In this document: piece after piece, positions 1 to 64,000 of the stretch
How the letters are laid out: each line of letters begins with the position of its first letter
Numbering within the stretch: position 1 is the first letter of the stretch
NCBI RefSeq assembly: GCF_963665445.1
Contig: NZ_OY762276.1
Coordinates: forward strand, 1,396,001 to 1,460,000
DNA: 64,000 bases
Direction of reading: 5' to 3'
Source of the DNA: an uncultured Desulfobulbus sp.
Lineage (GTDB): Bacteria > Desulfobacterota > Desulfobulbia > Desulfobulbales > Desulfobulbaceae
Notes under the pieces: generated by a model
What the model saw: the letters and a program-made list of their open reading frames with translations, nothing else
Told to the model about the DNA's origin: nothing
Database searches by the model: none
Translations under genes and position numbers: made by a program

Positions 1-1038
1 ATCTCCTCCTACGAACTTGATTTCTTCGGACGTGTTCGCAGCCTGAAAGATCAGGCGCTCGAACAGTACCTGGCCATGGAGGAAACCCATCGCAGCGCAC
101 AGATCAGTCTGGTGGCCGAGGTCGCTGGGGCCTATCTCACCTGGCTGACCGATAAAGAACTGCTGGCAATTACCGAGGACACCAAACGAACCGAGGAGGA
201 GTCCTACAAACTTATCGAGCAGCGGGCGACAGAGGGCATGGCAACCCAGCTTGATCTGGCGCAGGCACGAACCAGTCTGGAAACCGCCAAGGCCAACCTC
301 GCCATGTATCAACGGCAGGTCGCTCAGGATGTCAATAACCTCACCCTGTTGACCGGCGCCTCGTTGCCGACCCTTGAAAAAGAAGGGAAGGGACTCAACG
401 AACAGATGGCGCTTGCTGTTCCTCCGGTCCGTCTTTCTTCCTCTGTTCTTCTTCAGCGGCCTGATATTTTAGCCGCGGAGCATACCCTGAAAGCGGCCAA
501 TGCCGAAATCGGTGCTGCCAGGGCCGCATTTTTTCCAAGTATCAGCCTGACCGCCAGTGCAGGGAAAATCAGCGGTGATCTTTCCGATCTTTTTGACGGC
601 AATTCAGGCGCCTGGTTGTTCACCCCGAGCATCAGTCTGCCGATTTTTACCGCTGGCCGTCTCAAGGCTGAGTTGGATGTGGCCAAAATCAGTAAAGATG
701 TTTCGGTGGCCAACTATGAATTGGCAATTCAGACTGCTTTTCGCGAGGTCGCCGATGCATTGGTTGGCGGAGAGACCTATGAACGGCAGTTGGTGGCGCA
801 AAAGGCCAATCTTGCGGCCAATCAGGAGTATTACACCCTGGCCAAGGAGCGTTACCAGCAAGGATTGGATAGCTTCCTTACCTTGCTCGATGCCCAGCGA
901 TCACTCTACACGGCTCGACAGAATTGCCTCAGCCTGAGACTGGCGCAGCAGCTCAATCGAATCAATCTGTATAAGGTGTTGGGTGGGGGGTGGAACGAAC
1001 ATACCCCGAAGGTTGAGACCAATAGCAAGGCTTTGTGA
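1..1038 (+). CDS. Outer-membrane efflux factor (NodT/OprM type), 5' end outside window
   Basis: Outer-membrane channel of a tripartite drug-efflux pump. The frame is open from base 1, so the gene starts outside the window and its signal peptide and lipobox are not visible. The visible part has two OEP-type alpha-helical hairpin regions (for example RPDILAAEHTLKAANAEIG near the middle) and ends with the family's typical NLYKVLGGGW. It lies 9 bp upstream of a TetR gene, probably in one operon; the missing upstream genes are presumably an RND pump and its adaptor. The start and substrate are unknown. Family assignment is strong. Confidence 0.9.
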   Translation: MSSYELDFFGRVRSLKDQALEQYLAMEETHRSAQISLVAEVAGAYLTWLTDKELLAITEDTKRTEEESYKLIEQRATEGMATQLDLAQARTSLETAKANLAMYQRQVAQDVNNLTLLTGASLPTLEKEGKGLNEQMALAVPPVRLSSSVLLQRPDILAAEHTLKAANAEIGAARAAFFPSISLTASAGKISGDLSDLFDGNSGAWLFTPSISLPIFTAGRLKAELDVAKISKDVSVANYELAIQTAFREVADALVGGETYERQLVAQKANLAANQEYYTLAKERYQQGLDSFLTLLDAQRSLYTARQNCLSLRLAQQLNRINLYKVLGGGWNEHTPKVETNSKAL

Positions 1039-1047
1039 GTACGCATT

Positions 1048-1695
1048 ATGGCACGACGAACCAAAGAAGAGGCTCTGGAGACACGCAAGTCCATAATTGA
1101 TGCGGCTGTCAATGTTATTGCAAAAAAAGGTGTGGCCAATGCGTCGCTGACTGATATTGCCAAGGAAGCGGGCGTCACCCGGGGGGCGATCTATTGGCAT
1201 TTCGCCAACAAGGCGGATTTACTCAACGCTCTTTGGGAACAGGTGTTGGAGTTTTACGCCCCATTGACAGAGGCCAGTGAACGCGTCGAAGAACCCGATC
1301 CGTTGGGCAAACTGGAGGAGCTCTACGTCTCCTTTTTTGCCGGCATGGTGGACGATCCTCTCCAACAGCAGCTCTTTCGCATTCTTTTTGACGAGGGGGA
1401 TCGCAGCAAGGATACCGAGACTATCCGGAACCGCCATCAGGCGTTGCGTTTGGAACGGTACCATGGGATACAGCTTGTGTTGAACAATGCTCTGCGACGC
1501 GGTCAGATTCCCCAGGGATTTGATGTGCAAATGGGGACTGTGACCATTTTTTCCATGCTGCATGGACTTATTGCCAACTGGGTAATGAACCCTGAACTGG
1601 TTGACATCAAAAAGCATGGCCCGATGGTGGTGAAAATGGTCTTTCAGATGTTTCGTTCCTCAACGCCGATGGACCAATCGAGGGCAACTGCATAG
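1048..1695 (+). CDS. TetR/AcrR family transcriptional repressor
   Basis: A 215-residue TetR-family regulator. Residues about 10-57 form the DNA-binding helix-turn-helix, with the family signature TDIAKEAGVTRGAIYWHF followed by NKADLL. The remaining helices resemble the AcrR/TtgR ligand-binding domain of repressors that control RND efflux operons. It directly follows the outer-membrane factor gene, so it probably represses the operon of which it is the last gene. The facing gene on the other strand belongs to a second RND pump, which it might also control. The inducer is unknown. Confidence 0.9.
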   Translation: MARRTKEEALETRKSIIDAAVNVIAKKGVANASLTDIAKEAGVTRGAIYWHFANKADLLNALWEQVLEFYAPLTEASERVEEPDPLGKLEELYVSFFAGMVDDPLQQQLFRILFDEGDRSKDTETIRNRHQALRLERYHGIQLVLNNALRRGQIPQGFDVQMGTVTIFSMLHGLIANWVMNPELVDIKKHGPMVVKMVFQMFRSSTPMDQSRATA

Positions 1696-1758
1696 ATTTT
1701 CTTCTGGCAAGGGGGCGAGTTGCTTCCTGACAACATTTGTCAGTTTATGTACGAATGC

Positions 1759-1792
1759 AAAAAATTCAGGCCGGGCTCAGTGAGTCCGGCCT
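1759..1792 (-). terminator. Rho-independent terminator of the RND operon
   Basis: Stem AGGCCGG/CCGGCCT (1768-1774 and 1786-1792) with an 11-nt loop, followed on the minus strand by a run of six T. The stop codon of the RND pump gene (1777-1779) lies inside the hairpin. The plus-strand side has only a weak T-rich tail, so it may also slow transcription leaving the tetR gene. Confidence 0.75.
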
Positions 1793-4700
1793 TTGTCGTT
1801 TGTCAGCCACTGCTGCACATTCTCCATGTAGAGGTAAAAAACCGGGGTGACGTATAGGGTCAGGCTCTGGGAAAAGAGCAGACCGCCGACGATGGCCAGG
1901 CCGAGAGGCTGCCGCGATTCAGCACCGGCCCCGTAACCGACGGCTATGGGGATGCCGGCCATGAGTGCCGAGACGGTGGTCATCATGATCGGGCGAAAGC
2001 GAATGACGCAGGCCTGGTGGATGGCCGTGACCGCGTCCTTGCCCTCTGCCTGGGCGGCAATGGCAAAGTCGATCATCATGATGCCGTTTTTTTTGACCAG
2101 GCCAACCAGCATGATAATGCCGACAAAGGCGTAGACGGAAAGCTCGACCTTGAAGGCCATCAGGGTAATAAGCGCCCCGAATCCGGCAAAGGGAAGGGCG
2201 GTGAGGATGGTCAGCGGATGGATGAAACTTTCATAGAGGATGCCGAGCACGATATAGATGACCACGATCGCCAGAACCAGCAGCCATCCCATGTTTGCCT
2301 GGGCATCTTGAAACTGTTGGGCATTGCCCTGAAAGGAGGCAGTGATTCCTGAAGGGACCAACTCATCGGCATGGTGCTGCACATCAGCCAGCACTTGGCT
2401 GAGGGCAAATCCCGGCTTGATGTTAAAGGAAATGGTCACCGAAGGCAGCTGACCGGAATGGTTGATGGAAAGCGGCCCTAAACGTTCATGGAGACTGGCT
2501 ACGGTAGACAGCGGAACCAGCGGTCCTTGGCTGGAACGAATGTGCAGAAAATCAAGGGATCCGGCATCCACCTGGAATCGTTTTTCAAACTCAAGGATGA
2601 CGCTGTACTGGTCATTGGCGGCAAATATGGTGGAAATATCGCGGTTGCCGTAGGCACTGTAGAGGGTGTTCTCGATCCGCTCCGGTGATATTCCCAAAAG
2701 CAAGGCCCGATCACGGTCAATATCCACGTACAGTTCGGGATTGTCCACCTGCAGGTCGCTTGATACATCCACCAGGCCGGGGATATCGAGCATCATCTGC
2801 TCCATCTTCCGTGAAAGGGTGTAGAGTTGTTCGTTGTCGGCTCCGCCAAAGGTAATCTGGTAGAGACTGCGTGAACGGCGTCCGCCAATGGTGACCGGCA
2901 AGGGATTGACCAGCATGGTACGGATGCCGGGGACGGAATTGAGCTGGGGCCGCAGTTCCTCGATGACCTCATCGGCGCTCAATGGTCGTTCGGAACGTGG
3001 TTTGAGGATGATGATCAGTCGTCCGCCGGAGCTGGTGCTGACCATGAAGCGGTCGATATTTTCATTTTTTCTGGTGATTTCGGCCAGCTTTTCCATGTGT
3101 TCGACAAGGTTTGCCCAGGAGATACCCTGGTCGGTCTTGATCGAGGCGACTATGAACGATCGGTCCTCGGCCGGAATAAATCCCTTGGGAATGACAACAA
3201 ACAGATAGACGGTCAGAGCGAGCACCGCCAGGGAAAAAAGCATGGTCGTGCGGCGGTATCGCAACACCTTCTGCAGGGAGCGGTCGTAGCGGTCAACCAT
3301 CCAGCTGTATCCGGCCTCGGTCACCTCAAACAGTCGGCCCGAGGGGCGGAGGTGATTTTCGCGCAGAAAACGGCTGCAGAGCATCGGCGCCAGGCTCAGG
3401 CTGATCACGCCGCTAATCAACACCGATACACCGATGGTCACGGAAAATTCACGGAAGAGGCGGCCCATGACGCCGGTGAGAAAGAGCAGGGGAATGAAGA
3501 TCGCCACCAGCGAAAGGGTCATGGAGATGATGGTGAAGCCCACTTCGCGTGCACCGTCAATGGCCGCCTGCAGCCGGGGTTTCCCCATTTCCATGTGACG
3601 GACGATGTTTTCCAGGACCACGATCGAGTCGTCGACCACAAAACCCACCGAAAGCGTGAGCGCCATCAGGGACATGTTGTTGAGGCTGTAGCCGAGCAGG
3701 TACATGACCGCAAAGGTGCCGACCAGCGACATGGGCAGAGAGAGGCTGGGAATGACCGTGGCGCCAAGGTTGCGGATAAAGAGAAAGATAACCAGAACCA
3801 CCAGGACAAGGGTCAGCAGCAGGGTGAACTGAATATCTTCTACCGAGGCCTTGATCGAGGTGCTGCCGTCGCGAAGCACGTCGAGGCGGATGGATGCGGG
3901 GAGTCCCTCGGTCAGTTGGGGAAGAAGCGATTTGACCGCATCCGCCACCGCGATGGTGTTCATGCCCGGCTGTTTTTCAATGGCGAGAAAGATGGACTGG
4001 GCCGAGGTGGTGGGGGTGAAGAACCAGGCACCAGACTGATCATCCTCAACGCTGTCGATGACGTTTGCGATGTCGGCAAGTTTGATAGGCCGGTTGTTAC
4101 GTACCGCCACGGTCACATCTTTGTACTGTTCGGCCACCTTGAGCTCGCCGCTGGCCTGGAGGGTGAGATTGCGGTGCGGTCCCACCAACTGGCCCATGGG
4201 CAGGTTGGCATTCTGTGCACTGATTGCTTGCGAGACTTCTGCCGGGTCAAGATCATAGCCCTTGAGTTTGCCAGGATCCAATTGGACCCGAACCGCATAT
4301 TTGCGGGAGCCGCGCAGGGTCACCTGAGCCACACCGTTGATCATCGAGATCCGTTGGCTCATGATCTCGCCGTACTGGTCCAGCAGGGAGAGCGGCAGGA
4401 TTGGACTGTTGAGGGAGAGATAGAGAATCGGGTCGACCGCCGGGTTGGTCTTGCGAAAAGATGGCGGCGAGGGCATGTCATCGGGCAGGCGGCGGGCTGC
4501 CAGGGATATGGCGGTCTGGACATCCTGGGCAGCGGCATCGATATTGCGCTCCAGGGAAAATTGGAGCGTGATTTGGGTGGAGCCGGTACTGCTGACCGAA
4601 CTCATCGAGTCGATGCCGCTGATGGTGGCAAATTGCTTTTCCAGCACCGTGGCCACAGTCGATGCCATGGTCTCCGGACTGGCGCCGGGCAGGTTGGCAT

Positions 4701-4845
4701 AGACCACGATGGTGGGAAAATCGACATTGGGCAGGTCGGAAACCGCCAACTGCCTGTAGCCGATCAAACCGGCAAGGAGAATGCTCAACATGATCAGCAC
4801 GGTCATGACCGGCCGACGGATAAAGAGGTCGGATACGCCGATCAT
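1777..4845 (-). CDS. RND multidrug efflux inner-membrane pump (MdtB/MdtC-like)
   Basis: A 1022-residue inner-membrane proton/drug antiporter of the HAE-1 RND family. It begins with the typical SDLFIRRPVMTVLIMLSI first helix, has two large periplasmic loops, and carries the TM4 proton-relay pair in GFVVDDSIVVLEN (about residue 405) and the TM10 lysine in GLVKKNGIMMIDFA. The wording of conserved segments (SDLPNVDFPTI, DPILYLSLNS) is closest to MdtB/MdtC pumps, which can act as heteromers, but only one pump gene is present. It overlaps the adaptor gene by 4 bp, so translation is probably coupled. Confidence 0.93.
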   Translation of the reverse strand: MIGVSDLFIRRPVMTVLIMLSILLAGLIGYRQLAVSDLPNVDFPTIVVYANLPGASPETMASTVATVLEKQFATISGIDSMSSVSSTGSTQITLQFSLERNIDAAAQDVQTAISLAARRLPDDMPSPPSFRKTNPAVDPILYLSLNSPILPLSLLDQYGEIMSQRISMINGVAQVTLRGSRKYAVRVQLDPGKLKGYDLDPAEVSQAISAQNANLPMGQLVGPHRNLTLQASGELKVAEQYKDVTVAVRNNRPIKLADIANVIDSVEDDQSGAWFFTPTTSAQSIFLAIEKQPGMNTIAVADAVKSLLPQLTEGLPASIRLDVLRDGSTSIKASVEDIQFTLLLTLVLVVLVIFLFIRNLGATVIPSLSLPMSLVGTFAVMYLLGYSLNNMSLMALTLSVGFVVDDSIVVLENIVRHMEMGKPRLQAAIDGAREVGFTIISMTLSLVAIFIPLLFLTGVMGRLFREFSVTIGVSVLISGVISLSLAPMLCSRFLRENHLRPSGRLFEVTEAGYSWMVDRYDRSLQKVLRYRRTTMLFSLAVLALTVYLFVVIPKGFIPAEDRSFIVASIKTDQGISWANLVEHMEKLAEITRKNENIDRFMVSTSSGGRLIIILKPRSERPLSADEVIEELRPQLNSVPGIRTMLVNPLPVTIGGRRSRSLYQITFGGADNEQLYTLSRKMEQMMLDIPGLVDVSSDLQVDNPELYVDIDRDRALLLGISPERIENTLYSAYGNRDISTIFAANDQYSVILEFEKRFQVDAGSLDFLHIRSSQGPLVPLSTVASLHERLGPLSINHSGQLPSVTISFNIKPGFALSQVLADVQHHADELVPSGITASFQGNAQQFQDAQANMGWLLVLAIVVIYIVLGILYESFIHPLTILTALPFAGFGALITLMAFKVELSVYAFVGIIMLVGLVKKNGIMMIDFAIAAQAEGKDAVTAIHQACVIRFRPIMMTTVSALMAGIPIAVGYGAGAESRQPLGLAIVGGLLFSQSLTLYVTPVFYLYMENVQQWLTNDKGRTH

Positions 4846-6047
4846 GGCTGCCCTGAGGCCTTTTTCCCGGTCTTGTCGTTTCGTTCCACGATCTTGGTCC
4901 CGTTTTCGAGCAGCATCTGACCGTCGGTGACCACCTTTTCCCCTCCTTTCAGTCCCTGGCCGATAACCGTGTACCCGTGGTAACGCATCTCCGCAGTGAC
5001 CAGGCGATACTCCGCCTTGTGATCCGCATCCACCACAAAGACATAGGGGCCCTGTTGCCCCATCTGCACGGCCTGGGAAGGAACCACCAGGACATCCGAT
5101 TTATCGGTGAGATGAAGGCGGATGTCGACCAGTTGGCCCGGCCAGAGCCGCAGGTCGCTGTTGGCGAACTCGGACTTGAGTTTGATGACGCCGGTGGTTG
5201 GGTCAACTGCATTGTCGATAAAGACCAGCCGGCCCTCGATCGGATCTTGATTTGTTGCCACCCGGACCAGGGTCTCCAGGGGATGCTGCTGCTGGGAGGT
5301 CATGATTTCCTGCAGGTGTCGACCTGGCAGGGTGAAGGTGACCAGAATCGGGTTCAAACTTTTGATCGTGACCATGGGGGTGTCCGCATTGGCCTTGATC
5401 AGGTTGCCCTGATCGCTGAGCAATTCGCCGGCACGACCGGAAAACGGTGCCCTGATCGAGCAGAAGCCGAGGTTGAGGCGGGCGCCTTCAATGGCAGCCA
5501 GATCGGCCTTGATGGAGGCGCTTAGGGTCGCAACCAGAGTTTGGGCCTGATCCGCCTGTTCGCGGGAAACCAGGCCACGGGCCGCTGCCGGGAGATAACG
5601 GGCCAGGTCGCGGCGGGCGTTTTCCAGATCAGCCCTGTCTTTCGTCAAAAGCGCCTCAGCCTTGGCCAGTTCAGCCGCATAGGGGCGGGGATCGATGGAA
5701 AAGAGCAGGCCGCCTGCGCGCAGGTCCTGGCCCTCGCTGAAATGGACCTTCTGCAAAATTCCGGTGATCTGCGAGCGGATTTCCACCGTGTTTGCGGCCT
5801 CCACATGGCCGGTCGCCTCGAGTTCGACCGGAATGGTGCGGGACGCGCTGAGGGCGGTGCTTACCGGAATGGCCGGTCGCGGTTTTTTCCCTTTTTGTTC
5901 CGATTTCGTTTCCTGAAAACAGCCGGCAAGGAAAAAAATGGAGAGCACAATTACCAGGGAGGCTGCGCTTTGCAACAAACCTCCAACAGAGGAACCCATA
6001 CATTGTACGTGGTTTGATCGGGAGGGGTGGTAGAAAGAAAAATTCAT
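4842..6047 (-). CDS. RND efflux periplasmic adaptor (membrane fusion lipoprotein)
   Basis: Periplasmic adaptor linking the RND pump to the outer-membrane factor. A hydrophobic segment ends in the lipobox LAGC (Cys about residue 43), so it is probably an inner-membrane lipoprotein. It then shows the usual barrel-sandwich halves (VEIRSQITGILQKVHFSEG and CSIRAPFSGRAGEL), a coiled-coil hairpin between them and a beta-barrel. The start at 6047 overlaps the preceding stop codon (ATGA). An internal ATG at 5999 would give a more ordinary-length signal peptide. Confidence 0.9.
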   Translation of the reverse strand: MNFSFYHPSRSNHVQCMGSSVGGLLQSAASLVIVLSIFFLAGCFQETKSEQKGKKPRPAIPVSTALSASRTIPVELEATGHVEAANTVEIRSQITGILQKVHFSEGQDLRAGGLLFSIDPRPYAAELAKAEALLTKDRADLENARRDLARYLPAAARGLVSREQADQAQTLVATLSASIKADLAAIEGARLNLGFCSIRAPFSGRAGELLSDQGNLIKANADTPMVTIKSLNPILVTFTLPGRHLQEIMTSQQQHPLETLVRVATNQDPIEGRLVFIDNAVDPTTGVIKLKSEFANSDLRLWPGQLVDIRLHLTDKSDVLVVPSQAVQMGQQGPYVFVVDADHKAEYRLVTAEMRYHGYTVIGQGLKGGEKVVTDGQMLLENGTKIVERNDKTGKKASGQP

Positions 6048-7525
6048 GGGTGCGCTGGTACCGTCGTCTGAGAAATTTTTCTTGAAGGGTGAGTCATCTC
6101 CCCGGCAGTGCCGGCCTGTTGCCAGCCGCCACCCAAGGCTTTATAGAGCGCAATCATTGCCAGGGAGAGGCGCTGCTCGCTTTGGATCAATTTGTCCTCT
6201 GCCTGGGCCAGGGTGGTTTCCGCCACAAGGACGTTAAGAAAGGTGTTCAATCCGGCGGTGTACTGGTACTGGGAGATCTTTGTCGCTGTACGGGAAGAGA
6301 GCACCGCCTGTTGCAGCTGCCTCCGGGCCGCATTTTCCCGTTCAAATTCGACCAGTGCATCTTCGACTTCAACCAGGGCGTTCAACACTGTTTTCTCGTA
6401 GGCGTGGCGGGCTCGGTCCAGCCGGGCTTCACTGGCGGCAAGTGTTGCCCTTCGACGGCCTCCATCAAAGAGTGACCATTGGATCGTCGGCCCCAGGCTC
6501 CAATAACGGCTACCGGAGGTGATGAGTTGATGCAGGTCCGTGCTTTGCATTCCCCCGAGGGCAGCCAGGGAAAAGCGGGGGAAGAGGTCTGCGGTGGCGA
6601 CGCCGACCTCGGCATTGGCCGTTGCCAGCTGACGTTCGACGCTACGGATATCGGGGCGCTGGCGGGTAAGCTCCGAGGGCAGCAACAGTGGCAGGTTGAG
6701 TGGCGGCAGCGGCAGGGGAGCTTCCCCCAACCAGTTCCGATCCTGGACCTGTCTGGCCAATAACAGCGCAAGTTGATGATGGGACTTCGCCGCCGAACTT
6801 TCCAGAGGCGGAATCTGGGCCTGAAGCAGGGCCAACTGGGTCTGCGCCTGGGCTACCTCAAGCGCATTGCCCAGGCCGGTGGCGAATCGATCGCGGGTGA
6901 GCTGCAGGGTCTGATTCTGTAACTCGATGTTTTTCCGGGCAATGCGTAACCGATTTTGTGCGGCCCGCAGGTCGATGTAATTTTTTGCCACTTCAGCAGT
7001 CAGGCTGACCAGCACGTCACGGTAATCCTCGATCGTGGCTTGCACCGTGGCTGCGGCAGCTTCGCTCTGGCGGCGGGAACCGCCAAAGATGTCCACCTCC
7101 CATGCGGCATCGAAATCGAGCACAAACAGGTTCTGTTCGACACCCCCTGAAGGGATATTTTCACTTTTGCGTGAATTGGTGGCGCTCGAACCAAGGTCCA
7201 CTGAGGGCTGTAGATCGGCATCGGCAAGGCGAGCCTGAGCCCTGGCCTCGCGGATACGTGTTTCAGCAATGGCAAGATCGGGATTGATCGTGATCGCCTC
7301 TGTTATCAGGGTGGAAAGCTGACGGTCCTGAAACAGCCCCCACCACAGGGCCACTGTCCTGCCATCGGCGGAATGAGTCTGTACCTCAGCGTTTCGCCAA
7401 TCTCGGGGAAGAGACATCGCTGGCAGTTGGTAGTCGGGGCCGACAGGGGAGCAGGCCGTCAACAGTGCCACAATCCCCCATGGTAACAATCGATGGATCA
7501 AGCCAGTTAAACGGCATCTGCTCAT
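6044..7525 (-). CDS. Outer-membrane efflux lipoprotein (NodT/OprM family)
   Basis: Outer-membrane exit duct of the minus-strand RND operon. The chosen start at 7525 gives a clean lipoprotein signal, MSRCRLTGLIHRLLPWG followed by LLTAC, and then CSPVGPDYQLP as in OprM proteins. An ATG at 7654 extends the frame by 43 residues that look non-coding, and it lies upstream of the transcription start predicted from the promoter at 7646-7674. Two OEP repeats follow, with RPDIRSVERQLATANAEVG and the terminal LYKALGGGW. It is the first gene of the pump operon and overlaps the adaptor gene. Confidence 0.88.
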   Translation of the reverse strand: MSRCRLTGLIHRLLPWGIVALLTACSPVGPDYQLPAMSLPRDWRNAEVQTHSADGRTVALWWGLFQDRQLSTLITEAITINPDLAIAETRIREARAQARLADADLQPSVDLGSSATNSRKSENIPSGGVEQNLFVLDFDAAWEVDIFGGSRRQSEAAAATVQATIEDYRDVLVSLTAEVAKNYIDLRAAQNRLRIARKNIELQNQTLQLTRDRFATGLGNALEVAQAQTQLALLQAQIPPLESSAAKSHHQLALLLARQVQDRNWLGEAPLPLPPLNLPLLLPSELTRQRPDIRSVERQLATANAEVGVATADLFPRFSLAALGGMQSTDLHQLITSGSRYWSLGPTIQWSLFDGGRRRATLAASEARLDRARHAYEKTVLNALVEVEDALVEFERENAARRQLQQAVLSSRTATKISQYQYTAGLNTFLNVLVAETTLAQAEDKLIQSEQRLSLAMIALYKALGGGWQQAGTAGEMTHPSRKISQTTVPAHP

Positions 7526-7645
7526 GGAGAGGCGATTCCCAGGGGGAAGAAGGTTGTCGCGGACAAGCTTCGGGATGACGAAGGTACCAGGATGTGGTTG
7601 AGGAACAGTTCGGCTGCCGGGAAGATGAATTCGACTAAGATGCCT

Positions 7646-7674
7646 AGAATACATGAATGCCTGGTAATGTTCAA
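7646..7674 (-). promoter_or_regulatory. Sigma-70-type promoter of the minus-strand RND operon
   Basis: On the minus strand TTGAAC (7669-7674) and TATTCT (7646-7651) are separated by exactly 17 bp. They lie between the sigma-54 activator gene and the efflux outer-membrane factor. Transcription would begin near 7639, which favours the downstream start codon at 7525. Confidence 0.55.
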
Positions 7675-7735
7675 AGTAAATTGCGTGGGGGCAAACCGAT
7701 TGTGTACGCTCGTGCTGTACCTGTCCCCCGTTCGC

Positions 7736-9265
7736 TCAAGTCCGACGTTTATAGTGTATGCCGAGTTTATTCATTCGTGCCCGCAATGTGTTGGGATGGA
7801 GACCTAGAATCTCTGCCGCCCCTCCGGCACCGTTGATTTTGCCCTTGCAGTGGTACAGCACCTTGTGGATATGAGCGGTCATCACCTCATCAAGGCGAAA
7901 CAGGGCAGGGGAGGCATCGATTCCTTCAGTGGTCTTCGCGCATTGCTCAAAGGGCAGAGAGGTGAAGGAGAGGCTGCCGTTGCGGTTGAGGATCAGTTCG
8001 CGTTCGACCAAATTTTCCAGCTCACGCACGTTTCCTGGCCAGTGGTAACGCCGCATGCGCTCCAGTGCACCGGGAATGATGGTCGGTAAGTGTTTGATGC
8101 CGATTTCCCGTGCCTTTTTCGCGATGAAGTGCATGGCGAGGGCTGGGATGTCTTCCCGTCTTTGCCTGAGCGGAGGAATGATAATGGGAAAGACATTGAT
8201 TCGAAACCAGAGATCCTCGCGAAAGGTGTTCTCCAGGACCATGGATTCCAGATTGCGATGGGTGGCGGCAATGATACGAATATCCAGTGGAATCGGTTTT
8301 TGACCACCCACTCGGTCAATTTCCCGGTTTTGCAGAACGCGTAACAGTCGGATTTGCGCCTGAGGCGGGAGTTCACCGATCTCATCGAGAAAAATCGTGC
8401 CGCCGTTGGCCCGTTCAAATCGTCCTCGTCTGTTGGTGATGGCGCCGGTAAAGGCCCCTTTGTCATGGCCGAAGAGCTCGCTGTCGACCAGATGTTCCGG
8501 AATGGCGCCACAGTTAACCTTGATGAACGGACCATCCTTGAAGGTCGAGGAAAAATGGATGGCGTTGGCGATCAACTCTTTGCCGGTTCCGGTCTCACCG
8601 AGCAGTAGCACCGTGTTATTGAGCGGTGCCACCTGCCCCACCATCTGAATGACGTTGGCCAGGCCTCCCTCCCTGCCGATAATTTCATCACCGCTGCGCT
8701 GGTTGAGTTGCCGGCTGAGCAACCGATTGTCTTCAATCAATAAATCTCGGTAGCGTCGTATTTTATCGTGGGCGATGGCATTGGCCAGGGCCACGGTGAA
8801 GGGTTGGCTGATGTCGGCCACCAGATCAAGGTGTTGCCGGCTGAAGCAACCTTCACGATTGCCACGGAAATTGAGAGCTCCCTGAAGTTTGTCATCCATC
8901 CACAGAGGGAGAATGAGGTCCGCTTTGTTCTTGAGTTTGAAGAGGACCGAAATCTTGCGGATCAGCTCATTGTGATCGGGACTGAGGATCATAGGTTCAT
9001 GCATGGTCGCGGCCAGTTGCTCGACCTCGGACCAGAGATCCCCGGGGATGGGAAGAATTTCCTCCGGGTAGAGCTCCTGATTGTCGGTGGCCAAGGCAAT
9101 CCGGCGCAGGGCGCCAAGTTCCTGGTCACGGATGGTCAGGCTGAGACCAATGATAGGAAAGTGCTGTTTGAAATAATCAAACACATTTGCAATGGCTGTA
9201 GCAATGTTCAGGCTGCCGCAGATACGGAGGGTAGTTTCGCGGAAAAATTCGTCGTGTTGAACCAT
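7736..9265 (-). CDS. Sigma-54-dependent transcriptional activator (GAF-AAA+-Fis)
   Basis: A 509-residue enhancer-binding protein for RNA polymerase with sigma-54. Residues about 1-165 form a GAF-like sensory domain. The AAA+ domain has Walker A GETGTGKE (about residues 223-230), the sigma-54 contact loop GAFTGA, Walker B FLDEIGE and the R-finger region. The C-terminus carries a Fis-type HTH, AAEILGLHPNTLRARM. There is no receiver domain, so it probably senses a small ligand directly. It is divergent from the emrAB-like genes, whose upstream region has a sigma-54-like promoter and inverted repeats; control of that pump is an inference. Confidence 0.92.
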   Translation of the reverse strand: MVQHDEFFRETTLRICGSLNIATAIANVFDYFKQHFPIIGLSLTIRDQELGALRRIALATDNQELYPEEILPIPGDLWSEVEQLAATMHEPMILSPDHNELIRKISVLFKLKNKADLILPLWMDDKLQGALNFRGNREGCFSRQHLDLVADISQPFTVALANAIAHDKIRRYRDLLIEDNRLLSRQLNQRSGDEIIGREGGLANVIQMVGQVAPLNNTVLLLGETGTGKELIANAIHFSSTFKDGPFIKVNCGAIPEHLVDSELFGHDKGAFTGAITNRRGRFERANGGTIFLDEIGELPPQAQIRLLRVLQNREIDRVGGQKPIPLDIRIIAATHRNLESMVLENTFREDLWFRINVFPIIIPPLRQRREDIPALAMHFIAKKAREIGIKHLPTIIPGALERMRRYHWPGNVRELENLVERELILNRNGSLSFTSLPFEQCAKTTEGIDASPALFRLDEVMTAHIHKVLYHCKGKINGAGGAAEILGLHPNTLRARMNKLGIHYKRRT

Positions 9266-9300
9266 GCTCTGCTCACTGAAATTAGATAAAAATCTACCGA

Positions 9301-9349
9301 ATATGGTGATAGTCGCCTATGTTACCATATTTGGTTGGAATTTTTCCAA
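9301..9349. promoter_or_regulatory. Candidate enhancer (activator-binding) inverted repeats
   Basis: Two inverted repeats lie between the sigma-54 activator gene and the emrA-like gene. One is ATATGGT (9301-9307) with ACCATAT (9324-9330). The other is TTGGAA-TTT-TTCCAA (9335-9349). They sit 60-125 bp upstream of the sigma-54-like promoter at 9409-9425, a normal distance for enhancer-binding proteins. Their use as binding sites is inferred. Confidence 0.4.
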
Positions 9350-9408
9350 TATTTGGTAATTTTTAAGACGTTATTGCTCAATATTACTGAAAATACAGTA
9401 AAAAATAT

Positions 9409-9425
9409 TTGGTATACTTTTCGCT
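9409..9425 (+). promoter_or_regulatory. Candidate sigma-54 (-24/-12) promoter of the emrAB-like operon
   Basis: TTGGTAT-N5-TCGCT has the GG (9411-9412) and GC (9423-9424) at the spacing required for sigma-54 promoters. The -14/-15 positions are not ideal. It lies about 140 bp upstream of the first pump gene and beside the gene of a sigma-54 activator. Confidence 0.45.
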
Positions 9426-9563
9426 GGTACATTTGATTGCACAACCGCAACAACCTCGGGATAACTGTGAACCGAGCACTTTTAAGACGCAAAATCAAAA
9501 CCTTGCGAAGATTGAACGTTCATTTTCGATGGCTTTGCCAAAAAAGATAAACCACGAATATAC

Positions 9564-10685
9564 ATGACCCAACAGCAGCAACCCCTTGCATCACAGAACC
9601 GGAAACGGGGCAAACGTATCCTGGTGCTTTTCATCGGCTTTTTTTGCCTGGTGGCCAGCACTCTCTTTTTCTGGATGCGTGGAAAAACAAACATCTCTAC
9701 GGAGAATGCCTTTATCGAAGCTCCTATCCACACGATTGCGGCCCGAATCAATGGCTCGGTGACCCAGGTCTTGGTGCAGGACAATCAACTGGTGCATCAA
9801 GGCGATGTATTGGTTCTCCTCGATGATCGCGATGCCCGGGCCAAGATGGACACGGCCAGGGCTGAACTGAGTCTTGCCCGCAACGAAGCCGGCAGCGATC
9901 ATGCCCAGGTGGAACAGAGCCAGGCGGAACTGGTGCGCAGCCGGGCCCAGGCCGTTCTGGCCAATCTGGACCGCGAGCGGGCTGAACTTCTTTATCGGCA
10001 AAAGGTTATTCCCAAGGAGCAGCTTGATCGCCAGCGCACCAATCAGCAGGTGGCAGCGGCTCAGGTACGCGCAGCTGAAGAGCAACTGCAAAAGGATATC
10101 GCCACGTGCGGAATACCGCTGGGTTCCGCTCCCTCCGCCCTGGTGGCCAAACGGCAGGCCGAGTTGGACCTGGCCGAGTTGCAACTTTCCTATACCAGGC
10201 TGTACGCACCGGTTGATGGATATGTCACCAAAAAAGCAGTGGAGGTTGGGAATTGGATCCAGCCAGGGCAGGCGTTGATGTCGGTGGTGGCCGACGGAGA
10301 GACCTGGATTACCGCCAACTATAAGGAGAGCCAGCTTACTGATGTCAGGCCGGGGATGGAGGTACGGTTCACCGTTGACACCTACCCGGGCCAGCATTTT
10401 TCCGGACATATCGACAGCATCATGGCCGGTACCGGGGCCGCATTTTCCCTATTGCCGCCGGAAAATGCCACCGGTAATTACGTAAAAGTGACCCAGCGCA
10501 TCCCGGTCAAGATAATCATCGACCCCATCGATCCGCGTCGCTATCCACTGCGTGTGGGGATGAGTGTGGTACCGACCATCCTTATTCCGCAGACACTCTC
10601 TGAAATCTGGGGCGGAACTTCCGGGCCTCTGAGTCTGACTGCCAAACTGATCAGAGGAGAAGATGTCCTCAGCGCCCATCAATAA
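9564..10685 (+). CDS. emrA: HlyD/EmrA-family membrane fusion protein
   Basis: A 373-residue adaptor of a major-facilitator drug pump. A short cytoplasmic N-terminus is followed by one membrane anchor (VLFIGFFCLVASTLFFWM). Then come the biotinyl-lipoyl halves (IAARINGSVTQVLVQDNQ and LYAPVDGYVTKKAVEVGNW) flanking a coiled coil, and a beta-barrel with the EmrA-typical WITANYKESQLTDVRPG. It overlaps the next gene by 23 bp. The EmrA-like assignment is supported by both motifs and partner. Confidence 0.88.
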   Translation: MTQQQQPLASQNRKRGKRILVLFIGFFCLVASTLFFWMRGKTNISTENAFIEAPIHTIAARINGSVTQVLVQDNQLVHQGDVLVLLDDRDARAKMDTARAELSLARNEAGSDHAQVEQSQAELVRSRAQAVLANLDRERAELLYRQKVIPKEQLDRQRTNQQVAAAQVRAAEEQLQKDIATCGIPLGSAPSALVAKRQAELDLAELQLSYTRLYAPVDGYVTKKAVEVGNWIQPGQALMSVVADGETWITANYKESQLTDVRPGMEVRFTVDTYPGQHFSGHIDSIMAGTGAAFSLLPPENATGNYVKVTQRIPVKIIIDPIDPRRYPLRVGMSVVPTILIPQTLSEIWGGTSGPLSLTAKLIRGEDVLSAHQ

Positions 10686-12210
10686 GTGGCTGGTGGCGGC
10701 GGCGGTGATGTTGCCGGCCCTGCTGGAGGTGATCGATACCTCGGTGGCCAATGTGGCATTGCCCAATATGCAGGGCAGTCTCAGTGCCGGTCATGACGAG
10801 GTGAGTTGGGTACTGACATCCTATTTGGTCTCCAATGCGGTTGTCCTGCCGATGACCGGTTGGCTTGCCCGATTTTTTGGTCGCAAACGGTTTCTCATGG
10901 GCTGTGTGGTCGTCTTTACCCTAGCCTCGTTTCTCTGCGGGGCAGCGTTCAATCTGGAAATGCTGATCTTCTGCCGCATCATTCAAGGGGCCGCAGGCGG
11001 CGCGCTCATTCCCATGAGTCAGGCTATCCTTTTGGAAAGTTTTCCTAAAAATCAGCAGGGATTGGCCAATGCCATCTTTGGCGTGGGGGTGATGTTTGGC
11101 CCGGTTATTGGCCCCATTTTGGGAGGGTGGCTGACCGATACCTACAGTTGGCGCTGGATTTTTTATATCAATTTCCCCCTGGGGGTGGTGGCGCTGCTCA
11201 TGGTGGGGAGTTTTGTCGAAGATCCGTCCTACCTCAAACGAACCGAGGAACCGGTTGATTACTGCGGCCTGGTGCTTTTGGTTCTGGGAATCGGTGCCCT
11301 ACAGATCGTGCTCGACAAGGGCCAACAGGACGACTGGTTCAGTTCCTCGTTCATCCTTGGTGCATCGATTGTGTCCGCCATCTCTCTGGTACTACTGGTG
11401 GTCGTGGAAGTGAGGCAGGAACACTCCATCGTCAACCTGCGCCTCTTTCGCAATATTTCGTTTTCAGCCGGTAACCTGGTGATGTTCATGGTCGGCTTCG
11501 GTCTGTACGGGGCTATCAGCATTCTCCCCATGCATCTGCAGAGTTTGATGGGCTATAGCGCCACCCAGTCGGGCATGGTGCTCGCCCCGGGCGGGGTGGC
11601 AACCCTCATCGCCATGCCCATTGCCGCCGCTTTGATGCAGAAGGTCGACGCCCGTAAGGTGGTTTTCGTGGGGCTCTGTTGCGGAGCCTACTCCATGTTT
11701 CTTCTCCATGCCTGCTCCCTGGAGGCTTCTTTTGGCGATTTTATCTGGCCGCGGATAACCAACGGCATCGGTCTGGCATGCATCTTTGTGCCGCTGACCA
11801 CCATTACCCTGGGCAATATCGACAAGGAGAACATGGGGGATGCCTCAGGGCTGTTCAACCTGTTGCGCAATATTGGCGGCAGCGTGGGCATTGCCGCTGC
11901 CACCACCATGCTTGAGAGGTATTCCCAGGCCAATCAGAATAGTTTGATAGCCCATGCCACCCCCTACGACCCTGCCTATCAGCAAAAGGTTTCCACCCTG
12001 CTGCACGGCCTCTTGATCAGGGGATATGACCTGGTTTCGGCCCAGAAACTCGCCCTGGTTGGAGTGTATACCACTGTCCGCGAGCAGGCGACGATTCTTG
12101 CCTATAACCAGACCTACTGGATCTTGGGTATGGCCTTTGTGGCGGTGATTCCAATGCTTTTCCTGTTGAAAAGAATGCACGGGTCCCAGCGCGGTGTGGT
12201 CACACACTGA
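10663..12210 (+). CDS. emrB: DHA2-family MFS multidrug transporter (EmrB-like)
   Basis: A 515-residue transporter with about 14 membrane segments. The DHA2/EmrB signature lies at the N-terminus (LEVIDTSVANVALPNM, then WVLTSYLVSNAVVLPMTGWL), with motif A GRKRFLMG and motif C in the FGPVIGPILGGWLTD region. It exports hydrophobic compounds using the proton gradient, with the EmrA-like protein as periplasmic adaptor. A good ribosome binding site (GAGGAG) precedes the ATG inside the end of emrA. Confidence 0.92.
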   Translation: MSSAPINKWLVAAAVMLPALLEVIDTSVANVALPNMQGSLSAGHDEVSWVLTSYLVSNAVVLPMTGWLARFFGRKRFLMGCVVVFTLASFLCGAAFNLEMLIFCRIIQGAAGGALIPMSQAILLESFPKNQQGLANAIFGVGVMFGPVIGPILGGWLTDTYSWRWIFYINFPLGVVALLMVGSFVEDPSYLKRTEEPVDYCGLVLLVLGIGALQIVLDKGQQDDWFSSSFILGASIVSAISLVLLVVVEVRQEHSIVNLRLFRNISFSAGNLVMFMVGFGLYGAISILPMHLQSLMGYSATQSGMVLAPGGVATLIAMPIAAALMQKVDARKVVFVGLCCGAYSMFLLHACSLEASFGDFIWPRITNGIGLACIFVPLTTITLGNIDKENMGDASGLFNLLRNIGGSVGIAAATTMLERYSQANQNSLIAHATPYDPAYQQKVSTLLHGLLIRGYDLVSAQKLALVGVYTTVREQATILAYNQTYWILGMAFVAVIPMLFLLKRMHGSQRGVVTH

Positions 12211-12263
12211 ACCAACCCCATTTTTGAGGGAGAAAATCAAAGTTTTCAAGCATGGTACAAAGT

Positions 12264-12355
12264 TGGTGCACAGGATGATTCAGCTGTGCCGAAGGTTGAC
12301 AACCAGGCTGCCCTCCTCCTGCCGTCAGTCTTGCTGAAGTTCATCCTGTGCACCA
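12264..12355. repeat. Long inverted repeat downstream of emrB
   Basis: TGGTGCACAGGATGA followed by TTCAGC (12264-12284) is repeated in inverse at 12333-12355 (GCTGAA, then TCATCCTGTGCACCA), with two extra bases in the right arm and a loop of about 48 bp. It has no T-run, so it is not a standard terminator. It may be a structured 3' end or the relic of a small mobile element. Confidence 0.6.
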
Positions 12356-12738
12356 CATTTGCCTGGTGCGCCCTCTCCGGAAAATGGCCCTCCACTTGTT
12401 TTTTCCCTCCCGCGTGATCTCTCCCTCATCGTCCTGAAGGTACAGTTTTCCGATCAATTTTAATCGTTAACTTACTGTTTTTAAGCAATAAATTTTAATA
12501 GTGAACAGTTTTGTTAGAAAATCGTTAGGGCTGAGTTTTTTTAGTGTCATAATCTAGTTAGAAAGGTAAAGTCGGTCCGGCTTTACGGCCCCGCAAGAAA
12601 ACATAATAACTTCCTGTTTCTGTGGATAAGAGACGTGCTGCTGAGCACTCCATATATTTGGCGATGCGGTCATCCGTTGGGATTCGGAAAAGAGACTCGC
12701 ATCACAAGATGAATTTTATTGAGGTTAAACAAACGATC
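12356..12738. other. Gap upstream of the DUF47 gene
   Basis: An AT-rich stretch without a convincing gene. It presumably carries the promoter of the phosphate-transport pair. A weak Pho-box-like match lies near 12544-12560 (TGTCATAATCTAG) but is too degenerate to call. A GTG-initiated extension of the DUF47 frame from 12622 is unlikely to be translated because it has no family-like residues. Confidence 0.3.
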
Positions 12739-13383
12739 ATGAGTCAAGGGTTGCTTGCCAAGTTATTGCCGCCGCCGGAGAACAAATTTTTTACCTACTT
12801 TGAGGAGGGCGCCGAGGTAAGTGAACTTTCCTCCCAGCTGTTCTATCAGATCGTTCATTCCGATCTCAAGGAACGGGAGGAATTTCTCATCCACGCCAAG
12901 ACCTATAAACGGCGTGCGGTCGAGGCCATGCAGACCAGCCTGACCCTCTTGAACGCATCGTTCATCACCCCTATCGACCGTGAAGATATTCAACTGATCT
13001 CTACCTATCTCTACAAGAGCACCAAGGTCATTCTCAAGGCCTGTGTCAATCTCCGCATCTATAAGATCGACTCCTACAATGAGATCGTCAAAAACCAGGC
13101 TGAAATTCTCATTAAATCTGCCGAGGAATTGCGGAAGATTATTCGTCTGCTCAAGCAAAATGCGCCGCTTAAGGAGGTGACCGAATGCAGCTATCGCATT
13201 CGCGACATTGAAAACCGTGGTGACGAGCTCCTGTTCATGGCCACCGAAGAGATCTTCTCCGGCAAGTACGATGCGCTCACCGTTTTGAAACTGCGTGATA
13301 TTTACAAGGGGATCGAGAATGCGCTCGATATTTGTTCGGTGATTTCCGACCTTGTCCTCAACATTGCCCTGAAACACAGCTAA
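12739..13383 (+). CDS. DUF47/PhoU-like Pit-accessory protein
   Basis: About 214 residues of all-helical DUF47 (PhoU-like, TIGR00153-type) protein. It shows the typical beginning LLAKLLPPPENKFFTYFEEGA, and a core IRDIENRGDELLF and LRDIYKGIENALD. The ATG at 12739 fits the family N-terminus; a GTG at 12622 or ATG at 12709 would add unrelated residues. Proteins of this family are encoded beside PiT phosphate transporters and are thought to modulate them. Here the transporter gene follows 77 bp downstream on the same strand, so they probably form one operon. Confidence 0.85.
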   Translation: MSQGLLAKLLPPPENKFFTYFEEGAEVSELSSQLFYQIVHSDLKEREEFLIHAKTYKRRAVEAMQTSLTLLNASFITPIDREDIQLISTYLYKSTKVILKACVNLRIYKIDSYNEIVKNQAEILIKSAEELRKIIRLLKQNAPLKEVTECSYRIRDIENRGDELLFMATEEIFSGKYDALTVLKLRDIYKGIENALDICSVISDLVLNIALKHS

Positions 13384-13460
13384 CCAGTTGCACTGGTTGA
13401 GCCGCGGCTCTCTTGTGGGAACCGTTTCTATCACTGCCAAGGACAAGAGGACATGCTTCC

Positions 13461-14444
13461 ATGGTTTTAACTCTCCTTATCTGCGTAGTTGTTACCGCAC
13501 TTATATTTGAATACATCAACGGGTTCCATGATTCTGCCAACGCAATCGCCACCGTTGTTTCGACCAAAGTTTTAACGGCGCGGGCTGCAGTTATTTATGC
13601 CGGTGCTTTGAACATCGTCGGCGCGTTCATGGGCACCCACGTTGCCAGCACTATCGGCAAGGGAATTGTCGATACCGGCAGCGTCACCCAGGGCGTGATT
13701 CTTTGTGCGCTGCTGTCGGCAATTATCTGGAACCTGATCACCTGGTACTACGGCATCCCCTCCAGTTCCTCGCATGCACTGATCGGTGGGCTGATGGGCG
13801 CAACCATTGCCAAGGCCGGCTATCACGTGGTCCATTTTGACGGTGTCACCAAGAAGGTGTTGTTGCCGATGGTTACCTCGCCATTGATCGGATTTGGTGT
13901 CGGCTTTTTGTGCATGGTGACTATCCTTTGGGTTTGCGCCAAAGCGAACCCGAATACGGTGAACAAGTATTTTAGAAAACTGCAACTGCTCTCCTCGGGC
14001 ATCATGGCGCTTAGCCATGGCAGCAATGATGCCCAGAAAACCATGGGGATCATTACCCTGGCCTTGGTCACCTACCATACCCTTCCCTCCTTTGATGTTC
14101 CCTATTGGGTGATTCTCGGCTGTGCCGTTACCATGGGGATGGGAACCATGGCCGGAGGCTGGCGGATTATCCGCACCATGGGCAGCAAGATGATCAAGCT
14201 CAAGCCGGTCCACGGTTTTGCCGCGGAAACCACCGCGGCTGCGGTTATCCTTTCCGCCTCGCATTTCGGCATTCCGGTCAGCACCACCCACATCATTTCT
14301 ACCTCGATCATGGGCGTGGGCAGCACCAAGGGGGTGCACGCCCTCAAGTGGGGCATTGTCGGCAATATCGTCATGGCCTGGGTACTGACCATACCGGTCT
14401 GCATGGTGATTGCGGCCCTTTTGTACTGGATTTTGCCGGTGTAA
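13461..14444 (+). CDS. PiT-family inorganic phosphate transporter
   Basis: About 327 residues with roughly ten membrane helices. Both copies of the PiT signature are present: FEYINGFHDSANAIATVVST near the N-terminus and ALSHGSNDAQKTMGI in the second half. It imports phosphate (as metal-phosphate) or another oxyanion driven by an ion gradient. The ATG at 13461 begins at the first membrane helix (MVLTLLICVV) and has a purine-rich AGAGG upstream. The frame extends 16 codons further 5', but those residues are not family-like. Confidence 0.9.
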   Translation: MVLTLLICVVVTALIFEYINGFHDSANAIATVVSTKVLTARAAVIYAGALNIVGAFMGTHVASTIGKGIVDTGSVTQGVILCALLSAIIWNLITWYYGIPSSSSHALIGGLMGATIAKAGYHVVHFDGVTKKVLLPMVTSPLIGFGVGFLCMVTILWVCAKANPNTVNKYFRKLQLLSSGIMALSHGSNDAQKTMGIITLALVTYHTLPSFDVPYWVILGCAVTMGMGTMAGGWRIIRTMGSKMIKLKPVHGFAAETTAAAVILSASHFGIPVSTTHIISTSIMGVGSTKGVHALKWGIVGNIVMAWVLTIPVCMVIAALLYWILPV

Positions 14445-14491
14445 AATGCCTTGCAGGTTGGTCGTTCGTCCAACCACCTACCTGTTGAGAT

Positions 14492-14532
14492 ACACTCCTG
14501 AGGATCAAAGTCCACGAGATCAGCAGGAGTGT
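14492..14532 (+). terminator. Possible terminator after the PiT gene
   Basis: ACACTCCTG (14492-14500) and CAGGAGTGT (14524-14532) form a 9-bp stem with a 23-nt loop, followed by GTTTGT on the plus strand. The long loop and short T-run make it only a possible terminator. Confidence 0.35.
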
Positions 14533-14582
14533 GTTTGTCACTTCTGTGTTTTTGGCTTATTGTTGTCCTTCCCAGCCTGTTC

Positions 14583-15641
14583 TCACCAGGCACATGCCTG
14601 GGAGTTGAACGGGGTATAGCCGTTTATCTGTGCAAGGTTTCGTTCATTGGCCATGGTTTCCAGTTGGTTGTGGTGCTCGCCGTAAAGGTTGAGAAAAACA
14701 TCGCAGAGATCGGGATGGAACTGGGTCCCACGGTTGCGCGAGATTTCGTCCCAGGCCTGCTCCATGGTGAGGGCCGGTTTGTAGGGCCGGAATGTGGTCA
14801 TGGCGTCAAAGGCGTCGGCAATGGCGATGATGGCCGATTCCAGAGGAATTGCATCATGGCGGAGATTGTCCGGATAGCCTTTGCCGTCGAAACGTTCGTG
14901 ATGATGGCGGATGATCGTCCCCATTTTTTCAAGCCCCGGCAGGTTTTCGAAAATGGAGGCACCAATAACTGAATGCTGTTGCATGAGATAATACTCGGCC
15001 CGGGATAATTTCCCTTGGGTAAACCCCCGGCTTTGCCGGGGGACTCCAACAGTTTGACGGTTACTGGATTGCAGAAAAGAAACAATTGATTGCGTTCTTG
15101 ATCGTCTTTGTTGAGATCAACAATGCAAAGAGCATAGGCAAGAATCAACACAATTTTTTCTGATGCTTAATTCCCAGATTTCAATGAGGAATCGATCAAC
15201 GAATACCGGAGCATCAGTTTTTGCTTATACTCACACAAAACAACAAGAGTCAGAATCGAAAGATAATAGATGCGAACTCGTGATATTTTATTGCTGGATC
15301 TTGCCAACAACTTGACCACCAAGGGTGGTCAGTGGATCAGTTGCATATGCCGCTTTGAGCGGCTCCCAGTCTTTCAAGCCACCGGCTTTGCCGGTGGTCT
15401 TTGACTTTCCGGATTTCATCAATATACCCTCGGCAATGCCGATTTTGCCGATGTCGTGCAGGTGGCCGATGACATGCACATAATCGCAGTGGGTGTCGGA
15501 CATGTGCAGCCCCCGGCAAATAAGTTCAGCTATTTCCGAAACCCTGCGCGAATGACCTGCCGTGTATACATCCTTGATTTCTATGGTGCGGGTGAGGCTT
15601 TCAATAAAAAGATGAAAATCGATGTCCTTGAAGCAGGTCAT
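14583..15641 (-). pseudogene. HD-GYP domain phosphohydrolase gene split by a palindromic insertion
   Basis: The two halves of one HD-GYP (cyclic-di-GMP phosphodiesterase-type) domain are separated by about 0.4 kb. The N-terminal half (from 15641) has the first helices, the HSRRVSEIAE region and the metal motif GHLHDIGKIGIAEGILM. The C-terminal half resumes with LSRAEYYLMQQH and contains HHHERFDGKGYPD, the GYP signature, and IAIADAFDAMTTFRPY. Joining ...KSGK directly to LSRAEYYLM restores a normal domain of about 220 residues. As it stands, the reading frame runs from the first half into the insertion and stops at 15288, so the gene is probably inactive. Confidence 0.85.
15010..15405. mobile_element. 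Non-autonomous IS200/IS605-like palindromic element (PATE/MITE type)
   Basis: About 396 bp inserted in the HD-GYP gene. Both ends carry near-identical hairpins with the same loop: CCCCCGGC-TTT-GCCGGGGG (15024-15042) and CCACCGGC-TTT-GCCGGTGG (15379-15397). Two further hairpins lie near the second end, at 15314-15330 (GACCACC/GGTGGTC) and 15349-15363 (GCCGC/GCGGC). No transposase frame lies inside, and no target duplication is obvious. Subterminal palindromes and absence of a duplication are typical of IS200/IS605 elements. The boundaries are inferred from restoring the host frame and may be off by a few bases. Confidence 0.72.
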
Positions 15642-15707
15642 AGGGCTGATGCTCGTCCTGGGAAAAATGAAAAAGCCGTGGTCACGGCGGTGAATGTCAG
15701 CAGTGGA

Positions 15708-16163
15708 TCATTGGTGAACACTGTGAGCCACATCCTTGCTCCAGGATAGAATTTCCGGTTCCGCTTCGGCGGGATCACCATCGATACGAAGCGGCTTATG
15801 TACGAGTTTGCCACCGAGATCACCGATTTTTTCCAGGAGAAGTTCCACCGCGCCGCAGAAATAGGGACGCTTCGAGTCACCGCAGCCGAATACGGCTATA
15901 TTGCGTGACCGGATGTGCGCTTTGTTGAGCTGATCGTAGAGCGGGGCAAAACTCGGCGGAAATTCAATGGTGTCTAGGTTGCCGCGACTTGATGAGCCAA
16001 ACACGGTCAGGTCAAAACCTTGGCCGAGATTGGTGGCTTTGACCGTCCGTGCATCGAAAAGACTCACCTCGATGCCCTGTTGCTGGAAGAGGGTGCAGAT
16101 AGTTTGGGCAGCGGTTTTGGTGTTGCCTGTTTCCGAACCGTACACAATAAGTGCTTTTGCCAT
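15708..16163 (-). CDS. Flavodoxin
   Basis: A short-chain flavodoxin of about 151 residues, a soluble FMN electron carrier. The phosphate-binding loop GSETGNTKTAAQ lies near the N-terminus, the first FMN loop at FGSSSRGNLDT and the second near FGCGDSKRPYFCGA. The start at 16163 has an excellent ribosome binding site (AAGGAGGG); the frame continues 12 codons upstream without family residues. It stands alone downstream of the porin gene and its terminator. Flavodoxins often replace ferredoxin when iron is scarce, which would suit the neighbouring Feo cluster, but regulation is not visible. Confidence 0.9.
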   Translation of the reverse strand: MAKALIVYGSETGNTKTAAQTICTLFQQQGIEVSLFDARTVKATNLGQGFDLTVFGSSSRGNLDTIEFPPSFAPLYDQLNKAHIRSRNIAVFGCGDSKRPYFCGAVELLLEKIGDLGGKLVHKPLRIDGDPAEAEPEILSWSKDVAHSVHQ

Positions 16164-16204
16164 GGGGCCCTCCTTGGATATTAGGACTGGCTTACTCAAT
16201 TGGA

Positions 16205-16236
16205 TTAAAAAATTCCAGGGAGAATATCCTCCCTGG
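16205..16236 (-). terminator. Rho-independent terminator downstream of the feo/porin operon
   Basis: Stem CCAGGGAG/CTCCCTGG (16215-16222 and 16229-16236) with a 6-nt loop is followed on the minus strand by a run of six T. It lies between the porin gene and flavodoxin gene, so it should end the iron-uptake transcript. Confidence 0.75.
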
Positions 16237-16287
16237 AGCGGGTGATGGTTTCATTCGGCGTGTTCAGCCCATCGGCCAGCCGCCAAT

Positions 16288-16321
16288 ATGTCGTTCTCGC
16301 AATGGGAACCGAGAACGACAT
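16288..16321. repeat. Perfect 12-bp inverted repeat in the porin 3' region
   Basis: ATGTCGTTCTCG (16288-16299) is exactly complementary to CGAGAACGACAT (16310-16321), with a 10-nt loop. No T-run follows, so it may stabilise the end of the porin mRNA or be a protein-binding site rather than a terminator. Confidence 0.6.
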
Positions 16322-16388
16322 TTCGATCTTCGCAAGTTGCTGATTTCACAATGCGTGACATTCAGGTTTTTGATTTTTCACGAAGCCA

Positions 16389-17618
16389 TCAAAACTCATA
16401 CATAAGTCGGGTGGTGAATCCGTAGCCGCTGTCCTCGGAGGCATCCGGATCATTGGCGTAAAAATCATCGATGAAATATTCCAAGGTGACCGTGGTTCCC
16501 TTCACCACCTGCATCGAGGCTGCGGCAATATAGCGCTGCTCGGGCAGATCCAGGGCATAGGCCTCCCAGGAACGCTGGTAGCCAAGGGCAAAGACGGTGT
16601 CCTTGTTCAGCAGGGCGGTTGTGTAGGCCAGTTCGGTATTCAGGGCTTTGGGTTCTGCCCCATCGACGCCATAGGGAACTTCAGCCGGAGCAAAGCTGTC
16701 CATGGCCGCAATGTATTCGGCAATGAGCGAGAAGTTCTTGTAACTGCCGCCCACATTGAGGCTGATGCCCGGCACCTCGTCTTTCACCGAATCAAAACCA
16801 TTGTCGTTGATCACGTCGGTCAGGGTGCTCGAGTCGCCAATATTGCTCACCCAGGCGATCCCGGCATTGAATCCCGTATCTCCTTGCGTATAGGCATAGG
16901 CAAGGGACGCACCGAAACCGTTGATGGTGTCGTTATCGTCGTCCTCTTCATCCATGCCGTTGTAGCTGAACACGGTGGCGGTCAAGCCGCTTGCCTCATA
17001 ACCGACAATGACCCCTTTGGGATTGATTTCACCCAGGGTTTGGGTCAGGGGGTCCTGAATCATGCTGGTGGAGAAATCGCCAAAGGGCACATAGACCTTC
17101 CCTGCGGTGAGAAAGAACGGGATATCCTCGGTTTTGCCCAAGGTGATGTTGGCCTCATCGAGGTAGAACCGATCCTCGTCATCGCCGTCGTAATCGATGA
17201 CGATCTTGCCGGTGGCCCAGTCGGCAACCTTCAGATCCATGATCAATTCAACCGTATCGAGAACGAAGGCACTCTTGTTGGCTCCGTCTTTTCCCTGGGA
17301 GAGTTTGTAGTCACCTTCGATTGACCCGCTGAGGCTGACAAAATCATTGATCTGCGGGCCGGGCTTTTTTTCGTCCAACTGACGGCTCACCTCGGCCTCG
17401 ATCGCCGCCTTTGCAGGTACTGCTGTCTGGGCATTGTTTTCCATCTGCGTGATGCGCTGATTGAGTTGCCGGTTCTGTTGCATCAGCAGCTGCACCTGTG
17501 CTTTCAACTCCTCGAGTTCAGCCTTTGTTGAGGAGGCTGCCTGCGTTGTCTCGGTTCCAAAGAGCAGGCATGCGGAGGCGGCGGCAAGCACGAGGGGGCG
17601 GTTCAATAGTTTGATCAT
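16389..17618 (-). CDS. Outer-membrane porin, LbtU-like, with N-terminal coiled coil
   Basis: A 409-residue outer-membrane beta-barrel. A Sec signal peptide (cleavage near TTQAASS) is followed by a short coiled coil of heptads (about residues 30-62) and then by alternating amphipathic strands ending in the aromatic C-terminus TTRLMYEF. The domain resembles the LbtU siderophore-porin group, assigned from general appearance and genetic context. It is last in a minus-strand cluster with feoA, feoB and a feoC-like gene, suggesting that it lets iron (free or chelated) cross the outer membrane. The substrate is not established. Confidence 0.72.
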   Translation of the reverse strand: MIKLLNRPLVLAAASACLLFGTETTQAASSTKAELEELKAQVQLLMQQNRQLNQRITQMENNAQTAVPAKAAIEAEVSRQLDEKKPGPQINDFVSLSGSIEGDYKLSQGKDGANKSAFVLDTVELIMDLKVADWATGKIVIDYDGDDEDRFYLDEANITLGKTEDIPFFLTAGKVYVPFGDFSTSMIQDPLTQTLGEINPKGVIVGYEASGLTATVFSYNGMDEEDDDNDTINGFGASLAYAYTQGDTGFNAGIAWVSNIGDSSTLTDVINDNGFDSVKDEVPGISLNVGGSYKNFSLIAEYIAAMDSFAPAEVPYGVDGAEPKALNTELAYTTALLNKDTVFALGYQRSWEAYALDLPEQRYIAAASMQVVKGTTVTLEYFIDDFYANDPDASEDSGYGFTTRLMYEF

Positions 17619-17689
17619 TGTTGGTTGCCTTATTTTTGTAAGATATTGTTATGTTGATATTAAATGAGATGTTCAGGCCGATTCGAAAT

Positions 17690-17911
17690 TCAATCGATCC
17701 ATTCATACATCTCGATGGATTCAGGAGTGCATTTGCAGCATCCTTTGCAGACTGAGCCCGTACCCTCAAGTCGGCGTACCTTGCCCTTGTGCATCCAGAC
17801 CGCAAACAGGGGCCGAATCGTCTCCACATCCACCTGGAAGTGATAGGCTGCATCCTGCAGGGGAGTCATTTTGCGGGAGCGAAGGTAGTGTTTGAGTTGA
17901 ATGAGATCCAT
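17690..17911 (-). CDS. feoC: FeoC-like winged-helix protein with Cys motif
   Basis: A 73-residue protein. The N-terminal winged-helix fold (LIQLKHYLRSRKMTPLQDAAYHFQ) is followed by the wing region VRRLEGTGS and a cluster of cysteines, CKGCCKC. This is the arrangement of FeoC proteins, which can bind a [4Fe-4S] cluster and interact with FeoB. It lies 8 bp downstream of feoB with a GGAG ribosome binding site, matching the usual feoABC order. A role as regulator or as FeoB assembly/stability factor cannot be decided from sequence. Confidence 0.8.
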   Translation of the reverse strand: MDLIQLKHYLRSRKMTPLQDAAYHFQVDVETIRPLFAVWMHKGKVRRLEGTGSVCKGCCKCTPESIEMYEWID

Positions 17912-17919
17912 GGCGGCTC

Positions 17920-20274
17920 CTACTTTTTGGCAAGGCCGACTGCAACGGTCTGATTGAGAGAAACGATGGTGAATCGCTCTTGACGGTGCCCCAGAACCTT
18001 GAGAATCAGGATAACGGAGACAAAGGCGCAGAGATCAAGGGCGATCACCAGGGCTGCGTAGGTGGGCCGACTGGCGAAATTCACAGCCTGATAGAAGAAG
18101 GTGGAGGCAAAGTAGGCCAGAAAGGTCGTCCAGAAACCGACAAAGGCTGTCCAGGCCAGGTTGGTTTCACGGTACACAGCAGCAATGGCCGCGCTGCAGG
18201 GAAAATAGAGCAGGACAAAGAGGAGATAGGCAAAGGCCGCGCTCTGGCTGCCGAAAAGCCGCACCATGGAACCAAAGGTATTGACGTTCACCTCCTGTTC
18301 TTCGGCAGCAATTGTGGCATCGCTAACATCGCCCACGGAAATGCCCAGCGGGTCGCTCAGGGTGTCAAGAACACCCTTCAGGTTTTCCGGAATGGTGGCG
18401 AAGGCGCCGCTGATGCCGCCCCAGAAGTCAAACCCCTCCTCTTTGCCGGTTTCGTCCTCCCCGGCCTGCTGATCAAGGGAGCTGTAGAGGGAATTCAGGG
18501 TGCCGACCACAGCCTCCTTGGCAAAGATGCCCGTGAAAATGCCCACGGTTGCCGGCCAGTTCTCCTCGCTCACTCCCATGGGTCGGAGGACCGGGGTGAT
18601 CACCTTACCGATCGATGCCAGGGCGGATTTGTCGCTGTCCTCGTTGCCGAAACTGCCGTCGACGCCTAGAGAATTGAGCACCGAAAGGACCATGATCACC
18701 GGAATCAGCACCTTGCCGGCCTTGAAAAGAAAGGTCTGCAACCGGTCCAGGGCGCGCAGCAGGACGGAACGCACGGTAGGCAGGTGGTAGGGCGGCATCT
18801 CCATGATAAAGGGCGTGACCTCACCCTTGAGCAGGGTGTTTTTCAGCACCAGGCCGGTGATGACCGCAAAGGCGATACCAATCAGATAGAGGCCGAACAC
18901 CAGATTCTGGCCACCGGTGGGGAAAAAGGCCGCGGCAAAGAGGGCGTAGACCGGCAGGCGGGCACCGCAGGACATAAAGGGATTCATCATCACCGTCAGG
19001 GTCCGGTCTCGTTCGTTTTCCAGGGTGCGGGTAGCCATGATGGCTGGAACGTTGCAACCGAAACCGACCAGCATCGGCACGAATGCCTTGCCCGGCAGGC
19101 CGATGAACCGCATGAACCGGTCCATCACAAAGGCCGCGCGCGCCATATAGCCGGAATCCTCCAAAAAGGAGAGAAAGAGGAACATGAATCCGATCGGCGG
19201 AATAAAGGTGGCCATGGTCTGGATGCCGCCGCCGATACCGGTGGCGAGCACGGCAATCAGCCAGTCGGGGGCATGGAGGCGGCCCAGCAGTTCGCCGAAC
19301 CCGTCAACAAAGACAGTTCCGGCCAGTTGATCGAAAAAGTCGATAAAGGCACCGCCGAGGTTGATGGTGAACATGAACATCAGATACATGGCGACCAGAA
19401 AAATCGGCAGGCCAAAGACTCGGCTGAGCACGACCCGATCGATCTTGTCCGATAGGCTGCTGGTCAAGCGGCCGCTCTTCCTCACCAGCCCCTGGGTCAG
19501 CCAACTGACAAAGCCATAGCGGGCGGAGGCGATGACAATATCCACCTCCTCCTCTTCACTGGCTTCAATAGCCTGCTGCAGCTCACTCACCTTTGAGTGG
19601 GTGGAATCGCTGATTGTTACCATCCTCGTCGGTTGCTGGTCCCCCTCGAGCAGTTTGAGAGCCATCCAACGCGGATCGACCTTTTTCACCGAGCAGACGT
19701 CCTGTAGGTCCACGGCCAGTTTCTGGATCGCTTCCTCAACTGGAGCCGGATACATTACCTTGGCTTCGGTCTGCTGCTGTGTTGCACTGTTGTTGAGAAT
19801 CGTCGCCTTGAGTTCCCTGATCCCATGATTTTTCGAGGCGGTCATCGGCACTACAGGGCAGCCGAGCCGTTGCTCCAGGCCCTCGACATCGATTTGCAGT
19901 TGTCGCTCCAGGGCCATGTCCATCATGTTGAGCGCGATGATCAGAGGAACGCGCATTTCCAGCAGTTGACTGGTAAGGTAGAGGTTGCGCTCGATATTGG
20001 AGGCATCGACGATGTTGACGATGAGTTGTGCCTGGCGGGAAAGGAGAAAGTCACGGGTCACCTCCTCGTCCAGGGAGGAGGCGGCCAGGGAATAAATTCC
20101 CGGGGTGTCGATCACTTCAACCTGGGTGTCCTCAATCCGGAACGAGCCCGATTTACGGTCCACAGTCACACCCGGCCAGTTACCCACCCGTTGTTTAGCC
20201 CCGGTCAGGCTGTTGAACAGGGTGGTTTTTCCGCAGTTCGGGTTGCCGACCACACCAATGGTTATCTGCTTCAT
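17920..20274 (-). CDS. feoB: Ferrous iron transporter FeoB
   Basis: A 784-residue inner-membrane ferrous iron permease. The N-terminal G domain has G1 GNPNCGKTTLFN, G2 region VGNWPGVTVDRKSG, G3 DTPGIYSL and G4 NMMD. A helical GDI-like spacer is followed by two Gate-type membrane domains (MARAAFVMDRFMRFIGLPGK, and GCNVPAIMATRTLENERDRT). Its start overlaps the stop codon of the preceding feoA by 4 bp. Full length for the family, with no sign of damage. Confidence 0.97.
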   Translation of the reverse strand: MKQITIGVVGNPNCGKTTLFNSLTGAKQRVGNWPGVTVDRKSGSFRIEDTQVEVIDTPGIYSLAASSLDEEVTRDFLLSRQAQLIVNIVDASNIERNLYLTSQLLEMRVPLIIALNMMDMALERQLQIDVEGLEQRLGCPVVPMTASKNHGIRELKATILNNSATQQQTEAKVMYPAPVEEAIQKLAVDLQDVCSVKKVDPRWMALKLLEGDQQPTRMVTISDSTHSKVSELQQAIEASEEEEVDIVIASARYGFVSWLTQGLVRKSGRLTSSLSDKIDRVVLSRVFGLPIFLVAMYLMFMFTINLGGAFIDFFDQLAGTVFVDGFGELLGRLHAPDWLIAVLATGIGGGIQTMATFIPPIGFMFLFLSFLEDSGYMARAAFVMDRFMRFIGLPGKAFVPMLVGFGCNVPAIMATRTLENERDRTLTVMMNPFMSCGARLPVYALFAAAFFPTGGQNLVFGLYLIGIAFAVITGLVLKNTLLKGEVTPFIMEMPPYHLPTVRSVLLRALDRLQTFLFKAGKVLIPVIMVLSVLNSLGVDGSFGNEDSDKSALASIGKVITPVLRPMGVSEENWPATVGIFTGIFAKEAVVGTLNSLYSSLDQQAGEDETGKEEGFDFWGGISGAFATIPENLKGVLDTLSDPLGISVGDVSDATIAAEEQEVNVNTFGSMVRLFGSQSAAFAYLLFVLLYFPCSAAIAAVYRETNLAWTAFVGFWTTFLAYFASTFFYQAVNFASRPTYAALVIALDLCAFVSVILILKVLGHRQERFTIVSLNQTVAVGLAKK

Positions 20275-20510
20275 TGTTCCATCCTCCCCACCAAGAGTGT
20301 CTTGGCCTCGTCCCTGCGCAGGCTGAGGCTGTAGTCACGAACGATAATTTCAACCGGGTCGCCCATGGGAGCCACCCGAGCCACGGTAAACTCGGTGCCT
20401 TTGATCAAGCCCATGGCGAGCAGTTTTTGCCGATAGACCTGCGATCCCTGTTCAAATCCAACAATCTTCCCTTTTTCGCCAACGGCGATGTCTGCGAGTG
20501 TCTGTTTCAT
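20271..20510 (-). CDS. feoA: FeoA SH3-like domain protein (second copy)
   Basis: About 79 residues of an intact FeoA domain: LADIAVGEKGKIVGFEQG, KLLAMGLIKGTEFTVA, then APMGDPVEIIVRDYSLSLRRDEA. FeoA proteins are small cytoplasmic partners of FeoB. The ATG at 20510 follows the stop of the upstream broken feoA by 4 bases, and the gene overlaps feoB by 4 bp. The same open frame continues upstream through the first feoA only because that gene carries a frameshift, so a fused 175-residue product is not the likely native form. Confidence 0.88.
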   Translation of the reverse strand: MKQTLADIAVGEKGKIVGFEQGSQVYRQKLLAMGLIKGTEFTVARVAPMGDPVEIIVRDYSLSLRRDEAKTLLVGRMEQ

Positions 20511-20514
20511 GTTG

Positions 20515-20798
20515 TCAACACCTGATAACGTTAATTTTGTGGGACATGCCGCCGCCCAATGCGAAACGGTTCCCGGATTTCTCAATGATGGTCGCCCCCC
20601 AGGCTGTTTTTGCACCACAGTGACAGCGTCGTTGATCTGCAATCCCATGCTCAACAACCGCTCTTTGAGCTGTGCACCGCTGCGCACCATGATGATGCGG
20701 ACAGTCTCTCCCTCCTGAGCCAGGAAGAGCGGAAAAGAGGCCGGAGGGCAGGGGGGCCGCCTGCGTGATACAGATACGACGAACCGGAACGGAATCAC
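20515..20798 (-). pseudogene. feoA: First feoA copy, apparently frameshifted at a G6 tract
   Basis: A FeoA domain is read in one frame up to DAVTVVQKQPGG and continues in the -1 frame as ATIIEKSGNRFALGGGMSHKINV, ending at a TGA at 20515-20517. The switch falls on a run of six G (minus strand, plus-strand C at 20595-20600); one more G would restore a normal domain. The 5' end is also uncertain: the open frame begins with a poor GTG at 20798, and a C6 run lies at the start of the domain (about 20751-20756), with an ATG at 20841 in the other frame. It could be a pseudogene, a slippage-controlled gene or an assembly error. Confidence 0.65.
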
Positions 20799-20893
20799 CC
20801 GGGGACGCGGTACGGAAAATGAGAGTTTTCAGTGCATTCATGGCGCATTGTTAGGATGGGTGTGAAGTGTTAGTAGCTTCTAAACACGGGCGG

Positions 20894-20929
20894 AATGTAT
20901 CGTTTTGAGTGTAGAAGTCAATAATTATT
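20894..20929 (-). promoter_or_regulatory. Promoter of the feo operon with possible Fur-type site
   Basis: Minus-strand TTGACT (20916-20921) and TACATT (20894-20899) are 16 bp apart. The -35 box overlaps an AT-rich palindrome, AATAATTATT (20920-20929), a plausible iron-responsive repressor site for a ferrous iron operon. Identification as Fur is only an inference. Confidence 0.45.
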
Positions 20930-21103
20930 TTAGCGAACCCTTGTAAAAATTTGTCGATCCTAAAAAAGGCGAGTCAGGTGTAGGAAACTTCTCGGGGGGA
21001 AAGCGAGGAAAAGAATTGACGTGTTCGGATAAAATTACATCAAAATCAATGTATTATATGGTTTGAGCTAGAGGCGGTTGGCTGTTGCTTTTCCCTTGTA
21101 TTT

Positions 21104-21118
21104 TTTGTACCGTACAAA
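21104..21118. promoter_or_regulatory. Perfect 15-bp palindrome, operator-like
   Basis: TTTGTAC and GTACAAA flank a single C. A second TTTTGTAC half-site occurs near 21225-21232. The size and symmetry are those of a dimeric repressor operator. The regulator is unknown. Confidence 0.4.
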
Positions 21119-21143
21119 GCATGATTCTCACTATTGGCAAGGT

Positions 21144-21167
21144 CAGCCCCTGGTTGGCTGTTTTTTT
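21144..21167 (+). terminator. Intrinsic terminator-like hairpin with no upstream gene
   Basis: CAGCC (21144-21148) pairs with GGCTG (21156-21160) across a 7-nt loop and is followed by seven T on the plus strand. No plus-strand gene precedes it, so it may end a small RNA. Confidence 0.45.
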
Positions 21168-21295
21168 GTATAAGCAAAATTGATCATTGAGAGCGGCAAA
21201 ATAGATTTTTCTTTTTGGGGGATATTTTGTACATAACCCGCGTATTTTTAGATATTTCTTGTTGTGTATCTTTTTCTGTATCATCAATGTTGATG

Positions 21296-21390
21296 GTTTC
21301 GTAAAAAGTCAAAAGTCTGAATGCCTGACATCGTGAAATCAACAACTTACGAAGCTCGAAACGTCGTTCTTGGTCCTTTTTACGAGAAGG
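21296..21390. repeat. Dispersed palindromic repeat, copy A
   Basis: About 95 bp bounded by TCGTAAAAAG on the left and its complement CTTTTTACGA on the right, with an internal AAGCTCGAAACG. A diverged copy of the same layout is at 39231-39330. Both copies are intergenic. Confidence 0.6.
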
Positions 21391-21628
21391 ACAATATTGA
21401 TGAATGAAAGCGCGTTTGAAATGTCCTGTTTTTTAATGCACTGCATTTATTAGGTATTTTTAAGCATTTCTTTTTCACGCGGTAAACGCCGCCTTGGGAA
21501 AGGCCGCTGGATGGAGCAACGGAACGGGTAGTGCTGGTCATAGATTGCTCGTATCAGTATTTTTTATTGTACCATGGGGCCGGTTGCCTGCAATCGGTTT
21601 GGGATAAAAGCGAGTGGGTGAAAAAACT

Positions 21629-23713
21629 ATGAGTGAGACCAAGTATAGCATTTGCGGCATGTGCGCCGTTCGATGTCCCGTAACCGTGCAGGTGGAGGAG
21701 GGAACCCCCGTATGGATTGAGGGCAACAGCAATGACGGTGGCATGGGGCACAGCCTCTGTGCCAAGGGGGCAGCCGCATTTGCCCAGCGCGACGATAAAC
21801 AGCGTCCCACCTCGCCGATGCTTCGTGTGGGGGAGCGCGGCGAAGGCAAATGGCGCGAGGTCTCCTGGGATGAAGCCTACGATTTCATCGCCGGAAAGTT
21901 GGGGAAGATCATCGAAGAGCACGGCGCCCGCGCCATCATGTTCTCCGACCGCGGAGGTCCCTTTGCAGATTTGCGCAAGGCCTTTGTCAAGGCCCTCGGG
22001 TCACCCAACTACATCAATCACGACTGTACCTGCGGCCGAAATGTCCATCATGCGGCTAAATCCCTTTACGGTCTGGGCCGCAAGGATTTTGCCTATGATT
22101 ATGAAAACGCCAAACATATCGTTCTGTTCGGGCGCAACATCACCGAGGCCCTCAAGGTCAAAGAGGTAAAAAGCTTCCTCAAAGGGATCAAGAATGGAGC
22201 GCATGTGACCTACATCGATCCACGCGCATCGGTAACCGCAGGAAAGGCCACCCGTTATTGGCAGAACAGGCCTGGCAGCGATTACGCCCTGCTCTTGGGC
22301 ATCGCCAACTGTCTGGTCAACAACCGCTACTACGACAAGGCCTTTGCCGACCGGTACATCAACGGCATGAAGGAGTTCAAAGCCTTTCTTGCGCCCTACA
22401 CGCCCCAGTGGGCCTCCGTTGAATCCGGAATTCCCGCCGAGGAGATCGAGGCCTTCTGTCGCGAACTCAATCAGGATCGGCCCAAGGTGATCATCCATCC
22501 AGGCTGGATGCTCGCCCGCTATCGGGATTCCTTCTACGCCTCGCGCATGATCCACATCCTCAATGCCCTCATGGGCAGCATCGAGCAGCCCGGCGGCTTG
22601 TACTATCCCAAAGGCCCCAAGGATGCGGGTCGTTCCGGACTCAAGAGTCTGGGAGCCCTGGTTCCAGGAGTGGATGAGGAGCGCGCCGATGGTTGCGGCA
22701 CCCGCTATCCGCAGTGGGACAAGGGGGCCGGCATGCTGCAGACCGCCTATGCGGCCATCGAAACCGGCGAGCCCTACCCGCTCAAGGCCTACTTCATTCA
22801 TCGCCACGACCCCTTTATCGCCCTGCCCGATACGAACGAGCAGCAGCGTATCTTCAACAGGCTGGAGCTGATTGTCGCGGTTGATATCAACTTCAGCGAG
22901 ACCGCCTGGTTTGCCGACGTCATCCTTCCGGAGAACACCTTTCTCGAGCGGGCCTCCATCCTTCGCACCGAAAAGGGGCTCAAACCGGGATTCGGTCGCC
23001 GCGAGCAGTGTGTGCCGCCGCTCAACAACACCAAGGCCGGATGGGAGATCTACATCGATATCGCCCGCCGCATGGGCAAAGGCGAATACTTCCCCTTCAA
23101 CACCATCGAGGATATCTGGGCCTATCAGTTGCAAGAGACCGGTGTTTCGATCAGTGATTTCGATGCCAAGGGCTTTGTCAAACTCTCAGATGATGCAATC
23201 TGGTTCGATCGGGAGAACCTGAAATTTGGCACTGATTCCGGTAAAATTGAAATCTTCAACGAGAAGTGGGAGGCTATGGGGGTGCCCTCATTCATTCCTT
23301 ACGAGGCACCCGAGGCGCCACCCGAGGGCAGTTTTCGCCTCCTGTTCGGCCGCAACGGGTACCAGGCCCATGGGCAGCATCAGAACAACCCCCTGCTCAA
23401 TGACCTGTTGATGGAAAATAAACTGTGGATAAACACTCAGGCAGCCAAAAAATTGGGGATAAAGGACGGTGCACGGGTTATGGTGGTCAACGGTGATGAA
23501 CAGGGCACCATCACCGCCTATGTGACCGACCTCATCCACCCCGAAGCAGTCTTCATGCTCCACGGATTTGGTACCCGCGTACCTGCCAAAAAGCGGGCCT
23601 TTGGCAAGGGCCTGGCGGATCAACTCTTCATGAAGGGAAAGCTCAAGGAGTGGGACAAGGCCGGTGGAGGTTTGAACCTTGCTGAAAGTTTTGTCACCGT
23701 TACCCTTGCTTAA
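21629..23713 (+). CDS. Molybdopterin oxidoreductase, cytoplasmic, PhsA/PsrA-like catalytic subunit
   Basis: A 694-residue DMSO-reductase-family enzyme. Residues C9, C12, C16 and C44 form a [4Fe-4S] motif (CGMCAVRCP...LCAKG). GSPNYINHDCTCGRN (about 124-138) holds the likely Mo ligand, C135 by spacing, and the C-terminal MopB binding domain ends the protein. There is no Tat signal, unlike PhsA/PsrA, so it should act in the cytoplasm. The ligand Cys is not followed by His as in formate dehydrogenases. It heads an operon with a ferredoxin subunit and eleven nuo genes. The ATG at 21629 is preferred over a GTG 15 bp upstream. The substrate is unknown. Confidence 0.88.
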   Translation: MSETKYSICGMCAVRCPVTVQVEEGTPVWIEGNSNDGGMGHSLCAKGAAAFAQRDDKQRPTSPMLRVGERGEGKWREVSWDEAYDFIAGKLGKIIEEHGARAIMFSDRGGPFADLRKAFVKALGSPNYINHDCTCGRNVHHAAKSLYGLGRKDFAYDYENAKHIVLFGRNITEALKVKEVKSFLKGIKNGAHVTYIDPRASVTAGKATRYWQNRPGSDYALLLGIANCLVNNRYYDKAFADRYINGMKEFKAFLAPYTPQWASVESGIPAEEIEAFCRELNQDRPKVIIHPGWMLARYRDSFYASRMIHILNALMGSIEQPGGLYYPKGPKDAGRSGLKSLGALVPGVDEERADGCGTRYPQWDKGAGMLQTAYAAIETGEPYPLKAYFIHRHDPFIALPDTNEQQRIFNRLELIVAVDINFSETAWFADVILPENTFLERASILRTEKGLKPGFGRREQCVPPLNNTKAGWEIYIDIARRMGKGEYFPFNTIEDIWAYQLQETGVSISDFDAKGFVKLSDDAIWFDRENLKFGTDSGKIEIFNEKWEAMGVPSFIPYEAPEAPPEGSFRLLFGRNGYQAHGQHQNNPLLNDLLMENKLWINTQAAKKLGIKDGARVMVVNGDEQGTITAYVTDLIHPEAVFMLHGFGTRVPAKKRAFGKGLADQLFMKGKLKEWDKAGGGLNLAESFVTVTLA

Positions 23714-23730
23714 CCGGAAGGAGAGTTGAA

Positions 23731-24237
23731 ATGAGCAAATATCTTATCGTTCAGGACATTGCCGACTGTATCGGCTGCCGTGCCTGTGAAGTCCACTGCA
23801 GATCAAAGAACAAACCCGGCCCCGGCGCCTTTTATTGCCGCATGATCAAGGTCGCCACCGCCGACCAGCCGACCCCGAAAATCAATTTTGTCTACCTTTC
23901 CTGCTTTCACTGCGAAAAGGCCTGGTGCATCGATGCCTGCCCCACCGGGGCCATGCGCCGACGCGAAAAGGACGGCATCGTCTATGTCGATGAGAAATCC
24001 TGTGTAGGCTGCAAGGCCTGCATCACCGCCTGTCCCTGGACCGTTCCCCAGTGGAATGCCGAAACCGGCAAGGTCGGCAAATGCGATCTTTGCATGGACC
24101 GCATCGATCAAGGGTTGGAACCGGCCTGTGTCACCAAGTGTGTCACCAAATGTCTCCACTTTACCACCCCCTCAGAGGCATCAGAGACTGCCCGTCAAGC
24201 CTATGCCGAGCAGTTGATGGAAAATCGCCGCTCATAG
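23731..24237 (+). CDS. Four-cluster [4Fe-4S] ferredoxin subunit (DmsB/PsrB-like)
   Basis: A 168-residue electron-transfer subunit with sixteen cluster cysteines in four motifs: CIGCRACEVHC, CFHCEKAWCIDACP, CVGCKACITACP and CDLC...CVTKCVTKC. This is the layout of the iron-sulfur subunits that accompany molybdopterin enzymes. It follows the Mo subunit by 17 bp with a strong GGAGAG ribosome binding site and precedes nuoA by 12 bp. No signal peptide is seen. It is the natural candidate to pass electrons between the Mo subunit and the NuoI/NuoB clusters. Confidence 0.92.
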   Translation: MSKYLIVQDIADCIGCRACEVHCRSKNKPGPGAFYCRMIKVATADQPTPKINFVYLSCFHCEKAWCIDACPTGAMRRREKDGIVYVDEKSCVGCKACITACPWTVPQWNAETGKVGKCDLCMDRIDQGLEPACVTKCVTKCLHFTTPSEASETARQAYAEQLMENRRS

Positions 24238-24249
24238 GAGTACCATGTG

Positions 24250-24618
24250 ATGGATGCACTGCCCAAGGAGTATCTCGGCATACTGCTCTTGCTGATCTTT
24301 GGCGTCTTATTCGGTGTGCTCACCCTGCTTATAGGACGGTTTTTCCGTCTGAGCCGGCCGTATAAGGAAAAACTGATCGCCTATGAGTCGGGAAATGAGC
24401 CGACCGAGGCCCCGCGGATGCGATTTTCGGTCAAGTTCTACCTGATCGCCATCCTGTTCGTGGTTTTCGATGTCGAGGCCATCTATCTCTACCCCTGGGC
24501 TGTGAGCTACGATCGAATGGGACTGTTCGCCCTGGTGGAGATGCTTTTTTTTATTGCGCTTTTGCTGGTGGGCTACGTCTATGCCTGGAAAAAAGGAGTG
24601 CTGCAATGGGAGAAATAA
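24250..24618 (+). CDS. nuoA: NADH-quinone oxidoreductase subunit A
   Basis: A 122-residue membrane subunit of complex I with three transmembrane helices. The conserved loop [31 protein letters not shown] contains the family's E-x-G and RFSVKFY signature, followed by [15 protein letters not shown]. The ATG at 24250 is chosen; a GTG one codon upstream is equally close to the AGGAG ribosome binding site. It overlaps nuoB by 13 bp. Confidence 0.95.
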
Positions 24619-25127
24619 AGGATCCGACCATGGTCCAGTTGGAGGAGGGGGTTCGCTTCATCCCCGGCGCCAACGCCCTGCTCGGCCCATTGAACAAACT
24701 GGTGAACTGGGGGCGTTCCGGCTCCATCTGGCCGGTAACCTTCGGACTGGCCTGCTGCGCCATCGAGATGATGGATGCCGGTGCCTCCACCAACGACCTC
24801 GACCGGTTCGGCATCCTCTTCCGCGCCAGCCCACGCCAGGCCGACTGCATGGTGGTGGCCGGAACCCTGACCAAGAAGATGGCCCCGGTTCTCCGCCGGG
24901 TCTACGACCAGATGCCTGAACCGCGATACGTGCTCGCCATGGGCAGCTGCGCCTGCAGCGGCGGGGTGTTCGACACCTATGCCGTCACCCAAGGCGTCGA
25001 TCAGATCATTCCAGTGGATGTCTATGTCCCCGGATGCCCGCCCCGGCCCGAGGCCCTGCTTGAGGGGTTCCTCAAACTCCAGGAAAAAATTCAACAGGAG
25101 CAGTTTCGATGGAGCCAGTGGCGATAA
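24606..25127 (+). CDS. nuoB: NADH-quinone oxidoreductase subunit B
   Basis: A 173-residue peripheral subunit that carries cluster N2, the last iron-sulfur centre before quinone. The ligand motifs are intact: the tandem cysteines in [11 protein letters not shown], the cysteine in [11 protein letters not shown], and CPP in [20 protein letters not shown] is also conserved. It overlaps nuoA and nuoC, showing tight translational coupling. Confidence 0.96.
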
Positions 25128-25690
25128 TCGACCGGATCAAAGCCGAATTTCCAGGCGAGTTCATAGAGAGTTACGTCAACCAGGGCCAGGGTGCGGTGAT
25201 TGTCCGCGGTGGTCAGATTGTCGATCTACTCCGCTGGCTGCGCGACGACAAGGCGATGCAGATGAACCACCTGCGTTCGCTCTGCGGGGTGGATAATGCC
25301 CGGCGCAAGGCCCCCGGCCTTTCCCGGTTCGAGGTGGTCTACAACCTCTACTCCATTGGACTGCGCCATGAGATCCGCATCCGTGCCGAGGTCGGCGACA
25401 AGGAACCCGCGATCGACTCGGTGGTCGAACTCTGGGCAGGGGCCGACTGGCTTGAGCGCGAAACCTTTGATCTGATGGGCATTGTCTTCAACAATCATCC
25501 GGATCTCCGCCGGGTGCTGCTGCCCGAAGACTGGGTCGGTCATCCCCTGCGTAAGGAATATCCCCTCAAGGGAAAAGAGGAGTGGTCCGGTATGACCGAG
25601 TTGTTGACCAAGGTCCAGCAACTGGATCAGCATGGATTTGACCCCGAGGGGCATAAACACGGACAGTACGATCCCCGAGAGGAGGAGTGA
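25109..25690 (+). CDS. nuoC: NADH-quinone oxidoreductase subunit C
   Basis: A 193-residue 30-kDa-type subunit of the peripheral arm. The family signature is present as [17 protein letters not shown]...[25 protein letters not shown]. It is separate from nuoD, unlike the fused NuoCD of enterobacteria. It overlaps nuoB by 19 bp and nuoD by 4 bp. Confidence 0.95.
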
Positions 25691-26916
25691 TGAGCCGGCC
25701 GATTTGCAAAACCATTGAAGTCCCGGTTATTGACGGCGAGAGCGAGCGATACTCCCTGCGTCTGGGGCCGCAGCATCCGGCTACCCATGGCGTCCTCAGG
25801 GTTGATCTCGAACTCGACGGCGAGACCATCCTCGAATGCAATCCGCAGGTGGGCTATCTCCACCGCGGTTTCGAAAAACTGGCCGAGAGCAAAACCTACG
25901 CTCAGGCCCTGATCCTCACCGATCGCCTGGACTACATCGCCGCCATGTCCAACAACATTGGATACTGCGTGGCTGTGGAGAAGCTGCTCGCCATCTCCGT
26001 ACCCCAGCGTGCTCAATACATCCGCACCATTGTCGGTGAGATGTCGCGTCTTTGCTCGCATCTACTGTGGCTAGCCACCCATGCCCTGGATATCGGGGCC
26101 ATGACCGTCTTTCTCTACTGCTTCCGCGAGCGCGAAATTCTGCTGGATCTGTTTGAGGAACTCTGCGGCGCCCGCCTGACTTTTTCCTATCCGCGTATCG
26201 GCGGCGTGCGCCAGGATGTAAGCCGATACTTCGTGGACGAGCTGCAGCGCTTTCTCGATATCTTTCCCGCCAAGATGGACGAGTACGAGACCCTGATCGA
26301 TACCAACCGCATCTGGCTCAAGCGAACCGTCGGCATCGGCAAACTCACTGGCGAGCAAGCACTGGCCCTGGGCCTGACCGGCGCCTGCCTGCGCGGCTCG
26401 GGCGTTGATTACGATATCCGCAAGCACCAACCCTACGACGCCTACGACAAGGTGGAATTCGAGGTTCCGCTGGCCACCGAGGGGGATATCTATGCCCGTT
26501 ATCGCTGCCGCATGGAGGAGATGCATCAGTCGGTGCGCATCATCCAGCAGTGCATCGATCAGCTCCCTCCCGGGACGATCTTCGGCGCCGATGCGCCCGA
26601 TCTGGTGATGCCGTTCAAGGCTCCGGCCCGGGTGGAGGCCCAGGCCGGGAACTATGGCGGTGGTCTGATCAAGCTCATCCGCGATCGAAATCTCTACATC
26701 TCCGGCGATGTCTATGTGGCCACCGAGGTCCCCAAGGGGGAGCTGGGATTCTACTTCATCTCCGACGGCAACAACCGGCCCTACCGAATGCATATCCGCT
26801 CCCCATCCTTCATCCACATCAGTTCGCTCAAGACCCTGTGCAAGGGGGAACTGATCGCGGATCTGATCGCCAATATCGGCAGCCTGGATGTGGTCTTGGG
26901 TGAGTCCGACCGGTGA
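25687..26916 (+). CDS. nuoD: NADH-quinone oxidoreductase subunit D
   Basis: A 409-residue 49-kDa-type subunit that forms part of the quinone-binding cavity. Conserved RLGPQHPATHGVLRV near the N-terminus, YLHRGFEK, and the C-terminal ISSLKTLCKGELIADLIANIGSLDVVLGESDR are all present. The NiFe-ligand cysteines of related hydrogenases are absent, so it is a true complex-I type subunit and not a membrane hydrogenase. Confidence 0.96.
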   Translation: MMSRPICKTIEVPVIDGESERYSLRLGPQHPATHGVLRVDLELDGETILECNPQVGYLHRGFEKLAESKTYAQALILTDRLDYIAAMSNNIGYCVAVEKLLAISVPQRAQYIRTIVGEMSRLCSHLLWLATHALDIGAMTVFLYCFREREILLDLFEELCGARLTFSYPRIGGVRQDVSRYFVDELQRFLDIFPAKMDEYETLIDTNRIWLKRTVGIGKLTGEQALALGLTGACLRGSGVDYDIRKHQPYDAYDKVEFEVPLATEGDIYARYRCRMEEMHQSVRIIQQCIDQLPPGTIFGADAPDLVMPFKAPARVEAQAGNYGGGLIKLIRDRNLYISGDVYVATEVPKGELGFYFISDGNNRPYRMHIRSPSFIHISSLKTLCKGELIADLIANIGSLDVVLGESDR

Positions 26917-26980
26917 ACCGGCAAGGTTGCGTCAGCCTCCGACACCGTGCCCCTGTCCCTGTTTGTGAACGAGGAATTCT

Positions 26981-27949
26981 ATGAATATCATCATGTTGCT
27001 GGTCTGGATCCTGATCCTCTTTGCCGTGGTCATGCTCCATGTCGCCTATGCAACCTACGTTGAACGCAAGGTCATCGGCCATATGCAGGTTCGTTTGGGG
27101 CCGATGCGCGTCGGCTGGCATGGCCTGCTCCAGCCGATCGCCGATGGGGTGAAGTCCTTTTTCAAGGAGGACATCATTCCGGAAAATGCCGACAAGGCCA
27201 CCTTTCTCGCCGCACCGATCATCTGTTTGGTGGCGATGATGACGTCGCTGGCGGTCCTGCCCTTTGCCAAGGGCTGGGTCCTGGCGGATATCGACATCGG
27301 CCTGCTCTTCATCTTTGCCATGAGCTCGCTCTCCTCCTACGGCGTTGTTCTCGCAGGTTGGGCCTCCAACTCGAAGTACAGTTTTCTCGGTGGCCTGCGC
27401 TCCATGGCCCAGGTCATCAGCTATGAGATCAGCATGGGGTTGAGCTTGGTCGGGGTCATGCTCATGGCCGGCTCGCTCAACCTGAGCAAGATCGTCGAGG
27501 CGCAGGGGGATTCCTTCCTGGGCATGTATCTCATGCCCCAGTGCATCGGTTTTTTTGTGTTTTTCATCAGCATGCTCGCTGAGACCAACCGCGTGCCCTT
27601 CGACCTGCCCGAGGCCGAAACCGAACTGGTTTCCGGCTACTGCACCGAATACAGCGGCATGCGTTACGCCATCTTCTTCATGGCCGAGTACATCGGCATG
27701 ATGGTCATGGCCTCGATCGCCACCATCTGCTATCTCGGCGGCTGGAACGGCCCCTTTGCGGTCCCGTTTTTCCCGCCGCTGTGGTTCGTGCTCAAGGTCT
27801 ACCTGTTCATGTTCCTCTTTATCTGGATTCGAGCCACTCTGCCGCGATATCGCTACGATCAGCTGATGGACCTGGGCTGGAAGCTGCTTATCCCGCTGGC
27901 GTTGGCCAATATTGTCCTCACCGCCTGTTTCCGGGCCATCCTGAGTTAA
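26981..27949 (+). CDS. nuoH: NADH-quinone oxidoreductase subunit H
   Basis: A 322-residue membrane subunit (ND1 type) with about eight helices, which joins the peripheral and membrane arms. It contains the conserved YVERKVIGHMQVRLGP, EYSGMRYAIFFMAEY and LPEAETELVSGY motifs of the quinone site. A 64-bp gap separates it from nuoD, the first spot where nuoE, nuoF and nuoG would normally lie; they are absent. Confidence 0.96.
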   Translation: MNIIMLLVWILILFAVVMLHVAYATYVERKVIGHMQVRLGPMRVGWHGLLQPIADGVKSFFKEDIIPENADKATFLAAPIICLVAMMTSLAVLPFAKGWVLADIDIGLLFIFAMSSLSSYGVVLAGWASNSKYSFLGGLRSMAQVISYEISMGLSLVGVMLMAGSLNLSKIVEAQGDSFLGMYLMPQCIGFFVFFISMLAETNRVPFDLPEAETELVSGYCTEYSGMRYAIFFMAEYIGMMVMASIATICYLGGWNGPFAVPFFPPLWFVLKVYLFMFLFIWIRATLPRYRYDQLMDLGWKLLIPLALANIVLTACFRAILS

Positions 27950-27970
27950 GAGGGAAGGGGGATACAAACA

Positions 27971-28609
27971 ATGTACGTGCATTACAAACCAAAGCGCGGT
28001 CTGTGGGGAACCATCTTTCAGGTGGAGATTCTCCAGGGCATGGCCCTGACCCTCAAGCGTCTTTTTTCCAAACCCATCACCCGCCAGTATCCCGAGGTCA
28101 AGCCTACGATTCGGCAGGGGTTCCGTGGCCAGCACGCCCTGGTGCGTGATCCGGAGACCGGGGACTGCAAATGCATCGGCTGTATGCGCTGTGCCATGGC
28201 CTGCCCCTCGCGCTGTATCCGCATCCGTTCCCACAAGGACAAGGAACCGGGAAGCCGCCGGGTGATAGACAACTACGTCATTGATGCGTTGCGTTGCGTC
28301 TACTGCGGCTACTGCGAGGAGGTCTGCCCGGTGAACGCGATCGTCCTCACCGAGGTCTACGAGTACGGTTGTTTTGATCGTCCTTCGCTCACTTTCACCC
28401 GCGAACAGCTGTTGGCCAACTGGGACCGATTTGTCGAGGAGAAAGGGGCTGAGATGGAAAATTACGTCAACCCCTTCTGGCGACCGCGCGGGGTTGCCGA
28501 GGCGGATCTGCCCGCCCCCAAGCGTCTTCCTGTCTCTGCGGAGTGGCGCGGCGAGGACCAGGTCGTTGGCCGGAAATGGCGGCAGGCAAACCCTGCTCAA
28601 AAAGACTGA
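27971..28609 (+). CDS. nuoI: NADH-quinone oxidoreductase subunit I
   Basis: A 212-residue iron-sulfur subunit with two 4Fe-4S motifs, CIGCMRCAMACPSRC and CVYCGYCEEVCP, that bind clusters N6a and N6b. They relay electrons from the input module to NuoB. The C-terminal tail of about 60 residues is longer than in E. coli and is Arg/Pro rich. In this operon the electron donor to NuoI is likely the Mo/ferredoxin pair rather than NuoG. Confidence 0.95.
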   Translation: MYVHYKPKRGLWGTIFQVEILQGMALTLKRLFSKPITRQYPEVKPTIRQGFRGQHALVRDPETGDCKCIGCMRCAMACPSRCIRIRSHKDKEPGSRRVIDNYVIDALRCVYCGYCEEVCPVNAIVLTEVYEYGCFDRPSLTFTREQLLANWDRFVEEKGAEMENYVNPFWRPRGVAEADLPAPKRLPVSAEWRGEDQVVGRKWRQANPAQKD

Positions 28610-28624
28610 ACGGAGAGGATATCC

Positions 28625-29203
28625 ATGTTTCTTCAGTTGTTTTTCATCTACTGCGCCTTGATGATCGTCGCCAGCGGCCTTCTTGCCATCAGTCTGCGCA
28701 ACCCGGTTCACTGTGTGCTCATGGTCCTGGTGCTCTTCTTCCATATGGCCGGGCTCTATCTGACCTTGAACGCGGAATTTCTCGCCGCGGTGCAGATCAT
28801 TGTCTATGCCGGCGCTGTCCTGGTGCTCTACCTCTTTGTCCTCTTTCTCGTCAGTCTGCGCGAAGAGCTGCACATGGATGCCTTCATGCCCAGTCCCTGG
28901 TTGGGGCGGGCCATAGCCAGCGGCCTGGCCCTTGGCCTGCTCTCTGCGCTCCCGTCCTTCACCCCCGGGGCCAAGGGCACCTGGAGCGTCGAGGCGGTCC
29001 GCGAGTTGACCCATACCGTGGTCATGGGGCAGGAGATGTACTCCACCTACCTCCTGCCCTTTGAGATCGCCGGTCTTATCCTGCTGGTTGCCCTCCTTGG
29101 CGGCCTGGTGCTTGCCCGTCGCGACGAAGGGTATCCGGTCGAGACCCAGGAGTCCCTAACAGGCGAATCCGACAGTCTTGCCTGCGAGGAGGTCAGCCGA
29201 TGA
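28625..29203 (+). CDS. nuoJ: NADH-quinone oxidoreductase subunit J
   Basis: A 192-residue ND6-type membrane subunit with five predicted helices. Conserved parts include SLRNPVHCVLMVLVLFFHMAG and the AEFLAAVQIIVYAGAVLVLYLF region containing the pi-bulge helix. It overlaps nuoK by 4 bp. Confidence 0.94.
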   Translation: MFLQLFFIYCALMIVASGLLAISLRNPVHCVLMVLVLFFHMAGLYLTLNAEFLAAVQIIVYAGAVLVLYLFVLFLVSLREELHMDAFMPSPWLGRAIASGLALGLLSALPSFTPGAKGTWSVEAVRELTHTVVMGQEMYSTYLLPFEIAGLILLVALLGGLVLARRDEGYPVETQESLTGESDSLACEEVSR

Positions 29204-29502
29204 TTCCCCTTTCCTGGTACATGGCCCTGGCCATCGTTCTCTTCTCCATCGGGGTCTGCGGCTTTCTCACCCGGCGCAACGTGATCATCATGTTTCTCTC
29301 GCTGGAGCTGATGCTCAACGGGGTGAACCTGAACCTGGTGGCCCTCAGTCACTTTATGGACAGTGTCCGCGGACAGGCGTTCACCTTCTTCATCATCACC
29401 GTTGCCGCTGCCGAGGCTGCCATCGGGTTGGGGATTGCCATATCGCTCTACCGCAACCGCCGTTCGGTCCACGTCGATTCTCTGAACCAACTCAAAGGAT
29501 AA
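29200..29502 (+). CDS. nuoK: NADH-quinone oxidoreductase subunit K
   Basis: A 100-residue ND4L-type membrane subunit with three helices. The proton-path glutamates are in FLSLELMLNGVNLNLV and in ITVAAAEAAIGLGIAI. It overlaps nuoJ and is followed by nuoL after 4 bp. Confidence 0.95.
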   Translation: MIPLSWYMALAIVLFSIGVCGFLTRRNVIIMFLSLELMLNGVNLNLVALSHFMDSVRGQAFTFFIITVAAAEAAIGLGIAISLYRNRRSVHVDSLNQLKG

Positions 29503-29506
29503 GCAT

Positions 29507-31429
29507 ATGCCAGCCTCACTGCTTGCCATTCCCTTTTTGCCGCTGGCCTCCTTCGTTATCACCCTCCTGTTCGGGAAACGGATGGGGGCCAGGGCCCACT
29601 GGCTGCCGATCATCACGGTGCTGCTCTCCTTTTGCTGCGCCCTGATCGCCTTCAACCGGGTGCGGTCCGGGGAGATTATCAACCAGGATATCTATACCTG
29701 GATCCAATCCGGGAATTTGAGTGTCTCAGTCGGTTTTCTCGTCGATCAGTTGACTGCGGTGATGCTGATCGTTGTCACCAGCATCAGTTCTCTGGTCCAC
29801 ATCTATTCCGTGGGCTACATGAAGGGCGAGGACGGCTACTCCCGGTTTTTTGCCTATCTGAGCCTGTTTACCTTCTCCATGCTGATGTTGGTCCTGGGCA
29901 ACAACTTCCTCCAACTCTTTTTTGGTTGGGAGGCGGTGGGGCTTTCCTCGTACCTGCTGATCGGCTTTTATTACACCAAGAAGTCCGCCGCGGATGCGGG
30001 CAAAAAGGCCTTCATCGTCAACCGGTTCGGTGACTTCGGCTTTATTCTCGGTCTCTTTCTCGTCTTTACCGAGTTCGGCAGCCTGCACTACACCGAGGTT
30101 TTCGGCAAGCTTGGGATGCTTGAAGGGCAGACCGTGTCCTTTTTGGGCGCACCCATCGGCATAGCCACGGTGATCGCGCTGCTGCTCTTTTGCGGCGCTA
30201 TCGGTAAATCGGCGCAGATCCCACTCCATGTCTGGTTGCCGGATGCCATGGAAGGTCCGACTCCGGTCAGTGCCCTGATCCATGCCGCCACCATGGTCAC
30301 CGCCGGTGTTTTTTTGATCGCCCGCTGCCACCCGATCTTCGAACTCTCCCCCTTCACCCTCAACCTGATCACCATTCTCGCGGCCATCACCACCCTCTTT
30401 GCCGCGACCATCGCCCTGGTGCAGACCGACATCAAGCGGGTGGTTGCCTACTCCACGGTCAGCCAGTTGGCCTACATGTTCATCGGCTGCGGCGTGGGTG
30501 CCTACTCGGCCGGTGTCTTTCACCTTTTCACCCATGCCTACTTCAAGGCGCTGCTCTTCCTGGGCTGCGGCTCGGTCATTCTCGGCATGCACCACGAGCA
30601 GGATGTGCGCTTCATGGGCGGACTCAAGCAAAAGATGCCCATCACCTATTGGACCTTCCTCCTGGCCTCGCTCTCCATCTCCGGTATCCCCGGTTTGGCC
30701 GGATTTTTCAGTAAGGACGAGATTCTGCTCATGGCCTTCAACAGCCATCTGGCGGCCGGCAAGTTTGCCTGGTTTATTGGCACCCTGGTGGCCTTTATGA
30801 CCGCCTTTTACTCGTTCCGCCTCTTCTTCCTCATCTTTCACGGGGAGTTCCGCGGGAGTGAGCATCAACGCGAGCATCTCCACGAATCGTCTGCCGTGGT
30901 CACCATCCCGCTCATGCTGCTGGCCGTTGGCGCAGTGGCCGCCGGCTGGTTCGGTATCCCCGCGATCCTTGGCGGTGAAAATCACTGGGCCCATTTCCTT
31001 GCCCCTGTCCTTGGTCATCCCCATGTGGAGGTGTCCCATGGCACCGAGGCCCTGTTGATGGGGACCTCGATTCTTGCCGGTGTCCTGGGGATCGGCCTGG
31101 CATTTTTTTTCTATCGATTGCAGCCGCAGATTCCCACTGCCCTGGCAACGCGGTTTGCCGGCATCTACCAGTTGCTGCTCAACAAGTACTATGTGGACGA
31201 GTTGTACGGCAAGATTATCGTTGAACCGACCCTGACCTTCAGCCGGAGGGTTATCCTTAAGATCATCGACATCGGCGGTATCGAAGGCGTGGTGAACGGG
31301 CTGCCGCGTCTAATCGGCAACGGTTCGCAACAACTGCGTAAGATCCAGGACGGCCAAGTCTCCCATTATCTCGCCTGGATGGGCGGCGGTGCCCTGGTGG
31401 TCCTGGTGGTTTTGCTTATCGGCAATTAG
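29507..31429 (+). CDS. nuoL: NADH-quinone oxidoreductase subunit L
   Basis: A 640-residue antiporter-like subunit with about sixteen helices and the long lateral helix at the C-terminus. The proton-channel residues are visible in FFGWEAVGLSSYLLIGF, HVWLPDAMEGPTPVSALIHAATMV and TDIKRVVAYSTVSQLAYM. Full length for the family. Confidence 0.95.
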   Translation: MPASLLAIPFLPLASFVITLLFGKRMGARAHWLPIITVLLSFCCALIAFNRVRSGEIINQDIYTWIQSGNLSVSVGFLVDQLTAVMLIVVTSISSLVHIYSVGYMKGEDGYSRFFAYLSLFTFSMLMLVLGNNFLQLFFGWEAVGLSSYLLIGFYYTKKSAADAGKKAFIVNRFGDFGFILGLFLVFTEFGSLHYTEVFGKLGMLEGQTVSFLGAPIGIATVIALLLFCGAIGKSAQIPLHVWLPDAMEGPTPVSALIHAATMVTAGVFLIARCHPIFELSPFTLNLITILAAITTLFAATIALVQTDIKRVVAYSTVSQLAYMFIGCGVGAYSAGVFHLFTHAYFKALLFLGCGSVILGMHHEQDVRFMGGLKQKMPITYWTFLLASLSISGIPGLAGFFSKDEILLMAFNSHLAAGKFAWFIGTLVAFMTAFYSFRLFFLIFHGEFRGSEHQREHLHESSAVVTIPLMLLAVGAVAAGWFGIPAILGGENHWAHFLAPVLGHPHVEVSHGTEALLMGTSILAGVLGIGLAFFFYRLQPQIPTALATRFAGIYQLLLNKYYVDELYGKIIVEPTLTFSRRVILKIIDIGGIEGVVNGLPRLIGNGSQQLRKIQDGQVSHYLAWMGGGALVVLVVLLIGN

Positions 31430-31535
31430 AAATCCGTATCTGCCCGACCTGTAGAAAGGGAAAATGCGCTTTGCCCGGGAATAAAAAAGACGGCAAAACG
31501 ATCTTCATTCAACACACCCAATCCGTGAGCGCCAA

Positions 31536-33050
31536 ATGTCCATACCTTTGCTCAGCACTCTGATTTTCTTTCCGGTCCTTGGCGGCCTGTCGCTGTTGGC
31601 CATTCCCAGGCAGCAGACAGCCACCATCAGGCTGATGGCCCTGTTCATCAGCCTGATCGAACTCGGTCTGACCCTGCCGGTGGCCCTGATGTTTGACAAG
31701 ACCACCCACGCAATGCAGTTCGTCGAGCACCATCCATGGATCAGTGAACTCAATATCAACTATTCCCTGGGGATAGATGGCATCTCGGTGCTCTTTCTCC
31801 TCCTCACCGGGCTGATCATGGTGCTCTCCATCCTTGTTTCCTGGGAGTCGATTACCACCAAGGTGCATGAATTTTTTGTGGCCATGCTCCTGCTCGAGGG
31901 AGCGATGATGGGTGTTTTCTGCGCCACCGACCTCTTCCTCTTCTACATCTTCTGGGAGGCCATGCTCATCCCGATGTTTCTCATCATCGGTATCTGGGGC
32001 GGCCCCAACCGTATTTACGCCACGGTCAAGTTTTTCCTCTACACCCTGGTGGGCAGTTTGCTTATGCTGGTCGGGATCATCCTGCTCTACCAGAACGGTG
32101 GCCAGAGTTTTGATCTGATCAAGCTGGCCGGACAGCACTATTCCCTCAAACTGCAGTTGATTCTTTTCTGGGCCTTTTTTGCCGCCTTTGCGGTCAAGGT
32201 GCCGATGTGGCCGGTGCACACCTGGCTGCCCGACGCCCATACCGAGGCACCCGCCGCAGGCTCGGTCATCCTTGCCGGGGTGTTGATCAAGATGGGCGCT
32301 TACGGGTTCTTGCGCTTCTCCCTGCCCATCCTCCCCGACGCCACCCAGCAGATGCTGATGCCGATGCTGGTGCTCTCGGTGATCGCCATCGTCTACGGTG
32401 CCATTATCTGTCTGGCCCAGAGCGACCTTAAACGGCTCATTGCCTACAGCTCGGTGAGCCACATGGGCTTTGTCACCCTTGGGCTTTTTGCCATAAACCA
32501 GCGCGGCCTCGAAGGCGCGATCCTGCAGATGATCAACCACGGCATCGTCACCGGTGCCCTCTTTCTTGCCATCGGTATGATCTACGAGCGGACCCATACC
32601 CGCAAAATCGAGGATTACAGCGGCCTGGCCTCGACCATGCCGGTCTTTGCCGGATTTTTTCTCTTTTTTACCCTGGCCGCGGTCGGTCTGCCCGGCACCA
32701 ACGGATTTATCGGTGAGTTTCTCATCCTCCTCGGCGGCTTCGAGCGTCAGCCCTGGGTCGCGGTGATCTCGGCCTCCGGCCTCATTCTCGGTGCCTGGTA
32801 TATGCTCTGGCTCTACCAGCGCATCTTTTTCAACGAGGTCAAGGCGTCCATGCAGGGGCTGTTGCAACTCAACCTGCGGGAAATCCTCACCCTGGTGCCC
32901 ATGGTTCTGCTCATCCTCTGGATCGGGCTCTATCCCAACGCACTGCTCGGCTTCATGCACGCCTCGGTCAGCCACCTGATCGATCAGGTGCAGGGGGGAT
33001 CAGCCCTGGCCGGTTCTGTGCTGTCCGCGACTCTGCCGCTCAACCCCTAA
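31536..33050 (+). CDS. nuoM: NADH-quinone oxidoreductase subunit M
   Basis: A 504-residue antiporter-like subunit. Conserved FYIFWEAMLIPMFLIIGIWGG, HTWLPDAHTEAPAAGSVILAG and SDLKRLIAYSSVSHMGFV carry the channel Glu, Lys and Asp residues. It follows nuoL after a 106-bp gap with no gene, probably still within the same transcript. Confidence 0.95.
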   Translation: MSIPLLSTLIFFPVLGGLSLLAIPRQQTATIRLMALFISLIELGLTLPVALMFDKTTHAMQFVEHHPWISELNINYSLGIDGISVLFLLLTGLIMVLSILVSWESITTKVHEFFVAMLLLEGAMMGVFCATDLFLFYIFWEAMLIPMFLIIGIWGGPNRIYATVKFFLYTLVGSLLMLVGIILLYQNGGQSFDLIKLAGQHYSLKLQLILFWAFFAAFAVKVPMWPVHTWLPDAHTEAPAAGSVILAGVLIKMGAYGFLRFSLPILPDATQQMLMPMLVLSVIAIVYGAIICLAQSDLKRLIAYSSVSHMGFVTLGLFAINQRGLEGAILQMINHGIVTGALFLAIGMIYERTHTRKIEDYSGLASTMPVFAGFFLFFTLAAVGLPGTNGFIGEFLILLGGFERQPWVAVISASGLILGAWYMLWLYQRIFFNEVKASMQGLLQLNLREILTLVPMVLLILWIGLYPNALLGFMHASVSHLIDQVQGGSALAGSVLSATLPLNP

Positions 33051-33101
33051 GCGGGTTTACACCATGATTTTCCGCCTCTCTGTGCATAAGGAGCAAATGT
33101 A

Positions 33102-34544
33102 ATGACAACTGCGGCTATTCAATGGACCGCTATGGAGCCCATCCTTCCGGAACTGTTGCTGGTTGGCATTGCGGTCATGCTGATCGGCTGTGATCTCTTT
33201 CTTCCCCGTCAGCGGCAGCTGCTGCCCTGGTTGACCGTGGTCGGCTCTCTGGCCGCCCTGGTCATGGTGCTGGGCGCCCAACCAGCCACCGGCTTTGGCG
33301 GCATGTTCGTCATTGACGGCTTTGCAACGATCTTCAAGACCATCTGCATCGGAGCAGTTATCCTCACCGCCTTGATGAGTGAGCATTTCTGCACTCTCAT
33401 CGGTCTGCGCCAGGGTGAGTATTACTCCCTGATGGTGCTGTCGCTGGTGGGCATGATGCTGATGGCCTCAGCCGGTGATCTGATGGTGCTCTACCTCGGC
33501 CTGGAGTTGATGGCCCTGCCTATCTATGCCCTGGTCGGGTTGCACAAGAGGGACGGTCGTGCCAGCGAGGCGGCGATCAAATACTTTCTCATGGGCGGAT
33601 TTGCCTCGGCCCTTCTGCTCTTTGGCTTCTCGCTCGTTTTCGGGCTTTCCGGGACCACCAACATTGGCGAGATTGCCGCGGCTGTTTCCACGGGCAATCT
33701 GAGCACAAGTCCGGCCCTCCTCGCGGCCCTTGGCCTGATCATCGCCGGTTTTTCCTTCAAGGTTGCCGCTGCACCCTTTCATCTCTGGACGCCCGATGTC
33801 TATGAGGGTGCGCCGACTGTTGTCACCGCCTTTATGTCGGTCGGTCCCAAGGCAGCCGGTTTCGCCATCTTCGGCCGGGTGCTTTTTCTTGGGCTTTCCG
33901 GCCTGCAGACTCACTGGGGACCGATTCTTGCGGTCTTGGCCCTGTTGACCATGGCTGTGGGCAACATTACCGCGCTGAGTCAGACGAGCCTCAAACGAAT
34001 GCTCGCCTACTCCTCCATCGCCCACGCCGGATATGCCCTGCTCGGTCTGCTTGCCGGAACCACCGAGGGAATGGCCGCCACCATGACCTACCTTGTGGTC
34101 TATCTGTTCATGAACCTCGGCGCCTTTGCCATTCTCATGGCTCTGGCCCAGCCCGGCAAGAGCTGTGAATCCCTGGAGGATTGCAGGGGATTGGCTGCGC
34201 GTAACCCGCTGGCCGCCGCCCTGATGCTCGTTTTCCTCTTCAGCCTCACCGGCATTCCCCCGACCGGTGGATTTATCGGCAAATTTTACCTGCTGAAATC
34301 GGCTTTCGTTGCCGGTTACAGCCTGATCGTGGTTGCAGCGGTGATTTTTTCCGCCATCTCGGCCTACTTTTACCTGCGGGTCGTACGCTATATGTACATG
34401 AACGATCCCCGGGATGAGGCGGCAGTGGTGTTGGTACCAGGGATGAAGGTGGCCCTGGGCGTGTGTTTTTTGGGCGTGCTTGGACTGGGATTTTTTCCCG
34501 GGACCTTGGTGAACTGGACGGTGGGTGCTTTGACGGGTATGTGA
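33102..34544 (+). CDS. nuoN: NADH-quinone oxidoreductase subunit N
   Basis: A 480-residue antiporter-like subunit closing the operon. It shows LYLGLELMALPIYALVG, FHLWTPDVYEGAPTVVTAFMS and QTSLKRMLAYSSIAHAGYALLG. The gene ends 76 bp before the convergent parC. No nuoE, nuoF or nuoG gene occurs in the window. Confidence 0.95.
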   Translation: MTTAAIQWTAMEPILPELLLVGIAVMLIGCDLFLPRQRQLLPWLTVVGSLAALVMVLGAQPATGFGGMFVIDGFATIFKTICIGAVILTALMSEHFCTLIGLRQGEYYSLMVLSLVGMMLMASAGDLMVLYLGLELMALPIYALVGLHKRDGRASEAAIKYFLMGGFASALLLFGFSLVFGLSGTTNIGEIAAAVSTGNLSTSPALLAALGLIIAGFSFKVAAAPFHLWTPDVYEGAPTVVTAFMSVGPKAAGFAIFGRVLFLGLSGLQTHWGPILAVLALLTMAVGNITALSQTSLKRMLAYSSIAHAGYALLGLLAGTTEGMAATMTYLVVYLFMNLGAFAILMALAQPGKSCESLEDCRGLAARNPLAAALMLVFLFSLTGIPPTGGFIGKFYLLKSAFVAGYSLIVVAAVIFSAISAYFYLRVVRYMYMNDPRDEAAVVLVPGMKVALGVCFLGVLGLGFFPGTLVNWTVGALTGM

Positions 34545-34563
34545 TTGAATGAAGGTATTATCG

Positions 34564-34613
34564 CGGGCCTGGTTCGCTCCTGCCCATGAACACCAAGGAG
34601 CGGGCCAGACCCG
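34564..34613. terminator. Long imperfect hairpin between convergent nuoN and parC
   Basis: An 18-base arm (34564-34581) pairs with 34596-34613, its three imperfect positions being tolerable as G-U pairs in one or the other transcript. There is no T-run downstream on the plus strand, so it is at best a weak bidirectional stop. Confidence 0.4.
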
Positions 34614-34620
34614 AAAAATC

Positions 34621-36633
34621 CTACTCTTCCTTTTTCTCGTCGTCGACAAAGCCGGGCAGCCCAAGCGGGCTGATCGGCTCTTTTTTTGCCATGCCGGTGA
34701 TGTCGGTCACCCGGCGCACTGCCCGACTCGCCACCCGCTTGCCTTTGGCGCTCACGCCCTTGATCAAACACTCGTCGAACTCCACCTCGATAGCGTTGTA
34801 TTTGGCCCGTGACGATGGGGCGAGGCTGACCCGGGCGCGCACCCCCTGTTTTTCAATCCGCAGCAGGAGAATGGCCGATCGTTTATGCTCGTCAAAGAGG
34901 CGGTAATCGCGGTTGAGAATGAATTTGGGGGTGGTGAACCGTTTGACATAGGCTAGGTTTTCCGCGCCATGCCGGTAGATCAGATTGAACACCTGGTCGT
35001 TTTTGACCACGCCCAGATAGTAGAGATCCTGGCCGACAAAGAGCTTTTCCGGCACCGGCACCACCTTGTAGAGCCCGTCCTTGAAGATCAAAAGCAGGCG
35101 GTCGTACTCGGAACAGGCGATTTCCATGTCCTTGGTCGGGTCTTCCGCCTTGATCTTGTGGCCAATGAAGCCGGTTTCCCGGTGAAAGCCGACCGTCAAA
35201 TTGGCCACCGCCGCTGCCCGGGCATCGATCTCGTCAAAGGCACTCAGCTCGGATCTGCGGGGAAACTCCGGTCCATACTTCTCCTTCACCCCCTGGAGAT
35301 AATCGATGGTAAAGCCGACCATGTCCTTGAGATATTTCCTGATCTTGGCGATGGCTTTCTCGATCTCCCGCAGTTCTTTCTGCTGGCGGTTGATGTCGTA
35401 GCGGGAGATACGGCGGATCTTAATCTCCAGAAGCCGTTCCACATCCTCCATGGTCACCGGGCGCTTCAACTCGTCGGCAAAAGGTTGCAGGGAGACCGAT
35501 ACCGTGGTCTGTACTTCTTTGTAGTCCGTCTTTTCCTCGATCTGCTTGTAGAGCCGCTCCTCGATAAATATCTGCTCCAGCTTGCGCGCATGCCATTTCT
35601 CCTCAAGCCGGCCAAGCTCGATGTTGAGTTCCTTCTCAAGGTTGGCCACCAGTCGGTCGGTGTTGCGTCGCAGGACCTCCTCCACCTCCATCTGCCGCGG
35701 CATGTTGTCGGCAATGGTGATCAGGCTGGGAGAAACGGACATCTCGCAGTCGGTGAAGGCGTAGAGGGCGTCAATGGTCTCTTCGGCCATGATTCCGCGG
35801 GCAAGCTTGATCTCCACCTCCACCTTTTCGGCGGTATAGTCGTTGATCGAGGCAATCTTGAGCTTGCCGGCCTTGGCCGCCTTTTCCACCGACTCGATCA
35901 GGTTTTGGGTGGTGATGTTGTAGGGCAGCTCGGTGATGACGATGGTCTTGGAATCCGGCTGTTCGAGTTTTACCCGACAGCGGATCCGGCCGTTGCCGTG
36001 GTCGTAGTCCGAGACATCGATGATGCCGCCGCGGGGAAAATCCGGGTAGAGGGTGATCTCCTTGCCCTGGAGATAGTCGATCTGCGCCTCCAGCAGCTCG
36101 CCCAGATTGTGGGGCATGATCTTGGTGGCCATGCCCACGGCAATACCCTCGGCTCCCATGAGCAACAGCAGCGGAATTTTGGCCGGAAGCCGCACCGGCT
36201 CCTGCATTCGGCCGTCGTAGGAGTCGACGAACTCGGTCAGGTCCTTGTTGAACAGGGTCTCGCGCGCGAGCGGCGACAGGCGGCATTCGATATAACGCGG
36301 CGCAGAGGCGGAGTCTCCGGTGAAGATGTTGCCGAAATTCCCCTGACGATCGATGAGGTAGCCCTTGTTGGCCAGGTTGACTAGGGCATCGAAGATCGAC
36401 TGGTCGCCGTGCGGATGGAGCTTCATGGTCTCGCCGACCACGTTGGCCACCTTGTGAAAACGGCCGTCGTCCATGTTGAACAGGGTCTGGAGAATGCGCC
36501 GCTGGACCGGCTTCAAGCCGTCATCCACATCGGGGATGGCACGTTCACGGATAACGTAGGAGGTGTAGTCGAGAAAGTTGGTGTCAAAGAGTTGGTGCAG
36601 TTTGCCGCGTTCCCGTTCTGTGGTTTCGCTCAT
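34621..36633 (-). CDS. parC: DNA topoisomerase IV subunit A
   Basis: A 670-residue DNA cleavage/rejoining subunit. The winged-helix and active-site region SAPRYIECRLSPLA contains the catalytic tyrosine, preceded by LHPHGDQSIFDALVNLAN. No GyrA box (QRRGGKG) is present, and the C-terminal beta-pinwheel is short, both favouring ParC over GyrA. Length is below the roughly 750 residues of the enterobacterial protein. It overlaps parE by 4 bp. Confidence 0.88.
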   Translation of the reverse strand: MSETTERERGKLHQLFDTNFLDYTSYVIRERAIPDVDDGLKPVQRRILQTLFNMDDGRFHKVANVVGETMKLHPHGDQSIFDALVNLANKGYLIDRQGNFGNIFTGDSASAPRYIECRLSPLARETLFNKDLTEFVDSYDGRMQEPVRLPAKIPLLLLMGAEGIAVGMATKIMPHNLGELLEAQIDYLQGKEITLYPDFPRGGIIDVSDYDHGNGRIRCRVKLEQPDSKTIVITELPYNITTQNLIESVEKAAKAGKLKIASINDYTAEKVEVEIKLARGIMAEETIDALYAFTDCEMSVSPSLITIADNMPRQMEVEEVLRRNTDRLVANLEKELNIELGRLEEKWHARKLEQIFIEERLYKQIEEKTDYKEVQTTVSVSLQPFADELKRPVTMEDVERLLEIKIRRISRYDINRQQKELREIEKAIAKIRKYLKDMVGFTIDYLQGVKEKYGPEFPRRSELSAFDEIDARAAAVANLTVGFHRETGFIGHKIKAEDPTKDMEIACSEYDRLLLIFKDGLYKVVPVPEKLFVGQDLYYLGVVKNDQVFNLIYRHGAENLAYVKRFTTPKFILNRDYRLFDEHKRSAILLLRIEKQGVRARVSLAPSSRAKYNAIEVEFDECLIKGVSAKGKRVASRAVRRVTDITGMAKKEPISPLGLPGFVDDEKKEE

Positions 36634-38462
36634 TCGGGCCTCACTATCAGATGATCCATGATGTACTGTTTCCGCTCCGGCGTGTTCTTGCCCATGTAGA
36701 ACCGCAGTACCCGGCTCACCTCGCTCAAACTATCCAGTCGTACCTGCTTGATGCGCATATCCGCGCCAATGAACTGCTTGAATTCCGCCGGGGAAATCTC
36801 GCCCAAGCCCTTGAAGCGGGTGGTCTCGACCGAGCGGTCCGCCTTGCTTTTGGCCTTGAGCGTCTTGAAGGCCCTGTCCATATCCTCATCCGAATAGCAG
36901 TAGATGGTCTGCTGCTTGTTGCGTACACGGAAAATCGGGGTTTCAAGGATATAGACCCGTTCGTGCTTGAGCAGTTGCTCAAAGTAGTGGAGGAAGAAAG
37001 TGAGCAGGAGGTTGCGTATATGAAGGCCATCGACATCGGCGTCGGTGGCGATGATCACCTTGTCGTAACGCAGATCGCTGATTGACTCCTCGATGTTGAG
37101 CGCCTGCATCAGCGAGTACATCTCTTCGTTCTTGTAGAGCACATCAAGACGCTGGCCAAAGACGTTCATCGGCTTGCCCTTGAGGCTGAACACCGCCTGG
37201 ATCATGGGATCGCGGGCGCTGACGATGGAGCCGGCGGCAGACTGCCCCTCGGTGATGAAGAGCATGTTTTCCCGCCCGGCCTTGGAAGCCTGGCCGCGGG
37301 AAGGGTGGTATTTGCAGTCCTTGAGCTGGGGAATCTTGAAGGCGATCTTCTTGGCCTTGGCCTTGGCATCGCGGCGCACCGACTGCAGTTCGCGCCGCAC
37401 CCGTTCGTTGCGCTGGACCTTGTCCACCAGGACCTCGGCCGCCTCGGGGAATTTATACAGGTGGGTGGCCACCGCATCCTTGACCGCATTGACGATTCCA
37501 CCGCGGATATCGGTGTTGCCCAGCTTGTTCTTGGTCTGGGACTCGAACACCGGCTCCTGCACCTTGATCGCGAGGATACCGACAATGCCGTCGCGCACGT
37601 CTTGGCCGTTGAACTTCTTGCCGGTGAACTCGTTCACCCCCTTGAGTATCCCCTCGCGAAAGGCGGAGAGATGGGTGCCGCCCTCGGAGGTGTAGGTGCC
37701 GTTGACAAAGGAGAAGTAGGATTCACCGTAATCATCGGTATGGGTAAAGGCGAATTCAATGGAGGTGTCGACGTAGTGGATCGGCGGGTACATGGAGTCG
37801 CTGCTGACCTCGCGATCGAGCAGGTCCAGAAGGCCGTGCTTGGAGAGATAGAGTGATCCATCGAGGTTGAGGGTGAGCCCGGAATTGAGGTAGGCATAGC
37901 GCCACAGCCGTTGGTCCACATACTCGGGATCGAACTTGTACCCGGGAAAACTCTCCGCGTCGGGGAGGAATTCCACCTGGGTGCCGTTTTTCTCGCTGGT
38001 GTCGCCTTCCTCCTCCTTGGAGAGTACTCCGCGTTCAAAGGTGGCGGCTTTGAACTTACCGTCGCGGAAGGCGGTAACCTTGAAATGGGAGGAGAGGGCG
38101 TTGACCGCCTTGGTGCCCACGCCGTTGAGGCCAACGGAAAATTGAAACACCTCGGTGTTGTATTTGGCTCCGGTGTTGATCACCGAGACGCACTCCACCA
38201 CCTTGCCCAGCGGAATACCGCGACCGTAGTCGCGCACCCGGCAGAGACCGTCCTCGCCCACATGGACATCGACCTTTTTGCCGTGCCCCATGATGAACTC
38301 ATCCACCGCATTGTCCAGGATCTCTTTGAGCAGGATGTAGATGCCGTCATCCGGGTGGGAACCGTTGCCCAGACGACCGATATACATACCGGGCCGCTTG
38401 CGGATGTGTTCCAGAGAACTCAGGGTTTTGATCTTGGATTCGTCGTACTGGTGTTCGGTCAT
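36630..38462 (-). CDS. parE: DNA topoisomerase IV subunit B
   Basis: A 610-residue ATPase subunit. The GHKL ATP site is seen in KEILDNAVDEFIMG and DYGRGIPLG and VGLNGVGTKAVNALS, the Toprim domain in FITEGQSAAGSI and ATDADVDGLHIRNL, and the C-terminus in RFKGLGEISPAEFKQFIG. It is first in a two-gene operon with parC. A 132-bp gap with no gene precedes it. Confidence 0.9.
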   Translation of the reverse strand: MTEHQYDESKIKTLSSLEHIRKRPGMYIGRLGNGSHPDDGIYILLKEILDNAVDEFIMGHGKKVDVHVGEDGLCRVRDYGRGIPLGKVVECVSVINTGAKYNTEVFQFSVGLNGVGTKAVNALSSHFKVTAFRDGKFKAATFERGVLSKEEEGDTSEKNGTQVEFLPDAESFPGYKFDPEYVDQRLWRYAYLNSGLTLNLDGSLYLSKHGLLDLLDREVSSDSMYPPIHYVDTSIEFAFTHTDDYGESYFSFVNGTYTSEGGTHLSAFREGILKGVNEFTGKKFNGQDVRDGIVGILAIKVQEPVFESQTKNKLGNTDIRGGIVNAVKDAVATHLYKFPEAAEVLVDKVQRNERVRRELQSVRRDAKAKAKKIAFKIPQLKDCKYHPSRGQASKAGRENMLFITEGQSAAGSIVSARDPMIQAVFSLKGKPMNVFGQRLDVLYKNEEMYSLMQALNIEESISDLRYDKVIIATDADVDGLHIRNLLLTFFLHYFEQLLKHERVYILETPIFRVRNKQQTIYCYSDEDMDRAFKTLKAKSKADRSVETTRFKGLGEISPAEFKQFIGADMRIKQVRLDSLSEVSRVLRFYMGKNTPERKQYIMDHLIVRPE

Positions 38463-38594
38463 GAGTGAGGGCAGGGGTTAAAGTCTATTGGATACTGGGT
38501 AAGTAGCAGGTTCTCGCGGAAAGGTAAATGAGTCTTTTGGCTTGGGGATGCCCTGCAGAGCTGGGAAGAGGACGAAAAAGCCTCCAGGCTGTTC

Positions 38595-38807
38595 TCACTC
38601 CATCATGTGCACCCGTTCGCAGTCCGGGCAGATCCAGGTGGGGCCGTTGCTCATTCCCCATTTATTTTCTTCAAAGCAATCCGGGCAGATCTGAAAACCG
38701 CAGGTGCAGCTCCAGCAGAAGGGTTTTTCCTGTTTACAGCAGTGGCAGCGGAACTCTTTTTTGCGTCTTCGTGAACGTTTGGGCCGTGTCTGATCGTTTT
38801 CCATCAT
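38595..38807 (-). CDS. Cys-rich putative zinc-ribbon miniprotein
   Basis: A 70-residue protein of unknown function. A basic N-terminus (RPKRSRRRKK) is followed by ten cysteines, including CHCC, CWSCTC, CPDC and CPDC. The paired Cx2C knuckles suggest one or two zinc ribbons. Its ATG overlaps the stop of cutA (ATGA type), so the two are translated together. There is no membrane segment. DNA, RNA or protein binding cannot be told from sequence. Confidence 0.7.
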   Translation of the reverse strand: MMENDQTRPKRSRRRKKEFRCHCCKQEKPFCWSCTCGFQICPDCFEENKWGMSNGPTWICPDCERVHMME

Positions 38808-39136
38808 TCATTCTCCTTGGCTGGAAGCAGTTCCTTATCCAGCCAGTCCAGATAGGAAAATCCGCCATCTACCACCGGTGAAGCCAGGATTTCAGGGACA
38901 TCATAGGGGTGCATGGCCTGAATTTCCCTGCACAGTCGGGCAAAGAGATCCCGGCGCGACTTGATGGTGCAGACCATCTCATCGCTCTGCTCGACCTGGC
39001 CCTGCCAGCGGTAGATCGAGGTACAGGGGGTGATCTGCACGCAGGCGGCCAGCTGGGTTTCAAGAAGATGGGCGGCCAGTTTTTCCGCACCCTTTCGATC
39101 GGGAAAGGTGGTGACCACTTGGATGAATGGCGTCAT
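38804..39136 (-). CDS. cutA: CutA1-type divalent cation tolerance protein
   Basis: About 110 residues of a small trimeric cytoplasmic protein. The family signature is clear in TTFPDRKGAEKLAAHLLE, LAACVQITPCTSIYRWQG and VCTIKSR, ending with HPYDVPEILASPVVDG. The ATG at 39136 has an excellent GAGGAGG ribosome binding site; the frame runs 35 codons further upstream without family residues. CutA is associated with copper tolerance, but its molecular role is not settled. Confidence 0.9.
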   Translation of the reverse strand: MTPFIQVVTTFPDRKGAEKLAAHLLETQLAACVQITPCTSIYRWQGQVEQSDEMVCTIKSRRDLFARLCREIQAMHPYDVPEILASPVVDGGFSYLDWLDKELLPAKENE

Positions 39137-39230
39137 GGCGTCCTCCTCGGGCAAGTTCAATTCTGCACTCAGCTCGGGCTGGAATATTTTGGGAAAGTGG
39201 ACTATCTTACCAGGGCTATTTAATAAAGAC

Positions 39231-39330
39231 GGCATCGTCAAAAGTCAAAGTCCGAGATGTCACGTACCTAAAAATAGTACGTTTTCAAGCTCGAAAAGAC
39301 GTTTTCGAGGCTTTTTACGGGAACGGCAAT
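39231..39330. repeat. Dispersed palindromic repeat, copy B
   Basis: About 100 bp with the same layout as 21296-21390: left end TCGTCAAAAGTC, internal CAAGCTCGAAAAGACGTTTTC, right end GCTTTTTACGGGAACGGCAAT. The copies are roughly two-thirds identical by eye. It lies in the gap between cutA and coaX. Confidence 0.55.
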
Positions 39331-39411
39331 ACAACATCCACAGCCTCTTTTTCACCGGCCATCTAAAAGTAGTGCCTTTTTAGCGGGCCGACAACATACA
39401 CAGGTGATTTT

Positions 39412-40212
39412 ATGCTCTTCGCGGTCGATGTCGGAAACTCCCACACAGTGAGTGGTATCTTTGAGAAAGGCGAGCTGATAGGGAGTTGGCGGTTGCAGTC
39501 TCGTCAGGATCGCACTGCCGATGAACTGGCCATCCGTTATCACGGTCTGTTTCAGATGGCCGGCATCAATCCCGAGCGAATTACCGGCTTTATCGTAGCC
39601 TCGGTTGTTCCCACCCTGGAAACCAGCTGGCTCCATTTTGCCCGTAATTACCTCACCAAACTGCGCCAGCCGCCCCTGGCCGTGACCCACGACCTCAAGT
39701 TGGGGATGAAGGTGGCCACCGAGACACCCTCGGAGGTAGGCGCGGATCGTATCGTCAACGCGGTGGCTGCCTGGGAGCTCTTCCATGAGCCCCTGATCGT
39801 GATCGATTTCGGCACCGCCATCACCTTTGACTGCGTCAACGGCGAACCTGCCTATGTCGGCGGCACCATCCATCCCGGCATCGGCATATCGCTGGACGCG
39901 CTCGCCTCCCGCACCGCCAAGCTGCCGCGGCTGGATATCGATGTCACCCCGGATCATCCCATCGGCACCACCACGGTCAAGGCGATTCACTCCGGTGCAC
40001 TGTACGGATTTGGCGGCCTGGTCGACCGTATGGTCGAGGTGCTGAGCAGACAACTCACGCCCAACCAGGAGCGGGCCAAAACCATTGCCACCGGCGGGAT
40101 GGCCGGTCTGATCAAACCCTACACCAACACCATTGACGCGATCGACCAGCAACTCACCTTGACCGGTTTGCAGCTGATCTATCGCCTCAACTGCACGGGA
40201 AAAGATGCCTGA
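39412..40212 (+). CDS. coaX: Type III pantothenate kinase
   Basis: A 266-residue enzyme that phosphorylates pantothenate, the first step of coenzyme A synthesis. ASKHA-fold motifs are visible: phosphate-1 VDVGNSHTVSG, the substrate/cation region SEVGADRIVNAVAAW and phosphate-2 IDFGTAITFDCV, followed by GGTIHPGIGIS. It overlaps the next gene by 8 bp. The repeat element at 39231-39330 lies just upstream. Confidence 0.94.
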   Translation: MLFAVDVGNSHTVSGIFEKGELIGSWRLQSRQDRTADELAIRYHGLFQMAGINPERITGFIVASVVPTLETSWLHFARNYLTKLRQPPLAVTHDLKLGMKVATETPSEVGADRIVNAVAAWELFHEPLIVIDFGTAITFDCVNGEPAYVGGTIHPGIGISLDALASRTAKLPRLDIDVTPDHPIGTTTVKAIHSGALYGFGGLVDRMVEVLSRQLTPNQERAKTIATGGMAGLIKPYTNTIDAIDQQLTLTGLQLIYRLNCTGKDA

Positions 40213-41140
40213 GTTACCCATTTTGCCTCCCTTGCTGAGGCGCGGCGATACCATCGGCCTGTTGTGTCCGGCCGGACCGGTGCGGGATGTCGCACGCTTG
40301 CAGGCCGGCATCAAAATAATGGAGGACCTCGGCTTTGCGGTCAAACTCTGTGGCCCGACAACGCCGGTGGATGGCTACCTCGCGGCCAGCGACAACCAGC
40401 GGATCGCCAATCTGCATGGGCTGTGGGCTGATGAGAGCGTCAAGGCGATTCTCGCCATTCGTGGCGGCTTTGGCTGCCTGCGCATGGTGGCGGCGCTCGA
40501 CTGGCAGCTCTTTGCCCGCCATCCCAAATGGCTGATCGGTTTTAGCGATGTCACCATTTTATTGCAGGGATTACGCGAGCGTGCCAACCTGGTGTCAATC
40601 CACGGACCTGTGGCCAGTTCGCTTGCCAAAAGCGATGAGGCCAGTGTTCACTCGCTTTTTAGCCTGTTGACCGGCGATATTGCGGAGCGGATCAAAGCCA
40701 AAGGTTTGGAAGTGTTGCGCGGCGGCAGCTGCCGCGGCCAACTGATCGGCGGCAACCTGACAACGCTGGTGCATCTTTTGGCCACCCCCTGGGATTGCAG
40801 CTGGGAGGGCAGGGTACTCTTGCTTGAGGACACCAACGAACCTCTCTATCGGCTCGATCGCATGCTGACCCAGCTGGCACTCAGCGGCAAGTTGGAGGGA
40901 CTCGGGGGGCTGATTTTGGGAGAATTTGACCAGGGCGAGGACAACCTGACCAACCTGCGGCTGGAGGAAGCCCTGTGGACGCGGGTGATGGAGTTGGTCG
41001 GCCCCGGGTATCCGGTATGGGGCGGCTTCCCGGTGGGGCACAGGCAACGAAACCTGGCTTTGCCCGTAGGAATGGAGGTTGAGATGGATTCCTCGACAGG
41101 CAGCCTGCACCTCATCACCGGCTCGGTCACCGCCGCATGA
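40205..41140 (+). CDS. LD-carboxypeptidase (peptidase S66)
   Basis: A 311-residue serine peptidase that trims the terminal D-Ala from L,D-linked muropeptides in murein recycling. Family landmarks are the N-terminal GDTIGLLCPAGPV, LAIRGGFGCLR, WLIGFSDVTILLQG with the nucleophile serine (GFSD), and a C-terminal FPVGHRQRNLALPVG with the catalytic His. It has no signal peptide and overlaps coaX. Confidence 0.9.
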   Translation: MPELPILPPLLRRGDTIGLLCPAGPVRDVARLQAGIKIMEDLGFAVKLCGPTTPVDGYLAASDNQRIANLHGLWADESVKAILAIRGGFGCLRMVAALDWQLFARHPKWLIGFSDVTILLQGLRERANLVSIHGPVASSLAKSDEASVHSLFSLLTGDIAERIKAKGLEVLRGGSCRGQLIGGNLTTLVHLLATPWDCSWEGRVLLLEDTNEPLYRLDRMLTQLALSGKLEGLGGLILGEFDQGEDNLTNLRLEEALWTRVMELVGPGYPVWGGFPVGHRQRNLALPVGMEVEMDSSTGSLHLITGSVTAA

Positions 41141-41159
41141 GGAGAGAGGCAAGGCTTCG

Positions 41160-41813
41160 ATGATGAAACGATATCTCCTCAGCCTGCTGTGCATTCCCCT
41201 GCTGCCTGCACTCTACTGTCTGCTGCTGCTGCCTCTCTATGGATTGCGCCATACCTTCAGCGCCCTCCATTTTGAACAGTTGCTCTGCCTCTGGGGTGCT
41301 GCAGCCCTGCTGACGATGCTCCTCATCGGCAATACCCTGCTCGGAAAGATCTGGTGTTTTCGTGGGGCCGATAAACTCACCTCGGAAAATCAACTGCGCG
41401 ATGCTTTGCTTGCGGTCAACGCAATGGACTGCCCGGTGTTGGCCAAGGGCAAACGGAAAAAGGTTGTTTTTACCTGGCGTTATAAACAACTGCAATGGTG
41501 CGGCATGTTTTCCCGTCTGGGCATGACCCGGCTCTACGAGCTCCGCTGCCGCATCGATGCCGATCACCGCACCGTCTATCTGGTGGATCGCACCCGGATG
41601 GTCGATTTTCTCATCTGTCCGGATCGGGTCAAAACCGGCTTTGCCCGCATCTGTCTCCCTTGGCTCCGGGCAGGCAGCTCTAACCTGAAGACCATCGATG
41701 CCTACGCATCCCTTGCTCCGCACGACTACGATTTCCATCCCCGGGAAGTCAAATCGCCTGTCATGGGGACCATCATCAAATGCGGCTGGAACGTTCGTTT
41801 CAGCCTATTTTGA
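41160..41813 (+). CDS. Hypothetical membrane protein
   Basis: About 217 residues, not recognised. Two N-terminal membrane helices (LLSLLCIPLLPALYCLLLLPLYGL, split here as LLSLLCIPLLPALYC and LLLLPLYGL, and LWGAAALLTMLLIGNTLL) are followed by a soluble basic domain of about 150 residues with several Trp and Cys residues (KVVFTWRYKQLQWCGMFSRL). The ATG at 41160 follows a GGAGAGAGG ribosome binding site. It is last in the coaX/carboxypeptidase cluster. Confidence 0.65.
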   Translation: MMKRYLLSLLCIPLLPALYCLLLLPLYGLRHTFSALHFEQLLCLWGAAALLTMLLIGNTLLGKIWCFRGADKLTSENQLRDALLAVNAMDCPVLAKGKRKKVVFTWRYKQLQWCGMFSRLGMTRLYELRCRIDADHRTVYLVDRTRMVDFLICPDRVKTGFARICLPWLRAGSSNLKTIDAYASLAPHDYDFHPREVKSPVMGTIIKCGWNVRFSLF

Positions 41814-41822
41814 GTACAGTGA

Positions 41823-41851
41823 TTAAAAAAAACCCCGATTATTGATCGGGG
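41823..41851 (-). terminator. Rho-independent terminator of the OmpR-type regulator gene
   Basis: CCCCGAT (41833-41839) and ATCGGGG (41845-41851) form the stem with a 5-nt loop; on the minus strand eight or more T follow. It lies 37 bp beyond the regulator stop codon. Confidence 0.85.
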
Positions 41852-41887
41852 CCGACATCTCATCAGAATTGTTTGCAAAGAAATTTT

Positions 41888-42661
41888 TTACTGCTCTGCG
41901 GCAAAGAGGTATCCTGTGCCGCGCACGGTTTTGATCATCGCGTTGAGGCTGGGGTAGGAGGCGATTTTGGAGCGGATGCGGGCGATGTACATATCGATGG
42001 AGCGGTCGTAGCCGTTATATTCGATGCCAAAGACTGCCTTGTAGAGCTGATCCCGATCCAAGGTGGTGCAGGCGTTTTTCGCCAGATACCACAGCAGGTC
42101 GAACTCGCGTGAGGTAAAGGGGATTTCCTCGCCAAGGTAGGTGGCCCTTCGAAGCCCCTGATTGATTTCCAGGCCGTTGAACAGGAGATGCGCCGGGGTT
42201 GAGCGCTGCTGGTTGCGGCGAAACAGGGCACGAATGCGGGCTGCCATCAAAAGGTGATTCACCGGTTTGAGCAACAGATCATCCACCCCCTGTTCATAGA
42301 GCAAAACTTGCAGCATCTCATCGATATCTTCAATCAGGAGCATCAACAGGCCGGTATAGACCGAGCGAATCCGCGGCAGGGTGGAGAGTTCTTCCAGAGA
42401 AAATCGCCCGCAGTCGAGGACCAGCAGTTCGGTTTCCCGTGCCGGTATATCGGCGAGGCAGTCGTTTTTCTTGTCAAGGAGCTGGACGGAAAAATCTTCC
42501 TTGTCGAGAGCCTTCACCAAATCTTGATTGCCCTGCGCATTTTCGGTGAGCAGCGTGATCGATCGATGCGTGTCTTTGGCAGTCGGCTGCGAGGACATGG
42601 GACGAATATTGGCTTGATTGACGGGCTTGCTTTCGGTCTCGGGGGTACAGGCGCTTGACAT
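41888..42661 (-). CDS. OmpR/PhoB-family response regulator, orphan
   Basis: About 257 residues. The receiver domain keeps the phospho-accepting Asp in LLVLDCGRFS and the Lys in LLLKPVNHL, but the acidic pair near the first strand is reduced to LLTEN. The C-terminal winged helix is typical: FTSREFDLLWYLAKN, DRDQLYKAVFG, RSIDMYIARIRSKI and IKTVRGTGYLF. The ATG at 42661 has a GGAAAGAG ribosome binding site; 35 upstream codons are unlike the family. No kinase is adjacent. Direct repeats upstream suggest autoregulation. Confidence 0.88.
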   Translation of the reverse strand: MSSACTPETESKPVNQANIRPMSSQPTAKDTHRSITLLTENAQGNQDLVKALDKEDFSVQLLDKKNDCLADIPARETELLVLDCGRFSLEELSTLPRIRSVYTGLLMLLIEDIDEMLQVLLYEQGVDDLLLKPVNHLLMAARIRALFRRNQQRSTPAHLLFNGLEINQGLRRATYLGEEIPFTSREFDLLWYLAKNACTTLDRDQLYKAVFGIEYNGYDRSIDMYIARIRSKIASYPSLNAMIKTVRGTGYLFAAEQ

Positions 42662-42809
42662 TGCTCTTTCCACGGGCAAAGGATTTCTTTTCTCTATCGG
42701 TTGGTGCGGGGTTTTTTCTGTGTAAAGATCGGGTAAAGAAGGCGAGAAAATATGTAAAATTAACAAGATGTGAAGAGTGTCCCTCTTTTGTTACATCATA
42801 CGGAATTCT

Positions 42810-42838
42810 TATCTGTCTATCTGTAAAATATCCGTAAA
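42810..42838. promoter_or_regulatory. Direct repeats TATCYGTAAA upstream of the OmpR-type regulator
   Basis: TATCTGTC (42810-42817), TATCTGTAAA (42818-42827) and TATCCGTAAA (42829-42838) are tandem. The last two are in an 11-bp period, the spacing used by OmpR/PhoB dimers. The block lies about 150-180 bp upstream of the regulator start codon. Confidence 0.45.
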
Positions 42839-42973
42839 GCTGTGCTAAATAGGGTTGCAAAAACCAAAGTTTGTGGAGTGAAAACCGAAAGAATCACTGA
42901 AGTCAAGCCTGATCCAGCAAACAACATTTTGTCCCGATGGAGAACCGCCAGGGGGACGACTGTATTCCGGGCA

Positions 42974-43008
42974 TAAAAAAAGGCAAAGTGATCAACACCA
43001 CCTTGCCT
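42974..43008 (-). terminator. Rho-independent terminator of fliD
   Basis: AGGCAAAGTG (42981-42990) and CACCTTGCCT (42999-43008) form a 10-bp stem with one wobble pair; on the minus strand a run of seven T follows. It lies 22 bp beyond the fliD stop codon. Confidence 0.85.
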
Positions 43009-43029
43009 TTTCGCCCCGTGGTGGAGTTT

Positions 43030-44337
43030 TTAAGACGAGCTGTTGTAGTCCTCGAAAAAGTCGGTGAGGTAGTCGCCGGTTGAGTTGAGTGAGCTGATCA
43101 ATTCCTCCATGGCGGAAAACTGTGCCTCCAACAGCTCCTGCCGCTTTTCCAGGCGGGTCTCCATGGCCGCGATGCTGTCTTCGAGCCGCTCTGTCTCCTC
43201 ATCGATCTTTTCCGTCTTGGTGGCGAGAAAGCCGTCGCTGGAACTCATCAGATCGGTCATGAAGTCATCTAAACTGGTCATGATGCCGTCGCTGTCGTCA
43301 TCGCCGAACAGTTTGCTGATGAGTCCATCCGCATCCGCCTCATAGGCCTCGCTCAAGACGTCGGTGTCCAGGGTGAGTTCTCCGGATTCCCAATCGGTTT
43401 CAATGCCTGCGTTCACCAGTGCATCGCTGGTGAGATAATTGCGCAGGCTGCGTTGCACCGACTTGAGGGTGTTGCCCAAGGTTGAATCGGAGGCATAGAT
43501 GGTATCCACGTACTCGTCGATGGCGTTGTAGGCATCCACCATCTCCTGTAGCTGGGTGGCGATCACGTTTTCCGCATCCGATTCAATGGTGACCTTGCTG
43601 GTACTGCCGTCACTGGTGTCATTGAGGGTCAGAGTCGCGCCCTTGATCGCCGAGGTCAGGGTATTGGAGGAGCTGTAGTAGGTGACCCCGTCGATCTTGA
43701 CTTCGGCCTTGCTGCCATCCACGGTGTGCCCGTCGCTGGTCGTATCCAGGGTGATGTCGCCGGTGGCGACGATATCGAGCTCTTCGCCGGCGGTATCGGC
43801 GGTGAGCATCAACCGGTACCCGTTGTCGGATCCGTCGTTGACCAGGGAGGCGGTTACTCCGTATTCGCCATCGTTGATCTGGCTGACCAGATCTTCGAGG
43901 GTGACGCCGTCGTAGCTGACGGTTTCCTCGCCAATTTGAATTTCACCGCTTAAGGTCGTGGTATCGGTATCTTCCACATAGTTGGTGCTGATGTCCTTCT
44001 GCTGTTGGGCGAGGCTCACCACCTCAACCGAATAGGACCCTTCGCTGGACAGACTGGTGGTACTGAGGGAAAAGTAACTTGATCCGGTATTGCTGACATT
44101 GAACGATTTGATATCGTTTTCACTGTTCAGGGTAAGGACCGAGGCGTAGAAGGTATCGAGTAGGTCGTTGAAATCGTCATAGGTTTCCTGCTTGGCCTCG
44201 AGATAGGTGATCTTGTCTTCGAGCAGGGTCTTGGGCGCGCTTTCGACCTCGATAAGCGATTCGATGATCGAGTCGGTATCAAGCCCACTGGCAAGACCGG
44301 AAAATGAAACGGTTCCGCTTGAGCTGATTGTTGTCAT
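43030..44337 (-). CDS. fliD: Flagellar hook-associated protein 2 (filament cap)
   Basis: About 435 residues. The N-terminal FliD domain starts with SGTVSFSGLASGLDTDSIIESLI, and the C-terminal domain ends in a coiled coil (KIDEETERLEDSIAAMETRLEKRQELL) and a helix that polymerises. The protein is acidic and Ser/Thr/Asp rich with no useful Cys. The ATG at 44337 has an AAGGAGG ribosome binding site. FliD caps the growing flagellar filament. No other flagellar gene is nearby and it has its own terminator, so it is a stand-alone unit. Confidence 0.9.
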   Translation of the reverse strand: MTTISSSGTVSFSGLASGLDTDSIIESLIEVESAPKTLLEDKITYLEAKQETYDDFNDLLDTFYASVLTLNSENDIKSFNVSNTGSSYFSLSTTSLSSEGSYSVEVVSLAQQQKDISTNYVEDTDTTTLSGEIQIGEETVSYDGVTLEDLVSQINDGEYGVTASLVNDGSDNGYRLMLTADTAGEELDIVATGDITLDTTSDGHTVDGSKAEVKIDGVTYYSSSNTLTSAIKGATLTLNDTSDGSTSKVTIESDAENVIATQLQEMVDAYNAIDEYVDTIYASDSTLGNTLKSVQRSLRNYLTSDALVNAGIETDWESGELTLDTDVLSEAYEADADGLISKLFGDDDSDGIMTSLDDFMTDLMSSSDGFLATKTEKIDEETERLEDSIAAMETRLEKRQELLEAQFSAMEELISSLNSTGDYLTDFFEDYNSSS

Positions 44338-44581
44338 GGCAACTGCCTCCTTGCACACTGATTCCCTTTGGGAGAATTACGGTCCTCTGTAGGGAGTATC
44401 GCCTCTGTTTGAAGAAAAAATTATGCGGAAACAGTTGGTTGTGTCTGTGATTGGTTGACTCTTCGTTTGATTCTGGTCAAAAATGTAACGGTTCGTCACA
44501 AGAGAGAAGGGCATTGTTGCAGAGGTTGAAGTCGTGCTGGCGAATCGATACAACCTGGGGGAGACTGGGGGCGGAGTGCGG

Positions 44582-46030
44582 CTAGCGAAAATTGGCCGCC
44601 TGCTCTCCAAGGCGGGCAAGGATCTTTTGCAGGGCAACCCTTGAAAGACCTGACAGGCGGGCCGCTTCGGAAATGTTTCCTTTGGTCAACGGCAGGAGAT
44701 CCTTCAGATATTGACGGGTAAAGGCATCCATCACCGCGGCCTTGGCCTCCTTGTAGGGCATCAAGGCCTCTTCCTGGGGTGCCGACAGGGACATGGGGGC
44801 TGGCAAGGCGTTGCCCATCACCAGGCGCACCAGGGCCATGTCGATCCGGTCGGTGCCGGCAAAGACTGTCAAGCGGCGAACCAGATTCTGCAACTCGCGC
44901 ACATTGCCCGGCCAGGGCAGGGTGGACATCCACTGCAACACCTCCGGCAGGAGTTCTTTTTCATTCACCCCAATTTCCCGGCAGGTACGGCGAAGAAAAA
45001 AGTTGGCCAGCAGGGGGATGTCTTCGATACGATCCCGAAGCGGAGGCAGGGTGAGCGAAAGGACATTGAGACGGTAATAGAGGTCTTCGCGAAAGCCGTT
45101 ATCCGCAATGCACGCTTCCAAATTCTGGTTGGTGGAGGCTAGAATGCGCACATTGACGGTGCTGGCCGTGTGTGCGCCGAGCGGTCGAACCTCGCCGTCC
45201 TCAAGGAAGCGGAGCAGTTTGGTCTGCACCCCAGGGCTGATGTCGCCGATCTCGTCCAGGTGGATGGTGCCGGTATCTGCTGCGGTAAGCAGTCCCTTGT
45301 GATCCTGGTGGGCACCGGTAAAGGCTCCGCGTTTATAGCCGAAAAGCTCGCTTTCCAGAAGATTTTCCGGAATCGATGGGCAGTTGACGGCAAGAAAGGG
45401 CTGCTTCAGCCGGGATCCGAGTCGGTGGATGAGCCGGGCCGCCAACTCCTTGCCCGTACCGGACTCGCCGCGAATGAGCACGGTGTAGTCGGCCTGGGCC
45501 ACCGCGGCGATGGACCGCCTGAGTTGCTGCATGGCGCTCGACTCGCCCACCAGTTCGTTCTGGGCATCCTGCTGGGACAGAATTAACCGCAGGCGGTTGT
45601 TTTCCGCAAGCAGCCGGCTTCGCTCCACCCCCTTTTCGACGACGCGAAAGAGCTGGTCCGGCTCGATGGGTTTGGTGAGGAAGTCATAGGCGCCGGCGCG
45701 CAGGGCCTCGACCGCGGTTTCAATCGATCCATAGGCACTGAGCACCACGATGCTCAGGTCGGTCTGCCGTTTGAGCGCCTCCTTCAAGAGCTGCATGCCG
45801 TTCATCTCCGGCATACGCAGATCCGTCACCAGGAGATGGACCGGATGGAGCGCCAGGGCCTTGAGGGCTGACGTGCCGTTGTTGACTGCCTCTACCTGGA
45901 TGTCTGGAAAACGGCGAGCAAGAAGCCGGGCGAGGCCGCGGGCAAAATCCGGCTGGTCATCGACCAGGAGAACGCGGAAGTCGGTGTCTGCGAGCTTTAT
46001 GTCCGAATTCTGGGCAACGTCGGTGATCAT
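44582..46030 (-). CDS. Sigma-54-dependent response regulator (NtrC family)
   Basis: About 482 residues: receiver (VLLVDDQPDFARGL, phospho-Asp in LLVTDLRMPEMNG, Lys in FLTKPIEP), AAA+ domain with Walker A GESGTGKE, sigma-54 loop GAFTGA and Walker B LDEIGD, and a Fis-type HTH (ISEAARLSGLSRVALQKIL). The start at 46030 overlaps the stop codon of the sensor kinase gene upstream, so they are a translationally coupled pair. It probably controls the transporter operon to which it belongs. Confidence 0.93.
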   Translation of the reverse strand: MITDVAQNSDIKLADTDFRVLLVDDQPDFARGLARLLARRFPDIQVEAVNNGTSALKALALHPVHLLVTDLRMPEMNGMQLLKEALKRQTDLSIVVLSAYGSIETAVEALRAGAYDFLTKPIEPDQLFRVVEKGVERSRLLAENNRLRLILSQQDAQNELVGESSAMQQLRRSIAAVAQADYTVLIRGESGTGKELAARLIHRLGSRLKQPFLAVNCPSIPENLLESELFGYKRGAFTGAHQDHKGLLTAADTGTIHLDEIGDISPGVQTKLLRFLEDGEVRPLGAHTASTVNVRILASTNQNLEACIADNGFREDLYYRLNVLSLTLPPLRDRIEDIPLLANFFLRRTCREIGVNEKELLPEVLQWMSTLPWPGNVRELQNLVRRLTVFAGTDRIDMALVRLVMGNALPAPMSLSAPQEEALMPYKEAKAAVMDAFTRQYLKDLLPLTKGNISEAARLSGLSRVALQKILARLGEQAANFR

Positions 46031-48456
46031 GGAATGTCCTGTCTCTCGCTTTGCCCATCCAGGGGCAGGTAAAGGGTAAAACACGCCCCGTGCAGATCGT
46101 TTGAGCGGCTGACGTCGATCGTGCCGCCCAAATCGGTGACCAAACCGTAGACAACCGTCAGTCCCAGACCGGTACCGGCACCGATATCCTTGGTGGAGTA
46201 AAAGGGATCAAAGATATGGAGCGCTGCCTCCTGGTCAATGCCTGGACCATTGTCTTCCACCGTGATGATGGCCATGGCTGCCGCCGCTGCAAGGGTGAGC
46301 CTGATGATGCCGTCGGAGTCAGGAATGGCATCCAGGGCGTTGATAATCAGGTTGCTCACCACCTGCTCCAATTCTCCCACGCCGATACGGACCACCACCG
46401 GGCTTAAGGGGATATCGAGTTCCAGTTTCCCCCCCTTTTTTCCGGCCTGAATGGAAAACACCTTCTTGATCGACAATAGTACCCCACATGCATCGGAGCA
46501 TCCGGAATCAGCCGCTTTGGGGCGGGCAAAATTGAGCAGATCCTGAAGGACTCGCTGCGCCTGTCGGGTATGGCGTTCGATCACGCCGAGGTCGGCCGCC
46601 TGCTGCTCATCGGTGATGGCCTGGCGCAGCAGACCGGTGTAGCAGAGGATCACGCCCAGGGGGTTGTTGATCTCATGGGCAAGGCCTGCGGTGAGTTTGC
46701 CCACGGTCGCCATTTTCTCGGCTTGCCAGACTTGGGCCTGCATCCGTTTCTCGACTGTAGTTTCACGGGCATAGAGGACGATTCGGTCCACGGTACCGTC
46801 TTGTCCGCTCACCGGATAGAGACAGAGGGAGAAGGAACGTTGTTCCGCCAGGGTGACCTCCCGTAGATGGGGCTGAGCGGCACTGATTGCCGTCTTCAAG
46901 GGTGGGCACCGGTCTCGTTCGGCAAAGAAATAGGGCAGGATATTGCCGTCGTTTCGCTGGCCATGGCTGAGCTCCAGGCTCAGTTGTCGGGCCGCGTCGT
47001 TGACGGTGAGGATGGTGCAGCCTGCATCGAGCAGGACCAGGGGATCGCTGATGCCCTCGACAATGGTCTGCAATACGTTCATCTGGCGCAGGAGGCTGTC
47101 AATGGCGGTGAGATTGTCGGCGGAAGAGCCAAGCTGCCGCCCAATGGCCATGAGTACGTTGCGGTCATGCTGGGCAGCCTCGCTCTCGCTGGCCCAGTAC
47201 AAGCCGAGCAATCCTTCGGCATTGCCGGAACTTGATTCAACCGGCACAAAGATGCTCGCCCCCTGAAGGATGCAACTGCTACCGGTGAGGATCTCGACCA
47301 TGTTGGCGGGAATTTGGGGGAGGACATCGCCCTCCGGCCAGACAAAAGAATCCTGAGAGCCCATGGTGCAGATATAGATGATGCGTTTGGCCTGGAACCG
47401 TCTGCAGATCTGCGGCAGAGTCGATCGCCACAGTTCCCCCCGGGTGCGGCTTGAAATCATGTTCTCCAAAATCTGGACAAAAAGCTGCACGTCCTTTTGC
47501 CGTGCTTCCACCTCGCGGCTCAACGCTCTGGTCCGATCGGCGACCATCTTGCGCAGGTTTTCGGCGTAATTCTGCAGCTGCACCTTGGCATCAAAGAGAT
47601 GCTGATTCATCTGCTCGATGGATTCGACCAGCCCCTCAACCTCGTCTTCCTGGTCAATACCCTGGAGAAGTGCAACCTCGGCTTCCTCACTGACATTTTT
47701 GCGAAAGGCGTTTTGCAACCGTTTGAGGTTGTTGACCACCAGAACCCTGAAGAGCACGTTGGTGGCAAAGAAAAAGAGCAGGGCGCCGAATCCGAAGCTG
47801 GCAAAGTAGGTGAGGATGGTCTGTTCGATTCGGCCTACGCTGCTGTTTACCGATATAGCGACAAAATCTGCCCCGGCTATGGTACCGAGTTGTTTGCCGA
47901 AACCGCGGTTTCCATAGCGGTCGATCAGGGTTTTTGGCGCGTTGAGCGGATCACCATGGCAGTACATGCACTCCCCGTCAAAGCGTACCGGCCGGGACAT
48001 GACATAGTATTTTTCACCGCCCAGCAGTTGGTATCCCTGCCAAAGCGTAATTTTTTCGTCCTTTCTAAAGAAGTTGATCAGATTCTGCTCTACCTCGTTG
48101 GCCTCGTAGTCCGGATTTCGAGCATCGATAGCGACCCTGCGGTAGATGGTTCCGTCGCCGGAGACATTGACCGGTGCCATGATTTTGCGGGAAATATAGG
48201 AGGATGACATGGCCTGGAGAACGAACGAATCGGGGAGGGATGCATACATGACCGGTCTGAGAATATCGCGCACATAGTGCTGGATGGAATCGACATGGGT
48301 GAATATCAGACGGGCCTTGTCGCGAACTTCCTCTTCAAGGACATTGCGCATATGGATGTAAAAACCCAGGGAAAACACAACCCCCAGCAACAGGGTTGCA
48401 AAGATGAGACCGGAGATGAATTTGGTCTGCAGGGTATGTGGTTTAGGCAGATGCAT
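46027..48456 (-). CDS. Membrane sensor histidine kinase with periplasmic CxxCH heme-binding domain
   Basis: An 809-residue sensor. TM1 (about 13-35) and TM2 (about 213-238) bracket a Tll0287/DUF3365-like periplasmic domain. That domain carries a c-type heme motif, C163-M-Y-C166-H167 in RFDGECMYCHGDP. A HAMP-like linker, GAF-like and PAS-like regions (about 320-560) follow, then HisKA with the phospho-acceptor His596 in TAGLAHEINNPLG and HATPase_c (VEDNGPGID, GAGTGLGLTVVYGL). It likely senses redox state or a small molecule at the heme. It is coupled with the NtrC-type regulator downstream. Confidence 0.92.
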   Translation of the reverse strand: MHLPKPHTLQTKFISGLIFATLLLGVVFSLGFYIHMRNVLEEEVRDKARLIFTHVDSIQHYVRDILRPVMYASLPDSFVLQAMSSSYISRKIMAPVNVSGDGTIYRRVAIDARNPDYEANEVEQNLINFFRKDEKITLWQGYQLLGGEKYYVMSRPVRFDGECMYCHGDPLNAPKTLIDRYGNRGFGKQLGTIAGADFVAISVNSSVGRIEQTILTYFASFGFGALLFFFATNVLFRVLVVNNLKRLQNAFRKNVSEEAEVALLQGIDQEDEVEGLVESIEQMNQHLFDAKVQLQNYAENLRKMVADRTRALSREVEARQKDVQLFVQILENMISSRTRGELWRSTLPQICRRFQAKRIIYICTMGSQDSFVWPEGDVLPQIPANMVEILTGSSCILQGASIFVPVESSSGNAEGLLGLYWASESEAAQHDRNVLMAIGRQLGSSADNLTAIDSLLRQMNVLQTIVEGISDPLVLLDAGCTILTVNDAARQLSLELSHGQRNDGNILPYFFAERDRCPPLKTAISAAQPHLREVTLAEQRSFSLCLYPVSGQDGTVDRIVLYARETTVEKRMQAQVWQAEKMATVGKLTAGLAHEINNPLGVILCYTGLLRQAITDEQQAADLGVIERHTRQAQRVLQDLLNFARPKAADSGCSDACGVLLSIKKVFSIQAGKKGGKLELDIPLSPVVVRIGVGELEQVVSNLIINALDAIPDSDGIIRLTLAAAAAMAIITVEDNGPGIDQEAALHIFDPFYSTKDIGAGTGLGLTVVYGLVTDLGGTIDVSRSNDLHGACFTLYLPLDGQSERQDIP

Positions 48457-48553
48457 GACTCAGGTCGGTACCGGTCAGTGGGGCAGGGGTACCGACCATC
48501 GGTGGTACGTTGCAATCACAGGAGTGGGTGTGTGTGGAGGCCTTGCTCAAAGC

Positions 48554-48787
48554 TCAATGAGCATCGATCGCAGCGCGGATATATCTCTCCGATTCCTTCA
48601 CCTGTTCCACATCGGTGTAGTAATACCGGGTCGGGTCGATGCCGTTGTTGTCCAGATAGACCGACATGCGGTGGAGAATCGGGCAGGCATCGGTCAGCAT
48701 GGGCAAAAGCACATAGATAAAGACCATCAGCGATCCAAGGGTGAGCACGAAGTTGCGAAGGCGGATGGGGAAACTTTTTGGGTTCAT
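48554..48787 (-). CDS. Small single-pass membrane protein of the YeiH/kinase cluster
   Basis: A 77-residue protein, not recognised. One helix (NFVLTLGSLMVFIYVLLPMLT) is followed by a soluble tail of about 45 residues containing DACPILHRM and two tyrosine-rich stretches (RYYYTD). It lies 52 bp downstream of the putative sulfate exporter and 97 bp upstream of the heme kinase, all on one strand. The position suggests an accessory of the transporter or the sensor. Confidence 0.65.
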   Translation of the reverse strand: MNPKSFPIRLRNFVLTLGSLMVFIYVLLPMLTDACPILHRMSVYLDNNGIDPTRYYYTDVEQVKESERYIRAAIDAH

Positions 48788-48839
48788 GGCAATCTCCAGA
48801 ATGGCCGGGAGGAGGACTCCCGGCCAGGATGGTGCAGTT

Positions 48840-50579
48840 TTAGATCTTGGCTGTAATTTCCGGGAAGACCAGATAGAACATGATGTAGGCCATGGTGAGG
48901 GTCAATACCAGGTTGAAGCTCTGGCCGCAGACATAGAGGATCAACGGCTTGCCGCCCTTGAAGTACTTGGCCAGTTCACGGAAATTGGTGGACAGGCCGA
49001 TGGCTGCAAAGGACAGGGCAAAGAACCAGCCGCGGAGCAAGCGGGTGCCGCCGCGAACAACGCCCTGGTCGATCATGGCGCCGCTCAGGTCAGGCCCCAG
49101 GTTGGCATCAATCATCGAAAACAGGATGGAAGCGGCCAGAAAGCCAAGGACGAATTTGGGGAAACGATTCCAGATTTCGCTAGCGCCGACGGTGCGGCCG
49201 GCTTCGCTCTCTACCTTGAAGCACCAGTACATGGCCACGAAAAAGGCGGTGACACCGATCATGACGTTCTGAATCATCTTGATGGTTGCGGCAACGTACA
49301 TCGCCTTCTCGCCAAGGAAGGCACCGGCCGCGGCAACCGCACCGGTGGAGTCAATGGTGCCACCCATCCAGGCGCCGCCAAGGATTTCCGGCATGCCTAT
49401 AGCCTTGATGATTGCCGGCATGACGATCATCATGATGGCGGTGAACACCAGGGACAGGCCAATGGAGAGGGTCAACTCCTCCTTCTTGGCCCGGCAGGCG
49501 GCTGCGGTGGCGATGGCTGCGGAGGTGCCGCAGACGGACATATCGGCGGAAATAACGATATTGAGGGTTTTGGACTCCATCTTCAGTACTTTCTGCCCAA
49601 AGATATAGGTGCAGATCAAGACGATCGGCGTAACGACCCAAGCAACAAAGATACCGGGAATGCCGATGGCCAGGATTTTGCTAAAGAGAACCTCCGCACC
49701 GAGTAGGACCAGGCCGGTTTTGATGAAGAATTCAACCTGACAGGCGGGCAGCACCCAGCGGGGAGTGCCGATGGTGTTGGCCAGGACCATACCTAGCAAC
49801 ACGGCCCAGGCCTCTGCACCAAACCCGTACTGCTTGGAGATGGCTTGGCTGCCAAGCATGTAGGCCAAGACAGCGACGAAAAACACCACGCCGAACCCCT
49901 TGGCAAAGGCGCCGAAGCTCATGCCCATTAGGTGGATACCGGCGCCGAAGATGAGAATCATGAAAATGCACAGGCCAATCAGGCTGGGGATAGAGTTGTG
50001 GGGTTTATGGGTGGTTTTCTTCTTGGCCGCACTGGCCTTTTTATGATCCGCACGCCATGCAGCGATTTTGGCCTCGGCATCACTGTTCAAGCCTGCATCC
50101 TTGAACTCGGATGTGGCTGCTGTTTCCTCGGCAAGTTTGGCCGCGGCTAGCGAATCCCCTTCCTTGGCCTTGGCCGCCTCATAGGCGGGCATAGCCTTCT
50201 CATTCATCGCTTTGGCGGTGGCCTCATCGATATAAAAAGCGTCCTTGGGGTTGGATTTCCACGAACCGGGTTTTTTGGTCCAGTGGGCGACGAACTTGCC
50301 AAATCCCGAACCAGAGGCCTTCAGCTTGCCCTTATCATCCTGGGCCTTATACCAGGCAATAGTCTTGAATGGGGCTTTTGCCATTTCAGCCTGTTGAATC
50401 TGATTGGCTGCTTCAATTTTCGGCGCGAATTCAGCCTTGGGCCCAAAGATGAAATAGGCAAACAGGCAAACCGCGATTATGGCGAACCCCAGCCAGATGG
50501 CCAGAAAGTCCTCCTTGGTCCAAAGATCCGACCACTGGCTCTTCCCGTGATCAATGACAGTGTTTTCATCTTGCGCCAT
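48840..50579 (-). CDS. YeiH/PSE-family putative sulfate exporter with large hydrophilic insertion
   Basis: About 579 residues. After one N-terminal membrane helix ([20 protein letters not shown]) comes an Ala/Lys-rich soluble stretch of about 150 residues (about 45-195) that the core family does not need. Then follow ten or so helices of the UPF0324/YeiH core, with [27 protein letters not shown] and [15 protein letters not shown]. The ATG at 50579 has a GGAGGG ribosome binding site. The family is annotated as putative sulfate exporters, but transport substrate is not proven. It heads the cluster with the small membrane protein, heme kinase and regulator. Confidence 0.85.
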
Positions 50580-51072
50580 AGAGAGTTCCCTCCTTTGTTG
50601 AGAATGATAGGGCTGGAAAAGTTTCAACTCTCGTTGCAATTGATGTGCAATGCCACTGGTTTAGATGAAAGTAGAGGAAATTCAGCATGTTGTGTTTCTA
50701 GTGGCGCGGCGATGTGTAATCTTAAGTTTTCATGCGAAAACTTAAGTATGCAGATATGATGCTAACTCTAGTTACTATATCTGGGCATACAATTCGAGAA
50801 ATGATTGGGTGGCCTTGATCTTGGGGCTGATCATTTTTGGCCTGGGCCTGGTGTCGTTGATTCTGACCTATCTCTTTGCCCTGGCGATCATTTCCACAGG
50901 GTAATAATCCCACGGCTTTTCGGTGGTGACACCAATGGTCGACACTGCCCTGCCTGAGAAAATCGACACCGGTCGTGAAGAGTGCGGCGAAGGGATTTGG
51001 AGTGAAGGCAGCGGCAGGTAATGCCCGGCCGCTGCGTCGCAGCTTGATCTGAAATGGGGAATGGAGGATGGA
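50580..51072. other. Gap upstream of the YeiH-type gene
   Basis: About 490 bp without a supported gene. It holds the palindrome at 50721-50746. A hydrophobic 31-codon stretch on the plus strand (about 50809-50904) lacks an ATG and ribosome binding site. No other structure was seen. Confidence 0.4.
50721..50746. promoter_or_regulatory. Perfect 11-bp inverted repeat upstream of the YeiH-type gene
   Basis: CTTAAGTTTTC (50721-50731) and GAAAACTTAAG (50736-50746) surround ATGC. It lies about 140 bp upstream of the transporter start codon, the usual place of an NtrC-type enhancer, and the cluster encodes such a regulator. Binding is inferred only. Confidence 0.5.
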
Positions 51073-51684
51073 TTAAAGAACCTGGCGCACACCTTGGCGC
51101 GATTCGATGGCCCGTGCCAAGGTGTGCTCATCGGCGTACTTGATATCCATACCCATGGGGATACCACAGGCAAGGCGGCTGAGGCGAACGCCGCTTTCCC
51201 CCAGCATGTCGGCGATATAGGAGGCTGTCGCCTCTCCGGCAACTGTCGAACTGGTGGCAATCAGGATCTCGTCCACGCCGCCGGAGACAACCCGTTGACG
51301 CAGCTCCTCCATCTTCAACTCGGCCGGACCGATTCCGTCCATGGGCGCAATGACACCGTGGAGGATATGATAGGTGCCGAGAAAGGCGCCGGTCTTTTCC
51401 ACCGCGATTTGATCTCCCGGTTCTTCAACAACGCAAACCAAGCGCGGATTGCGTTCCGGATTGCCGCAAATTGCACAGGGGTCGGTTTCGGAAAAGGTGT
51501 AACAGCCGCTGCAGAGATGAATCATCTGGTGCAGTTGCATCAGGTCGTTGGCCAGATTTCTGGCCTCTGACGCCGGACGGCGCAGAATGTACAGCGCCAA
51601 GCGAGTGGCTGTTTTGCGGCCGATCCCCGGGAGCTTGCTTAAATCGCCTATCAACCGCTCCAGCGCGGGAGGAATAACCTGCAT
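51073..51684 (-). CDS. recR: Recombination mediator RecR
   Basis: A 203-residue RecFOR-pathway protein. The helix-hairpin-helix LIGDLSKLPGIGRKTATRLA is followed by a zinc finger of four cysteines (C58, C61, C70, C73) and a Toprim domain (VCVVEEPGDQIAVEKTG). Its start follows directly after the ybaB stop codon, in the conserved dnaX-ybaB-recR order. Confidence 0.96.
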   Translation of the reverse strand: MQVIPPALERLIGDLSKLPGIGRKTATRLALYILRRPASEARNLANDLMQLHQMIHLCSGCYTFSETDPCAICGNPERNPRLVCVVEEPGDQIAVEKTGAFLGTYHILHGVIAPMDGIGPAELKMEELRQRVVSGGVDEILIATSSTVAGEATASYIADMLGESGVRLSRLACGIPMGMDIKYADEHTLARAIESRQGVRQVL

Positions 51685-51993
51685 TCAGAACAGGCCAGGA
51701 ATATTGAGGCCGCCGGTCAGTTTTCCCATTTCCGTTTTGCCCAACTCCTTGGCCTTGTTCAGGCCATCGTTCACCGCTGCAACCACCAGATCCTGCAGCA
51801 TCTGGGTGTTGTCGGGTTGGACCAGGGCCTGCTCTATGGCAATGGAGAGCAGCTCGCCCTTGCCGTTTAAGGTCGCGGTCACCATGCCCGCCCCGGCCGT
51901 ACCGGTGACCTGCTTGTTGCCTAATTCATTTTGCACAGTGCCCAGCCGTTCCTGGAACTGCTGCGCCTGCTTCATCAAATCATTCATGTTCAT
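51685..51993 (-). CDS. ybaB: YbaB/EbfC nucleoid-associated protein
   Basis: A 102-residue DNA-binding protein of the YbaB/EbfC family. The N-terminal helix MNDLMKQAQQFQERL and the core NGKGELLSIAIEQALVQPD and DLVVAAVNDGLNKAKE are typical. It lies between dnaX and recR. Confidence 0.94.
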   Translation of the reverse strand: MNMNDLMKQAQQFQERLGTVQNELGNKQVTGTAGAGMVTATLNGKGELLSIAIEQALVQPDNTQMLQDLVVAAVNDGLNKAKELGKTEMGKLTGGLNIPGLF

Positions 51994-52202
51994 GATCTAC
52001 ACCTTCTCAATAGTGATGGTAAAATGCTCGTATTTTCGAACCGTAATCCTGTTGTCGCCAATAGAAAGGAAAGGCTGTCACCTCGAAAGTGAGGTGTCGT
52101 CACGTCGGCGGGTGCAACGAACCATGCGTTATCCTGATGCGTAAATCGAAGCAATTAAGATAAAGAGCTCTGCAGGAATGGCAAGAGCGGAAAAAGGAAA
52201 TT

Positions 52203-54104
52203 TTATTCCTCGTTGCCTTCCTCTTCGTCGTTCACCGGTGGTTCTTCATTTCGTGTCCGGTATCGGGGGCCGATGCGTATATCTCCTACCTGGCCGGTAA
52301 AGACATCAAGGGCGGTGAGCACCACGGGATCGTTGGCCAGGGCGCGCCGTTCGCTTTGCGCAGCCAATCCACTGGCCGGATCGACTGCGCAGGCATTGCT
52401 CCCGGGAACCTCGAACTGAATGCTTAGATTTTCTTGAAAAAAATCAATGAGGTATTCACTGAGATTTTTAATACTCCCCTTGAGCATGGTACAGTCGGCG
52501 CTGTCGGCAAAATGGATGACGAGTTGATCATCCTTACGTTCAACAGAGGTGGCCATTTGCAGCGCAGCCGCACTCCAGGGCTGTCGCTCCCGAACATATT
52601 GGAGAAAGCCGTCCCAATGCTGGCGGATCCGTTTCTTGCCATCGGCAAGGGCCGGGGAGGGCGAAGGCAGGGGAACAGCCGGGGGGGCTGTTTTCTCTTC
52701 GGTCACCTCTGTGGCAAGTTTGGGGAGAGGGGAGGAGTGTTGGAGAGGCCCGGGTTCTTCGGGAAGAGATTCAATGTAGGGCTGTGAATCAAGCTTTTTT
52801 TTTTCAGGAGGTGGAGCAGCAGGCGATGGCGAATTCGCATCGGCTGGATGAGGAGGATTTTGTTCACCGACAGTTTTTTCGGCGATCGGTGCGGATGATC
52901 CTGCCGGTCTTTCTTCAGGTCGGGCAGCCGGGGCAACAGGAGCAGGCAGTTCCTCGATGGGCATCCCGGCTAGAAGTTGATCGAATTGTCCGATCAGGGT
53001 GGTTATCGGCACAATGTTGTTCATCTGCACTGCGCGAATAAAGGTGAGTTCCAGTGCAAGCCGCGGTTGCTGGGAAAATGCGACCTTTTCCAAACCCTCC
53101 AGCAGCAGGTTGAACAGTGCGGAGATGGTTTCCAGTGAAAACGCCACCGCGATTTCCCGGGCATGGGCAAGCTCCTCTTCCGTAAGCTCAAGCATGGTCT
53201 GTGGGGCAGCACTGATCTTACAGACAACCAGGGTACGAAACCATTGCAGCAGATCGTTGCTGAACCGTTTGATATCCGTACCGTGAAGATACATCTGCTC
53301 CAACAGGCGATAGATGGTGGCCAGATTCCCCCGGAGCAGGGCTGTACCGAGATTGGCAACCAGCTGATGGCTGACCAGTCCCAGGACCTCGACGACCTCG
53401 CTGGCTTTGACCTCATTGCCACAGTAGGAAAAAATTTGGTCCAGTAAGCTGAGGCCGTCGCGAACACTGCCGCCGGATTCCCGGACGATCATGTCCACTG
53501 CCTCCGGTTCCATGCGGATATTTTCCTGTGAAGCGAGCTTGTGGAAATGATCGGCGAGTTCACGGTGGGTGAGGCGTTTGAGTTCAAAACGCTGGCACCG
53601 TGAGAGAATGGTCACCGGAACCTTGTGCAACTCGGTGGTGGCGAACATGAAGTAGACATGATCCGGCGGTTCCTCCAGGGTCTTCAACAGGGCGTTGAAG
53701 GCCTCGGTGGTGAGCATGTGGACCTCATCGATGATGATGATCTTATAGCGGGAACTGGTGGGCATGAAGCGAATTTTTTCCTTCAGCTCACGTATTTCCT
53801 GGATACCACGGTTGGAGGCACCGTCGACTTCCTGCAGGTCGATACTGCTGCCATCGGCGATTTCTCGGCAGGAACGGCATCGGTTGCAGGGCTCGACGGC
53901 CGGACCCTGCTCGCAGTTGAGCGCCTTGGCCATGATGCGCGCAAGGGTGGTTTTGCCGGTGCCGCGTATACCGCTGAAGATCATCGCGTGGGCCACCCGA
54001 TTTTGCGCAAGGGCATTTTGCAGGGTGCGCACCACTGGTTTTTGGCCGACAACATCGGCAAAGGTCTGTGGGCGGGATTTTCTGGCAAGGACAAGGTAGG
54101 ACAC
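52203..54104 (-). CDS. dnaX: DNA polymerase III subunits gamma/tau
   Basis: A 633-residue clamp-loader ATPase. Walker A GIRGTGKTTLA (about 45-54), zinc cysteines C64, C73, C76 and C79, Walker B IIIIDEVHML and the SRC motif TILSRCQRFELK are present. Domain III and a Pro/Ala/Glu-rich linker follow, and then the tau-specific C-terminus. A run of ten A at codons near residue 434 (52795-52804) could shift the frame by -1, at which a TGA follows at once, giving a gamma-like product close to the 431 residues of E. coli gamma. Confidence 0.96.
   Translation of the reverse strand: MSYLVLARKSRPQTFADVVGQKPVVRTLQNALAQNRVAHAMIFSGIRGTGKTTLARIMAKALNCEQGPAVEPCNRCRSCREIADGSSIDLQEVDGASNRGIQEIRELKEKIRFMPTSSRYKIIIIDEVHMLTTEAFNALLKTLEEPPDHVYFMFATTELHKVPVTILSRCQRFELKRLTHRELADHFHKLASQENIRMEPEAVDMIVRESGGSVRDGLSLLDQIFSYCGNEVKASEVVEVLGLVSHQLVANLGTALLRGNLATIYRLLEQMYLHGTDIKRFSNDLLQWFRTLVVCKISAAPQTMLELTEEELAHAREIAVAFSLETISALFNLLLEGLEKVAFSQQPRLALELTFIRAVQMNNIVPITTLIGQFDQLLAGMPIEELPAPVAPAARPEERPAGSSAPIAEKTVGEQNPPHPADANSPSPAAPPPEKKKLDSQPYIESLPEEPGPLQHSSPLPKLATEVTEEKTAPPAVPLPSPSPALADGKKRIRQHWDGFLQYVRERQPWSAAALQMATSVERKDDQLVIHFADSADCTMLKGSIKNLSEYLIDFFQENLSIQFEVPGSNACAVDPASGLAAQSERRALANDPVVLTALDVFTGQVGDIRIGPRYRTRNEEPPVNDEEEGNEE
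52789..52804 (-). promoter_or_regulatory. Candidate dnaX slippery site (A10 then GCTTGA)
   Basis: Ten consecutive A (minus strand, 52795-52804) followed by GCTTGA. In the zero frame this is read GAA-AAA-AAA-AAG-CTT; in the -1 frame it is GAA-AAA-AAA-AAA-GCT-TGA. Ribosomal or polymerase slippage here would produce the short gamma form. Comparable A-rich sites are known in dnaX of E. coli and Thermus. Confidence 0.6.
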
Positions 54105-54189
54105 AGCTATTCCGAGAATCAGTTCTCAGGTGGGGGGAGGCGGGAAAAGGAGCCAGTGCGCATGTCTGCGGCAGGATCCTTAAAAAAAG

Positions 54190-54290
54190 GATAGCCGGGC
54201 AACCCCATGCACATAAAGAGAATCACTACCGCTGCTTCCTCCCGGACCTGACGGGGTTTGTGAGTCTTTATTGCACAGGACCCGGCTATC
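54190..54290 (-). ncRNA. ffs: Signal recognition particle RNA (4.5S, small bacterial type)
   Basis: About 101 nt. The ends GATAGCCGGG and CCCGGCTATC pair to form the closing helix. The apical domain has the conserved SRP core, complementary to 54231-54250, with GGAAGCAGC that binds Ffh. Seven T follow the 3' end on the minus strand as terminator. It lies 86 bp upstream of dnaX on the same strand, as in many bacteria. Together with Ffh it targets membrane proteins to the translocon. Confidence 0.95.
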
Positions 54291-54622
54291 ACACTGAAGA
54301 TCATGTGGCAAGGCCAAGGTGGTTCCGGTCGCAAAGGTTATGCAACACTTGAGAAATTATCAGAAGCCACATTGGTCCGGCGTTTATACCCTTAATTGAG
54401 TCCGGCGTCAAGGACTTTGATGCATGGCTGTTGTTGTAAAGAGAGACCAGACCGCCTCGCAAGTTTGCCACTATCCTGTAAAAAAGTTGGCCTGCATGGA
54501 ACTTGAGCTCGGTAGAACGAGTGTCGCCATGCGGTCCATAAAAAATCCCTTTTTCCACGAAGGCACACCTCGAGAAAAAAGGGAAAAATTTTTGGGGGAA
54601 AAATAAACGATCTGTAAAAAAA
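54291..54622. other. Gap between the SRP RNA gene and meaB
   Basis: About 330 bp with no supported gene. A 60-codon open frame on the plus strand (54424-54606) has no good ribosome binding site or family resemblance. The promoter of the SRP RNA must lie at its lower end. Confidence 0.4.
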
Positions 54623-55612
54623 CTAGAACAACAGATTTTTGCCCAGTATGGCCACCAGATCATCGGCTGCACGGGTGGGGGCCATGACGCCATGCTCGAC
54701 GTCCGCCTTGATTTTGGGCAGGAGTTTTTGGATTTCCTCGTGGTTGTAGAACCATCGCTCAAGGCCTTCATTGACCAAAAACCACATCCAACTCATAGCC
54801 TGCTCTTGCCGCTTTTTATCCAGTTCGCCCGAGGCGGTCATGATCTGTTTGTGGTTCATGATTGTTTCCCATACCTCCTGCAAACCCTTTTCTTCAAGTG
54901 CGGAGCAGGTCATGACCGGCGGCAACCAGTTGGGCGAGGATGGGGTGACCAGATGGAGAGCAGTTTCGTACTGCTTCTTGGCCAACTTGGCGCGATTGAT
55001 ATTGTCGCCGTCGGCCTTATTGACCACAATGGCATCGGCAACTTCCAAAACACCTTTTTTGATGCCCTGCAACTCGTCACCGGCACCGGCAATCTGCAGC
55101 ACGAGAAAGAAGTCACACATCGAGGCAACCGTGGTCTCGGACTGGCCGACACCGACTGTTTCAATGATGATGACGTCAAAGCCTGCAGCCTCACAGATCA
55201 GCATGGTCTCCCGGGTTTTCCGGGCAACGCCACCAAGGCTGCCTCCCGAGGGGGAGGGACGGATAAAGGCCATGTCGTTGACTGCAAGGCGTTCCATACG
55301 GGTCTTGTCACCGAGAATGGAACCACCGCTGCGAGTACTGGAGGGGTCGATCGCCAGCACTGCAACCCGATATCCCAGTTTGGTCAGCATCGTACCAAAG
55401 CTCTCAATGAAGGTGCTCTTCCCGGCTCCTGGAACGCCGGTGATACCCAGACGAACCGCCTTTCCGGTCAAAGGGAGGAGTTCATTGATCACATGCCTGG
55501 CGATATCTTGATGGGTGGACAGGGTACTTTCGACCAGGGTTATGGTACGGGCAAGCATCAAACGATTATTATCCTTGACGCCTTGAATGTAATAACTGGG
55601 ATCTTTTTGCAT
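54623..55612 (-). CDS. meaB: Methylmalonyl-CoA mutase-associated GTPase MeaB (ArgK)
   Basis: About 329 residues of a G3E P-loop GTPase. G1 GVPGAGKSTFIES, the G2 region LAIDPSSTRSGGSILGDKTRM, the switch III area SPSGGSLGGVARKT, G3 ETVGVGQSE and G4 NKADG are present. It chaperones adenosylcobalamin loading and protects the mutase against inactivation. The ATG at 55612 follows an AAGG ribosome binding site and matches the family N-terminus; the frame extends 19 codons further. It is downstream of the mutase gene. Confidence 0.93.
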   Translation of the reverse strand: MQKDPSYYIQGVKDNNRLMLARTITLVESTLSTHQDIARHVINELLPLTGKAVRLGITGVPGAGKSTFIESFGTMLTKLGYRVAVLAIDPSSTRSGGSILGDKTRMERLAVNDMAFIRPSPSGGSLGGVARKTRETMLICEAAGFDVIIIETVGVGQSETTVASMCDFFLVLQIAGAGDELQGIKKGVLEVADAIVVNKADGDNINRAKLAKKQYETALHLVTPSSPNWLPPVMTCSALEEKGLQEVWETIMNHKQIMTASGELDKKRQEQAMSWMWFLVNEGLERWFYNHEEIQKLLPKIKADVEHGVMAPTRAADDLVAILGKNLLF

Positions 55613-55650
55613 ATCTGGCCTTGTGTAGAGGTTTTGGTCGTTTAAACGCA

Positions 55651-55680
55651 CGAACGGACGGATTTTCACCCGTCCGTTCG
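55651..55680. repeat. Intercistronic hairpin between mutase gene and meaB
   Basis: CGAACGGACGG (55651-55661) and CCGTCCGTTCG (55670-55680) form a perfect 11-bp stem with an 8-nt loop. No T-run follows, so it is more likely an mRNA-stability or processing structure than a terminator. Confidence 0.6.
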
Positions 55681-55711
55681 CAGGGTTACCAATATGCGGA
55701 ATAGCTCCTAC

Positions 55712-57859
55712 TTATTTACAATACTGCGCTTCCAGCATATCCAGGACTTTGCCGGCAGATTCGGTGATCGGGGTTCCCGGTCCGTAAATGCCTTTACATC
55801 CTGCATCATAAAGGAATTGATAATCGCTGGGCGGGATAACGCCACCGGCTACGACCATGATCTCGCCTGCGCCCTGAGCTTTGAGTTTCTCGATCAACTC
55901 GGGCACCAGGGTTTTGTGACCTGCGGCCAGGGAAGAAGCACCGACGATGTGAACGTCGTTCTCGATGGCCATCTTGGCGGCTTCGTCCGGGGTCTGGAAC
56001 ATCGGGCTGATGTCAACGTCGAAACCGAGGTCGGCATAGGAGGAGGCGACGACCTTGATACCGCGGTCATGACCATCCTGTCCCATTTTGGTCACGAGGA
56101 TACGCGGACGACGACCGGTTTTGGCCAGGAAGTCATCGGTCCGTTTGCGCAGGGCTTCGATAACCTGGGCGCTGTCGGAACTGGCCTCGGAATACTCAGA
56201 GGAGTAGGCACCGGATACACACTGGGTGGTGGCAACATAACGACCGAATACTTTTTCCATGGCGTCAGAAATTTCTCCAACGGTTGCTCTGGCTTTAGCA
56301 GCGTCGATGGCAAGCCCAAGAAGGTTCTCTTTTCCGGCGGCACCCTTGGTGATCGCATCCAGGCAAGCCTGGCACTTGGCATTGTCACGAGTGGATTTGA
56401 TCTGGTTGATGCGCTCGATCTGCTCAAGACGGACGGAATCGGGTACTTCAAGGACTTCAAAGTCAAGCTTCTCATCTTTGAGACGATACTTGTTTACACC
56501 AACGATAACGTCCTTGCCCTGATCGATACGGGCCTGACGACGGGCGGCAGACTCTTCGATGCGCAGTTTCGGCATACCGGAGGCGATGGCCTTGGCCATA
56601 CCACCGAGCTCTTCGATCTCGTTGATGATCTTCTCGGCACCCTGAACGATCTGGTTGGTGAGCCACTCGATGTAGTAGGAACCACCCAACGGATCGGCAA
56701 CCTTACAGACATGGGTCTCTTCCTGGATGATGATCTGAGTGTTTCGAGCGATACGAGCGGAGAACTCGGTCGGCAGACAAACAGCCTCGTCAAAGGAGTT
56801 GGTGTGCAGGGACTGGGTTCCACCCAGGGCGGCAGCCATGGCCTCGATGGTGGTCCGGATGACGTTGTTGTACGGATCCTGCTCGGTGAGCGACCAACCG
56901 GAGGTCTGGCAGTGGGTACGCAGCATGGTCGATTTCGGATTCTTCGGATTGAATTGCTGCATCAATTTGTACCAGAGGTACCGAGCAGCACGCAGCATGG
57001 CGATTTCCATGAAGAAATTCATACCGATACCGAAGAAGAAGGACAGACGCGGTGCAAAGGTATCGACGTCCATGCCGGAAGCGATGGCAGCGCGGACGTA
57101 TTCAACGCCGTCAGCCAGGGTGAAGGCGGTCTGGAGGACAGAGTCAGCACCGGCTTCCATGATGTGGTAACCGGAGATGGAGATGGTGTTGTATTTGGGC
57201 ATGTTCTGCGAGCAGAATGCCATGATGTCGGAGATGATCCGCATGGAAGGCTCAGGCGGATAGATGTAGGTGTTCCGGGTCAGGTACTCTTTGAGGATAT
57301 CGTTCTGGATGGTACCGTTGAGCTGATCTTGGGTTACACCGGATTCTTCGGCCGCGGCGATCCACATGGCCAGAATCGGAATAACCGCACCGTTCATGGT
57401 CATGGAAACGGACATTTTGTCCAACGGAATGCCGTCAAAGAGGATCTTCATATCCTCGATGGAGTCGATGGCAACACCGGCCTTACCGATATCACCGGAG
57501 ACGCGGGGATTGTCGGAGTCGTACCCACGATGGGTGGAGAGAGAGAAGGCAACGGAAAGACCTTTCTGGCCGGCTGCCAGGTTCTTGCGATAGAATTCGT
57601 TGGATGCCTTGGCGGTGGAGAAACCGGCATACTGACGGATGGTCCAGGGACGACCGGCATACATGGTGGTCATCGGACCACGGGTATAGGGGGCCATTCC
57701 GGGATAGAGGCTCAGAGACTCGAGACCTTTGAGATCCTCGTCGGTGTACAGCGGTTTTACGGCAATACCTTCGGGCGAGTTCCAGGTGAGTGAATCCGGA
57801 CTCTTTCCCTTCGATTGCTTGGTTGCCATTTCAACCCATTGTTCATATCCAGTTGCCAT
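55712..57859 (-). CDS. Methylmalonyl-CoA mutase, adenosylcobalamin-dependent (large, catalytic)
   Basis: A 715-residue enzyme interconverting succinyl-CoA and methylmalonyl-CoA. The catalytic barrel is recognised by [17 protein letters not shown] and [20 protein letters not shown] regions. The C-terminal B12-binding domain has the DxHxxG base-off signature in [13 protein letters not shown], then [10 protein letters not shown] and [11 protein letters not shown]. One polypeptide carries all domains, so no separate small catalytic subunit is needed for activity, though many have an inactive partner. It is part of the epimerase/mutase/meaB order on the minus strand. Confidence 0.96.
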
Positions 57860-58014
57860 GTCACTTACTCCTTGTGGTTTGCTTGGGGTTTATCCCCAGT
57901 TAAATAAAACGAACTGGTCCGACAATGCGTCCTTGTGGTGGAGGCTCCCATTGTCGAAACCAGTGTCTTTTCGTCATTGAGACCTTCGTTGCCGCGAATT
58001 CCTCAAGACGTTTT

Positions 58015-58425
58015 TTACATACGCTGGGAGAGCTCTACCAAAATACCTCCGGTTGCCTTGGGATGGAGAAAAGCGATTTTGCATCCTCCGGCTCCCATGC
58101 GCGGGGTCTTGTCGATGAGGGCTACGCCTTTTTCCTGCAATTCGGCCAGAGCTTCTTCAATGTTTTCTACCTGAAAGGCAACATGCTGGAAGCCGCCTTT
58201 GCCGCCGTTCTTTTCGATGAATTTAGCGATGGGGCCATCAGGGGCGGTGGAGACTAACAATTCAACCTCACTTTCACCAACGGGATAAAAGGCGGTTGTC
58301 ACTTTTTGCTCTTCAACTGTTTCCGTGCCGTGGAGGTTGAGACCAAGAACATCGGTCCAGAATTTACTGCCTTCGTCCAAACTATTGACCGCGATGCCCA
58401 GATGATCGATTTTGAGAATTTTCAT
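58015..58425 (-). CDS. mce: Methylmalonyl-CoA epimerase
   Basis: A 136-residue vicinal-oxygen-chelate protein that interconverts the (S) and (R) forms of methylmalonyl-CoA. Metal ligands of the family are visible: His8 in IDHLGIAV, a Glu in ESEVELLV, His in GGFQHVAFQV and Glu near the C-terminus in GILVELSQRM. It lies 155 bp upstream of the mutase gene, on the same strand. Confidence 0.93.
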   Translation of the reverse strand: MKILKIDHLGIAVNSLDEGSKFWTDVLGLNLHGTETVEEQKVTTAFYPVGESEVELLVSTAPDGPIAKFIEKNGGKGGFQHVAFQVENIEEALAELQEKGVALIDKTPRMGAGGCKIAFLHPKATGGILVELSQRM

Positions 58426-58593
58426 GCTGTCAGCTCCTTTCCGGTTTATTTGTCGGATGTTGTGTACGTCTGAAATAGCGTTTGAGCAGGTAGGCCGGGC
58501 ACTCCCGGATTTTCATCAATGAAGTATATCCAAGGGGGGCAATCCTCATGAACATAAGCTCTTTTTTTATATTTCCAGATACGGAGGATAAAA

Positions 58594-58609
58594 AAAATTA
58601 GCTAATTTT
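58594..58609 (-). terminator. Short AT-rich palindrome with T-tail
   Basis: AAAATTAGCTAATTTT is a perfect 16-bp palindrome and on the minus strand runs into an extended T-tract. It follows the stronger hairpin at 58657-58687 and may back it up. The stem is AT-rich, so it is weak. Confidence 0.3.
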
Positions 58610-58656
58610 GTTGGTTTGAGGTGTAGAGCGCACCTGAACTGCTAAGCAACTGAAAG

Positions 58657-58687
58657 CGAGAATGCCGCTTGAGAAGCGGCATTCTCG
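58657..58687 (-). terminator. Strong hairpin after the CoA-transferase B gene
   Basis: CGAGAATGCCGCTT (58657-58670) and AAGCGGCATTCTCG (58674-58687) form a 14-bp stem with a 3-nt loop, 15 bp beyond the CoA-transferase B stop. A full T-run is missing, so partial termination or protection of the upstream mRNA are both possible. Confidence 0.55.
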
Positions 58688-58701
58688 AAAGCACAGCTCG
58701 G

Positions 58702-59502
58702 TTATTTGGCGACTCGTTTGACGAACACGCCATCCGGGTCGACTTCTTCGCGGATGAGACGGATTTCCTCAACCGTCGGCACGGCAAATTCAGTGACATT
58801 GGGAGCGACCAACAGCTCAAAACCGGTGGCGTCCTGAATGGACTGGACGGTTTCGCCGGGGAAGGTCTGGATCAGGCGCATCCGTTTGCTGGTTTCCTCG
58901 AAGTCGAAGATGCCCTTGGTGGTGATCAACCGGTACGGGCCTTTGCCTTGCATGCCGGCTTTGAAACGGGCATTGGGGCTACCATCGAGGTGACCGGGAC
59001 TGGTTATGTAGGCGAGTTTTTCGTTAAATTTTTTCTTGTCGTGGGGCACAATCAGGATCGTGCGCTCACAGGAGGCGGCCATGTCGGATGCACCGCCGGA
59101 ACCAGGCAACCGAACCTTGGGTTTCTGGTACCCATCGGGGTAGTCACCCATCATGGTGGAGTTGAGATTGCCGTACATATCGACTTCCGCACCACCGATA
59201 AAGCCGAAGTCGGCAAAACCGCGTTGGGTCAGCTCGAAGGCAGCGTTGAGACCTTTGACGTAGGAAGCACCGGTGAAGGTCCTGGAGTCGCCAACCGAGA
59301 TGGGCAGGCCGTGGAGAAGGGGGGGGCCGACGGCGCCGGCCTCGAAGACTGGAATCAGCCCAGGAGCATGGGTCAGTTTGGCCAGAAGGGAAGCGACCAT
59401 GGGGAGGCCGGTTCCGACAAAGACTATTTTTTTGTCTTCCAATACTTTCGCACCCGCCACAACTATGATTTCTTGGGCGGTGTAATCCGTTGAAGCTGTC
59501 AT
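58702..59502 (-). CDS. CoA-transferase family I, beta subunit (GctB-like)
   Basis: A 266-residue subunit with the catalytic glutamate. Glu54 in LIPVFEAGAVG is at the same position as Glu54 of glutaconate CoA-transferase B. Also typical are IVFVGTGLPMVA and the GGAEVDMYGNLNSTM region. It transfers CoA between acids. Being in a propionate/methylmalonyl-CoA cluster, the natural substrates are probably propionate, succinate or acetate, not glutaconate. It follows the alpha subunit by 55 bp and has an AGGAG ribosome binding site. Confidence 0.88.
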   Translation of the reverse strand: MTASTDYTAQEIIVVAGAKVLEDKKIVFVGTGLPMVASLLAKLTHAPGLIPVFEAGAVGPPLLHGLPISVGDSRTFTGASYVKGLNAAFELTQRGFADFGFIGGAEVDMYGNLNSTMMGDYPDGYQKPKVRLPGSGGASDMAASCERTILIVPHDKKKFNEKLAYITSPGHLDGSPNARFKAGMQGKGPYRLITTKGIFDFEETSKRMRLIQTFPGETVQSIQDATGFELLVAPNVTEFAVPTVEEIRLIREEVDPDGVFVKRVAK

Positions 59503-59557
59503 ATCGACTCCTTATCTATTGGTTCCGAAAAATTCGTGATTAACCGAGACAATCAGA

Positions 59558-60574
59558 TCAGGCCAGACGTTCGCAATGATGAGCTTCTGCCTGTTTCACT
59601 GCCAGCAGATTCTTTACGCCGACTTTCTCCAGGTACTCTCCGAAATTCTCGACACCGTAGATGTACTCGTCATAGTAGGCTTGCAACGCATCCGGAGCGC
59701 CGCCTTTGCACATCGGAGCGATGCGGCCAAGGAGGTCGCGGGTATGATCGCCATCAAACCAATAGTGGCGGCGGCAGGCACCGGGATAGGCGCCGTAGGG
59801 AACCTCGATGACTGCGTCAACGGCAGCAAACGGGATCATTACGTCTTTGGGGTTGGCTGTGATGGTCTCGGTGGAAACCAACTGCTCGCAGGTAACGATG
59901 GTATGGGCGGATGCCATGGCGATTTCAGCGCAGGTGCAGTCGGTACCACGGATGATACAGTTACCGTACTTGTCGGCTGCCTGAACATGAACCAGGGCAA
60001 CGTTGGGGTTGCTTGCCGGCAGGAGACCGATGGGACGCTCGGTGAAGGGGCAGTCGATGATCTTGGTGCGGCTGCAGTTCTTGATGTCGCCGCCGAGGGG
60101 GCTGCGGGTCGGAATGAAGGGCAGACCCATGGCACCTGCTTTGAAGCGGGCCGACATGTTGTAGTTGCTCCAATCCTCGATCTGCAGCATGCCACGCTCG
60201 GCAAGATAGCGCCAGGCGGGGGAAAGGCCGAAGGCTTCGTGGCCCCAATAGGCCAGTTCAATACGTTTGATGGAGAATTTATCTGGGTTGAGGATCATGG
60301 CGCCGGCGAGCAGTTCCGGTCCGAGTCCTGCGGATTGAAAGGAGAGGGTGAGATCCTTGAACCCTTGGCGAACCATCTCATGACATGTCGCTACGGGCTG
60401 GCGGACGTTAACGAAACCGGCGATACCGACATTGTCGCCATCCTTAACGAATTTGGAGACGGCCTCTTTCAAGGTCATCCGCTTATCGCGCATAGACTTG
60501 TCTTTATTGACAAGTGCTTCCCTCGCTTCGTCGGGTGATAAACCAGTCCAGAACATTTTCGCTTTGTTTTCCAA
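59558..60574 (-). CDS. CoA-transferase family I, alpha subunit (GctA-like)
   Basis: A 338-residue subunit of the same enzyme. Family features: MTLKEAVSKFVKDGDNVGIAGF near the N-terminus, QSAGLGPELLAGAM, GLPFIPTRSPLGGDI and HVQAADKYGNCIIRG. An N-terminal stretch of about 30 residues precedes the fold. It is the first gene of the minus-strand propionate module. Upstream is a sigma-70-like promoter (60627-60656). Confidence 0.88.
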   Translation of the reverse strand: MENKAKMFWTGLSPDEAREALVNKDKSMRDKRMTLKEAVSKFVKDGDNVGIAGFVNVRQPVATCHEMVRQGFKDLTLSFQSAGLGPELLAGAMILNPDKFSIKRIELAYWGHEAFGLSPAWRYLAERGMLQIEDWSNYNMSARFKAGAMGLPFIPTRSPLGGDIKNCSRTKIIDCPFTERPIGLLPASNPNVALVHVQAADKYGNCIIRGTDCTCAEIAMASAHTIVTCEQLVSTETITANPKDVMIPFAAVDAVIEVPYGAYPGACRRHYWFDGDHTRDLLGRIAPMCKGGAPDALQAYYDEYIYGVENFGEYLEKVGVKNLLAVKQAEAHHCERLA

Positions 60575-60626
60575 TGTGTTACCTCTTCCTGTCTATCAAG
60601 CGTTTTTGTTGCCCGGCAACTTGTCG

Positions 60627-60656
60627 TTTATAGCCAACCGGGATCCCCCTATACAA
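60627..60656 (-). promoter_or_regulatory. Sigma-70-type promoter of the CoA-transferase operon
   Basis: On the minus strand TTGTAT (60651-60656) and TATAAA (60627-60632) are 18 bp apart, 53 bp upstream of the CoA-transferase A start. The -35 box lies inside the T-tail of the hairpin at 60653-60705. Confidence 0.45.
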
Positions 60657-60705
60657 AAAAAAGACCGGAAAACAATAGGTTAAAAACTACTGCTTCGCCG
60701 GCCTT
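60653..60705 (-). terminator. Terminator-like hairpin upstream of the CoA-transferase promoter
   Basis: AAGACCGG (60661-60668) and CCGGCCTT (60698-60705) pair with one wobble across a 29-nt loop; on the minus strand a run of eight T follows, and on the plus strand five T. It may insulate the operon from upstream transcription in either direction. Confidence 0.45.
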
Positions 60706-60983
60706 TTTCCTGACTCGATCGAACACGACATACTGCAACTCTTGAAAATCTGTCTGTCATAAATGAGCCAATTTTCCTCAAATGGTTCTACCCGGTTACT
60801 TCGGGCGAATACAGATGATTTGCACATCACGGACGTTTGTCCGTCTTTTTCGACTGCACGGGAAAAACGAGTCTCTTTCGTTGCTGGTGCTGCGTTTATG
60901 TACGGAAAGGACTTGAGCTACTTCTTGTGTACTACCTCACTGCTTACTCACCTGCTCACCTATATCCAGAGCAGTCTACACGA

Positions 60984-61006
60984 AAAAAACCGGTTCACAA
61001 GAACCG
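60984..61006 (-). terminator. Intrinsic terminator without an assigned gene (second of tandem pair)
   Basis: CGGTTC (60991-60996) and GAACCG (61001-61006) with an ACAA loop; on the minus strand a G and then seven T follow the stem. Confidence 0.6.
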
Positions 61007-61022
61007 ATTCGCCAATACAAAT

Positions 61023-61043
61023 AAAAAAAGCCGATAACCAGCT
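61023..61043 (-). terminator. Intrinsic terminator without an assigned gene (first of tandem pair)
   Basis: AGCTG/CGGCT on the minus strand (61029-61043) with one wobble pair and a 5-nt loop, followed by seven T. Confidence 0.5.
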
Positions 61044-61283
61044 AAAACTAAATAACATAAAGTAGCAATTTCCTATTTGAGATTGGCCTTTTTGTCAACA
61101 GCAAAAAAAAAGATCGTTTGGGAAATGAATGAAAATTCATCCGCTTTTACTGCTAAAATAGATAGTTAAGCGATCTTTGGTTCATTGGTGTTTTTTTTCT
61201 GAGTTTTCGCAGGTTGGTCCGCCTGTAACGCTGATCAGGCCATAACCCATAAGTAATTTATATACTGTTAAAAAATTGTATTG

Positions 61284-61445
61284 ATTACGTGAGATAGGAG
61301 GTTGTGGCAATCGGCGATTTGGTGTACAACAGCAAATCCGGTAGCCCACACTGCCGCAACGGATACCTCCCTGTGTATCTCGTGCCTGCCTAGGACTGGA
61401 GACGCCTTTCGCCCCCTGGAGCGCGGTTTCCGGCTCCCATTTTTC
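61284..61445 (+). promoter_or_regulatory. Cobalamin (adenosylcobalamin) riboswitch
   Basis: The leader of the PduO-type adenosyltransferase gene. Core elements of cobalamin riboswitches are seen: GATTTGGTG and AAATCCGG flanking a loop (about 61315-61341), the junction ACTGCCGCAACGG (61350-61362) and a B12-box-like GGACTGGAGACGCC (61393-61406). A terminator hairpin with T-tail follows at 61418-61445. The gene product binds cobalamin, matching the ligand. Covariance-model scoring was not possible, so exact ends are approximate. Confidence 0.75.
61418..61445 (+). terminator. Expression-platform terminator of the cobalamin riboswitch
   Basis: GGAGC-G-CGG (61418-61426) pairs with CCGGCTCC (61430-61437), leaving a bulged G and a TTT loop, followed by CATTTTT. 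This suggests control by premature transcription termination when cobalamin is bound. Confidence 0.6.
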
Positions 61446-61536
61446 TGGTGTGCGCTGCAACCCCCCATACCTGTTTTCTTTCTTGGCATAGCGCAGGGTT
61501 CTACCCCATCATCAATATATTCAAAGGAGTACTCGG

Positions 61537-62106
61537 ATGAAAGTGTACACTGGAGGTGGTGACAAAGGTAAAACAAGCCTGTTTTCAGGTGAACGTGTTC
61601 CCAAACACCATATCCGCATTGAAGCTTACGGTGATCTCGATGAACTCAACTCGGTGCTGGGAGCGGTTATATCCTATCTTCCTGAGAAAGAGACGACGGT
61701 CCGTGAAGATTTGGAAGGGATACAGTCCAATTTATTTCTCGCCGGAGCCTGGTTGGCGACAACGCCGAATTCTTCTGCAACCGGTTACCTCACCACCTTG
61801 CCACCCAATGTTGCCAAAGACCTGGAAAAAAGAATCGATGCACTCTCCGAGGTCTTGCCGGTTCTCAAGGAGTTCATACTTCCCGGTGGTGAGCCTGTTG
61901 CCGCCTGGGCCCATGTCGCCAGGACCGTTTGCCGACGCTGTGAGCGCCGTTTGACCGAACTGATAGAGGCCTCCGCCGATGCCGAAGAAAGCGAACTGGC
62001 GGTTATTCAGATTTACCTCAACCGATTATCCGACTATCTTTTTGTAGCGGCACGGTATCTGAACAAGGTACTGGGCACTCCTGACAACACCTGGCGGAAG
62101 AAGTAA
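61537..62106 (+). CDS. pduO: ATP:cob(I)alamin adenosyltransferase, PduO type
   Basis: A 189-residue enzyme that makes adenosylcobalamin, the mutase cofactor. The ATP-binding N-terminus is typical: MKVYTGGGDKGKTSLFSG. IEAYGDLDELNSVLG, HVARTVCRRCERRL and LNRLSDYLFVAARYLNK complete the five-helix bundle signature. An AAAGGAG ribosome binding site precedes the ATG. A cobalamin riboswitch lies upstream and a flavin reductase follows by 5 bp. Confidence 0.95.
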   Translation: MKVYTGGGDKGKTSLFSGERVPKHHIRIEAYGDLDELNSVLGAVISYLPEKETTVREDLEGIQSNLFLAGAWLATTPNSSATGYLTTLPPNVAKDLEKRIDALSEVLPVLKEFILPGGEPVAAWAHVARTVCRRCERRLTELIEASADAEESELAVIQIYLNRLSDYLFVAARYLNKVLGTPDNTWRKK

Positions 62107-62111
62107 GAACT

Positions 62112-62774
62112 ATGGTTGTAGCAGAACATTCGGTTTCCATTTTGGGGCGGAAATGGCTGAATGAGGATACCTTCGAGTTAATCTGCAGTCGACCCGAGGG
62201 ATTTGATTTCGTCGCTGGCCAGCATGTGACCATGCACCATGAAGACGATGAGCGTGAGTACACCATACTTTCGCCACCGTCTGTCAACACGCTTCACTTT
62301 CTTATCAAAAAAATCGACCAAGGTCGGCTCAGCAGCGTTCTTGCCGGGCTCGATCCGGGTTCAGAGCTATCCATAAGCAGGGCCAAGGGATATTTGATTT
62401 ATCGTCCAACTGATCGGCCGATATTTTTTGTCGGCACAGGGGTGGGGATTGCACCGTTTGTCTCCATAGCCGCATCCGGAGTGCGCAACTTCACCCTCCT
62501 CCATGGTGCACGCGAGGTACACGGACTCTTTTTTCGTCAGGAGCTGGTTGTGGCGGCCCATCGTTATATTCCCTGTGTTTCCGGCCAGGTCAAGCCTGGG
62601 ACGAATGTGGTCGACCTGCATCGTGGCTACGTAACCGACTATGTCGATCGGTATATCAAGCCCGGTGCCTATGATTTCTATCTTTGCGGCTCTCGCCCCA
62701 TGATTCACGACATGACCCATTTGCTCGATCAGCATTTCCCAGAGACACGGATATACAGCGAGGCGTTCAATTAA
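62112..62774 (+). CDS. Ferredoxin-NADP reductase-like flavoprotein
   Basis: A 220-residue FNR-superfamily oxidoreductase. FAD domain with the RxYT motif (REYTILSPP), followed by the nicotinamide domain with GTGVGIAPFVSIAA, LLHGAREVHGL and YLCGSRPMIHDM. No iron-sulfur domain is attached. It is 5 bp downstream of the adenosyltransferase, in one operon under the cobalamin riboswitch. A role as supplier of electrons for cob(II)alamin reduction is plausible but not proven. Confidence 0.85.
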   Translation: MVVAEHSVSILGRKWLNEDTFELICSRPEGFDFVAGQHVTMHHEDDEREYTILSPPSVNTLHFLIKKIDQGRLSSVLAGLDPGSELSISRAKGYLIYRPTDRPIFFVGTGVGIAPFVSIAASGVRNFTLLHGAREVHGLFFRQELVVAAHRYIPCVSGQVKPGTNVVDLHRGYVTDYVDRYIKPGAYDFYLCGSRPMIHDMTHLLDQHFPETRIYSEAFN

Positions 62775-62777
62775 GTG

Positions 62778-62810
62778 TGCAGGGCCTGATCAATCAGAAC
62801 AGGCCCTGCA
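62778..62810. terminator. Bidirectional hairpin between convergent genes
   Basis: TGCAGGGCCTG (62778-62788) and CAGGCCCTGCA (62800-62810) form a perfect 11-bp stem with an 11-nt loop. It overlaps the 3' end of the GltD-like gene (stop at 62794). T-runs are lacking. Confidence 0.55.
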
Positions 62811-64000
62811 TGTATCGATGCATCGACTCCGCCGCATCCAGACCCTGGCAGACGGCCTTGGCCACGGTCTGCGGTCCGAGAACCGTGTCGCCGCCGGCAA
62901 AGATCCATTCAACGCTGGTCTGCAGGGTGACCGGGTCGACCACATAGGTGCCCCGGGGAGTGATCTCCACCGGAACGGTTGCATCATGCACCGGTATAAC
63001 CTTTTGGCCCACTGCGCCAATGAGGGCATCCGCCTCAAGAATGAATTCCGAGCCCGGCATGGGCGTGGGGACACGGCGGCCGGTACTATCCTGTTCGCCA
63101 AGTTCCATGCGGATACATTCCACCCCGGTCAAATGACCATCCTTAGACAGGATTCGGGTCGGCGCCACCAAAAATTGCAAGTTGACTCCCTCCTCCTCCA
63201 CATGATGTACCTCGACCCGTGAGGCTGGCATTTCCTCCCGCGTGCGGCGATAGAGGATGCTCACCTCCTTCCAGCCTGAGCGCAAGGCAACCCGGGCCAC
63301 GTCGATGGCCACATTGCCGCCGCCCACGACCAGGACCCTGTCGCCCAGGGCGATTTCCCGTCCGGTGAGCACCTGAACCAGATAGTCGACACCGGACATG
63401 ACCCCTTGAGTCTCTGTTTCCCCTGCAAGTTCCAGCCGCTTGCTCTCATAGGCGCCGATCCCGAGAAAGACTGAGGCGTAACCTTGTTCGCGCAGTTCCG
63501 ACAGGGTCAGGTCCTGGCCCACGGTGATGCCCGTCTTGACGTTCACTCCGCACTGCTGCAGGGCGTAGAGTTCGGCGCCGATGATGTTGCGCGGCAGACG
63601 GTAGTTGGGAATGCCCACGCTGAGCATGCCGCCGAACACCGGCAGGGATTCGAAGATGGTGCAGCTGTAGCCTTTGTGGGAGAGGGCATGCGCCACGGTG
63701 ATCCCGGCGGGTCCGGAACCGATCACCGCCACCTTGATCCCGTTTTTCGGCGCGCAACGGGGCGAGAGATTCTTGCCGTTGATGATCATCCAATCCGCCA
63801 AAAAACGCTCCAGCAGGCCGATGGCCACCGGCGCATCCTTTTTGCTGCGAATGCAGGCTCCCTCGCACTGGAATTCATGGGGACAGACACGGGAGCAGAT
63901 GGAGGGCATGGAACTGGTTTCGCGGATGGTCCAGTAGGCCTGTTCAAACTTGCGCTCCCGCATCAGGGCAATGAATCGGGGGATATCGTTGCCGATCGGG
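62794..64000 (-). CDS. GltD-like NAD(P)-dependent FAD oxidoreductase, 5' end outside window
   Basis: At least 402 residues of a glutamate-synthase small-subunit-like flavoprotein. The frame is open to the window edge with GNDIPRFIALMRERKFEQAY, as in family members, so the start lies outside. Cysteines of the N-terminal iron-sulfur domain are seen in CSRVCPHEFQCEGAC. Two Rossmann folds follow: VAVIGSGPAGITVA for FAD and VLVVGGGNVAIDVA for NAD(P). The C-terminus IFAGGDTVLGPQTVAKAV is typical. It may be a GltD or an NfnB/SudA-type electron-bifurcating or sulfide-linked subunit; the neighbouring gene outside would decide. Confidence 0.88.
   Translation of the reverse strand, partial: PIGNDIPRFIALMRERKFEQAYWTIRETSSMPSICSRVCPHEFQCEGACIRSKKDAPVAIGLLERFLADWMIINGKNLSPRCAPKNGIKVAVIGSGPAGITVAHALSHKGYSCTIFESLPVFGGMLSVGIPNYRLPRNIIGAELYALQQCGVNVKTGITVGQDLTLSELREQGYASVFLGIGAYESKRLELAGETETQGVMSGVDYLVQVLTGREIALGDRVLVVGGGNVAIDVARVALRSGWKEVSILYRRTREEMPASRVEVHHVEEEGVNLQFLVAPTRILSKDGHLTGVECIRMELGEQDSTGRRVPTPMPGSEFILEADALIGAVGQKVIPVHDATVPVEITPRGTYVVDPVTLQTSVEWIFAGGDTVLGPQTVAKAVCQGLDAAESMHRYMQGLF

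Follow-up and report, generated by a model that had tools for sequence, protein, structure and literature searches.

We propose that a run of 13 genes in an uncultured sulfate-reducing Desulfobulbus sp. encodes an 11-subunit complex I core that, instead of the NADH module, bears a cytoplasmic molybdenum (or tungsten) subunit of the PsrA/PhsA type, here the Mo subunit, and a ferredoxin-like subunit, FeSB, the pair linking a sulfur couple to menaquinone. We give this reading a probability of roughly 0.6; physical assembly and the direction of electron flow are what we infer from the sequences. A first-pass annotation of the window, the 64,000-nucleotide stretch of DNA that was analysed, had cast the pair as an input module in place of NuoEFG, an idea supported by the association of FeSB with Nuo, the exchange of Mo subunits and a NuoI tail. 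The novelty it saw in the arrangement and in the coupling does not stand, since the available text of an earlier study already contains both (PMC5165239). Overall, the earlier interpretation is partly supported.

Gene content and the Mo subunit

The tightly packed run on the plus strand (window 21629–34544; Table 1) has the order Mo subunit, FeSB, nuoABCDHIJKLMN, with every gene where the first-pass annotation had placed it. None of the 13 genes is a nuoE, nuoF or nuoG, which the canonical 14-subunit complex I has in its cluster, and none encodes an NrfD-type membrane subunit C. Neighbours overlap, as had been described, at nuoA/B, nuoB/C, nuoC/D and nuoJ/K; 17 bases separate the Mo and FeSB genes and 9 separate FeSB from nuoA (12 counted from the ATG), and the widest gap is 106 bases, between nuoL and nuoM. 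A consensus scan of the run gave 4 promoter-like sites, against 6.4 in shuffles, and 16 terminator-like sites, against 13.8 (sd 3.7), with no clear excess of either. The Mo gene has a second in-frame start, GTG 21614, ahead of the ATG at 21629.

Table 1 Genes of the run, with positions in the window
Gene	Position	Strand	Description
Mo subunit (MoA)	21629..23713	+	PsrA/PhsA-like, 694 aa from ATG, no Tat signal
FeSB	23731..24237	+	four-cluster ferredoxin-like subunit, DmsB/PsrB type; proposed Nuo adaptor
nuoA	24250..24618	+	family model; alternative GTG start 24247
nuoB	24606..25127	+	family model; N2-cluster Cys pattern
nuoC	25109..25690	+	family model
nuoD	25690..26916	+	family model; alternative GTG start 25687; no NiFe-ligand motifs
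nuoH	26981..27949	+	family model
nuoI	27971..28609	+	C-terminal extension with NPFWRPRG, proposed FeSB docking segment
nuoJ	28625..29203	+	family model
nuoK	29200..29502	+	family model
nuoL	29507..31429	+	family model
nuoM	31536..33050	+	family model
nuoN	33102..34544	+	family model

The core keeps the N2 Cys pattern in NuoB and two 4Fe-4S motifs in NuoI, and a scan of NuoD for NiFe motifs found none, in agreement with the first-pass annotation. That annotation's 16-Cys ferredoxin is FeSB, which contains 18 Cys, with 16 arranged in the usual four-cluster pattern, and matches the B subunit of PsrABC/PhsABC (2vpw). The same structure is the top match of the Mo subunit, by sequence and by Foldseek E-value. 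Against family models the Mo subunit scored 535 bits for PhsA, short of the NCBIfam cut-off of 694, and 231 bits for formate dehydrogenase, where the cut-off is 666. Its FS0 [4Fe-4S] ligands (Cys9/12/16/44, ATG numbering) and its Mo-ligand Cys135 are kept, the latter followed by Gly. Judged by these comparisons, the Mo subunit is nearest to PsrA/PhsA (polysulfide/thiosulfate reductase) and away from formate dehydrogenase. A search of a plasmid collection with the Mo protein returned 1055 records, all below 60% identity, the best listed being E. coli PhsA at ~32%. The predicted structure is uneven, with mean pLDDT from 73.8 to 55.0 across five models; pLDDT is below 50 at residues 132–135, which include the ligand Cys, and we therefore do not interpret the active site.

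The substrate had been left open in the first-pass annotation. The non-formate ligand context on which it remarked is confirmed, and the choice is now narrowed by the affinity to PsrA/PhsA and by a TauE/SafE-type exporter gene, present in the retrieved neighbourhood of 56 of 151 family loci, but of only 5 nuo-linked ones (L105 was excluded from this survey, in which neighbour families are single-linkage clusters named by one representative each).

The location proposed earlier for the Mo subunit fits the wider family. A Tat signal would have no room ahead of the first cluster Cys, at residue 9, and the strict Tat motif occurs in 0/150 family members with a readable N-terminus versus 6/6 outgroup paralogs (2 of 152 family rows, with the N-terminus missing, were left out). 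A looser rule is matched by 5/150, all within N-terminal extensions of longest-frame translations. A cytoplasmic location of the family is thus supported. Known PsrABC/PhsABC enzymes have a Tat-exported catalytic subunit and an NrfD-type C subunit; their A and B subunits have counterparts here, whereas the catalytic subunit of our locus is predicted to be cytoplasmic and a C subunit is absent.

Recurrence of the order and exchange of Mo subunits

The neighbourhood comparison across the phylum that the first-pass annotation had proposed covered 297 genomes, with at most three candidates scored per genome and partial contig-end matches left out. Among the matches listed, the direct Mo-FeSB-nuo order occurs at 19 of the 83 family loci, counting the one in the window. 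From 170 Mo rows, removal of 12 near-copies or proteins of <600 aa and of 6 Tat outgroup rows left 152 de-duplicated family loci; 31 of these have the direct order, as do all 23 with Mo identity of at least 55%. The order recurs beyond chance. NuoD is at least 60% identical in 15 genomes, 14 of which carry Mo-FeSB upstream; the other, G014 from the same genus, has the Nuo core and no Mo match among the matches listed, and is counted neither way, the sequence upstream of its nuoA being N. Other arrangements occur: the Mo gene is divergent from nuoABCDHI-FeSB at L058 and L060, and L062 and L202 have the order nuo...N-Mo-FeSB. All 19 linked genomes contain dsrA, a gene that is nearly uninformative in the phylum.

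Two pairs of loci separate the history of the Mo subunit from that of its neighbours. Mo identity is only 50–51% at L159 and L165 and 42% at L103 and L104, while all four retain FeSB at 62–64% and NuoB at 79–88%. In the Mo tree, a clade uniting the main group with one or the other pair was rejected (AU 2.8e-72 and 3e-65); in the FeSB and Nuo trees both pairs are nested in the main group, and a main group without them was rejected (p 0.015 and 2.4e-5). The groups for the AU tests were chosen after an exploratory first tree. We conclude from the tree tests that FeSB-Nuo cores belonging to one lineage have swapped distantly related Mo subunits, a result new here, and that FeSB and the Nuo core of the main lineage agree in descent. 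The association is not universal: FeSB of L065/L066 groups with its own Mo subunit, apart from other nuo-linked FeSB, that of L119/L120 falls outside the supported fork, on a long branch, and the fork with 29 linked rows has a support of only 81 in the tree of 117 rows. FeSB-Nuo association thus holds in the main lineage, yet FeSB does not track Nuo everywhere.

A second new feature is the NuoI C-terminal tail containing NPFWRPRG. It is present in every linked cluster for which a NuoI sequence was available (29/29; the other 2 of the 31 linked loci lack one and were excluded), in 6/6 FeSB-only clusters and in 0/8 others, under a pattern defined only after the tails had been inspected. The tail goes with FeSB. 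The published account available of E. coli complex I describes a C-terminal extension of NuoI (139–180), unrelated to this tail, that touches NuoG, NuoF and NuoE (PMC8357420); the C-terminal end of NuoI therefore faces the input module. Residue 55 of FeSB is Tyr in 29/29 linked rows versus Phe in 78/78 others, in a count that excluded L065, L066, L162, L086, L105 and L216–L218, of which L162 and L086 do have Tyr. We rejected Tyr55 as proof of docking because it is missing from the nuo-linked pair L065/L066; mere descent may account for the pattern.

Alternative readings of the locus

The pair might instead be a soluble enzyme, merely co-transcribed with an 11-subunit Nuo that free ferredoxin feeds. 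The pair can work without Nuo, since among 123 family loci whose downstream sequence reaches at least 2.6 kb, 87 show neither nuo nor nuoEFG near and on the same strand (a count that includes L058/L060, whose divergent nuo genes miss the strand rule) and 25/151 family loci carry an NAD(P)-type flavoprotein instead; Nuo clusters with FeSB only also fit. However, the Mo subunit was exchanged while FeSB remained with Nuo, the NuoI tail tracks FeSB, and the further gene orders also put Mo or FeSB against nuo. We regard a soluble pair as unlikely.

Alternatively, FeSB alone would be a Nuo subunit, a ferredoxin-accepting module to which the Mo subunit is loosely and optionally bound. The constancy of FeSB under Mo exchange fits this, as do seven FeSB-nuoA-N clusters without any Mo gene, six of them placed beside the Mo-bearing L119/L120 cores. 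In the exchanged clusters, however, the slot upstream of FeSB is occupied by another Mo subunit, which argues for selection keeping a Mo head, and we consider this second alternative rather improbable. In our own reading FeSB serves as the adaptor, and the Mo subunit is a head that can be swapped.

Formate dehydrogenases have Cys or Sec followed by His at the Mo ligand. His follows this position in 0/84 family rows of one alignment, and together with the model scores this led us to reject formate dehydrogenase identity. A formate:quinone oxidoreductase is accordingly very unlikely, despite the solved precedent of the FdhF-HycB arm of formate hydrogenlyase, matched in structure searches (7z0s/7z0t), and despite Thermosulfurimonas TDIS_1010, which has no Tat signal and a tag near nuo 1014–1025 and is called a formate dehydrogenase in the text available (PMC4911364). 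Formate hydrogenlyase likewise places a cytoplasmic Mo protein and Fe-S protein on a complex-I-like (Hyc) core (7z0t), but it is a NiFe hydrogenase acting on formate, whereas our locus has a NuoD without NiFe motifs, an 11-subunit core and a PsrA-like Mo subunit.

The genome-wide search for nuoEFG proposed in the first-pass annotation, run on one 5.08-Mb contig, found these genes inside a separate, complete nuoABCDEFGHIJKLMN operon at about 823.6–837.1 kb. A third nuo cluster, without EFG, lies at about 3.148–3.160 Mb; we thus rejected the Mo-linked operon as the genome's sole complex I. Five further NuoF-type loci lie outside the complete operon. That the core is an NADH dehydrogenase borrowing this NuoEFG, much as a Desulfurobacterium 11-gene nuo operon is taken to use a separate nuoGFE operon in the account available (PMC12724263), is highly improbable, as the genome's nuoEFG sits within an operon of its own whose NuoD is only 40% identical and whose NuoI lacks the tail.

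A proposed sulfur-linked, possibly reversible complex I

In the proposed Mo-FeSB-Nuo complex, FeSB would dock on NuoI and its neighbours at the place of NuoG's Fe-S domain, and electrons would travel along a chain of the Mo site, FS0, the FeSB clusters, N6a/N6b/N2 and menaquinone, with membrane-arm proton pumping coupled to the transfer. With less confidence, we take the substrate of the Mo site to be a sulfur couple in the cytoplasm, with thiosulfate/(sulfite + sulfide) the likeliest candidate and polysulfide the next. A forward run would pump protons; thiosulfate reduction would proceed only backwards, driven by the proton motive force, because the thiosulfate couple is more reducing than menaquinone. 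At standard potentials, transfer from menaquinol to thiosulfate costs ~63 kJ/mol. This value corresponds to ~4 H+ at 160 mV, equal to complex I stoichiometry; under three assumed cell conditions the computed cost is about 1.5–2.9 H+. Such reverse drive would match the need of thiosulfate disproportionation, and the complex would supply the quinone link missing from PhsAB without PhsC. The likely job is proton-coupled electron exchange between menaquinone and thiosulfate or polysulfide as a cytoplasmic sulfur couple, perhaps reversed. Only tentatively do we extend this to a complex I lineage with a FeSB adaptor docked on the NuoI tail and swappable sulfur-type Mo heads which, run backwards, would be a proton motive force-driven menaquinol:thiosulfate (or polysulfide) reductase, the missing step of disproportionation and the quinone partner of PhsC-less PhsAB.

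Published systems resemble the locus in part. In Thermodesulfovibrio sp. N1 (THER_0567–0582), PsrA-PsrB genes lie next to nuoABCDHIJKLMN without EFG, as here, with a thiosulfate/polysulfide-type Mo subunit, and coupling to sulfur compounds was suggested; the organism belongs to another phylum, Nitrospirota, the likeness rests on gene content from the published text, and we found no co-evolution or exchange test in the available part of that account (PMC5165239). Desulfolithobacter dissulfuricans, of the Desulfobulbaceae, has consecutive tags for PhsA-1, PhsB-1, Nuo and NuoB (GF1_30490–30520), a likeness of tags and names. Its proteome contained PhsA-1/PhsB-1, and the Nuo proteins of adjoining tags only in thiosulfate disproportionation; PhsA-1 was low (0.12%) and found in sulfate reduction too, and the authors doubt a major role. 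They remark on the missing PhsC and, in the text available, do not name Nuo as partner (PMC9751629). A mild thiosulfate fitness defect for D. alaskensis PhsAB (PMC4215793) and more H2S from thiosulfate with O. marinus PhsA in E. coli (PMC10989961) are, as far as these sources are available, suggestive only. The Desulfovibrio vulgaris tag DVU0173 is absent from the literature matches listed, and Desulfovibrio PhsA genetics are therefore not linked to the family by sequence. Our literature search found no biochemistry on a nuo-linked family member.

The electron source of complex I cores without NuoEFG is an acknowledged open question in the published text available (PMC11238625, PMC12142623). 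One such core is menaquinone-linked, as is proposed for ours, the candidate donors there being hydrogenase, pyruvate:ferredoxin oxidoreductase and ferredoxins (PMC11238625). The lineage described here offers an operon-encoded candidate partner, in which the catalytic subunit has been exchanged while adaptor and core were kept. If the sulfur reading is true, it would explain what powers a step of thiosulfate disproportionation that lies on the reducing side of menaquinone.

The locus and its genomic setting

The first-pass annotation had read this region as an operon in which a molybdoenzyme (Mo) subunit and a ferredoxin-like Fe-S subunit (FeSB) replace NuoEFG as the input module of a complex I core. 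Its description of the genes was accurate: the parts, named by family models, their order and their motifs were all recovered. The Mo subunit has an intact FS0 motif (Cys9/12/16/44) and the Mo-ligand Cys135, FeSB has 18 cysteines, 16 of them of cluster type, NuoB carries the N2 pattern and NuoI two 4Fe-4S motifs; a motif check of NuoD found no NiFe ligands. Given that four neighbouring gene pairs overlap and the remaining intergenic spaces are short, the run is likely a single transcription unit, a reading to which a scan for promoter and terminator patterns added nothing. We conclude that the locus is real and probably functions as first proposed, but that it is no first sighting of such an arrangement. 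None of the flanking genes is obviously related to it; upstream and divergent are feoA, feoB, a 409-aa frame without a Pfam match and a flavodoxin gene, and downstream and convergent is a topoisomerase gene.

Features by position; C1 is the genome contig, L078 and L105 are comparison loci
Feature	Position	Strand	Basis or remark
Mo subunit, FeSB and nuoABCDHIJKLMN	window 21629-34544	+	family models; Pfam too for the first eight genes
Repeat of ~168 bases	window 15240-15420	-	
117-aa frame terminated by one repeat copy	window 15288-15641		HD-domain-like by eye
PF03601 membrane protein adjoining a Tll0287-domain histidine kinase and a response-regulator-like frame	window 44582-50639	-	last frame by eye
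1135-aa frame downstream of Mo-FeSB	L078:10169-13576		NuoF-type FMN/Fe-S domains and GltD-like NAD(P) flavoprotein
Mo homologue without the ligand Cys	L105:6951-9541		motif FFSAN
Third nuo cluster, without EFG (L015)	C1 about 3.148-3.160 Mb		nuoK missed by the search
508-aa NuoD-like frame with NuoB-like and NuoM-like matches (L016)	C1 3.885-3.898 Mb		group-4-hydrogenase-like by look only

The source genome is one 5.08-Mb contig. A whole-genome search for nuoEFG, which the first-pass annotation had proposed, found these genes elsewhere, inside a complete nuoABCDEFGHIJKLMN operon (L013) whose NuoD is 40% identical to that of the window; NuoF-type domains occur at six places, one of them within this operon. 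The third nuo cluster has no Mo or FeSB match within the fetched 20 kb. With the complete operon and this cluster, the core in the window is therefore not the only complex I of the genome. The ~168-base repeat has 15 genome copies at 98-100% identity, that in the window included, and nine weaker partial copies.

The Mo subunit family and its neighbours

The top NCBIfam model for the Mo subunit is thiosulfate reductase PhsA, at 535 bits and thus below the cut-off of 694; the formate dehydrogenase model scored 231 bits. Among solved structures, the best sequence match was Thermus polysulfide reductase PsrA (2vpw; 355 bits, runner-up 163). Foldseek with a predicted model of uneven quality, built on a ten-sequence alignment (mean pLDDT 73.8, pTM 0.75), again gave 2vpw the best E-value, with a query-based TM score of 0.80, a value shared by an ArrA chain. 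Matches at E 1e-60 or better were found in 122 of 297 genomes of the phylum, scoring at most three candidates per genome, and the full-length matches listed form two sets, one scoring at least 626 bits (42-100% identity), the other no more than 449 bits. Of 150 family members whose N-terminus could be read, none has a strict Tat motif, and by the same rule all six members of the outgroup of Tat-type paralogs have one; a looser rule gave 5/150 matches, all in N-terminal extensions of longest-frame translations. The Mo-ligand cysteine is kept in 83 of 84 aligned family rows, and none of the 84 has His after that position. Judged by sequence, the family consists of cytoplasmic PsrA/PhsA relatives.

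FeSB and the nuo core lie directly downstream of the Mo gene ('nuo-linked') in 19 of 83 family loci from the 297 genomes, counting the window and some short contigs. Addition of 80 named loci (the best 80 of 555) and removal of near-copies gave 152 family loci, 31 of them nuo-linked (29/123 among those with at least 2.6 kb downstream). All 23 loci with a Mo identity of at least 55% are nuo-linked, and among the named relatives Desulfobulbus rhabdoformis comes nearest (Mo 87%, FeSB 93%, NuoB 97%). Alternative neighbours are a GltD-like NAD(P) flavoprotein (25/151 loci), fused to NuoF-type domains at L078, and a NuoEFG-like diaphorase (4/152); at L095, L135, L154 and L155, the Mo-family gene adjoins NuoE-, NuoF- and NuoG-like genes with no Nuo core. 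The remaining loci have no evident partner gene. A TauE/SafE-type exporter family occurs in the fetched stretch of 56/151 loci, five of them nuo-linked, and at L101 the neighbours include a pyridine-nucleotide disulfide oxidoreductase that bears a rhodanese domain. Such neighbours speak for sulfur chemistry in the family, less strongly so in the nuo-linked subset.

Gene order also varies. Three loci (L119, L121 and L122) have a tandem pair of FeSB genes between Mo and nuoA. More distant Nuo cores lie beside the Mo-FeSB pair at L058 and L060, where Mo is divergent from nuoABCDHI-FeSB, at L062 and L202, with the order nuo...N-Mo-FeSB, and at L105, whose nuoL-L-M-N-Mo-FeSB run holds the Mo homologue lacking the ligand cysteine, possibly a step toward a NuoG-like non-catalytic subunit.

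Descent of the subunits and the NuoI tail

In the Mo tree (FastTree), nuo-linked members are scattered over several places, with at least six changes. Two pairs of loci, L159/L165 and L103/L104, lie apart from the main nuo-linked group, and AU topology tests, for which groups were chosen after an exploratory tree, rejected joining either pair to it (p = 2.8e-72 and 3e-65, respectively). In the FeSB tree, by contrast, built on a short alignment, all four share a 14-row fork (support 95/95) with ten of the main group's twelve rows; setting the main group apart from these loci was rejected (p = 0.015) and holding all three groups together was not (p = 0.24). Likewise, a NuoB+D+H tree places them inside the main group, with separation rejected (p = 2.4e-5). 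Raw identities agree, L103 being 42% identical in Mo, 64% in FeSB and 85% in NuoB. L165 and L159 are sisters in the Mo tree and occupy different places in the Nuo tree. From the conflict between trees and from the identities, we conclude that an FeSB-Nuo chassis has received a different Mo subunit on at least two occasions.

Nor is FeSB always tied to Nuo: L065/L066 and L070/L071 have sister Nuo cores with different Mo and different FeSB, so that here both subunits were exchanged together. In an FeSB tree of 117 rows, 29 linked rows share a fork (support 81) that also holds L162, whose contig ends soon after, and L086, which is not linked; FeSB of L119/L120 is long-branched and its placement not firm.

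All 29 linked loci with an available NuoI sequence carry NPFWRPRG, or a close variant of it, in a C-terminal extension of this subunit. FeSB occurs without a Mo gene in seven Nuo clusters, all from one family; the six entered in the Nuo tree nest beside the L119/L120 cores, and all six have the tail. The pattern was absent from all eight others tested, namely the genome's own 14-subunit NuoI and third cluster, L058, L060, L202 and three NuoF/G-bearing clusters, and no NuoI seen among the distant cores (L058/L060, L062/L202, L105) has it. The tail therefore goes together with FeSB-before-nuo, irrespective of Mo. Because a different C-terminal NuoI extension in E. coli is described as contacting NuoG, NuoF and NuoE (PMC8357420), a position of the tail near the input module is plausible by analogy.

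Proposed mechanism and published relatives

From the documented parts, motifs and descent of the proposed complex, we infer its assembly, electron order, substrate and direction. Electrons would pass between the Mo site, FS0, the FeSB clusters, N6a/N6b, N2 and menaquinone, and the membrane arm would couple this transfer to protons. Calculated from standard potentials, electron transfer from menaquinol to thiosulfate costs about 63 kJ/mol, or 4.1 H+ for each electron pair at 160 mV, which matches complex I; under three assumed conditions, the cost is 1.5-2.9 H+. Thus, either direction of electron flow between menaquinone and thiosulfate is thermodynamically open.

For Thermodesulfovibrio sp. 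N1, PsrAB genes adjoining NuoABCDHIJKLMN with no EFG have been reported, and a coupling to sulfur compounds was suggested (PMC5165239). Nuo cores whose cluster lacks EFG are described for Thermosulfurimonas (PMC4911364) and Desulfurivibrio dismutans (PMC12142623); in the latter, Nuo is up in sulfur disproportionation, with an unknown oxidoreductase suggested as one possibility. NuoABCDHIJKLM and PhsAB are listed for 'Ca. Desulfobulbus rimicarensis' (PMC7117923). Desulfolithobacter PhsA-1 (GF1_30490), PhsB-1 (GF1_30500), Nuo (GF1_30510) and NuoB (GF1_30520) may be neighbours of the same kind, a likeness read from tag numbers and names; both Nuo proteins, together with two more whose tags lie far off, were reported only in thiosulfate disproportionation, PhsA-1 was low (0.12%) and detected in both conditions, and the authors remark on the missing PhsC (PMC9751629). 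Our literature search, little aimed at NuoI extensions and covering partial texts, found no earlier report of Mo-subunit exchange or of the NuoI tail. With a proposed adaptor, an exchangeable head and a candidate docking tail, a long-standing question becomes accessible to direct experiment, and in this lies the value of the locus.
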